Shown: positions 1 through 64,000 of the stretch, in pieces
Layout: each line of letters starts with the position of its first letter
Numbering within the stretch: the stretch's first letter is position 1
From: Branchiostoma lanceolatum
Taxonomy: Eukaryota > Chordata > Leptocardii > Amphioxiformes > Branchiostomatidae
DNA: 64,000 bases
NCBI RefSeq assembly: GCF_035083965.1
Contig: NC_089740.1
Span: 14,358,552-14,422,551, forward strand
Direction of reading: 5' to 3'
Notes under the pieces: generated by a model
What the model saw: the letters and a program-made list of their open reading frames with translations, nothing else
Told to the model about the DNA's origin: nothing
Databases searched by the model: none
Program-made: the position numbers and the translations under genes

Positions 1-1151
1 GATAACAATGAATACAGTGGCAAGTGCTAGAAAGACAGCCAAAACGAACAAATCAAACTGTAACTTAGATGAACTCAGGTTGCTTATTACCTGATGCAAT
101 GGAGACTCCTCCTTCTTTAGAGGGGTGTTTTTTTTTTCAACTATTCTTGGGCTGACTGAAGTAATTGCTAATGCCTTCAAGGACTTACAAATGTCTTAAA
201 TGAATGCCCAAAGCGGTTGGTGGGTGGTGATCTGTGAACAGAACCAACGATACTGGTTCAGTGTAAATGTGGCACTGGCACAGGCTACATAAGGTCTAGA
301 CATCAGTTTTTATACAACCTGATAGATCAAATGAAATGAAATCAAGTCAGACTAAATTGAATTTCAAACATCAGTTCTGTACAGAAGATCGATCACAATC
401 CTGTGACCTACTAACGCAATATCATTGGGATAATCAGGACCTGACGACTGATGACCCCATATGACCTCTCATCTTGCTACCCCCTACATTTGGCGAACTG
501 TTTCAACTTTGTCCACGTCCCTTGGGCCGTAATGTGTCATTAATTTTAGATATTTTATAACCATGGCATTCAAATGAATGAACTCTAACCCTGCCTCCTC
601 CCAAAACCAAGCAAGTACCCAATCACACTGCACTCACGGTGCTACTAAAGCTCCAAGAGAAATGAAAGCCGCCATGTTGGAAGTTGTTGACCTTGTTGAC
701 CTGACCTTGCTACAAACCTGACCTTATTGACCTATTAGTGTCGCAGCAGTAGTGATAGACCTCAATGACCTGCTAGACGTCTAGCAAAATTAGTCACTTT
801 CTTATACAGCTTATCCGTATTTCTTACACTCTATTGTTCCCAGATGAATCTCATTCCACTGGAGAATTAACTCATTCAGAAATCGGGAGCACAGACAGTG
901 ATTTCCGATGGAAATTGTCATTGCCTAGTCGGTCTGACAAACGTACTTTGGCATTTTGATAATCAGGATCTGGGTATGATACTAGTTGACCTCTCGGCGT
1001 GGATATGGATTTGTGATTATACTAGTCCCACATCGATTATTCTATGTGTGAAGTTACTTTTTGAAAACTATCTTTGCTGGAATGTTGTTCCTTTTCTCAC
1101 CTATTTCTGAAAACTTTTTTTACAAAACTCATTTTGTTTTCACTATTCTAG
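1..1151. other. intron or upstream sequence, no gene seen
   Basis: This stretch has no open reading frame with acceptable splice sites. The first supported exon begins at 1152 directly after an AG acceptor with an upstream pyrimidine-rich tract, so this is most likely an intron whose preceding exon lies outside the window. Confidence 0.6.
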
Positions 1152-17145
<15,994 letters not shown>

Positions 17146-17310
17146 ACTTACTTAAAGGCCTCTGAAAAATACACGGAACGTTTTTTGGCTTCTAAAAATG
17201 CTTTAAAGCCTCCAGAGAATATATCACTGGCTTTTGCACTTATCAAAATCATCAGAGTTTGCACAAGACTAGTAGCAAGAAACTTATCTTAATGTTTTGT
17301 TTGCCAGTAC

Positions 17311-17316
17311 AATAAA
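17311..17316 (+). terminator. polyadenylation signal AATAAA
   Basis: The hexamer lies 166 bases after the stop codon of the rod-protein gene. A second AATAAA at 18212-18217 could serve a longer 3' UTR. Confidence 0.5.
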
Positions 17317-19864
17317 GTAATTCTGGTCATTTAGACTTAGATTCTCATAAGCCTTAGCTGCAGTGCAAAGTTTGTAGAATCCTTAAGAAAGCACAAGAAA
17401 CGAGTTTTCGCATCCAGGAAGTGCAGGAACCGGATTCTAGGTTTCTAGAAAACATATTAAAAACGGTTTATGGTCTTTTGGAGAGTCATATGTTGTTGTT
17501 TTTTTATAGCAGAAAGGCAGAAAAGATAAGAACAGTTGTTAAAATAAAGAATGGAGATCTAAAGATAAAGTGGATTATGGTGAACTAGTGACTTAACAGA
17601 ACATATTCTATTGCGTGGAATACATCCCAGTATTGTCTAGGCTATTGAAATGAACCGTATATATTCTAGATAGTCAAAGAAACGAATATGGCCTTATATT
17701 CTAAACTAGCAAACCAATTACAGACTTGGAGGGAGTACTTTCAGAAACTGGGCACTGACAGGTCCATATTGTTATACAGAGAGTAGTATGCTGCATCAAA
17801 TAAGATCTATTATGTAACATCTGCTTTGCATTTAGTAGTAACTTGAGATTGAGGGGTTTCGGATCACAAGCATCAATTGTAACGGGTAGACCTAGAACAC
17901 TGTGGAAATCGGTTACTTGAGGTTAAGACTGATACAAGAAATCGCTAACATATGTATGGATTCAATATCGTTATTAATTATATTTATTTAAAAAAAAAAG
18001 CTTTTAGATGCATCAGTCCTCTAACCAGGTATTTCTATCGTGGACGATTTTGAGATGTGGTTTTTGCAAATATGCTATCCGAACCTGAAGGAATATGGAA
18101 AATGTGTATCTATAAAGTTCACACTAGTCTGCAATGGTTTGAACTGCTTCGCCAAACGTTGATACTAGCGAAATGAGCTGTTGCAATGAAATGTTGCTTT
18201 TTGTATTCATCAATAAATTTTGTCTGCTTATTTATAGGATTTTGCTGTTTCTTTTCCCTGCACCTAAACAGAGCCGAAACACAAGTGGATACAATGTTTT
18301 CGACTATATTTCATTGGGAATATGAACATGTTGAACATTGAGCACTTGAAAATTAGAAAAATGGGTAAATATCGAGATTACAATCTATTTGTCTACTTCT
18401 CATTTGCAAGGCTTGCTATAAAGTTCGACAAGTGGACATAAAAAGATATATTTGTGTTATCAGGTCAAGGTAAAGTAACCCTTGTGACCCAAAGGTCAAA
18501 TGTGTCTCATGATTGCACCATAAACCTGTTTAAAATCATGTTATCAAATGTTACTACATGTATGCTGCTACCTTGGCCGTTGACATATTGATATAAAAAG
18601 CTAGATCTCAGCACAACAGCGTATAGAAATGGGCAAATATTATTTTTGAGGTCATGCTAAACCTCGTGATTCCCCAATCCCTTACGATTCTTAATAGAAT
18701 ATCGCTGTAGGCAGTGGCTCAAACTCAGGATACTGACGACGTCACGCCGTGACCCTCCCCGTCCCAGTGATTGTTATTGCTCCATGAGGGAGATGGTTGC
18801 CTAGTAAACTGTGTTCCACTTGCCTTGGTTTGAGCTGAACGTTTCCAGTTTCTTTGTTTTCATGTCATGCTGTCCATCTAAACAGATACGCTCTCACACC
18901 TTTACATAATAAGGTAATGAGGACAGAGGTCAGGTCACGGTAGGATGACCTGTGTGACCGGGGGTCAAGCGCTGGAGGGCATTCGTGCAACATTTTCCAA
19001 AGGACATTTTTACAGTATAGAAGTGTTCTTGACTTTTCGGAGTAGGTAACTTTCTTTTCATGTAACTTTAAGAATAGTTAAATGCCTACGTACACCGCAA
19101 CTACATTTATGGAGGGCTTAGCGTTGGATTTCTGTAAGAAACTCTTTTTTCATGCTTACCGTTATGGTCTGCGTAAGCCCCCTCCACACCTCATTTCATT
19201 GGACGTGGATGCATCTTTGTCCTGATTAATGGTGGCCTGTTTCAATCCTCTTACGGGTATTAGGGTCTGCCGCAGATTTGGTAACTTCCGTATAAATTTG
19301 TTGTTAAACTTTTTTTCAGATATAAGTACTTTATGATCAACATGCAGCTTCAGTTCTTATGACGTTATTAGTTGCGTTATATCATATAGATATAAAAAAA
19401 AGAACAGCTTCATTTATTTTCAATGTTCCTGCCCTGTCTTTCCATCTTCAGTATGAAGTTTAATTCTTGTGTGACTGTGTTTTTTCCAAGCGATTATTTT
19501 CCAGTGTTGGATAGGTGGTTTAGTTATTTGCTATCAATAACCCATTTGTATAAGTAAAGTTGTAATGCTTTCAAATCAAACTTTTATTGCCTCACTCGTA
19601 CTATATAGATGAACATAAACACTCGATGAAGGACAACAACCATAATATCACCCCCACTGCTACATGTAACATTGTTCTGCTTCCCCGATATCGCCTGATG
19701 TTGTCTACACAGGAATACAGTTGTTACAATTTATGCTACCAATCATGATATGTATTTGTCACCCTTCCTCGCATTCTTACCAGGCTCAACGCTTCCGCTT
19801 TCTTTTTCTAATGGCACATTAGTTCCATTGCGCTCGGGCCACAAGAAACCGAGCTCGAGAAAAT

Positions 19865-20080
19865 GTACAAAGACCACACATTACAGAAAAAGTGGGAGTA
19901 TTCGTCTTCCACTGTCTCGAAAAAAAGAAGTCAAACCCAAATGAAATAGAATTTAGTGTTAGTATTTGAACTAGAATAGTCACATGCTATATTGTTACCA
20001 ATTGTCTGTCCGTCCTTCCATGATTACTGTACTTGCAATTAGCCTACGGGCAAGAACTTGCAATAAACTTATTATTATAT
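19865..20080 (+). mobile_element. LINE 3' tail fragment
   Basis: Closely matches 11320-11510: acattacagaaaaagtggga, then cacatgctatattgttacca and attagcctacgggcaagaac. Only the terminal coding and 3' part of the element is present. Confidence 0.65.
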
Positions 20081-20455
20081 GCCATCAGAAAGAAAAAAAG
20101 GCGGGTTGTACAGCCTGGTTAGGAAGCAGACCCTCTTAACTTAGATTGCCCCTAAAATTGTAACCGTGGTAAAATATGCGATAGCAGCCAGTGACGCAAA
20201 AAAACCTACGAATTGCTTGAAAATTGTGAGTTATGATTATAATAAAGGTTATAATTCAATAAGGGAATGATTTGAGGTTAGATAAGGTCTCCAAAACAAT
20301 CATTTCACAGGAAATCTTGTGACTTGTAAGGAATTAGCCCTTCTTGGTACAAAAGTACACAAATATAAAGCAAAATGAGAAGCCACTTTAACAACAACAA
20401 AAACGGGTGTGAAATTTGATATCACAGCCGAAGCCCTGATTGGTTGATCCGTCCC

Positions 20456-23400
20456 CTAGCGAACGATCTGATTGGCCTGTTCCTGAGAGAACAGCTGCTC
20501 TCGCTGCTTGATGATTCTCGCGAGAGCTCCCGGGACGTCGGATTTGCTGCGGATTTGCGGGATGCTTGCCTTTTGGTCTGTGAGAGAAATCACAGAAAGT
20601 ATTGTCAGTGCTTCATAATGATATGTACAGTTATAATATGTTCAAAAACTTAGAATGTAACTGTAAAAAAAACGTTAGAGTACAATACGATTGTCTTGTT
20701 TGCAACAATTAGATAGATAATTGGATAAAAACAAAAATCAAGCTTGAAGTTCTGGAAAATTTACATACAGAATAGTTTTTAGTATTTCACACTCTTCGCT
20801 TACCTCTCTTTGTTTCTATTTCAGTACATTTTTTTCGCAATACAATACTAGTTACAGAATTACAAGCAAAGGTGCTCTTTTCTAAACATGTGCAAGTCAC
20901 ATTTTTCTACAAAATGTGTTTTGTCGATTCCTAACGTTAATTTTTTCACCTTTGTGAACTTCCTTCTCAAGTGTCTTGAGCTCCCGCATGCCCTCCTGTA
21001 GGTCTAGGTCGGCCGGGTCGGACAGCAGGGCCCGCTTTAGCTCCATCTCAGTCATATACAACTGTCCAAGGGAGGAACGACCTTGGGAAGGATAGAAATG
21101 AAATATGAGTAGCTGTCGCCATGTTGGCGGTGGTTGATCCAAGATGGTGACCAGCAAATATACAGGGTGCGCTGTACTTCAAAATACCTAGCGTCATATT
21201 GGAAGAAAGAAAAAATCCATGACGACAACAGTAAACTCAATGGAAACTCAGTAAGCTATTTGAGGTTAGCGGTGCGAGACCTGTATCGCTGGTGCGAGAC
21301 CCATTCCTCACGGCTAGCTGCGTTACGGGCGCTACTGTTACACGTAAGACAAACAGGCAATACAGCATGTTATCGTTCTTTTTGTAAAGCAAGAACAGGC
21401 GAAACAACAAAAATAATCAGTATTTACAAAAAACATTGTAGATGTTTTCCCGCTTTATAATTTCTTGAAACCACGTCTCACTGCGGTTGAAAGCCTTTTT
21501 CAATATGTACCGCTTTCAAAACTTTAGTTTTAGTAAGCGATTTAGATTGTATTGTATTTCAAATATTACCCATGCAATGGCAGCCAATGCTGAATTGCTG
21601 CAGGGTTTACAATCATATAAAACACAACAATACACATGATACATATTTGCACACTCGCACTTGATGAAACTGTCGCAAGGGTCTGGCGGCTGCTATATTA
21701 GGTACTATCTGAAATATTGCTCTTACTAATAGTACATGTAGTACAGTACTTACTGACGCCCTCTGATCCCAGACCACGCTTGGAGTTCATGGTTTTCAGG
21801 TTCTTCACCACATCGTCGACTTGCTGCAGAACGTAAACAAATAAATAGATAAATCACTCAATTAGTTGAAAAATCAATCGATAAATTTATCAACATTAAT
21901 ACGTAAGCCTCAGTTTCTACGTTTCCCTTTGGGGTAGATTTTTAAAATTCTATGTAATTTATTTACTCGTAACACTCGTTAACGACAAGCTGGATTCCTG
22001 GTCAAAATGTACTTTGGAGAAGTGCACCAAACATTTTTAGGGATGAATACATAGTATTTTTTTCTATACGTGTAATTAAACAACAGCTTACAGAATTCTA
22101 CGATTTTCGGAAGTGGTTCTGGAAATCCGTGAGGCCAGAACTGTGCACTCGTCACAGACCCGCGCCCACTGTGACGTCACAGGAAACTACACGACCTCCT
22201 ATGTACACAACACACTAAGAGAATGTACCCACAGGAATAGATTCCCAGTGCTATGTTTGAGGTACGCATAGTATAGTGGGTTGTATATAAAAAATATTTC
22301 AGGAAATAGTTTTGTGCACGGACCCACACCCACTGTGACGTCATTGCGAACCACTCGATCTCCAATGTACATAATACACTATTAGTAAGAGAATGTGCCC
22401 ACAAGAATATGTTTCCAGTGCTATGTTTGAGATACGTAAAGTATAGTGGGTCGTGACAAGATTTCAGGAAATAGTTCTCGGAATCCGCGAGGCAATCAAA
22501 CTGTGCACGTACCCGCACTCCTTATCATGACGTCATGGCAAACCACACGACCACCTGTTTATACAACATACTCAGGGAATGACAATGTCAACACAGGAAC
22601 AAGCCGTGTGCTGCCTCTCCATTTACTCAGGGAATGACAATGTCAACGCAAGAACAAGCCGTGTGCTTCCTCTCCATTTTGAGCTACATATAGGGATTCT
22701 AACTTCAAAAAAATTCAATGAATGTCGGAGCCTGCACTGCACGAAAACAGCTCTTAAAGCAATGAATCGGTTTAGGAGGGGGGCTATGTTGTTAGGTACT
22801 GGCGTTAGGATTTTGGTGCCTTGTCTGCTTTTGTAGTAACGTCTCTCTTTATCAATGCGCACTTCGGTGTGCCTTACCTTCCCGCTTTCTGCTTGGATAC
22901 TTCATCGTTATTAATCACGTTATACATGGCACAATTCGTTTCTTATTCACGACTTTATAAATCGATTGTTAAGCTGAAGATTTGTCGACCGTTTGTTACG
23001 ATATTTGTTCAAACTGTTCCACACACCGAGGTGACACTTGTCTAACTTGTCATGTTGATGGATGAAATAAATCTTTCAGTAGGGGGCGCTCTGTCTAAAA
23101 ATGTGGGCGTGCTATCAAAGTGCTACGTACATTTAGGTGACACTTGCCTTGTTGAACGTGATAAATCTTTCAGTAGGAGGTCGCTCTGTCGAAAAATGGG
23201 GGCGTATTATTTGCAGGCCTTTCCTTACACTGTCAGAGAAATTATCACAATTCAGTCTTGTGTGTGTAAGTGTAGGAGGGCCTTCGGACATTCGGAAAGT
23301 CTTTTTAGCTATCAATGAGTGGAAGCAGATGCCTTTATTTAATAATCTAGTGCCATTTCAACAATTAGATTAAACAAATTATTGTGATTAGTTCATTAAG

Positions 23401-24210
23401 CGCCAAACGTGTAATTAAATTCTCGTGATCTTTCTTAATTGAAGAAAGCGCTTTAATCATGTTTATCTAAAGTCTTCGCCCAGAAATTTGGCAATTTATC
23501 AATGTAGAACAAGTCGGGACATTGAGCTATGCATGCTTAGCTTATGAAGATCTCTGTGGTCTAACCCACAAACCGACCGAACGATCCTTGATACGCCTCA
23601 CATTATCGTCTGACAGAGAGAGAACCTGACTTTCCTGTTTTGCAACTTTCGCGTAAAGACAAATTATCCCAGCTGGGATGACAATAAACACATGGGCACC
23701 TGAAAACACGACTGCTACTTCTTCTTCTACCAAAGTTTTGCAGCAGAACTAACTACTGTTACTGTTTTCTGCATGAACTGTGAAGCTGTGTTGACACACT
23801 GGTCTCGCATGAGCGCTACTGTCTCGGTGGTTGTTCTAGTCTTATTAAAAAGGGCCTGAGGATCGTCCTATTTACCTAAGTGATACCAATGTTGACAACA
23901 CGCAAGGAAAGACATAGTATAAAAACAGCAAGGTTTTTACAGTAGCTATTAAAGGAAATTGTAATTATCCAGCAAATCCCTAGCAGTCCTCGACCAGAAG
24001 TGCAGTAGTAGTATTAGTAAACATGTTGTCATTGTGTATAGACATGTGGAAATAGACTACATCGCCAAAGGGATTGACAGCGACTACACATTCTATAACA
24101 CCTACCGCCAGTAGCTGTTCCTTAGTCTTCTTCACACCGACACTTCCATTGATACAGCAGCAGAGGAGCACAGCTAGCAGACAGAGCACGCCAGCGGGGC
24201 GGGGGGACAT
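20456..24210 (-). CDS. small secreted helical protein, unknown function
   Basis: Four exons on the minus strand, 24106-24210, 21754-21823, 20950-21081 and 20456-20577, join in phase (0, 1, 1) to 142 codons plus TAG. The start ATG opens a clear signal peptide: MSPRPAG, a hydrophobic core VLCLLAVLLCCC, then INGSVG as a likely cleavage region. The mature part of about 115 residues is charged and helical (KNLKTMNSKRGLGS, MELKRALLSDPADLDLQEGM, LARIIKQREQLFSQEQA). It has no cysteines after the signal peptide, so no disulfides are expected. I do not recognise a family; a peptide precursor or helical secreted factor are possibilities only. All four exons have good GT/AG sites, and the acceptor at 21082 is chosen over the nearer one at 21052 because that one would create an early stop. 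Confidence 0.7.
22110..22600. repeat. tandem repeat with TGACGTCA in each copy
   Basis: Three copies of a roughly 165-190 bp unit lie in intron 1 of the small secreted gene. Shared strings are ctgtgcac, ccagtgctatgtttgag and tttcaggaaatagtt. Each copy retains the palindrome TGACGTCA (22172, 22336 and 22528). A shorter direct repeat follows (22571-22612 and 22624-22679: actcagggaatgacaatgtc). Confidence 0.75.
23029..23206. repeat. short tandem duplication
   Basis: Two roughly 80-base copies, 23029-23110 and 23131-23206, share aggtgacacttg, ataaatctttcagtagg and aaaaatg-gggcg, inside intron 1 of the minus-strand secreted gene. No coding sense is evident. Confidence 0.65.
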
Positions 24211-24584
24211 GTTGGCGGCCGGTCCGGGTTGTGGCCGACAGGTAAGGGTGTCTGCTCAGGTGTGGGCTAAGTACACATTCCGGAGCGCCTTGGGGAGGCC
24301 ACCTTTGGAGTAGAATATCCGGGCTTACTCTCCAAGCAGAGGTTAGGGGGTGTGTGAGTTTGTAAAATGTGCTTGTACAGCTAAATATTATTCCAATTTT
24401 GTATTCTGCCATGAAAATAAAACACAATCCTATGTACCATCTGTTGAAGTAAAACTACCAGCGCGTACTATACTGAAACGGTGGCTGGACATAATGCTGG
24501 CTGTCGCGACTACTTGTACTGTAGGGTGACCTCCCCGGGAATCGTGCGGTCCAAGGCATATTTCCCCAAACAAGGGCAGGACCG

Positions 24585-24639
24585 TGACGTCACACCTGAT
24601 CACTTCCTCTATTGGCTATTGACGCTGTTGCCAGGCAAC
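24585..24639 (-). promoter_or_regulatory. candidate promoter cluster: CRE, ETS, CCAAT, X-box
   Basis: About 375-430 bases upstream of the secreted-protein ATG lie TGACGTCA (24585-24592), CACTTCCT (24601-24608), ATTGG (24611-24615) and an X-box-like GTTGCC-A-GGCAAC (24627-24639). The dense grouping of consensus motifs suggests the promoter of the minus-strand gene at 24210; a divergent plus-strand transcript is also possible. Confidence 0.35.
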
Positions 24640-26328
24640 CCCTTTAGAAGTGCTACCGTCCCAGTTTGTCAGTGGTATGGAACAGTGGTTTCGGCGTTTG
24701 CGTTTCAAGATCGCAAAGCTCATTTAAGTAGAGAAGAGGCAAAGGTTTCTCTTGTTACTGTCATGAGATTGTATGCGCTACGAAAACGCACAGGCAACAG
24801 TAGACGGACTCAGAGCGAACATAGAAGGGAGTATGAAACGTTTCATATTACGCAAAATACAACATAAATTTCTGATATAGACGGCAGTTTTACATGGGCA
24901 GTTTCAAAGTGAATTCGATGAAAACAAATTCGGTATAACAGAAATATACTTATTCTCGGTCCATACTAAATGCCTATAGGCTGAAATAACTCTGCTTTAA
25001 CTGACGTCATTCGTACGATTTTCATGAATTTTTACGAATTTTTGCTAGATGCCAGCTCCGCCAAAAAAGGTCATATACTCTGTCCACACTAAGTGATTAT
25101 AGCCAAAAATGAATCTCTTAATTGTTGTGCTAAGGGATACGAAGGTATGAACTTCCATAAATTTTCGCCAGGCGGCCACTCTCAGATTTTCGGAAGATAC
25201 AAATTAAAGGGTAGAAAATAAGAAATTCTTAAGCCGTGCCATTGCTGTGTTCTCATTCATGTCCCTTCTCTCTTTAACGTAATCACTTCATTAACAATAC
25301 AATCCAAGGTAGCCGGTGTGAGCCACATTTCTGCCCCTGTTAAATAAATGCCCCAACACTGATAGGGGGTTTCCGGTATACCTGAGGCGAGAAAAGTGCG
25401 TCATATTCTTGTGGCGCGATTTTCAAGCAGACGTCTTATTGGAATTTGAGAGGAGTCGCGTTGTTGAGGCTAGGTTTAAGTCGACCCTAACCCATCTAAT
25501 CCTTAGCCCTAACCCTAAATCTTTCGCCAGCCCTAACCCTAAATCCACGGACGCGCACTACTATGTGAAGCAGAAATCTGATGGGGCAGAAATGCGGCGT
25601 AACACCGGGTTAGGTTATTAACTTTTTCACAACAATGCTTACATCGGTCACCCCTCTGAATACATTAAAGCCGTTTCGGAAGAAATTGTGTTTAATTCAA
25701 GTTGATTCTTTAATCTTTAAGAAAACTATAAGATCGGAAATCAATACATCATACAACACCTTGAATTTAAATGTGTAAATAAGTGTATCATAAAGTATGT
25801 AAGAGAAAAATAAATCGTTGCTTATAATTAGCACCTATTTGATAACACAATAAGCAAATGGTTTATAGCACACTACCCCACAGTTTACTTTCAAAATGTC
25901 TTTCAAACTAGTTTATTGCCATTATTTATTAAAAATGATCTGTTATAAGAAATAAGTCTATAAAAAGTTATAAAGGTTAACCCATTTGCTAGCCTTTCTC
26001 GATTTCACCATTCTATTCTATTGTTGGTAAGTGTACTCAATTTTGATTATTGCTATCAGTATAGATTTATACCAATGCCCCTTCGCACTCATCTCTATAT
26101 GATAGAGAAATGCTGGAAAATCGATGCATTTGCGGAATATTTACATCAAAACAATATACAACTTCTCTGTTAAACAAGTAGACATCTTCCCTAGCTTAGA
26201 TCTCACCCCAATATACAATCCATGTCGCATTGTAGAGTTCATTAGATCAAAAACAATATTCTCAATCAATTCTCTCTTTTTCTCAATTTTTGCCACTTAA
26301 ACTGCGAACAATAATATTCTAAGAGTAT
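24640..26328. other. intergenic region
   Basis: No supported exon is seen. A short degenerate CCCTAA run occurs at about 25489-25552. The plus-strand open frame at 24481-24867 has no domain or splice support. The sequence becomes AT-rich from 25650 on. Confidence 0.5.
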
Positions 26329-26533
26329 TGGAGATTCTTTTTACACAACCGGTAATTCTCACCTGCTAACGTTTTGATGTCTGTCAGACACCTTCATCAG
26401 AGCTTCTTACTGGAGTACTGCTTCTCACCGCTATAAGTAGCCGCGATGTAGGTGGCGCTTTTGCGGTGAGAACACTGTCCCAAATGTGGCTAAGTTTGTA
26501 TCCCCCCTCGTCTCGGTTCATCACCGGTGCTGT
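26329..26533. mobile_element. rearranged copy of the foldback MITE of 6358-6656
   Basis: It carries the arm ttacacaaccgg and the cacctgctaacgttt string, then gcttctcaccgctataagta. The following segment (gtaggtggcgcttttgcggt to catcaccggtgct) is in opposite orientation relative to the arm when compared with the copy at 6396-6658. The second terminal arm is missing. Confidence 0.65.
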
Positions 26534-26639
26534 CTTCCTTATCCTTTCGGGAATAATATTCAAACTTTAAAGTTTCTCTATAAATCTCACCACCTTTTCC
26601 CTTCTTTTAGAAATTCTTCATCACGATTTGTTCCAGTCT

Positions 26640-27259
26640 TCAATGCTTATGCAGGTTCTGGTAGACAGAAGGTTTTAGTTCCTGGTAATGGTCATCTGGC
26701 TCGCGTGGGTTGAAGATATCTTTGGGATCCTCGTAGTCGTCATTTCCGCTTCCGGCTGGTCTCAAGATGCCCCCTGGAGGACCAACGTTTAAATACAGCC
26801 CGTCATCTGGAGTCGCCACTTCTGGTTGTGGAATGATCCTGTTCTGGTAGTAATTACCTGGTTCGGATGGTGTGTTGAAGGTCTCGGTTGGAAGGTCATA
26901 GTCGTCATTTCCGCTTCCGGTTGGTCTCGAGACGCCCCCTGGAGGATTAATGTTTAAATACAGCCCATCATCTGGAGTTGCTGCGTCTGAGATCATGATT
27001 TGGTTCTCATAGTGAACACTAGGCTCGGGCGGTTGGGGCGGTATGCTTACGGTTTCAATTGGAAGGTCGTAGTCGTTATTTCCGCTTACGGTAGGCATTG
27101 AGGCGTCCCCTGATGGCCCAGAGTTTATTTGCAGCCGATTAACTGAAGTTTTCCCGTCTAGGTTTCGAATGACATGGTTCTGGTTGTTGTTATTACGTTT
27201 AGGTAGTGGAGGTGGTGAGCGAACGGTTTCCATGGGAACTGCGTATACGTGGTCATCAC
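26640..27259 (-). other. cytoplasmic tail with repeated tyrosine motifs
   Basis: The exon encodes 205 residues plus TGA. Tyrosines fall in two recurring contexts: Y-x-N (HYENQ, LYLNI, YYQNR, LYLNV, VYQNL), the Grb2 SH2 ligand pattern, and Y-x-x-P (YAVP, YDLP twice, YEDP), the Crk-type pattern. SVYQNL also fits the ITIM consensus. A class II SH3 ligand, PPPLPKR, lies near the membrane. The tail contains degenerate internal repeats of about 60-65 residues built from ATPDDGLYLN, PPGG and GSGNDDY. Motif meanings are established for vertebrate adaptors; binding here is inferred. Confidence 0.75.
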
Positions 27260-30200
27260 CTGGAATGATAACGATATTCATGAGAGATTCGAATATTTCT
27301 TGCCTGTCATTGGTTTCTGTTATCTAAAACTATAAAATAGTATCTAAAATAGTTTAAAAAGAAGACAGGTACAGTGCCATTGTGTGTGTATGTGCGTGTG
27401 CGTGTATATTTCTGGGTGTGTACATTACATTAATTGCAGTATTTCAAGGTTTATGGACTTTGCCGTTGTTGTTTGGACTAACAGCCCAACCTATTCCTAA
27501 CACACCAGAGTTCAAAACGGAAACCTCAATTCAAGAATTCAAGCCAATGAAAGACAGATGTCGATTTTACCTTCTTCCTCCTCCCTCTTACAGCATCGTT
27601 TCTTCCGGGTGAAAATGTAGACAAGAGCAGCTGCCAATGAGATAGCTGCAAGCACTCCGACCACGATACCTGCAATGGTTCCTGTAGCTACACCTGGAGT
27701 TAAATGTCAAAATACTTTTCCGTAGAAAAAGTACAAGATAGAAATGTGAAGAGCAGTTTTGCAATAATCACGGAACACGTTCAAGAGACTATGGAAGGGT
27801 GGGAATGACTCATAAGGAAAAATGTATAGGTAATTTCTTGATTTATAAATAAGAATACACTACCGTCAATTTGTGCCCTCGGTGTAGCGGGAGATGCACT
27901 TGGAACTGCAAAATATCGTGATGTGACGTTCTACACAACAACTAGCGAAAATGCCCCATAAATGACACATAAGGAAACATTATGGGTAATTTCATTTATT
28001 ATGTTTAGCCATACCTAGTATGGCTCAACATATTGTTATGTTTAGCCATACCTAGTATGGCTCAACATATTGTTTTTGTTCACGTTCTTCTTCTTCTCCT
28101 CCTGCCAAATCTTCAAATGGAATCTACTCCGTCATTTTTGGGCCAAACGACCTGAAATTTGGCATGTAGGTAAAGATGGCAAATACCCTTAGGTGATTTT
28201 TCATTTCTTTCGAAACAGGCCTTAAAATCATTTTTATGGAGGTTTTTTGGGGCATTTTTAGACAATTTTTATATTTTGGGCTCCTGTGCCCTGGTATTGC
28301 AAGCAAGTGACCTGAAATTCGGTACAAGGGTGCCTTGAACATGTCCCTACAGGACTTCAATCACATTTCTGGTGTGCATCACTTCAGAATGCTTCATTTT
28401 GGGGACTTTTGGACCCATTTTCAGACCAAAAACAGGCCAAAAGTGGTATCCACGTTCCATGTTCTATTTGCTGCTGGCCAAAGAATCCATGTTCTATCTA
28501 AGGATCCCCGCGTTCCATTTGCTACTGGCCAAAGAACACTGTTCTATTTAGGTTACCTGAGGTCATATTGCAGGAACACACGCAAGCCTTTGCAGTAAGA
28601 AGCTCTTGGGGTCTCGCAGAACTTGAAGAGAGTTTTTGTACGGGTGATTTTGGAACAGTCCATTTATGCATCAGGAGGGAGATTGTCAAAGTATAATGCT
28701 CTCGCAAATGTTGCCTTTCTACATGCAGTTAATATTTCGATTTGCCCAGGTGTTATTTTGGGACAGCCCACTTCTTGCATGGGGAGGAGTATGGCTAAAC
28801 ATGCTGTATTTGCTCAGGGGCAAATGACGGCCTTTCTAGTTTTTGTTCACGTTCTTCTTCTTCTTCTTCTTCTCCTTCTGCCATATCTTCAAATGGAATC
28901 TACTCCGTCATTTTTGGGCCAAACGGCCTGAAATTTGGCATGTAGGTAAAGATGGAAAATACCCTTAGGTGATTATTTAATTTTGTTGAAACAGGCATTA
29001 AAATCATTTTTATGGAGGTTTTTTGGGGCATTTTTAGACAATTTTTATATTTTGGGCTCCTGTGCCCTGGTATTGCAAGCAAGTGACCTGAAATTCGGTA
29101 CAAGGGTGCCTTGAACATGTCCCTACAGGACTTCAATCACAATTCTGGTGTACATCACTTCAGAATGCTTCATTTTGGGGACTTTTGGACCCATTTTCAG
29201 ACCAAAAACAGGCCAAAAGTGGTATCCCCGTTCCATGTTCTATTTGCTGCTGGCCAAGGAATCCATGTTCTATCTAAGGATCCCCGCGTTCCATTTGCTA
29301 CTGGCCAAAGAACGCGTGTTCTATTTAGGTCACCTGAGGTCATATTGCAGGAACACACACAAGCCTTTGCAGTAAGAAGCTCTTGGGGTCTCGCAGAACT
29401 TGTAGAGAGAATTTTTTTTGCACGGGTGATTTTGGAACAGTCAATTTATGCATCGGGAGGGAGATTGGCGAAGTATGATGCTCTCGCAAATGTTGCCTTT
29501 CTACATGCAGTTAATATTTCGATTTGCCCAGGTATTATTTTGGGACAGCCCACTTCTTGCATGGGGAGGAGTATGGCTAAACATGCTGTATTTGCTCAGG
29601 GGCAAATGACGGCCTTTCTAGTATACAACGTTATTTTGCAGGGTGCAATAAAAACTCCTTCTACCAGTTGGATACGGTCTTTCCAACCGTTGGATCTGCT
29701 TGAAGATTAACGACGAACTACAAGCCCTATTGGAAGCCTCAGGCAGCAGGCATATGATCATTTTGAATTAGATCCCTACCTGAACAAGTTACCTTCGCGT
29801 CGCAATTCTGTCTCTCCTGTGTATTCCCATCACAGTCCGCTCCGCCGTTCGCTGGTGCAGGATTGGTGCAGGTTCGGTTCCGAGTCTGCGTCCCGACTCC
29901 ACACGTCACGCTGCAGCCGGACCACGAACCCCAGTCGGACCAACCGCCATCAACTACATGGAGACAAATGTCGATTTTAGGCATTCTAGAAAAAAATATG
30001 GTGAATAATTTCGTCACAAACGGTTTTATTCATAAGCTTCAAGCAACGTGTCAAGCGGTACACAGTATAGACTGGATGCTGTCATTATTCAAATCGTACG
30101 CAAGAGTTTGAAGAAGCTTTGGGTCTATTGCCTACAAAAAGTACTCGGCGAAGATAATAATTATGCTCCTAGCTTTATAAGAATACCCACTAGATTTTTT

Positions 30201-33200
30201 TTATCTGGCAATGTTTTATCTAAATAGGTTACTCAAAGGCGCAACATGGAGATCAACCAACACGACTTTCCTTTGTATTAAGATATGTGACGAAGACGAA
30301 ATATCGGTTATATAGATGCACTAACTTTCCGTGACCCACGTGGCGACGAAGCCGGGATACACTATACTGTTGTCCGAGTGGAAGATGACCGTCATGGAGT
30401 TGTTGGTGGAGTTCAGCGGCGGAGGGCTGTCGGTGCCGCACCACGTTCCCATGTCAACGGCGGAATCGCCCCGGCCGTCCTGCACCTTGAATAGATAACA
30501 AAAAGGGGTTACTGTAGATGCAGAAATATTCGCGCTGGTTTCATGTTCGCGGTTTTCGCAGTGAACACATTATCGTGAACTTAAAACCACCGCGAACATC
30601 CATTCCAATGTGTGACTGTAGCGCTACTGCTATTTCAAACGCGAACTCAAAACACCCGCGGACACTCCATTTTCTCCCTACCGCGAAATATAAACCACGC
30701 GAACTAAAATGCATTTACAGTATTTTATCTTAAAAGTTCATCTGTGTTGGTAAGAATCATTCTGAGACAAGTTTTAACTGTAATTTCCGACGCAAACATT
30801 GGACTTACCCAAATTCTGCTTGGAGATTAGGTTAGACTGACGTATACCATTCAGTTGAAATTTGATTGCCATATCTAAACCTTAAAGAGTTGTCTTGGTC
30901 TCAAAATAATGAGGAACACGAAGACGAAGAGGAACACGAAGACGATGATGATAGTAATGGTAATGGTGATTTTTTTTTTTGTTTGACAATAAAACACCGT
31001 AACATTGAAAAATAAACTACCTTGACGTAGTCATATCTACAGGTAGAAGAAGGCTCCACGGAAAAAGTGAAGAATGAGAGGAAAATCCGCTCCTCAGGGT
31101 CAACAGTGATGATCCAGACACAATCCAGTCTGTTCGCATAGTTCTGTGGATGTCCCGGGCTCTGCAGGGTCCCGTTTGGGGCGTTCAGATAGCCGCCGCA
31201 TCCTGTGGCAGAGAGAATGGTATTTTCGTCAAGTGAATGTAGTTTATTACATAATATACAGTAGAAACCACTTAATTGCACAACGTATTATCGCACACGT
31301 CTGTTAATTGCATGGAATTCCAAACCGGTTTACTCCATTGTTAGTGACATTTCTGCTCCGCGCATCGTCATTTTGTATATTGTGTCATAAAATGCAGTTC
31401 TGTAAGAAGGGACTTTTCATTGCCATTTATATATACATTTGGTACATTGCTTCTATGTCTATCCATGACCAGTCTGGCATCCATTTATTCTAGTTTCTTT
31501 CGCTGTTTTCATCGCTTCGCTGTAAATAATCATACGCATGCGTCAAAGCGATCGTTGGAACGAATCAGAGCTAAGGATTTCAGGCTAACTCATGACATCA
31601 TTATTCTGACAAACTAGACAATTAACCTAATGCATTAGACGACTATAAAACTATGTAAGGCATCCTTGTATTATTCAAGTTCTGAAACTTTGACCATTAT
31701 TTTAAGAAAGAAATCATTACCGTTATCCATTTCTAATCCATTACCATATAAACATTACTTCAAGAAAGAACATTAAAACCGTCATATAATTATGATGATT
31801 ATATGAACATTACTTCAAGAACGAACATCAAAACCGTCATCTATTTCTAATGATTATATGAACATCATTTCAAGAAGGAACATTAAAACCGTTATCTATT
31901 TCTAACAAGGCTTAATTTGGAGAGAGATTGATATTTACGTGCTTATCACCCCTTGCAAATTTGATCATGCGCCATACCATTTGGAAGTCATGATGGGGCG
32001 AATGAGTCCAGTCTAGATGGGGTTAAAAATCATTTGGTGGTACAGGACTAGTATATGTGTAGAGTGTGCTGATAAAAATGTATATGTTATAACTGGTCAT
32101 GAAAAAATATGAGTATGTTGATATTATATGGGCCACAAAGATTCGATATTGCAGTGTTGTAAGTTGAAAGTGATGAGGAAACGGTTCCGTATATATATGT
32201 GAATAGAATAAATCTTTATTCCATATCATACACATTTTGAAAGACATAGTACATGTACATGTGACTTTTCCGCACCTAGCAGTGGTGCAGTTGGTTCAGT
32301 GTACTCTCCAAACAGAGGAGTGGGTCTGGCTGGTTTTTGACGTGTTTTTAGGTGTATTTGTTAGGCTTTCTTTTTTGTCCCCTTTTTATTATGTCGCCAA
32401 TCGCGGTGAACAAAAATGCCTAAACTGAACGCGTTAAAAACCAGCAGGACCCACACCTCTGCTTGGAGGATAGTTTATTTATTTGACCTACATGTACGTT
32501 TATGCAAGGCCATCTGGTTACATGACCTGACAGTCCCATGTCCGATTATGAAATGCAGTGGGTTAACAAACTTTCCTTTCTGATTATGCAAATTAGCTCC
32601 TCATTTGCATAATCAGTCATTGATTATGTAAATCACCATATAAGCTCTGTAGATACCAAATATCACGACGATCTGTCGACCCCTTCTGTTACCATTCATG
32701 TCCGAATGTCAAAACAAAAACACCCACTGCAGTTCTTGACAAGCCGCTAGGGGACCCAAATTTACAGAACTTACTTTCTGTGGCATAAACTATCTACCAT
32801 ACAAAAATCACGACCATACCACTTTCAGAAAATATGCCTCGAAATTTTGAAGCTCTGTTGCAGTACCTTAGGTGTCCGCTAGAAGGCCCATTATCGAACT
32901 TGACCTTCCTTTCTGTAAACCCTACCCATCCACTAGATATCATACAGATCCATCAACAGCTTCTTGAGTTATGCTGGCGACATACAAATACACATCCACA
33001 CAAAGCCTGCTGCATTACCGACGGAAAATACAAGGGGAACCATTTTTGAACTTGACCTCCGTTTTCACAACATCTACACACCTGCAAAAAATCATGAAGA
33101 TCCATCAACGTCTCCGTCACTTTTTTTGCCTACATAAAAACACACAAAAATGCAAAGTCTGCTGCAGTACTGTTGAAGAACGCAAGGTGAACCATTTTCG

Positions 33201-36200
33201 AACTTGACCTTCCTTTGCACAACCACTACACATCTACCGAAAATCATAAAGATTCATTTAAGCTTTCTTGAGTTATGCTCCTGACATACATTCAGACCCA
33301 CCCAACAGATTTTTAAACCGAAAACATAATCTTCTCCGAGTACAAATACTCTGCGAAGATAATGAAACTCATAGACACCTTGCGTATTGGTTCGAATCCG
33401 GAAACCGGCCGAAAACAGATTTATCTTTGGTTTATTGCAAAACAATAGTTTACATTTCTAGTTAAAATGGAAAACCAAAATGTTTTATCATATTTCTGTA
33501 TATAATGTACGTAACAGCAATATTGAGTTTAAACGTCATGTTTATCTCCATGGAAAAAGGCTTTTTCATGGATATACTGTTTTGCTTGCGTTTGGTGTTT
33601 GTGTGTATGTATGTGTCACCGGATACTTAAAGTCACCATAACTGTAGAACCTGTACATGGATTGTAATGATTTTTGGTATGTGGGTGGGTGTTAAGAGGA
33701 GGAAGGTCAAGGTCGATTTTGGGCCCCCTGGCATTTGTGATTGGAACTGCAATGGCGTATTTTTAAAAATCTTCAATGTAGAAGAACTGAAAAGAGGATC
33801 GACAGATCGTCATGTTATTTGGTACACAGGTAGGTTAGACCAAGATGTACACACTTAAGTGCAAACTATGCAAATGAGACCGAATTTGCATAAGTAAGGA
33901 GGTAAATCGTTTGCATGTGTGTCGCTGGATGCTTAAAGTCAGCATAACTGTAGAACGTGTAGATGGATTGTAATGATATTTGGTATGTGGGTATGCGCTG
34001 GGAGGAGAATGGTCAAGGTCGATTTTGGGCCCCCTGGTTTGTGTCCCTGGAACTACAATGGCCTATTTGTAAAAATGTTCTAAAGGGGTATAACTGAAGA
34101 AAGGAACAACAGATTTCCATGTTATTTGGTACGCAGGTAGGTTGGACAGAGATGTACACACTGAAGTGCAAATCATGCAAAGTTAGTGTGTTTGCGTGTG
34201 TGTGCGCGTGTGTGTATGTTTGTGTCACCGTGTGTGTATGTATGTGTCACCGGATGCTTAAAATCAGCATAACTATAGAACGTATAGATAAATTGTAATG
34301 ATATTTGGTATGTGGGTAGGTGTCGGGGGGAGAAAGGTCAAGGTCGATTTTGGGCCCCCCGGTATGTGTCACTGGAACTGTAATGGCGTATTTGTCAAAA
34401 TCTTCAAAGGAGAATAACTGAAGAAAGGAGCGACAGATTTTCATGTTATTTACTATACAGGTAGCTTAAGCAGAGATGTATACAATGAACTGCAAATTAT
34501 GCAAATTGGACTTAATTTGCATAAGTAATGAGGAAAATCTATATCTGCAGTGTTGTCATGTGGCACGCCACCTGTCAGTAGCTATTTATAGCGAAAGTAG
34601 GTCAGACATCTTCCCTTTCAGTGTGGGTCATACCATTGAGCGATATAGAATGGGGGGAACTGGTTTAATAGAAAAACAACGTTTCATGGAGATTTTGGGT
34701 CCTAAGACTCTTGTTTCAGTCTGCTTTTGCCAAAATAGAAAGAGAAACTTATTTCATTAAATTCTAATCAGAAAGATAACGATACACGGCGATGGTCATC
34801 CAAGAGATCATATTGACACAAAAATGATAGGATTGAAGCACGATGATGTTTGAACATGACATGGTTCTGCCAATTTGCCTACCGTGGGTAATAATACGAA
34901 GTAATTGTGTTTGCACAAGTTGAAATACGTGTATTTTGCTTTCCTTTTCTCTATCCTAAAGGAATATATGTAACATGATAATTGACGGTTACCTGGACAA
35001 GGCACCCCCGTTTCGCAGTCTCGGTTCTCCCGTGCGTCCCCGGTACAGTCTGTTCCTCCGTTCGCTGGTGCAGGATTGGTGCAGGTTCGGTTCCGAGTCT
35101 GCGTCCCGACTCCACAAGTCACGCTGCAGCCAGACCACGTACCCCAGTCCGACCAACCTCCATCAACTGCAACTATATGACGCAAGACTTTAGGCCAGTG
35201 TAAAAAGGCAAGGACTAGCAATTGGCTTGAATAGAAACACATCCACAAAAATGGAGATATAGGGCTAAGCACATGTTCCCAACATATCCTCGTGCCTGAT
35301 CATTTGATTAATATCATTGGCAGGTGCATGAAAGGGTACATTTTTGCCCCAGGTGTGCAAATTAATCGATCTGATAAAGTGTACACTTTGGGGGTTAAAA
35401 TCTTGGTGAGTTTCTTTTTGTTCAACATATTATGATAGAGATTTGTGAGCTGTACAATGGTTGAATCCTCAACTAGCTTGAAAATCTCATCCGGTTTTGC
35501 ATCAGGGTCGGGGGCCTTGTCGCCAAACGATTAATTGGGAGATTGGGAGAGAGGCCTTCTGTTTCCATTTCTGTCATATTTGGCACAGAAATTGTGCCAC
35601 AAAAATAACCTTACAAACACTTATCAGTGACAATCCCTAGTATCTAAGGTACCACATACCTAGCTGGCAAATAAACCCCTTGCGGCTGGTACACCATAGA
35701 TCATTCCAGACGTGCCCGGAACCAGCCACTTCGGCGCAGTCTTCGCCGCCGTAATCATCGTTCGGCTCACCGGGCTGCCAGTTGTTGTAGCCGGTTGACG
35801 CCAAGGATTGGCCGTCTTCAAACACCCACTGTGTCTCGTTGTCAGCGTCAGTCAACCCGATCCAACGCCGTGCAGTTCCTCCTCCTCCCAGATTGTGGAT
35901 GAAAGTGTTGGTCGCGACGTCTTTCGGCATGGCCAACAGTCCACCATCTGCGGCACACGTCTGTCTGGCCTCATCGTACGTCTTTAGCTCAGCAAAGTCC
36001 TTGTAGCAAACTCCGTTGAAACTGACATAGCCTGCTATCGGACATACTGTAGAAAGAGGAAACGAGGATAGGTAGCTTGATGAAACACGTATTTGCCATT
36101 GGAAAGAAAAAAAATTGGGTATGACATAACGACTGATGTAATTAGCTTTATGGCAATGTAAATTCCGTTGTGTCATCGACGTTAAAAGGTTGAGTTGTTC

Positions 36201-39200
36201 CAAAATCCATACAGCTGGCTGCACATGTAAATAAAAAGCTTAACCAACTAAGACAGTGACAGACCGCAATAACAATTAAGGGTTAATGACCCGCCCCGAG
36301 GTGTGTATGGTGTCATAACGCCTGGCCCTTTGTAATAGCTTAAGCTAGTTGGGCAACCCTGGCATGTTTGTAAATACAATGCATGCCAAACGAATAAACA
36401 AACAAACAACGCCTGGCCATGTGCTATAACCACCGAATAAAACCACCGATTAGCGACACTTAGAGTAGACAATTCCTGTATGGCGCATATACGCTTATAC
36501 AATCAAGAATGCATTTCGGAATTTACACTTGAACAGAAGACGATAGATTTCTTTTTGAAACCCAACATTTCCACAGATGATATTTAATAACATTGAAATA
36601 TTGGCATGTCAAATCTTTTTCAAATCTATTATGATCTATTATCATCATTCCCCCCTGCTGGGTATCCTTTTGACAATGCTGTGGGCGGCTCCACTTAAAG
36701 TTCCGCCCGTTCAGATTTGACTTGTATTAAAATGGTTTATTCTATTTTGTCATATGCTTACAAAAGATTTGATTTATCCTGTTAAGAAAGTAAGCATATT
36801 TGGGAACAAATAATCATTATACAATTGTTAAATAATGATCGCGTGTGTGTTATCCTCTACATAATGGGAGGAATGATGATCACGGGTGTGTTATGGCGAT
36901 TAACACATGGGCAATGGAGGCTTCTGATTGGTCGGCGCCATCTGGCCATGTGATAATATTAATATAAAGACAGGCATTTACAACATGTAGATAAAGGGAT
37001 TGTCACATATGCCTTACAAACCTTCCTACCGCCAGACATCGGCGAGATGATATTTTGTACTTCCGAACGTTATTGTTTGGCCCAGACATAATCGTACAAG
37101 CACATTAGTTTAACACATACCTATAGCTAGCTGACAGATGAATCCCCTGGTGTAGGTGCATGGTATATCATGCCAGAGGTGACCGGAACTAAAAAGTACG
37201 GCGCAGTCTTCCCAAGCACCAACATCGTTCGGCTCACCCGGGTACCAGTTGTTATAGCCGGTTGCCGCCAGGGATTGGCCGTCTTCAAACACCCACTGTG
37301 TCTCGTTTTCAGCGTCGGTCAACCCGATCCAACGGGGTGTGACTCCTCCCAGATTGTGGATGAAAGTGTTGGTCGCGTTGTCTTTCGGCATGGCCACCAG
37401 TCCCCCTTCTGCGGCACACGTCTGTCTGGCCTCATCGTACGCCTTCGGCTCAGCAAAGTCCTTATAGCAAACTCCGTTGAAACTGACATAGCCTGCTATC
37501 GGACATACTGTAGAAAGAGGAAACGAGGATAGGTAGCTTGATGAAACACGTATTTGCCATTGGAAAAAAAAAATTGGGTATGACATAACGACTGATGTAA
37601 TTAGCTTTATGGCAATGTAAATTCCGTTGTGTCATCGACTTTAAAAGGTTGAGTTGTTCCAAAATCCATACAGCTGGCTGCACATGTAAATAAAAAGCTT
37701 AACCAACTAAGACAGTGACAGACCGCAATAACAATTAAGGGTTAATGACCCGCCCCGAGGTGTGTATGGTGTCATAACGCCTGGCCATGTGCTATAACCA
37801 CCGAATAAAACCACCGAGTGAGCGATCATATAGCCTATCCAAAAAAAGAGTAGACAATTCCTGTATGGCGCATATACGCTTATACAATCAAGAATGCATT
37901 TAAGAATTTACACTTGAACGGAAGACAATAGATTTCTTTTTGAAACCCAACATTTCCACAGATGATATTTAATAACATTGAAATATTGGCATGTCAAATC
38001 TTTTTCAAATCTATTATGATCTATTATCATCATTCCCCCCTGCTGGGTATCCTTTTGACAATGCTGTGGGCGGCTCCACTTAAAGTTCCGCCCGTTCAGA
38101 TTTGACTTGTATTAAAATGGTTTATTCTATTTTGTCATATGCTTACAAAAGATTTGATTTATCCTGTTAAGAAAGTAAGCATATTTGGGAACAAATAAAC
38201 ATTATACGATTGTTAACAAAAAGATTACCTCCCCCTCTACATAATGGGAGGAATGATGATCACGGGTGTGTTATCCTCTACATAATGGGAGGAATGATGA
38301 TCACGGGTGTGTTATGGCGATTAACACATGGGCAATGTAGGCTTCTGATTGGTCGGCGCCATCTGGCCATGTGATAATATTAATATAAAGACAGGCATTT
38401 ACAACATGTAGATAAAGGGATTGTCACATATGCCTTACAAACCTTCCTACCGCCAGACATCGGCGAGATGATATTTTGTACTTCCGAACGTTATTGTTTG
38501 GCCCAGACATAATCGTACAAGCACATTAGTTTAACACATACCTATAGCTAGCTGACAGATGAATCCCCTGGTTTTGGTGCATGATATATCATGCCAGAGG
38601 TGACCGGAACTAAGAACTACGGCGCAGTCTTCACTAGCACCAATATCGTTCGGCTCAGTGGGGTACCAGTTGTTATAGCCGGTTGCCGCCAGGGTTTCGC
38701 CGTCTTCAAACACCCACTGCCCCTCGTTGTCGGCGTCAGTCAACCCGATCCAACGAGGTGTGGCTCCTCCCAGATCGTGGATAAAAGTGTTGGTCGCGTT
38801 GTCTTTCGGCATGGCCACCAGTCCCCCGTCTGCGGCACACGTCTGTCTGGCCTCATAGTACGTCTTCAGCTCAGCAAAGTCCTTGTAGCAAACTCCGTTA
38901 AAACTGACATAGCCTGCTTTTGGACATACTGTCGGAAAATCAAACGAAGATAGGTATACATGTACGTATATTTAGGAAAAAAGTATTGTCATTCGCAAGA
39001 AACATTGAGCATAAAATAAAGACTACAGTAATTGGGCTAATAAAGATTTGCTCGCATCATCAACATTAGAAGTTTCAGGTGTTGCAAAATTAAACAACAA
39101 ATTGGCTGCACATTTTAAGTAAAATGCTAATCCAACCTAAACAGTGACAAACCGCAATAACAACATAGGGGCATTCACAAAGGAGAGATGAAGAGCTAAT

Positions 39201-39410
39201 CACATATTCCGTCAAGAAAATTTTCCATTAGGACAATGGCGTAAGGTCCGTACCCATATACTCCATGAAATCTTATCAATCCACAAATGAAATATATACA
39301 TTATGTGTACCTTGAGCTGTCACTGTTGCAGTCGTCACTATCAGTACTAAGACCGTCCACTTCCAGAAATCGGATGCCCATGAACCCGTCATCCTGTCAA
39401 CGTACACCAC
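26640..39410 (-). CDS. type I receptor: CTLD x3, TSP1, CUB, TSP1, TM, tyrosine-rich tail
   Basis: Coding exons on the minus strand: 39311-39392 (signal peptide), 38542-38928, 37121-37507 and 35660-36046 (CTLDs), 34993-35166 (TSP1), 31021-31202 and 30326-30485 (CUB), 29780-29953 (TSP1), 27864-27905 (linker), 27571-27693 (TM), 26640-27259 (tail). They total 2718 nt, 905 residues. Every domain boundary is phase 1, so the frame is continuous. The 5' UTR of the signal-peptide exon runs to 39410. The protein should sit in the plasma membrane with lectin, TSP1 and CUB modules outside and a 200-residue tail inside. The tail has no enzyme domain; its tyrosine and proline motifs suggest adaptor recruitment, so the product is probably a recognition or adhesion receptor. 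Additional small exons in the long introns cannot be excluded. The one-gene assembly is an inference from phase, order and strand. Confidence 0.72.
27571..27693 (-). other. transmembrane exon
   Basis: Phase 1 to 1. It encodes the hydrophobic run GTIAGIVVGVLAAISLAAAL followed by VYIF and a stop-transfer TRKKRCCKREEEE. Two cysteines at the inner face could be palmitoylated. It joins the extracellular linker exon 27864-27905 (PSASPATPRAQID) on one side and the tail exon on the other. Confidence 0.85.
28003..29622. repeat. 770-bp tandem duplication inside an intron
   Basis: Copies at 28073-28840 and 28841-29622 are very similar over their whole length (tcttcaaatggaatctactc near the start, aaatgacggcctttctagt at the end). 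They are preceded by a doubled ttagccatacctagtatggc. The open frames inside are shared by both copies but carry no recognisable domain. It lies between the linker and second TSP1 exons of the receptor gene. Confidence 0.85.
29780..29953 (-). other. second TSP1 domain exon
   Basis: A 174-nt phase-1 exon. DGGWSDWGSWSGCSVTCGVG, then TQTRNRTC and NPAPANGGADC, is a complete thrombospondin type 1 repeat with six cysteines, WxxW for C-mannosylation and CSVTCG for O-fucosylation. It is nearly the same as the exon at 34993-35166, so the two are recent duplicates. Confidence 0.93.
30326..31202 (-). other. CUB domain in two exons
   Basis: Exons 31021-31202 and 30326-30485 encode CGGYLNAPNGTLQSPGHP, then NYANRLDCVWII, CRYDYVKVQDG, WCGTD and NSIVYPGFVATW, a full CUB fold of about 110 residues with four cysteines and the acidic residues of the calcium-binding subtype (E before the CRYD, D in SDNS). 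The acceptor at 30486 is preferred over one six bases further in because it restores the consensus KVQDG. A GRGDS string follows. Confidence 0.9.
30511..30721. mobile_element. MITE with ACTGTARATGCAGAAA ends
   Basis: The left end actgtagatgcagaaat is mirrored by aaatgcatttacagt on the right, with many cgcgaa/ttcgcg words inside. A second copy of the family lies at 42397-42577. It sits in the intron between the two CUB exons. Confidence 0.7.
31705..31907. repeat. tandem repeat, unit about 62 bases
   Basis: Three to four copies of a unit with tatatgaacattacttcaag, aacattaaaaccgt and tatttctaat. Intronic. Confidence 0.7.
32304..32470. mobile_element. foldback MITE related to 15323-15480
   Basis: ctctccaaacagaggagtgg and the complement of ccacacctctgcttggagga form the ends. 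Inside, ctggctggtttttgacgtg mirrors cgcgttaaaaaccagcagg. The shared terminal CTCCAARCAGA suggests one family. Confidence 0.65.
32855..33300. repeat. tandem repeat, unit about 125 bases
   Basis: Three to four diverged copies share gaacttgacctt/c, cttgagttatgct and gatccatcaac. They lie just upstream of the 33606 satellite in the same intron. Confidence 0.6.
33606..34545. repeat. satellite, three copies of 303-325 bases
   Basis: Copies start near 33617, 33920 and 34245 with gtcaccggatgcttaaa-tca and share ggtcaaggtcgattttgggc, atggcgtattt and ttcatgttattt. The units are head to tail. Confidence 0.8.
34993..35166 (-). other. first TSP1 domain exon
   Basis: 174 nt, phase 1 to 1: DGGWSDWGTWSGCSVTCGVG, RTCTNPAPANGGTDC, ending PCPG. 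All six cysteines and the WxxW and CSVTCG motifs are present. An alternative acceptor six bases upstream would add two residues in frame. Confidence 0.93.
35660..36046 (-). other. C-type lectin domain exon c (membrane-proximal)
   Basis: 387 nt, one complete CTLD of 129 codons. It contains GYVSFNGVCYKDF, WIGLTDADNETQWVFEDG, QPGEPNDDYGGEDC and VWNDLWC. EPN plus WND are the calcium and mannose-type sugar ligands, so this domain should bind sugar in the classical way. It is followed by a phase-1 donor. Confidence 0.95.
36328..36407. mobile_element. short retro-insertion with A/C-rich tail
   Basis: The 80-base insert ends in aataaacaaacaaac and is flanked by the direct repeat aacgcctggcc (36317-36327 and 36408-36418). 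The paralogous intron near 37775 has a single copy of that string and no insert. Confidence 0.75.
37121..37507 (-). other. C-type lectin domain exon b
   Basis: 387 nt. The WIGLTDAENETQWVFEDG core and YPGEPNDVGAWEDC are kept, but the usual WND is LWHDIPC. Replacement of the Asn calcium ligand by His may weaken or change sugar binding. The exon is very similar to exon a at 38542. Confidence 0.95.
38542..38928 (-). other. C-type lectin domain exon a (N-terminal)
   Basis: 387 nt: GYVSFNGVCYKDF, WIGLTDADNEGQWVFEDG, YPTEPNDIGASEDC, LWHDISC. EPN is present; WHD replaces WND as in exon b. The Q-V-C-P junction with the signal-peptide exon is in frame. Confidence 0.95.
39311..39410 (-). other. signal-peptide exon with 5' UTR
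   Basis: The acceptor tgtttag lies at 39411 and the ATG at 39390-39392. It encodes MTGSWASDFWKW followed by the hydrophobic core TVLVLIVTTATVTAQ, ending in a phase-1 donor (82 coding nt). The exon at 57583-57682 has the same length, phase, acceptor string and TTATVTAQ end. Confidence 0.85.
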
Positions 39411-42396
39411 CTAAACACAAATCATCGATTCAGGATTGAGTTCCAAGATCATCATTATGCAAGTTCACAATCCCATTTTACACGCCAAAAAAGTAAAACA
39501 GTGGCAAACAAAAATAAAGAAAACGAAAGAAAAAACAAACTTATTCTTAAATCACTCGCATCAGCCAAATACAGCTCTGACATTCCGCAATACAATTGCG
39601 AATGGAAAGGTGGTGCCGTCGAACTGCCCAAAAAATAAAACGTTGGCAAACAAAACAAAAGAAAACAAAAAAAAAATACAAATTCATCTAAAATCACTCG
39701 CATCAGCAAAATACAGCTCTGACATTCTGCAATACAATTGCGTATCGGAAGGTGGTGCCGTCGAACTGCTCAAAGGAATAAGACCACACCCATTAACTGA
39801 AGAATGAGACATAAACAGCAAAAAAACAAAAAGCGTTTTCGATGCCGGAAGCTTAATAGCCTGACTATACTTGTAACATGGGCGTATTAACATATAAACT
39901 GTAGTTGAATTGATAGAACCAATGGATAGACTTATCAACTTCAATGTATCTGAAACCAACACAGAAAAGAAAGGAAACTTGACAGCATTGTTTATACTAG
40001 TACATGCCTGAGATATTAATTAACTCAGGTTTGATATGAATAGAACTATCCTAGATTGGAAATCGTTTTCACCCAGTGCAACAGAGGCATCTCCATTGAT
40101 TAGCTTTGAACAACGCTAGGGGTTGGATCTTCTGATGATTTATAGTCAACCGCTTGCTAGTACCTGCAAATCTGGTACCTCACGCTGGGGGCGCACTTAT
40201 CCCGGTTGAACTATGAATAATATATATATATACAAAATACCTGTACTTGTGTATTATTACCGGGATAAAGTTACAAAAACAGCCAACATATATCTAAACC
40301 GCTCAAGTATTTACACAAAATGCTCAGTAAGTATCGACGTTAGAAGAGAGTTGGTAAAAATACAAAGGTCGCATTTTATATTCTAATTTCATGCCAGCTT
40401 TTAATATTGACTGGAATAACTAATACCTATTTTAATATGGTTTGTGCGCACAGTGATTTTGCCTGCATCATAAAAATGAATAAAAAAAATATTTTTGACT
40501 TGATCATATTGTATTTTGACACCCGCCAACACTTGCCAGGCAACTCTCGGTTGACCCTTAGATCAGGGTGTGACCCCTACTAACGCACATGTACAGACTT
40601 GTTCTAACATGACCCGTGTGTCTCAACATCCGGTATTTGGCTACTGAAATTTGGCAAAAAATTTTGCTACCTAAAACACAATCTATCGCTTCATCTCTGT
40701 GTGTGCCACAGACATCGAACTAATTATCACAGTATCTAAGAAAATAGATGAACAGTTTTGAACGTGTCAAAAATCAGAAAATGGTTGGTGGCAAACATGT
40801 CTAAATCACGATAATTTTTATTTGTCTCATTTCGAGTGTAATTCTTGTACTAATATGTCTCGAATACAAGTAGTCTGCATGCAAATTAGAAATGGCCTGT
40901 TAACAATGCCTGTCTGTCTGCCAGGCACTTATATATGACACCATGAAGCGCCAAACGAACTGGAAGGAAAATTTGCCAGGGGACATGGTCCGTGTTTTGT
41001 CCCTGTCCTGTCAAGCAAGAACCTTTTAACCAAGGCCACACGAAGATACACGACATCCAAACACGCACTATTTTTGCCCCTTTCCTAATTAAAAATTACC
41101 TTTTCTTTTAACAATATTGAACGATATCACATCCTAGGTACTAGATTTTTTTGTTCACACGACCCTTTCTGCCATTTCCCACCGATCAAGGTGCACCGAA
41201 GTAAGAGGTAATTAAGGTCAATGAACTCATCGGTTGGCACACATCGTAGCTGAAGACAACTACAGCCACCATTTCACACCAGGACCGGCCACTGCGACAT
41301 ATTCCTAGTCAGCTTAACCTAGCCAAAAATTGATCACTTAGATACTTTCAAATTGATCTGTTGCTTGTCACCACGCTATTTGTAAACGTTAATTTCTTGA
41401 TCGTTTCATATTAGCCGCTGAGAGTTGGCCGAGGCAGTTCCCTTTTGCTCTTGATAGATGTGATCCGAGGAGTCTAGGATATGGTAGATTCCCGGCTACT
41501 TCTAACCACACGCCGACCACTAATTATGGGTGATTTGGCGCGTGGGGGGACACACCAGCCACGCGTCGTACATTACGGGTTTGTGTTTGATTTTTTGAAA
41601 CCTGTAATTAAACTACAGTAGGCCTGTCCTTTCCCAATGTGTCATCAAGTTGTGTACAGAAATAAAGACTGCAAACGAAAATCAGGAGAAAAACCTCGCT
41701 CGTTTTGCAAAGCCGCAAATGCTTCACCAACATTAGAGATTTACCATATGATAAAGAAAAACTGTACGAAGCTCGTCAAATTTGGTGCGGCTTGATCAGG
41801 TGTCATCAGGTCATTTGTTGTGAAGGGCGTTTCTACCGTTCACACGCCCCTTTCTGCCCTTTGCCACTGTGCGGTGTGCAATGAAGCGATGGGTATCTAA
41901 ATTTAAACTTTGCAGACACCGGTCCGTTCACATGGGCTGAAAATATTTCATATTTACTCGAGAGACAAACAAAAGACTTAATCTATACATATACATAATT
42001 TGCATTAACTTTAGAACAACTCATTTATTAATTATTATATTTCAAGTATCTATCGATGGGTTAAGATCATCGATATGATTAGAAATGCTGTTAAATTTGA
42101 ATATATGACAGTTTAAAACACGCGTCAACGCTTGCCAGACAACTCTTAGTTGACCTTGAGACCAGTGTGTGACGCCTATTAAACGCACATATACACAGTT
42201 ATCCTGACATAACCCCTATGCGACCACACTAGACAACACACACCTCCTAAAATTTGACAGAAAAAGTCGCATGCCACTTCAAATACAATCTATCATTTCA
42301 CATTTGTGTCAAGAGGAATTAAAACTATGGTCACGATACTGTAGAATAGATTTGAACGTGCTTTTCTTCATTACCTATACTGATCACATTTCAAGT

Positions 42397-42577
42397 ACTG
42401 TAAATGCAGAAAACTTCGCGGGGATTAGATTTCGCGGTAAGGAGAAAATGGAATCTTCACGGTGGTTGCTCTACAGTCACACAATGGAACTGATTTTCAC
42501 GGTGGTTTCGAAGTTCGCGAAGGTCACCGCGAAAACCGCGAACATGAAGCCACCGCGAACATTTCTGCATTTACAGT
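42397..42577. mobile_element. MITE with ACTGTAAATGCAGAAA ends
   Basis: actgtaaatgcagaaaactt at the left mirrors aacatttctgcatttacagt at the right; internal ttcgcgg/ccgcgaa words match the element at 30511-30721. Confidence 0.75.
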
Positions 42578-42672
42578 ATCATGCTCGTATCTATTTGTCT
42601 CATTGTATTCTGTATACAAATCATGGATGCCTGGTTAACAATGGTCGTCTGTCTGCCATGTATGACACCATG

Positions 42673-43445
42673 TCGCCCGGGCGCCAAACGAGAGGGAAGG
42701 GCAACCTGCCTGAGGACAGGGTCTCTGTGCTTTTGTCTAAGTTTTGTCAAGCAAGAACACTGCACGAAATGGACTCGTATCCCGGTGGATACGTACAGGG
42801 ATTCCTCCGGAAATATTCCAGATCCCGGTTAGGATCCGTTAGTTACGCTGGATCCGCCTGTATCCGACAGTATCCGTCAGTATCCGCCAAAAATACAGAA
42901 AAATCCCTGTGCGTATCCGCCTGGACACGAGGCCATTTCGTGCAGTGGAACACTGCAGCTTAGGCCACACGAGGATACCCTCATGCGTGACTTCCAAACG
43001 CGCACTATCAATGCCTGCCCCCCTCCCCAAAATCTCTGTGTCTTATGCTACGGTCACATTTCCAAACCGGGGCTCGGCTGGGCAGCTTGTGGGAACGAAA
43101 ACTATTATATAAAAGACAACAAAACACACTAAAATTTGTAAAAATTTCTCCTTACCATGCGCTAGGTATATTCTTGATATGTATTTTTTATTCTTTGATT
43201 TCTCTAACAGCCCGGTCGGGCCCCGGCTTGGAAATGTGACCGTAGCATAAGACACAGAGATTTTGGGGAGGGGGGCAGGCATTGATAGTGCGCGTTTGGA
43301 AGTCACGCATGAGGGTATCCTCGTGTGGCCTAAGCTGCAATGTTCTTGCTTGACAAATCTTAGACAAAAGCACAAAGACCCTGTCCTCAGGCAGCTTGCC
43401 CTTCCCTCTCGTTTGGCGCCCGGGTGACACGGTGTCATACTCGAT
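42673..43445. repeat. large palindrome
   Basis: Left arm 42673-43095 and right arm 43200-43445 are inverted copies (tcacatttccaaaccggggc against its complement, ccacacgaggataccctcat against its complement). The left arm is longer because the element at 42758-42947 inserted there. The palindrome creates mirrored open frames on both strands that are not genes. Confidence 0.8.
42758..42947. mobile_element. CACTA-like MITE
   Basis: Terminal inverted repeats CACTGCACGAAATGG and CCATTTCGTGCAGTG enclose 190 bases, with a 3-base flank GAA on each side. The matching site in the other palindrome arm (near 43345) lacks the insert. CACTG ends plus a 3-bp duplication fit the CACTA/EnSpm superfamily. The interior carries repeated gtatccg words. 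Confidence 0.65.
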
Positions 43446-43753
43446 GATACATGGTAAAAGTAAAATGCTCGCATCCTATATCAAGTAGTACAAATAACTG
43501 AGATTACAACCGACGGAAATAGTATAGAGGCCCGTGTGTTACTAGTCATTTCTTTTGAATACAACGAAAAAAAACGGATCTTTTGTTTGACACTTTGCCG
43601 TCTGTCACTACTATATCTTAAAAGGTTTGAGCTGACGTGCGTCTATTACTGTGGTCATGCATAGCTTGGCATTTCTAGTAAGCATCTTTACCATGTTTTA
43701 GAAACCAGCATTTGTGCAGTGGAATATAAAAATGGACAAAGACGGGTACTTAC

Positions 43754-43980
43754 AGGTATGTTCAGTGTTGTCGACGAGTCGACGTCCCCTTGCTGTTCAC
43801 TCTCCGACTATATACAGAAGGACATTTTCCGGATATATATATATATTTATACATTTCATCGGTGTAAATGCCATTCCAATTCTCTGTTGCGGTCTAACTT
43901 TGGGCACTTTGTTCGTTTGTGACGTCGCCAACACGCCCCCCAGAATCAGCGATTGTGATTGGTCAAGTTTGACGTGTTAC
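43754..43980 (-). promoter_or_regulatory. candidate promoter and non-coding exon 1 of the receptor gene
   Basis: On the minus strand: gaccaatcacaatcg (CCAAT box) near 43963, TATAAATATATATATA near 43845, then agtcggagagtgaacagc and cgtcgacaacactgaac, ending acct|gtaagt with the donor at 43753. The same order (CCAAT, agtcggagagtg, cgtcaacaacaccgaac, donor) is found in the opposite arm at 54239-54492. Conservation across the arms is the main evidence. Confidence 0.5.
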
Positions 43981-43989
43981 ATCATTTGA

Positions 43990-46654
43990 CAATTATCGGA
44001 TGGATGGTTCCTTAACTACCCTTTGTCTATTGTCTATTGTCCATTGTCTGCTGAATGGACGCTCATATGCAGAAAGTTTAAAGGATCAAGCCACCTTGAA
44101 ACGGGACTATCCAGAAAGTACGGCACGACTAGCTTGTGCCAATCAAAACCATCTAGATTTTATTAGAAACCATTATGAATATCGTATCTGTTGAATATGA
44201 CTGCTGTTTTCAAAGATCATAAGATCATTCGGAAGATTGACCACGGCATGCTCTCGCATGGCTGTACAAGCGAGTCATTGGTCTTGCCGCAGACTCGATA
44301 TCATATATATGCATACAATAAACCTTTTGACGCTTGCTGGCTAATTTTACGCCTTTTTTCGTACCAAATTGGTGGCATTTTTCTTGAGTTCCTCCCGGTT
44401 GCGCAGTTGTTTCTGTCCCTTCCCAACATGTCATGTGAGGTGAAGGATAGCCACATTGCGAAGGATGTCGGGTAATTGTTAAAATATCAAAATACAAAAT
44501 TCAAATTCAGAATCGTCAGTTTGAATTAGATATTGTTCATTGTCCCCACTCTCGCCTTACGAGTGGCTGTAATCTCTCTTACTGACGAATACAGGGAAAA
44601 TTCAACTTTCTTGACAGATCTGATACTGTTTGTTACCGAGATATTATCAGGTCTATTGTTGTGCAGGATATAATCTGTCCTTCAAATGACTACCTCTGCT
44701 CACCATACCATGCGCACTGAAGTGAGCTTTGATATAGACATTAAAACTGTCTTCCCTGTAGGCACACGACCAGTGCACATATACAAAAAGACCAGGAGTA
44801 AGGTTTACTGTAGTACAGAATATTTTGTCGTGTACATTGCCCTTTCTGCGTTAACCACCGTGCAAGGTTCACTTATGCCGGAGGCAATTTAAGCGAGAAG
44901 ATGTGAGATACCTGTCAAGGACTTGGAAAAATTGAAACGCCAGAAAAATGCCAGTTATTAAGGTTCGCTGAAGAAAGAGGCAATTTAAGATTTTGTATGT
45001 CGTGATGGAGTCCTTTACATGTGTTGTTTATATTCAGAACAAAGCTACATTTGAGCATACTTTTCACATGAAAACCTTTCTTCATATAAACATGTTTTAC
45101 GGTAATAATGCTCTACTCAGCGTCTGTGTACTGAGTGTATTATGCCTTAGTTCCTCCAAGACCACACCAGGCACTTTACTGAGCATCTACTTTTAACAAA
45201 TACTCAAAGGAACTAATCCAGTGTTGATGATGTCTATTTCCTTCAAAGGTAGCTATAGTATCATAACATTTCACCACCATATGGAGACCTAAGTATATGT
45301 TGCCCTTGGAACGTTGCCAGGAGGGAACACACCTCCATGCTGCGTGTCTACTTTTTTTCTGTCAATTTTCCAGGCTAGGGGACCCTTCACAAACAATAAC
45401 AACATGGATAGTAGCACAACTTACATTGATTGTGAAAACTTATAGAATTACATCCTGCATACAATAAACTCTTGTAAGCATTCCAGTCTACTCCGGTCCT
45501 TTTTTCCTATCCAAAAAGGCATATTGCATGGTTGTATCTGACCGTTCCCCACAAGTACAGTCCACTGAAGTAAAGTGGAGTTTTGGTCCTTGTTTTCTAT
45601 CATAACACAAAACACGGTTGTAACTATGCGTTCCCAACAAGTAAAGTCCACCGAAGGGGAGTTTAATAGGACATAAGATTAAGATTGGTGAGTTCCAGAA
45701 CTCAAAAGCATTCCCTCCCCCAATTGTTTCCGCCTCTTCCCAGCAAGTGATGTGGGGTGATGATAATCGCATTGCGAAGGATGCCGGGTAATTGTCCCGG
45801 CATGGCCTTGAAGCAGTTATGTACAATTAAGCTTTTGAAGGGAGAAAAAAAGCTTTGAGGGGGAAAGAAGCGTCATTACAGACATTGTTAGGACCCGGAG
45901 ACAAGGACGGGCGAACCTTCCGTTCTAGTTCGGACAGATCTTCTCTGCTCTTCTCTATCAATAGTCTGTTGAACGATCGTAACGAGAAAAAGACAGAAGG
46001 GTTCATAAACTCCTTCATGTTTTCGTGCAAAACAATACAATACTCTCCTTGTTAGGAGCAACACGAGGTAAGGATGGTGTCTTAGTAGTTAGACGTCATA
46101 TCACATTGAACTGGTGGTAGTTGTTTATCTACCATTCGGGTATTTGGTTGAAGTGAACCATGATGCAACATCAATTGTTAAAAACATTGTTTAGACAATG
46201 GGAGAGGGTGTATTTCGCAATAAGACAGAGCGTGACGTTCTCCAAGCAGAATAAATTAGGAGTAATTCTATCGCGTCTTCTCCACCATTTAGTCAGACAA
46301 AATGAGCATTGATAAAAGCTTGTACTTAGACACCTCATCTCTCTTTACATCTTTAAGGGGGCAGTCCTTAGCCTAAACTTCTTCTTAATATCTATCCACC
46401 TGCCATACAGAATTCTTGATATTGGTAAGAAGGTTATAGCTGCCATTTAAGTCGATTGCTGTGTTATTTTTATATGGATGATATTGTATTAATATCAACT
46501 AAGATAAAACGCTGTGTTTTTTACCTAGAAGTATTTTTGTTCATGGTAAATGTACAAATTAGTTAAAGGGGCCTTTCGGGATGGACACATCACTAAAAAA
46601 CACATCCAAGTCAAAAACAAGAAGGCTTGAAAGCCGTGATGGTTTTGATTGAAA
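43990..46654. other. intergenic, inverted-repeat arm sequence
   Basis: No supported exon. The segments 44390-44480 and 45720-45820 belong to one repeat family (ttcccaacatgtcatgtgag; aaggatgccgggtaattgt) whose inverted partners lie at 53690-53790 and 51950-52050. A tandem repeat occupies about 45480-45660. Confidence 0.6.
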
Positions 46655-46660
46655 TTTATT
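46655..46660 (-). terminator. polyadenylation signal
   Basis: AATAAA on the minus strand, 100 bases after the stop of the H-type lectin gene. Confidence 0.6.
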
Positions 46661-46759
46661 GATTACATGTATTCATTAATGTATTGAATCACTACTGGTC
46701 ACATGACCTGTGAATCTTATGGCTGAGCTAGAGCCTTTCACGGGATTGAGCATCACATC

Positions 46760-47028
46760 TCATGCACAGGCCATCCAGTAAACGCTGGCGGAGTACAGAC
46801 GTGAAATACTCCAAGTGCCGACTTGCACCGTCAGATTTGTTGTCGAGACGTTAACCAGAGTAGCCGAGACGCGGATACCACCAGGATAGTGGTCCATATG
46901 CCTCAGACCGAGCGTCACCACGGGGGTTGTCCGGAAGACCCCGCTGAACCTGGCGGTCAGGCCGAGGGAGCGACGGCCACGACCGGTAACGAAGGCGGCC
47001 AAAGGAGTTTCCAGCATACCAGACTCAC
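46760..47028 (-). other. H-type lectin domain exon
   Basis: Encodes about 89 residues: TARFSGVFRTTPVVTLGLRH, MDHYPGGIRVSA, LVNVSTTNLTVQVGTWSISR, LYSASVYWMACA. The pattern F-x-x-P-V-x-x-G-L, N-V-[ST], G-T-W and W at the end is that of the H_lectin family. N-V-S and N-L-T are glycosylation sequons. The exon joins the stalk across a split Cys codon. Confidence 0.88.
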
Positions 47029-49514
47029 CTATAGCAAAGACAGCAAAGGAAATAAAAACTTGTATTTTTTTTACAAAGGACCGATTTTTAACTACTAATG
47101 ATCAACTGATTTTAACAAACGATAGACTTTCATAGGTTCAAAAAAATAATTGAAAGAAGACCAATAAGTTGATCTAATGCAAAACATAGGATCTCCAACT
47201 GATGGTCATAAAAGTCAGGAATATAATCTACGCCAAATCATTACTCAAACAACTGGATAAAATAATGAAGCAATCAGACGTTTCAGACAGTATCCGATAT
47301 CTTTCGTCAGTTGTTAAGGAAAGAAGTGGGAAACTAGCTTTTATTCCAAAACTCGATATGTTGATGAAGTAGAATATAAGCTAACTCAATACCAGAACTA
47401 GAACTTATAACATTTCTTTTGAATTTTCTGAATCAAATGACCACACAACATGTTAACAACTCTGACCATTTTAACATTAGTAAAACAAAGAAAAAAATCC
47501 AGTCTAACATAAACAATGGTTACTTACAGCGTTCGATGTAGGGGCGCTGTTTCAAAGCTTGGATTCCTTTCTGCAGAGCCTGGATTGTTTGCTCCTTGGC
47601 AACCATATCGGCCTGGACCTTTCGGTCTTTAGCAGACATCACGGTCTGGAGCTGCTGCATCTCATCCTGAACCTTCAGATCTTCAGCAGACATCTTATCC
47701 AGGAGTTGCTGTATCTGGAACTTCGGATCTTTATCAGCCAACTCGGCTTGGAGCTGCTGCATCTCATCCAGGACCTCCTGATCTTTAGCAGCCAGCTCGG
47801 CCTTTAGCTGCTGCATCTCATCCAGGACCTCCTGATCTTTAGCAGCCAACTCGGCCTGGACCTTTCGGTCCATAGCAGCCAACTCGGCCTGTAGCTGCTG
47901 CTGCATCTCATTTCCGATCTTCTGATCTTTAGCAGCCAACTCGGCTTGGAGCTGCTGCATCTCACCATGGACCTCCTGGTCTTTAGCAGCCATCTCGGCC
48001 TGGATCTTCTGATCTTTAGCAGCCAGCTCGGCTTGGAGCTGCTGCATCTCATCCCGGACCTTCTGATCTTTAGCAGCCAGCTCGGCCTTTAGCTGCTGCA
48101 TCTCATTTTCGATCTTCTGATCTTTAGCAGCCATTTTAGCCACCATGGTCTGGAGCTGCTGCATCCGCTCCTTCGTGGTCTGATCTGGCTCTGCTGTGAA
48201 TTATGTTCACAAACTATCATTAGCTGTGATATATCTATAAATGCCAGGTGTCAAATACACGAAACACACTGGATCACCGGTTAAGTCTTTAGATCGTGAG
48301 ACACAATATGAGCTATCATTTAGAAATGTTGTCAACATAATTCGCATGGTCTGATGTTACGTGCAAAAATGGTGGCTGAACCGTATTAGATATTTTTTCA
48401 CCCAATATCTGAGGCGGCAACATCACAGCAACCATTGAGTGATCGAAACTCTCATTGGCAGTTCAAACAAATTTCGTTGATTAAAAATTGTTGTCTGTTT
48501 TTTTTTTTTCTTCACAGCAGACAGAAAAGTAAATCATTTAAGTCGCTAACATTAAAATCGGCGCCACAAAAAAAGTTGTGTTGATTGGGCGGCGTTTGCC
48601 TGATTGAAGTCGATATTACAATTATAACGATTCAGAAGTACATCAAAGTTGCCCCCCCCCCTAAAGAAAGATATATTGTGTTCATTTCGTCTTACCTGAC
48701 GTGTTATTCATCCTGCCAAGACACTCCATGACGGCAGCTTGGTTTTGCTCGTTGTCCCGATCACGCTGCGAAATGTTGTCCACGTCACGTTTCAAGTCGT
48801 CAACAGTAACGGACAGCTGCGATATTTCCTATACGAGCACGGAAATTAAACAAAAACAGTAAATAAGGAAAGACAAGAGCAAATGGGGAAGTTGAGGAAC
48901 GGCGAGTTTGTGTTCACGAAACGCTGTCCAAGTACAATTTCATAAAAATAATTTAGCAGACTGAGTGTTTACCTCTTTATTTATGAAGAACATCATGGCA
49001 AGTCCCACAGCGACAAGGCTAAACACCACAGCGGTAGCGGCGGCCATGCAGCTGCTGTGGGAGCGGATGAAACTACCGAGGGTGCTGCGACTGCCTGCCC
49101 CTCCCGTAGACGTGTCTGTACAAAAATGGTCTATTGTTTAGGCTATAATAGAATTTCCAAAACATGTATCCTCAATTAGCACGAGAACACCAGGATTGAA
49201 TGGGCAAGACCAGAACAAGAACATCATCATTTGTATGTAGTATCTGCTATAAAAAGTCAAAATAAAGATATGTTACAAAACTAACGGCTACCTGCAGGCG
49301 TGTAAGTTGCGTCACGTTTCACCGCCTCGGCTTCTTCGTACGTGTCTGAAGTTTCCTGTTCTTCATCTCTCTTGTCAGACGCGTCGTTGCCATAGCGGAC
49401 ACGCCCTGTTGAGCTGCTCAGATGGACAGCAGGTGATTGGGGCGGCGGCCCGCTGGTTCGGCCGCTGCCGGGCCCAGCGACAGGGGACCGGACCGGCTCC
49501 GCTTGCTCGTACAT
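46760..49514 (-). CDS. type II membrane protein with coiled-coil stalk and H-type lectin domain
   Basis: Five exons on the minus strand: 49292-49514, 48973-49115, 48696-48828, 47528-48193, 46760-47028; all phases agree, 477 codons plus TGA. Order from the N-terminus: a cytoplasmic part of about 75-95 residues with MYEQAEPV and TYEEAEAV motifs; a transmembrane helix (MAAATAVVFSLVAVGLAMMF); a coiled-coil neck (LSVTVDDLKRDVDNIS); a stalk of repeated EMQQLxAELAAKDQK units; and a C-terminal H-type lectin domain. There is no signal peptide, so type II orientation is expected with the lectin outside, probably as a trimer or higher oligomer. The start is the first ATG of the frame at 49514. H-type lectins (discoidin I C-terminal domain, snail HPA family) bind GalNAc/Gal; specificity here is inferred only from the fold. 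Confidence 0.82.
47528..48193 (-). other. repeated coiled-coil stalk exon
   Basis: A single exon of 666 nt encodes about 222 residues of near-perfect repeats of 18 residues (EMQQLQAELAAKDQKI-type) with some 11-12-residue variants. 18 equals 7 plus 11, so a mixed heptad/hendecad coil is likely. At DNA level it is a 54-base minisatellite, prone to length change. Confidence 0.9.
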
Positions 49515-49549
49515 GTTTGCTGTCCTGGCAGACAACAGGCTACAATCTA

Positions 49550-52500
49550 TAACTGTACACTAGGCATGAATGTGGCTGATTCTGATTGGTCTGAACAGAA
49601 GTAATATTTTCGCGCCGACATGAAAGATCCGGCTCGGTATGACGTGTTTCAAATGGCATTTTGTTTTTCTGCAAGTGGCAGACAAATTTTCACGATGAAG
49701 ACTGTTCATCTATATGAGGCACATAAACCGGTGCCCAAATTAAAGCAAACTTTTCAAACGAGAAAACTCGCGATTTCATCACCCGTCGTGCTTACTGGTA
49801 TTGTAGTGTCTTTCTGTTACCGCTGTTACCATTTCACGCTGATGGAGATGACAAGGACATGTCTTGAGAATGGAAGAAAATGGAAAAGCAAAGAAAATCC
49901 TTGACGGGTAGGACCTCTTTGGAAGAAGAAGCAGGGAGGGCCAAGACTTACGTATAGGTCAAATGGAGAAATGATCTTGAAGCTCCTTGAAGTTCCTGGT
50001 ACAGAGCATGTAGAAAGGCACCACAGTGCGGTATAAGGTAGGCTCGATCTGCATAAAAATAGGCAAAGGGGTCATCAAGATGTTAAGTAAAATAGATGCA
50101 ATTTTTTTAGATTGCCATTGTTTTGGATCTAGATATTTACGGCTGTTTTATTTACACGTTATATATTTCTTTATTTGCTTTTAAGTGATGGTAGTAAAAA
50201 CAAACAAAAATGTATATCAGAATCCTGCTGTACAGAATAGTTGATACTGTAGGTGGCAGAAAAACAAAGGGAAACAAACTTATTGATTGTCTCAAACTTG
50301 TAAAACTGGTTTTACCCTTGGTGTACATAATATGTACATTGATGCCACCTTGCGGTCCTTTCCTAAAACGCATTTTTGACCGTTATATGCTTATTTACGC
50401 CATGTTTGTTTGTAACCACTACGTGAATTAGACAGGTGAATAAATCTAACCTATAGCCCAGGTGCTCCTACCTGGCGGTGTCCAAACACGCGTCACCTTC
50501 CAAGCTTCGGCCTTATGATGTTCTGGTAAGTTCTGTGTAAGGCAAACATTACCCTTTGGATTTCACTTTCTTCAATTACTTTTAGACAATACAAATAGAC
50601 CTCATTAACACCGCTAGTTTTATTTTGATAAAAGTCGTGCCCTCCCTTCCTAGAACTATAATGATCGTAATGTTCCGGATAAGAATTCCTCACATTCACC
50701 CGACATACAGTAAGTTTCCTAATTATAAGATTTATATATTGAATTGTGTTGATGAGTATATTATATCATATTCTCCATTTTTAAACGTTCCTCATTATGA
50801 CGTTTCAAGCTTTCCAAGGTCAGTGACTAGAAATCTGACAAATTCGCGATTTAATTGCGTCTCACTTCAGTGGGAGAAGGGCAGAAAGGGTCGTGTGAAC
50901 GACAAAAGCATCCTGCGCAACAATAGCCCCGATTTCAGTTGTTTCCGTGTCTGAACACGACAGTAAAGTCTGGCGCGTCCTGGGCGGGTCGAGTGATTTC
51001 AGTTGCGGCGTGAGCCTAGAAGGAAGTGATTTCAGTAATCTAAATTACCTCACAGTGGGAAAGGCAAAAAGGGGCTTGTGTACGACAAAAACGAACCTTG
51101 CATAACAGTAGATGATACGGGAAACCGTCAATATCAAATCTGTCAAAGTTGACGTTGTTGCGCATCGTAGGAAATATCAAACCGGCACATTTCCTTGCTT
51201 TGAAAAAATACAAACATTTTGGAATTGACGATGTTGATGTATATAGGGCGCAAACAATAGAAAAGAATATCTGATAAGGCCTTAGCTATGACGATAATTA
51301 TCGAATAACTGTTGAAAGCGGCCTTTTTTTATTTCCTCAGCTTCGAACAGTTCAATTTTCTTAACTTTTCTTAATCTTTTCACATTGAAGAGATTTTTTT
51401 GTTTTTTTTATCATGGCGTATCAGGTTTTTCAAGGTCAGTGACTAGTTACCTGAAAACGTAGCGATTTAAAAACGTCTCACTTCAGTGGGAAAAGGGTAG
51501 AAAGGGGCGTGTGAACGACAAAAACACCCTGCAGAACAATAGACCTGATGATACGGGAGACCATTAATATTCAGTCTGTCAAAGTTGATATTTCACGATC
51601 GTCGGTGAAAAGGGCCATTACAGCAACATGGTGTCACGCAGGGAAGTAAACATCAACCTGGCTCATTATTTTGCTTCGAAATGTCGATTTTGATGTATAT
51701 CGGGCACTTATGATAAATTAAAACTCAGGATTGAAACCAGAAACAGGGCGAAATTTCCTCTCGAGGTGGACCTTAAAACACCGCATTGTGGTAATGAGCT
51801 GATCTATGCATGTATTAATCGAGTGGTGACGTTGCCTTTTTAATTTCCATTTCAATACTAAGTATATGAGATGCATAACGACTTAGCACAGTGAAAATCT
51901 ACCCTCTTTCAGCATGTTTGGCATTTCAAAAATCTTGATTGCGCATAATTCTTCAAGGCCATGTCGTAACAATTACCCGACAGCCTTCGCAAGGTGCCTA
52001 TAATCCTTCACCTCACATTACCTGTTGGAAAGGGGCAGAAACAACTGTGCACTGGGTGGGAGTAAATCCCACCGATCAGGGAGGAGAACAAAATGTAAAA
52101 TGTGCTCGAGAGCATCAAAATGGCGTATTTGATACATTGATATAATACGTTGTGTCCTAATAATCTAAATACTTGTAGTTGCCGACCATGGTGCCTTTAT
52201 TTCTGGACGGTCCCTGATTGTTTACACACCTGGCTTACATGTGCTATTACCTGGCGACGTCTCTCTAAAGCCCTTGCCTCAACTTAGTCCGCGATAAACT
52301 CGCCCAATCTTTAGATGTTCCTGTAGCCTCCGCAGAAGACAAACATAGATAACAGAAAATCACTTTCTGTAAGTATAGCGCTCACTTATGTATGATCACA
52401 TTTCAAAACCGGTACCCGGTCGGGCAGTTTGCGGGATCGTATAATATAAAATACAACAAAACACACAAAACGTATAAAACATTGGAATGGGCAGAGCACT

Positions 52501-54238
52501 TTGGACTAATGATTCTGACTGTTTTAAGCTTCAAGGTACATGTCCAATATTTTGTGAAACATTTCTCTGATACACAACAGATCATAATGACCCCCAGCGG
52601 GGGTCTTTACGCTTCGTCAAAAATGAAAAAAAATTTAAGATTCATTCTGAAAATCTCAAGATTTTCTGATGAATCTTGAGATTTTGTGAGACAATCTTGA
52701 GATTTTATGAGACAATCTTGATGTTTTATGAGACAATATTGAGATGCGTTGAAACTATACTGGAGAAATCTTAAGACTTTTTGAAACATCTCAAGATTTT
52801 GTGATGAATCTTGAGATTTTATATCACAAAATCTTGAGATTTTATGACACAATTTTGAGATCTTTGAAACCATTCTGTAGAAATCTTCAGACATTTTCAA
52901 AGATCTCAAGATTGTATTATAAAATCTCAAGATTGTGTCATAAAATATCAAGGTTGTGTCTTAAATCTGGGGGTCATTATGAACCGTTGTGTATTAGAGA
53001 AGTGTTTCACAAAATATTGGAAATGTACCTTTAAGCTGTAAACGGTCAGAAGCATTAGTCCAAAGTGCTCTGCTCATTTCAATAATAATCTGCTCGCTCA
53101 ATCATGAACATAATCTTCGTTCCCATAAACAGTCCGGCGGAGCCGGGTTTGAAAATGTGGCAATGGAATGATGATAACACAGAACACTACTATGAAACAA
53201 CAGCATTGACTTCCCTTAAGCTGTTTCCGTATATACGAAGGGCGGTAGAATCCAGTCTGTCCTGGACGTATCAATTTGGCGTGTGCCAAGGGAGTTCAAT
53301 GATCTTAATCACCTCACACTTAAGTGCACCTTGAAATGAGGGAAAGGGCAGAAAGGGTCGTGTGAACGACAAAAATATCTTGCACAACAATAGACCCGAT
53401 GATATCAGGGTAACCATCAATACTTTATCTGTCAAAGCTGACTTTTGACAACCTTAAACAATTGGAAGGTAGGGCATTGCAGTCGCCCCTAGTTCGCGTG
53501 CGTGAATGGGGAACATTAAACTGGTACCTCTGATCGATCCTTAAATTTAGAACTTTGATTTTTTGGTTGGAACAATAAAAGCAGATAAAACAACTCACAA
53601 CAAGAAGAGATAGTCTAATACAGTGAACATTGCCTCCCTCCCAGCTTGTTTTACATTTCCAAAAGCCTAATTGTGCATAAATGCTTCAAGGCCATGTCAG
53701 GACAATTACCCGACATCCTCTGCAATGTGCCTGTCATCATTTACCTGATATGTGGCGGAGGGGAGGAGGCAACTGTGCACTGGGCGGGAGAACTCAGGCA
53801 AAATGCGAAAAAAAGACGCAAAATATGCTGAAGAGCGTCAAAAGGGTTTGTTGGTAACATAGATACGATATCCGTTCTGCGGCAATAGCTGCACACACTT
53901 ATAATGATCTAAATGATTTTTGTTGTCCCTCGTAGTACCGTCGTTAGTGAACAGTCCCTGATTACCTCCATACTTGGCTTGCGGGTGTCACTACCTGGCA
54001 ACGGACCAACCGATCCCTCCCTTCAACCATTGCACAACATAATCCACAAACTTAACATGTTCTGATAAGCTCTGCATAAGACACAATAACACCCAACAAA
54101 ATTTCCAAGTATTTCTAGACAAGTTAACGCAGTAATACAGCAAAAATTTACATATAAGCAACTTCCCCTTCAGTAGACAATAGGCAAAAAGGTGGTTTGG
54201 CAGGCATCTATATCACATATGTGAAATATGATTACTTG
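49550..54238. other. right arm of the inverted duplication, no gene seen
   Basis: Repeats dominate. A unit with gggcagaaagggtcgtgtga and acgacaaaaa recurs near 50875, 51060, 51495 and 53345, with inverted relatives near 41165 and 41830. The 51950-52050 and 53690-53790 copies mirror those at 45770 and 44440. A foldback lies at 52388-53160. Open frames here have no splice or domain support. Confidence 0.6.
52388..53160. repeat. 770-bp foldback element with AATCTTGAGATTTT core
   Basis: The outer arms (gagcactttggactaatg, gtacatgtccaatattttgt, cataatgacccccag) are matched in complement at 52965-53160. The core consists of many copies of aatcttgagattttatgaga in one orientation on the left and its complement on the right. 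The centre is near 52775. Confidence 0.8.
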
Positions 54239-54492
54239 ACCAATCACAATCGTCGGTTCCGAGGGGCGTGAATGGAAAGTCCATTTCTGACCTACACAAT
54301 GAAAGAGCTTGCGTGAGTCGCTATTTATAGAATCACGTCAAATTTGACCAATCACAATCGTCGACTAGAATGACGCTTACGCCAATCAAAGGTACATGTA
54401 TGCGAACACACCCAGTTCTTCTGTGTAGTCGGAGAGTGGACAGTGGGCTGACATAAACCCAGTTCGCCTCGTCAACAACACCGAACCTACCT
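54239..54492 (+). promoter_or_regulatory. candidate promoter and non-coding exon 1 of the plus-strand CTLD gene
   Basis: Two CCAAT-type copies of gaccaatcacaatcgtcg (54239 and 54338), then agtcggagagtggacagt, cgtcaacaacaccgaac and the donor ctacct|gtaagt at 54493. It mirrors 43754-43980. No TATA box is seen here, unlike the other arm. The spliced partner would be the exon beginning at 57583. Confidence 0.5.
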
Positions 54493-54499
54493 GTAAGTA

Positions 54500-57400
54500 C
54501 CTGTATGTATCCATTTTCCATTCTTTTATACCTGCCATATCAGTTATAACTAATACTTCCTTAGTTTAGACAATATCATAATTGTTGGTATCTTTTCTGC
54601 CGCTAAAAGTGCCGATAGTTACGACTTTATCAAAACTTTGCTTGTTGAGGTTCAGAAACTCACCATGTATCCACTCATGTAAAATCATTGAGTTTCTTGC
54701 ACAGTTTGATGATAGTGAATATTTGAATTAACAGTTTGTCGTACCATACCTGTGTGGAAGAATGCGACATTTCCGCCGCCCACAGCGCCGCATGTCAGAC
54801 CACTCCCCCCAGCTTCAGACCCCGAGATTTGTCGTCAATGTTACTTTAAAAACTTCTCTACCCAGGCTTAAGCCTCGGTGAAGTTCAATTTTAAAAGTAC
54901 CTAAAGGGTCATGTTATCTTTTCCATGAAATTTTACTCGGAATTTTTTTTTATTAATTAAAAAGACTAGTTTTTAAGACACAGTGACGACCCCGGTGCGC
55001 TTACAGTCCAGACCACATAGAAGTAAAGACGTCAAATAAGCCAATACGTTTTTGGTCTTTACAGTATGATAACTTAGCTATACTGGCTTAACGTTCAACA
55101 ACAGCAATGATAAAACGATGAAGAATATCTAAGAAATAACGTGTTTTCGTCGCGAAGCTCGACGCTGGTGTGGTTAGCAGGTTATAACGTTGTGACCACT
55201 AGCTCATGCTTTTCTAAAGGCTTTTTCAAAGCCGTTATGATACTTATTGCATAGAACTGTACCGCTGGTGCGAATCCTACCGCGACTTGTAGATAAATCA
55301 GCTGTTTTGTCGCAGCTTCCCGACAGATTTCGACATTTGACCGCCCCACTACCGGCTTGTCATTAACACGGCTGTTTGTGAAAGGACAGGAAGTAATGTC
55401 TTAATTCAAGGCTACCAAACACTTGTAGCTAGGGTATGGGAATTATCAGTACTAGTGTGCCATGTGTCGTTCAATGTTACTGGAGAAGTAAGAGTTCTGG
55501 CAAACGGGCAAAAATAGTGCGTGTTTGGATGTTATGTACAGAGTCGTCTCCATGTGAGACATTTTCGTCTAGCCTAGGCTCTGGGCATTATCAGTGTGCC
55601 ATGTGTCGTCAACTATTGCTAGAGAAGTAAGGGTTTTGAGCAAACGTACAAAAAAGAGCGTGTTTGGATGTCACGTACGGAGCCATTTTCGTGTGGCCGT
55701 TCTTGCCTGACAGGACTGTGACAAAACACAGACACTGTACTCGGGCAGGTTTTCTTTCCATCTCGTTTGGTGTTTCGGTGTCATGGTGTCATATATGTGT
55801 ACCTGGCAGACAGACAGCCATTGTAAACAAGGCATTCCTAATTTGCATGCAGACTACCAGGGGACAAATTAATATAAGAATCATATTCGAAAACAGAAGA
55901 ATGCAACTAGTGAATCATTGTGATTGAGGTATTTTTGCGACCACCAACATCTGTTTTTTTTTACATGTTCAAAGCTTTAAATATTTTTCAATACCGTTAT
56001 CATAAGTTCGATATCTATGGCACGCAGAGATGGAAGAACAAATTGTGTTTAAGATCGCAAAAATTTCTGCCAAATTTCAATTGCCAAATACCGGGTGTTG
56101 TGACGTTAGAATAACTGTGTACATACATTTGTGGGGGTCACACAGGTACATCGATCTCAAGGTCAACCGTGAGTTGTCTGGCAAGTGTTGACGCGTGATT
56201 GAAAATACCATATCCTCAAATCCAACAGAGTTTCTAAGCATTTCTATGATGTAGACAAAAACACGGTGCACCAAACATTGCCAGATTGGTCAGTTGACAT
56301 CAAATGATATGTCAAATGCGACTTTCGTGTTTTTACCAACTCTCTTCTAATATCTATACTTTCTGAGAATTTTTTGCAAATAGTTGAGTTGTGTAAAATA
56401 TCTGTGGGCTCTTTTTTGTAACTTAATACCTATAATTACTTAGACATAGATGCTCCTTCGTCGTCCGACGCATAAGACAGTTATAGAAGTGCACAACACT
56501 TTGTCTACAGCCAGTCTCATCGGCAGTCAAACTACATGTCCTAGCCATGTCAAAAGTCGTTTGAACATATGATTGAGGACTGGTTGCTGTTTTGCTTCAG
56601 TTCTGAGTCTTTGTTTGACATAAAGTCGCTCCACTTAATTTTGTCACACATTTGCTGTCAAAGGTATCAAAGTGTCTTCTCATGAAGTTTTCCACCACTT
56701 ATAATTCATCCTGGTCGTTGAACACAGCTGTGGGTGGTGTTTGGGATCCTGACAATATGTTCTTAGTCTTTTTAGTAATGATCTTGAATTGAGGCAAATA
56801 CTAGCTGCTATGAAAAATCTATTTCGCTCACAAGTGGCTGTAGCTCCTGTGTGGATTCTAGTAAGGTAACAATGTCGCCTGCAAAATCCAGAACCGATAA
56901 TGGTACAAGTATTTTGTGTGCATGATATTCATTGTTCAACCGGGATAAGCGCGCCTCTCGGCGTAAGATACCAGATTTGCAGGTAATAGAAAGTGACGAC
57001 CTGTCACACCTAACCTTTGCACTTCCAACCCCTACAGTTGTTCAACGCGATCTAATAGAAACTTCCAATCTAGGATAGTTCTATACATATCAAACCTGAG
57101 TTAATCATTGGCATGTACTAGTTTAATAGTGGCCGTTTGTCTTTCTTCTCGGTGTTGGGTTCAGATACATTGAAGTTGATACGTTGATCTATTGGTTTTG
57201 TCAAGGCAACCACAATACATATATGTCAGTAAGCCCTTGTTGCAAGTACAGGCAGGTTCTAAGAACCCCCTGGAATCGGATCCTCTTTTTGTTTTACTGC
57301 TGTATATATTTCACTCTTCCAACGCTATCCCAACAATTAACGCAAATATGTGTGGTCTTATTCCTTTGAGCAGCTCGACAGCACCACCTTCCGATGCACA

Positions 57401-57582
57401 AATGCATGGCAGCATGCCAGGGCTGTATTTTGCTGATGCGAGTGATTTTAGAATATTTGTCGTTTTTTCGTTTGTTTTGTTCTGTTCTGTTTTTGTTTTT
57501 TGTTTTGTTTACGTGCCAAATGGGATTGTGAACTTGCATGATGGTGATAGAACGCAATCCCTTATTGATGATTTATGTTTAG
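54500..57582. other. intron 1 region of the plus-strand CTLD gene
   Basis: Mirrors parts of 39430-41100 (see that entry). A direct duplication lies at 55437-55545 and 55585-55690 (cagtgtgccatgtgtcgt). No coding exon is supported. Confidence 0.6.
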
Positions 57583-57682
57583 GCGTTGCACGCCGACCCG
57601 ATGGCGGTCCCATGTACACCAGGTTTTATTAAGTGGGCAGTTCTGGTGCTAATAGCAACGACTGCAACAGTAACTGCTCAAG
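57583..57682 (+). other. signal-peptide exon of the plus-strand CTLD gene
   Basis: The acceptor atgtttag ends at 57582, followed by 18 untranslated bases, the ATG at 57601, and 82 coding bases ending in a phase-1 donor. It is identical in layout to 39311-39410. Confidence 0.85.
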
Positions 57683-60600
57683 GTAAACCTTATGTTTAAA
57701 TGTTGTGTCATACTCATCCTTATTGAATGTTAATTAGCCATCCAAGGGAATATGTGATTAGCCCTTTACTTTGCGAATGCACCCATTTTTGAAATGGTGT
57801 TGTTGTTGCGGTTAGCCACTTATGTGCAACATCTCGACCTTTTAATGTTTATGATGCGAGCGAATTTATATTGTCATCAGCCTAAATACATTAATCGTTT
57901 TTTGTACTCATTGTTTTGGGGAAATGGCAAATAAGTTTTTTTTCACCAACTAATATCGTCGTTTTCTTTTCCTACAGTATGTATAATAGCAGACTACGTT
58001 AGTTTTAACGGAGTTTGCTACAAGGACTTTGCTGAGCTGAAGACGTACGATGAGGCCAGACAGACGTGTGCAGCAGATGGGGGACTGCTGGCCATGCCGA
58101 AAGACAACGTGACCAACACGTTCATCCACAATCTGGGTCCTCCCGCTGCAAGGCGTTGGATCGGGTTGACTGACGCTGACAACGAGACGCAGTGGGAGTT
58201 TGAAGACGGTCAAACACTGGTGTCATCCGGCTACAACAACTGGCAGCCCAATGAGCCGAACGACGGAAACGGTCGCGAAGACTGCGCCGAAGTGCTTGGT
58301 TCCGGGCACGTCTGGAATGATGAGTGGTGTAGCAAGCGGAAGGGGTTTATTTGCCAGCTAGGTATGTGCTATGATTAGATACTTGGGATTGCTACTGATA
58401 GGTGTATGTAAGGTTATTTTTGTGGTACAATTTCTGTGCCAAATATGACTTCCAGAATTAAAAACATAATGCTATCTCCCCAATGTTTGGCGACAAAACC
58501 CCCGAACCTGATGCAACACCGGCTGAGATGTTCAAGCTTGCTTAGAATTCAACCATTGTACATGCGCCTGCCAAGCGGTTTCCCGGGGCTTCTATGATCG
58601 TTCTGGATGTTATTCTGGCTCTGTCGGTTGTGTTTTCGAGGAGCTACTGTTCTTCCGACACCGCATCCTTCCATGTCATGCGTTCAGTGTAGACGGCCTA
58701 AGCTGTAACCAAGTTCTTTATTGTTCCGTTAAAACAATGCCCTTCTATATATGCTTGGTGCTCTTCAAGTTTTGGAGTTCACGGAGGTTTTTTGGCGCGA
58801 GGTATGATGTGCAGTATGTTCCTGTGATAATAGATCTATCGGGATGGGTTGAATATAATTTTCATAGCTAGAATACTATATTCGGTGTCCCGAGAACTCC
58901 CAGACACACTCCCACCTGTACGAAGTAAGACACCACGTAAGTAGGTCATCTGTCATCGACCTGCGTGCCGGGATGCCAGAACGTGATAACAAGGTATACG
59001 GTGACATGCGGACGGATTGCAGAAATTCATGTGCAGTTCTGGGAATTCTTGTAAAAAGGGCGTCGAATATAAAATCAAGCTCTCTTTCTTCAAATGCCAT
59101 CTCCCAGATGACTGCCGGACATGATGCAACACCCGATAAGGTGCTCAAAGCAGTAATCAAACATCGTACGACTAGCAAATCTTTATCAGAACATGTGGAA
59201 CGAAGGACCCCCCCCCCCCCGGCCTGGTAACTCATAAAACAGATAAGCAAAAAGAAAAGATAGAAAACAATACATGTATTGTCACCTGTGCAAAAAAATC
59301 TACCTCGAATTGTTACCTCCAGCAGGCGAATTGGCAGAAACATGTTTTAACACCATCGTGCATTTGGCTTTTATCTCTCTCGTCTGTGTAAACGTGTTAC
59401 CTAGCTGGGAGGAACATTGTCATGTATCGTTGAACATCGGTGATATGAAACAAAGAGTTTCTCTTACTATTTTGTACTGAAGTTTTCTCAAATATTTATG
59501 TTACACAGACTTTAGTTTCACAGAAATGTGATGATTGTTTCCTTTCCTCATCTAGACTTTACTAAATGATTATTATCTAACGCAAAGTGAAAACTGTTTC
59601 CAGTTTTTTTTTTCTGATCTTGACCCATATGTATAACCTTTACCTGTGTGCTTCATAGTATTGGAGGCTAGGAATGGCTGGCATGTGTGTCTGTGTGTTG
59701 AACTAGAATACATTAGGTCCGTGGGTTCCATGTCGGTTGACATGTAGAGTACATGTACTTTATAATTTTCTCTGCAGGTGCCATTACGGACATTAAGGTC
59801 ATCCAAACCAGCTAGAACATAATTTTCGATCTTCTTTCTTTCCCTCCCAGTCTGTCACCCCACTCCGCTTGGAATGGAATCCTCTGTCATACCTGACAGC
59901 AGCATCACTGCATCCTCCTCCCATAGTCCGATGTCCACTAACTACTTACTTGAGCTAAGACTAATGATAAGAAAAAATTAGGATTGGCGCACGGCCTCGA
60001 GCTGTCTAAATTGAGAAATGATGGTACAAAAATACCTGTGGGGGAAATATTTTGTTACTTCTGTATGTCAAAAGCGGTGGAAGAAGAAATACATTTCATC
60101 TCAAGCTGCCCCTTTAACGATCAATGAACACAATAGCTATTTAAAGAAACTTAGATCTACCACAATTTCCTGACATTTACTGACATTCAACATTTACTGA
60201 CGAAAAGAATAATAGTAATATTCAGTGCAATCAAAAGCTCAGTTTTCGTCCTTGCAGAAACTACAACGAGCCTGTCTGTGACAACTACAATGATACCAAT
60301 TACGACAGCACCTTTGCTATCTACAGCGCCAGAAGGTATGTCAAGTTTGTTACCTCAATATATCTTGAAGCGATTAAATGATAGCGTCAAATACAAAATG
60401 TTAAAATTGCCCATTTGACTTAACCCTCAAGACACCATAGTTTCAGCCATGTAAATGTTTTACCCTGACATGCGAAACAGACCCCTTCAAAAACAGGAAA
60501 GCTAGCGGGGATTATGTGATTATCAATGAAATTTTCAAAGCAGGAAAAGGAACCTATTGTCCCCTCCATGTAGACTATCTAAAAGCACATTTCCGAAGGG

Positions 60601-63600
60601 AACTTTCTCCAAAACATAGTCCAAAAGTTATCTTGTCCCCAATGTAATTCAGGTAGAAAGGACGACCCCAACAATTATTAAGGAATCCCCATTTCTGGCT
60701 GTTTAGGAAAACTATCCTTCTCAATACTTACCAAAAGACTGTCAACCTTCTTTGAAGAAAAAAAAAGGCATAAAACAAAACAGGATTCCGAAAAAACTAC
60801 AGGACATCTGATAACATCGATCTTCACACTGAAAACTTTTACATCTAAATAATAAGCAATCTGGAAAACGCTTATTTGCTTCTTGTGTTGATTTATCAAA
60901 AGCCTTTGACTCCATCTGGCACTGTTATACAAACGTCTTTCCAAAGACATTTCAGGTAAACACTTTGATATAATCAAAGACTTATACAACCAGTCCGAAG
61001 CCGGTGTCAAAACTAAGGTAGGCTTCAGTGAAAGTATCCCTGTTGAAATTGATGTCCGTAAAGGGTGCGTCCCACCGTATTCAATCCGTACATAAGTGAA
61101 CTCATAGATTTACTCAATGCAGAACACCTAGACGCCCCCTTATTTGCATTATTTGTATCCGTAGATGATTCAACTGCCATAATTTACGTACATCACATGT
61201 GCTAAGCCCATTTTCAACATGTTTTTATTTGCCGATGTTTTAGTTGGTTAGTTTTTTACTTGCATGTGTAACCAGTAGTTGTTTTGATTTTAAAAACAAT
61301 CAACCTTTTAATGTTGATGTTGGAGCGAATTGATATTTTCATCAACCCAATTACATTAGAGAATTATTCTGGCAATTGGCAGATACGTTTTTCATTAACC
61401 ATCTATCATCGTTTCCTCTTCCTACAGTATGTCCAGTAGAAGGTTACGTCAGTTTTAACGGAGTTTGCTACAAGTACTTTGCTGAGCTGAAGACGTACGA
61501 TGAAGCCAGACAGACGTGTGCCGCAGAAGGGGGACTGGTGGCCATGCCGAAAGACAGCGAGACCAACGCTTTCATCCACGATCTGGGAGGAGTCACACGG
61601 CGTTGGATCGGGTTGACCGACGCCGTCAACGAAGGACAGTGGGTGTTTGAAGACGGACAAACGCTGGTGTCATCCGGATACGACAACTGGTGGCCCGGTG
61701 AGCCGAAAGGGGTCGTTCACGAGAACTGCGCTGAAGTTGTTGGTCCCGAACACTTGTGGAATGATCTATCGTGCAACGGTTTCACCAGAGGATTTAGCTG
61801 TCAGCTAGGTATTTGTCATAATTACACACTTTAACGATCATAGCTACTGATGAATAAGTGTTATTTTTGTGGCACAGAAGTAAGATAAGTGTGGAAATTA
61901 AAAATCATTGCCATTGTAAAGTGTCTGGGATGATTCTACTTCACTGTAAGGAAAGTACTAACGTTGCACTCTTAGTTCTGGCATAATATTTGCTCCAAAA
62001 GTAGTCAGGCGTCTGGCAAGCGGTTTGCCGGGGCTTCTATGATCGTTTTTGATGCTATAATGGCTCTGTCGGTTGTGTTTTCGAGGAGTTACTGTTGTTA
62101 TTTCCGACACCGCATCCCTCCATGCCATGCATTCAGTGTAGACAGCCCAATTACATTAGAGGTTTTTCTTTTATTCTGGCAATTGGCAAATACGTTTTTC
62201 ATTAACCATCTATCATCGTTTCCTCTTTCTACAGTATGTCTAAAAGCAGGCTACGTTAGTTTTAACGGCGGTTGCTACAAGTACTTTGCTGAGCTGAAGA
62301 CGTACGATGAGGCCAAACAGACGTGTGCCGCAGACGGGGGACAGCTGGCCATGCCGAAAGACGACGCAACCAACACTTTCATCCACGATCTGGGAGGAGC
62401 CACACGGCGTTGGTTCGGGTTGACTCGTGATGACAACGAGGGTCAGTGGGTGTTTGGAAACGGCCAAACCCTGACGTCAACCGGTTACAGCAACTGGAGC
62501 CCCGGTGAGCCGAACGATGATCTCGATGACGAAGACTGCGTTGAACTTCTTGATTCCGAACACTTATGGAATGATTTACCGTGCAACCACACCAGACAAT
62601 TTATCTGTCAGCTAGGTATGTGCTTTAATTACACACTTTGACGATCAATCTTATTTTTGTGGCACAGAAGTCAGAAGTAAAAAAGAATGCAATCTCCCAG
62701 ATGTTGGCAGACAAAGGGCCTTGAGTGATATGTTAAATCTTTGGTCATTCAGAAAGTTTGTTTAAGATACGTTTCTGTTGCATTTGTTGCATTGGCTAAT
62801 TAAGTGTAATTAACTCACAAAATTTAATCATTGAATATACCACACATTTCCAGGAATCTCGGGGTTGAACCTGGATGATGCCGGGATTGGTCACCTCACG
62901 GTTTCCTGGACAGAGGGAAGTCTTCCGATCTCGCGCTACAGTCTCCGCTACCAGCCGGCAGACGGGTCGGGCTCGTACCAGGACCTCTCCCCCGCACCGG
63001 CAGCGGGAGACACCTCGGCTACCGTGTCGGGATTGCTTCCCGACACAATCTACACCCTCACCCTAACTTCTTTTGGCCAGGGCGACCAATCAAACGGAGT
63101 TATCACCGGGACATACACTACAGGTGATTTGGAAGGACAGAAATTTCGGGCCAACCATGAACATGTATTGTATACAAACCTGAATAGTGTTTGATAGGCA
63201 TCCTTGCAAGAAATATTGGCAGAAATATTTAATTTTCCCACAACGCTTGTAATCTATTTCTTTTCGGTCAGTTTGTGTCGGTGCTCGAAAACAAATGTGC
63301 TGCCTGGGCTTTAATTTGGTGTTAAAAGATTTGGGTTTGTCAAAAAGGAAGCTACCAGGGTAAATTTGAATGTAACCGTCTCTTTCTCTAGCTAAGAGTT
63401 TTGATATCAAACAAGTAGTTGAAACTGAAGCTATTATCTCTGCAAAGCAACAATGATATTAGATAGCTTTCTTTGCAGACCTTACCTATTGGTAAGATGT
63501 CATGTTCTTTGCAGAGGTGACAATAGACTATAGAAAAGTATTTGTACACAACCAGGTATTGTTCTCACCTGCTAACGTTTCGATGTCTATATTCTACCAA

Positions 63601-64000
63601 CCTGATGAAATTATTTTCGGAAGTGACGATAGACTGTTTTACCATTATAGATTCGGTCGTCGTGAACGTAGAGTGCGACCAAGACAGCATGGCCATTTCT
63701 ATTCCCCTCGCGGCTCTGCTGGCTGTGGACGTGGCCAACATGCACCTTCTGGACGCTGACTGTGGCGCCACTGTGGACGAAGTGGACGGTGTCGTCATGT
63801 TGGAGACGAACCTTCAGCAGTGCGGAACCATACAGGAGGTAAGGCAGCACATCTTAATTCTCACCCATCTCTCTCCTAATCCGTGCGTTGCTAAAACATG
63901 AAGGTGGAGACCAGACTTAATTGACTACTTTTAAGTTTGTTTTGCTAGATATCCATCTGTGATATATTGCAACATGGCATTATGCATGCGAACATGGCCC
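57583..64000 (+). CDS. secreted or membrane protein: CTLD, Thr stalk, CTLD x2, FN3, ZP (3' partial)
   Basis: Coding exons 57601-57682 (signal peptide), 57978-58361 (CTLD), 60258-60335 (stalk), 61428-61808 (CTLD), 62235-62615 (CTLD), 62854-63123 (FN3), 63651-63838 (start of ZP); the frame is open at the window end, 588 codons so far. The 5' UTR part of the first exon starts at 57583. All junctions from the signal peptide to the ZP exon are phase 1. The start ATG at 57601 opens MAVPCTPGFIKWAVLVLI, ending TTATVTAQ as in the minus-strand receptor. ZP domains polymerise and usually sit near a C-terminal membrane anchor, which would lie beyond the window. The gene is a paralogue of the 26640-39410 receptor for the signal peptide and CTLD parts only. 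It probably functions in extracellular recognition. Confidence 0.75.
57978..58361 (+). other. C-type lectin domain 1
   Basis: 384 nt. WIGLTDADNETQWEFEDG, QPNEPNDGNGREDC and VWNDEWC: EPN and WND are intact, predicting calcium-dependent mannose-type binding. It is most similar to exon c (35660-36046) of the opposite-strand gene, and the downstream intron matches too. Confidence 0.95.
59851..59981 (+). pseudogene. broken discoidin (F5/8 type C) exon
   Basis: After a good acceptor (tccctcccag) the frame reads CHPTPLGMESSVIPDSSI and TASSSHSP, the opening of a discoidin domain (C..PLGMES..I.D..ITASS). The frame then loses the consensus and reaches TAG at 59979 with no donor. LINE-tail sequence begins at about 59984, so an insertion may have cut the exon. 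It is in phase 1, compatible with the surrounding gene, but skipped in the model. Confidence 0.55.
59984..60180 (+). mobile_element. LINE C-terminal remnant
   Basis: Reads AHGLELSKLRNDG, then CMSKAVEEEIHFISSCPF, the same Cys/His motif as at 11150-11215, followed by stops. It lies directly behind the broken discoidin exon. Confidence 0.65.
60258..60335 (+). other. Thr-rich stalk exon
   Basis: 78 nt, phase 1 to 1: ETTTSLSVTTTMIPITTAPL, then LSTAPE. Many Thr/Ser with Pro suggest an O-glycosylated, mucin-like spacer between CTLD 1 and CTLD 2. Confidence 0.75.
60860..61200 (+). mobile_element. LINE reverse-transcriptase core remnant
   Basis: Reads KRLFASCVDLSKAFDSIW, GKHFDIIKDLYNQ, EIDVRKGCVPPYSI and, after shifts, LFALFVSVDDST. 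These match the AFD, GCV and YADD blocks of non-LTR reverse transcriptases with damage at the catalytic YADD. It lies in the intron before CTLD 2. Confidence 0.75.
61428..61808 (+). other. C-type lectin domain 2
   Basis: 381 nt. WIGLTDAVNEGQWVFEDG and LWNDLSC are present, but EPN is replaced by EPK (WPGEPKGVVHENC). Loss of the Asn ligand makes classical mannose-type binding unlikely. Confidence 0.95.
62235..62615 (+). other. C-type lectin domain 3
   Basis: 381 nt. WFGLTRDDNEGQWVFGNG (WIGL changed to WFGL), SPGEPNDDLDDEDC and LWNDLPC: EPN and WND are intact. The upstream intron (62010-62145) repeats 58565-58695, showing duplication of a CTLD-plus-intron unit. Confidence 0.95.
62854..63123 (+). 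other. fibronectin type III domain exon
   Basis: 270 nt, phase 1 to 1, about 90 residues: LTVSWTEGSLPISRYSLRYQ, then ATVSGLLPDTIYTLTLTSFG. It carries the FN3 hallmark Trp in strand B and the L-x-P-x-T-x-Y-x-L pattern in strands E-F. Confidence 0.92.
63545..63590. mobile_element. end fragment of the 6358-6656 MITE family
   Basis: tacacaaccaggtattgttc and cacctgctaacgtttcgatg match the terminal arm of the element at 6358-6656, 60 bases before the ZP exon. Confidence 0.6.
63651..63838 (+). other. first ZP-domain exon
   Basis: 188 nt: VVVNVECDQDSMAISIPL, NMHLLDADCGATVDEVDG and ETNLQQCGTIQE match the N-terminal half of zona pellucida domains (V-x-C...M-x-I-x-I-P, L-x-D-x-x-C, CGT). It ends in a phase-0 donor. 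The remaining ZP exons lie past 64000. Confidence 0.8.

Follow-up and report, generated by a model that had tools for sequence, protein, structure and literature searches.

A candidate lancelet lectin receptor with CTLD, TSP1 and CUB modules and a predicted adaptor-docking tail

Introduction

Does a run of minus-strand exons in the lancelet Branchiostoma lanceolatum encode a single receptor, with lectin domains outside the cell and docking sites for signalling adaptors inside it, or have separate modules been lined up by prediction? The question is raised by a locus in a 64-kb window, by which we mean the whole stretch of DNA that was analyzed. As far as the available text of the sources goes, exon shuffling is extreme in lancelets and biased to domain exons of phase 1-1 (PMC4284660), Lectin_C is over-represented among dispensable lancelet genes (PMC12373286), and 300 genes of B. 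floridae encode multi-domain CTLD proteins (CTLDcp), in which the CTLD is joined with other domains, as it is here (PMC10140915). Also, lancelets have fucolectin-CTLD-CTLD-CUB-APEC proteins, which share with the present gene consecutive CTLDs followed by a CUB and differ by their fucolectin and APEC domains; neither TSP1 nor a tyrosine tail is mentioned in the available text (PMC12373286). Because of these many CTLD genes, the 1-1 phase shuffling, the dispensable Lectin_C genes and the CTLD-CTLD-CUB proteins, a new domain combination is less surprising in a lancelet than in a vertebrate.

Results

Exon-by-exon reading gave a predicted minus-strand gene running from 39392 to 26640, with 11 exons in one frame and a product of 905 residues. 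All 10 introns are GT...AG, and the first in-frame stop is the TGA ending at 26640. The product is composed, in this order, of a leader, three CTLDs, a TSP1, a CUB, a second TSP1, a short linker, a transmembrane segment and a tail. Exon 1 (39311..39392) carries the start codon and the leader (MTGSWASDFWKWTVLVLIVTTATVTA), supported by a homologous leader exon at 57601 in a plus-strand paralogue. The CTLDs, recognized by Pfam and alignment, occupy one exon each: exon 2 (38542..38928, CTLD 1), exon 3 (37121..37507, CTLD 2) and exon 4 (35660..36046, CTLD 3), the last being supported also by a PDB sequence search. Pfam likewise identified the first TSP1 in exon 5 (34993..35166), the two halves of the CUB in exons 6 (31021..31202) and 7 (30326..30485), and the second TSP1 in exon 8 (29780..29953). 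Exon 9 (27864..27905), a 42-base juxtamembrane linker, was placed by exon reading and codon score; exon 10 (27571..27693), with the transmembrane segment and an RKKR stop-transfer sequence, by hydropathy and codon score; and exon 11 (26640..27259), with the cytoplasmic tail and the TGA stop, by motifs, internal repeats, fold and codon score. The linker is the weakest exon: it can be skipped without a change of frame, and its in-frame codon score of -0.327 falls below what this stretch reaches in other frames. The leader exon, too, scores better in another frame.

The GT/AG borders and the single open frame to the TGA uphold the claim of the initial annotation that the exons join without a phase break into 905 residues. 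The span of 39410 to 26640 given there is right at its 3′ end, and the ATG is actually at 39392; similarly, the tail of 200 residues is indeed long and counts 218 residues from RKKR. Clean joining is nevertheless weaker evidence than was claimed, because 9 of the 10 joints are phase 1, the only exception being the phase 0 joint inside the CUB.

Repeats were also observed in and around the gene. Two copies of a 142-base unit lie directly upstream of the leader exon (39485-39774), and a block of about 760 bases occurs twice in direct orientation, with 95.9% identity, within the intron that separates the second TSP1 from the linker (28085-29622). Similar stretches, translated DEGGYKLSHIWDSVLTAKAPPTSATY, were found by eye 20 kb apart, at 26380-26600, just past the 3′ end of the gene, and at 6281-6541; they are probably an interspersed repeat. 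The repeat next to the gene's 3′ end had raised a suspicion of kinship with a ribozyme-bearing transposon, to which Rfam gave no support: no RNA family reached the gathering threshold in the window.

Above cut-off, Pfam found Lectin_C in three stretches (E 7.8e-61), CUB in one (E 6.9e-30) and TSP_1 in two (E 6.3e-27). Four further TSP1 models in the output were set aside as relatives of TSP_1; Chordopox_A33R and Tfb2_C, which pass their cut-offs and overlap the CTLDs, were taken by judgement as cross-matches, and Podoplanin, CD99L2, Syndecan and other labels fell below cut-off. Mean hydropathy over 19 residues exceeded the threshold of 1.6 in a single stretch of the protein (window starts 657-670), the transmembrane segment, after which RKKR comes next. 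The leader stays below 1.6; visual inspection and the homologue at 57601 identified it. Pfam, hydropathy and this homologue agree with the order first read from the DNA (signal peptide, three CTLDs, TSP1, CUB, TSP1, transmembrane segment, tail), and by sequence the predicted gene has the leader, CTLD ectodomain and single transmembrane segment of a type I CTLD receptor. Among the best 60 of 153 PDB sequence matches to CTLD 3, the top ones were the yolk sac IgY receptor, the PLA2 receptor, DEC-205, the macrophage mannose receptor and collectins.

At the positions of the CTLD alignment that we take to be the calcium ligands (EPN, E and WND), CTLD 3 has EPN, EDC and WND and is the sole one of the gene's three CTLDs with the full mannose-type set, while CTLDs 1 and 2 both have EPN, EDC and WHD. 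An EPK earlier in CTLD 2 was rejected as its sugar-site triplet, which is EPN. CTLD 3 is thus a predicted calcium-dependent binder of mannose-type sugars; CTLDs 1 and 2, in which the WND site is altered, may bind otherwise.

The first two CTLD exons have diverged more than the introns that follow them. In the introns after CTLD 1 and CTLD 2 (the pair 36047-37120/37508-38541), 963 of 981 ungapped columns are identical, a comparison that omits 146 gapped columns; between the two exons there are 31 mismatches in 384 positions (Fisher p 2.5e-7 against the introns). When only synonymous differences are counted, of which there are 9, p is 1.2e-4, and since synonymous sites also differ, selection at the protein level alone does not account for the divergence. 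Mismatch density shifts sharply downstream of the CTLD 1/2 pair and upstream of the CTLD 2/3 pair, whereas on the other flank of each pair the introns themselves have diverged. At 15 of the 31 differing sites, both bases also occur within the set of the window's four remaining CTLDs. Such a pattern fits paralogues having exchanged exon sequence, or introns having been homogenised.

The last exon was compared with non-coding sequence by a codon model trained on 990 codons from the domain exons of this window. In frame, its 205 codons contain 0 stops, where the five remaining frames have 9, 18, 10, 9 and 10, and its codon score of -0.027 lies above every one of the 5,000 samples drawn from introns (mean -0.40, highest -0.208). 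Read in its other frames, the exon scores from -0.062 to -0.218; because two of these values, -0.062 and -0.076, are nearly as high, the excess is mostly one of base composition, and the preference for the frame is slight. AlphaFold gave the 205 last-exon residues alone a pLDDT of 46.8 (low confidence), which is no more than mild support for disorder because it was run on a single sequence. A query with the 220-residue tail found no relative in Pfam to E 1; none was found in the PDB to E 10, and no second copy of the tail in the 64-kb window at E 0.01.

A recount of the tail motifs returned the numbers already reported for it, five YxN, four YxxP and one PPPLPKR. Nine of the 11 tyrosines fall within YxN or YxxP (mean of 2.4 in shuffled tails, with at least nine in 2 of 100,000 shuffles). 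At least five YxN arose in 195 of 100,000 shuffles and at least four YxxP in 4,616 of 100,000, the latter being a modest excess that alone is not striking; all these shuffles overstate the excess, because internal duplication multiplied the sites and the motifs were chosen post hoc. The tail is in fact built of about 3.5 tandem units of roughly 57 residues with YxxP, YxN and YLN sites, so the sites are not independent. The units contain VYAVP, DYDLP, DYDLP and DYEDP. The SH3-type site lies in unit 1, which, when aligned, is without tyrosines at the places of YEN/YQN and YLN in units 2 and 3. Between units 2 and 3, dN is 0.256 and dS 0.468 (ratio 0.55, Fisher p 0.075), and the other five pairs gave ratios of 0.28 to 0.85 on short, partly saturated alignments. 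The signal of selection on the units is weak, and the ratios hint at constraint and are no proof of it.

The last site of the tail, SVYQNL, is at once a YxN site and the one ITIM-type site: it matches [STV]xYxx[LIV] and, of the ITIM forms, fits the wider one only, [SILV]xYxx[ILV]. An ITAM has the form YxxL/I x6-12 YxxL/I and a hemITAM the form DEDG-YxxL, and the tail has neither: YQEL and YQNL are 4 residues apart, and there is no DEDG. The ITIM has elsewhere been given as I/V/LxYxxL/V (PMC8211107).

A divergently oriented CTLD paralogue lies on the plus strand from about 56.0 kb onward (56002-63898) and runs toward the end of the window. The similarity extends over the DNA upstream (40061-39648 vs 57063-57492, 76.7%), over upstream DNA and leader exon (39641-39298 vs 57355-57695, 74.7%), and over the CTLD region (36202-35451 vs 57825-58562, 81.6%). 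Homology and a leader scan placed a leader exon of the same type at 57601..57682, and sequence comparison a CTLD closest to CTLD 3 at 57978..58360; alignment added a second CTLD exon with EPK and WND (61428..61807) and a third with EPN and WND (62235..62614), all on the plus strand. Further on, the same strand has a candidate FN3 exon (62854..63123), phase 1 at both ends (Pfam fn3 E 4.7e-9, open frame 62835-63191), and a candidate start of ZP-N coding sequence (63651..63898), the acceptor of which is seen (Pfam ZP-N E 2.1e-6, open frame 63527-63898). These two candidate modules were assigned to the plus-strand gene by strand, order and phase, as was done in the minus-strand model itself. The paralogue thus has the same 5′ half and a different 3′ half, which supports genuine module shuffling. 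At this locus a common leader-CTLD head stands ahead of different 3′ halves and, if both gene models hold, one head would be common to two genes with two kinds of body. Between the two CTLD genes, an H-type lectin domain (E 6.8e-12) was observed on the minus strand at 46763-48200; next to it is a long open frame made up of repeats of the AELAAKDQKV type that resemble a coiled coil.

Discussion

Our preferred reading, to which we give a probability of about 0.6 on the basis of sequence and analogy, is an exon-shuffled lancelet lectin receptor that would signal through phosphotyrosine and SH2 adaptors (Grb2-like and Crk-like) and, by clustering, lead to uptake or adhesion. In this explanation we infer a single transcript, a sugar, a kinase, adaptors and an outcome, as follows. 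One gene would give a type I membrane receptor built by shuffling of 1-1 phase modules, in which TSP1-CUB-TSP1 would serve as a stalk or as a second binding surface. Microbes or glycosylated surfaces would cluster the receptor, upon which a Src/Lck-family kinase would phosphorylate the flexible tail. The pYxN sites would then recruit SH2 domains of the Grb2 type and the pYxxP sites those of the Crk type, PPPLPKR would be a standing SH3 site of the Crk/Grb2 type, and recruitment of Grb2 and Crk would lead through actin remodelling to uptake or adhesion. That the receptor signals through tyrosine phosphorylation can well be inferred from the tail motifs and from precedents in lancelets.

The receptor is comparable in its logic to DCBLD2, Cas and LAT, of which the last two serve here as comparison scaffolds. 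A further and tentative proposal is that it would unite in one chain a lectin receptor with LAT-like (multiple pYxN, Grb2) and Cas-like (multiple pYxxP and a PxLPxK-type SH3 site, Crk) scaffolds, amplified by the tandem 57-residue docking unit; the binding of a glycan would then feed straight into two adaptor branches, with no need of a separate co-receptor. The members of the mannose receptor family, made of a ricin-type domain, an FNII domain and 8-10 CTLDs, also have CTLDs in series and are among the top PDB matches of CTLD 3 (best 60 of 153); here there are only three CTLDs, Pfam finds neither ricin-type nor FNII domains, and the tail is long with multiple tyrosines.

According to the available text of the sources, the Grb2 SH2 domain recognizes pYxNx, the CrkII SH2 domain pYxxP and the CrkII NSH3 domain PxLPxK, and a PEAK1 peptide reads PPPLPKK (PMC10279719). 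Lancelets have Grb2, which forms complexes there, and its knockdown lowered the uptake that one lancelet receptor mediates (PMC10199209); for Crk, a B. floridae EST plasmid was used in a study of orthologues (PMC5043372). DCBLD1 and DCBLD2 likewise have a CUB ectodomain, one transmembrane segment and several YxxP sites, of which the present tail has four, and these sites are needed for binding of the CRKL SH2 domain after phosphorylation by Src-family kinases or Abl (PMC6029619). The DCBLD family differs by its combination of CUB, LCCL and discoidin domains: here the CUB comes with no LCCL or discoidin match in Pfam, and with CTLDs, TSP1 and YxN instead. In choanoflagellates, transmembrane proteins such as A9VAL3 have cytosolic YxxP repeats, with three TSP1 repeats outside in A9VAL3; they differ in that 3 of 5 have SH2-like domains, and the available text does not mention CTLD or CUB (PMC5043372). 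The lancelet BbLcLRR, also a transmembrane receptor, has a tail with multiple tyrosines and is a substrate of Lck in human cells; it differs by its LRR and WSC ectodomain and by being ITIM-type and inhibitory (PMC8211107). Among the literature matches listed (titles and starts of abstracts, with subscription papers mostly outside the scope, so that the absence is weak), none is a receptor with the order CTLD-TSP1-CUB-TSP1-transmembrane segment. What is unusual is that a lectin ectodomain comes with an amplified tail predicted to serve two adaptors.

The prediction could instead be a chimera of annotation, in which the CTLD protein, secreted or otherwise separate, stops short of the transmembrane and tail exons and these sit in another transcript, or are linked in rare read-through RNA alone. 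Errors are common in lancelet gene models, and ESTs have refuted a predicted Lectin_C-fn2 fusion (PMC4967905). The phase of the joints points the same way, because at phase 1 even unrelated lancelet modules would be expected to join cleanly, and a secreted form would be easy to make, since retention of the intron after the second TSP1 adds 13 residues and then meets a stop. However, the transmembrane and tail exons lie on the same strand about 2 kb beyond the second TSP1. Tail exons with a start of their own, which the initial annotation had named as the case against its model, were looked for in six introns lying between CTLD 3 and the tail. A scan that recovered both known leaders (39392 and 57601) as positive controls found there no ATG exon that resembles a leader and has a phase-1 donor. 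Two short candidates of 21 and 24 residues in the TSP1-CUB intron are without a usable donor. A separate gene for the tail was rejected on these grounds, and we regard the chimera as unlikely.

If the chain is indeed one, its tail may act differently. The C-terminal SVYQNL and other phosphotyrosine sites might recruit SH2 phosphatases instead of Grb2 and Crk, making an inhibitory lectin receptor that damps responses. The match of SVYQNL to [STV]xYxx[LIV] speaks for this, as does, in the available text, the lancelet LRR receptor phosphorylated by Lck: this receptor has an inhibitory effect in Jurkat cells, SHIP1 is found in association with it, and HDYDDP, one of its three major sites, resembles NDDYEDP in the tail (PMC8211107). 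A single ITIM-type site nevertheless faces nine YxN and YxxP sites and is itself a YxN site, and we hold inhibition to be quite improbable. The receptor may also serve in adhesion or endocytosis without immune recognition, the tail being mainly a cytoskeletal scaffold of the Cas or DCBLD kind. TSP1 and CUB are widespread extracellular modules, in keeping with such a role, and YxxP repeats are a characteristic feature of scaffolds in adhesion (PMC5043372, PMC6029619). On the other hand, CTLD 3 retains the full sugar-site signature, and CTLD exons that diverge more than the adjoining introns would be better in line with recognition. This possibility is a doubtful one; its mechanism overlaps that of the adaptor-signalling lectin receptor we prefer, from which it differs in ligand and purpose, and the odds of the two are not exclusive.

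If transcribed as predicted, the gene would give lancelets a candidate lectin receptor with an adaptor-docking tail of its own. A lancelet phagocytic receptor that has no cytoplasmic tail associates with Grb2, and a co-receptor has been suggested for it in the available text (PMC10199209); a receptor of the kind described here would be one candidate for that co-receptor.
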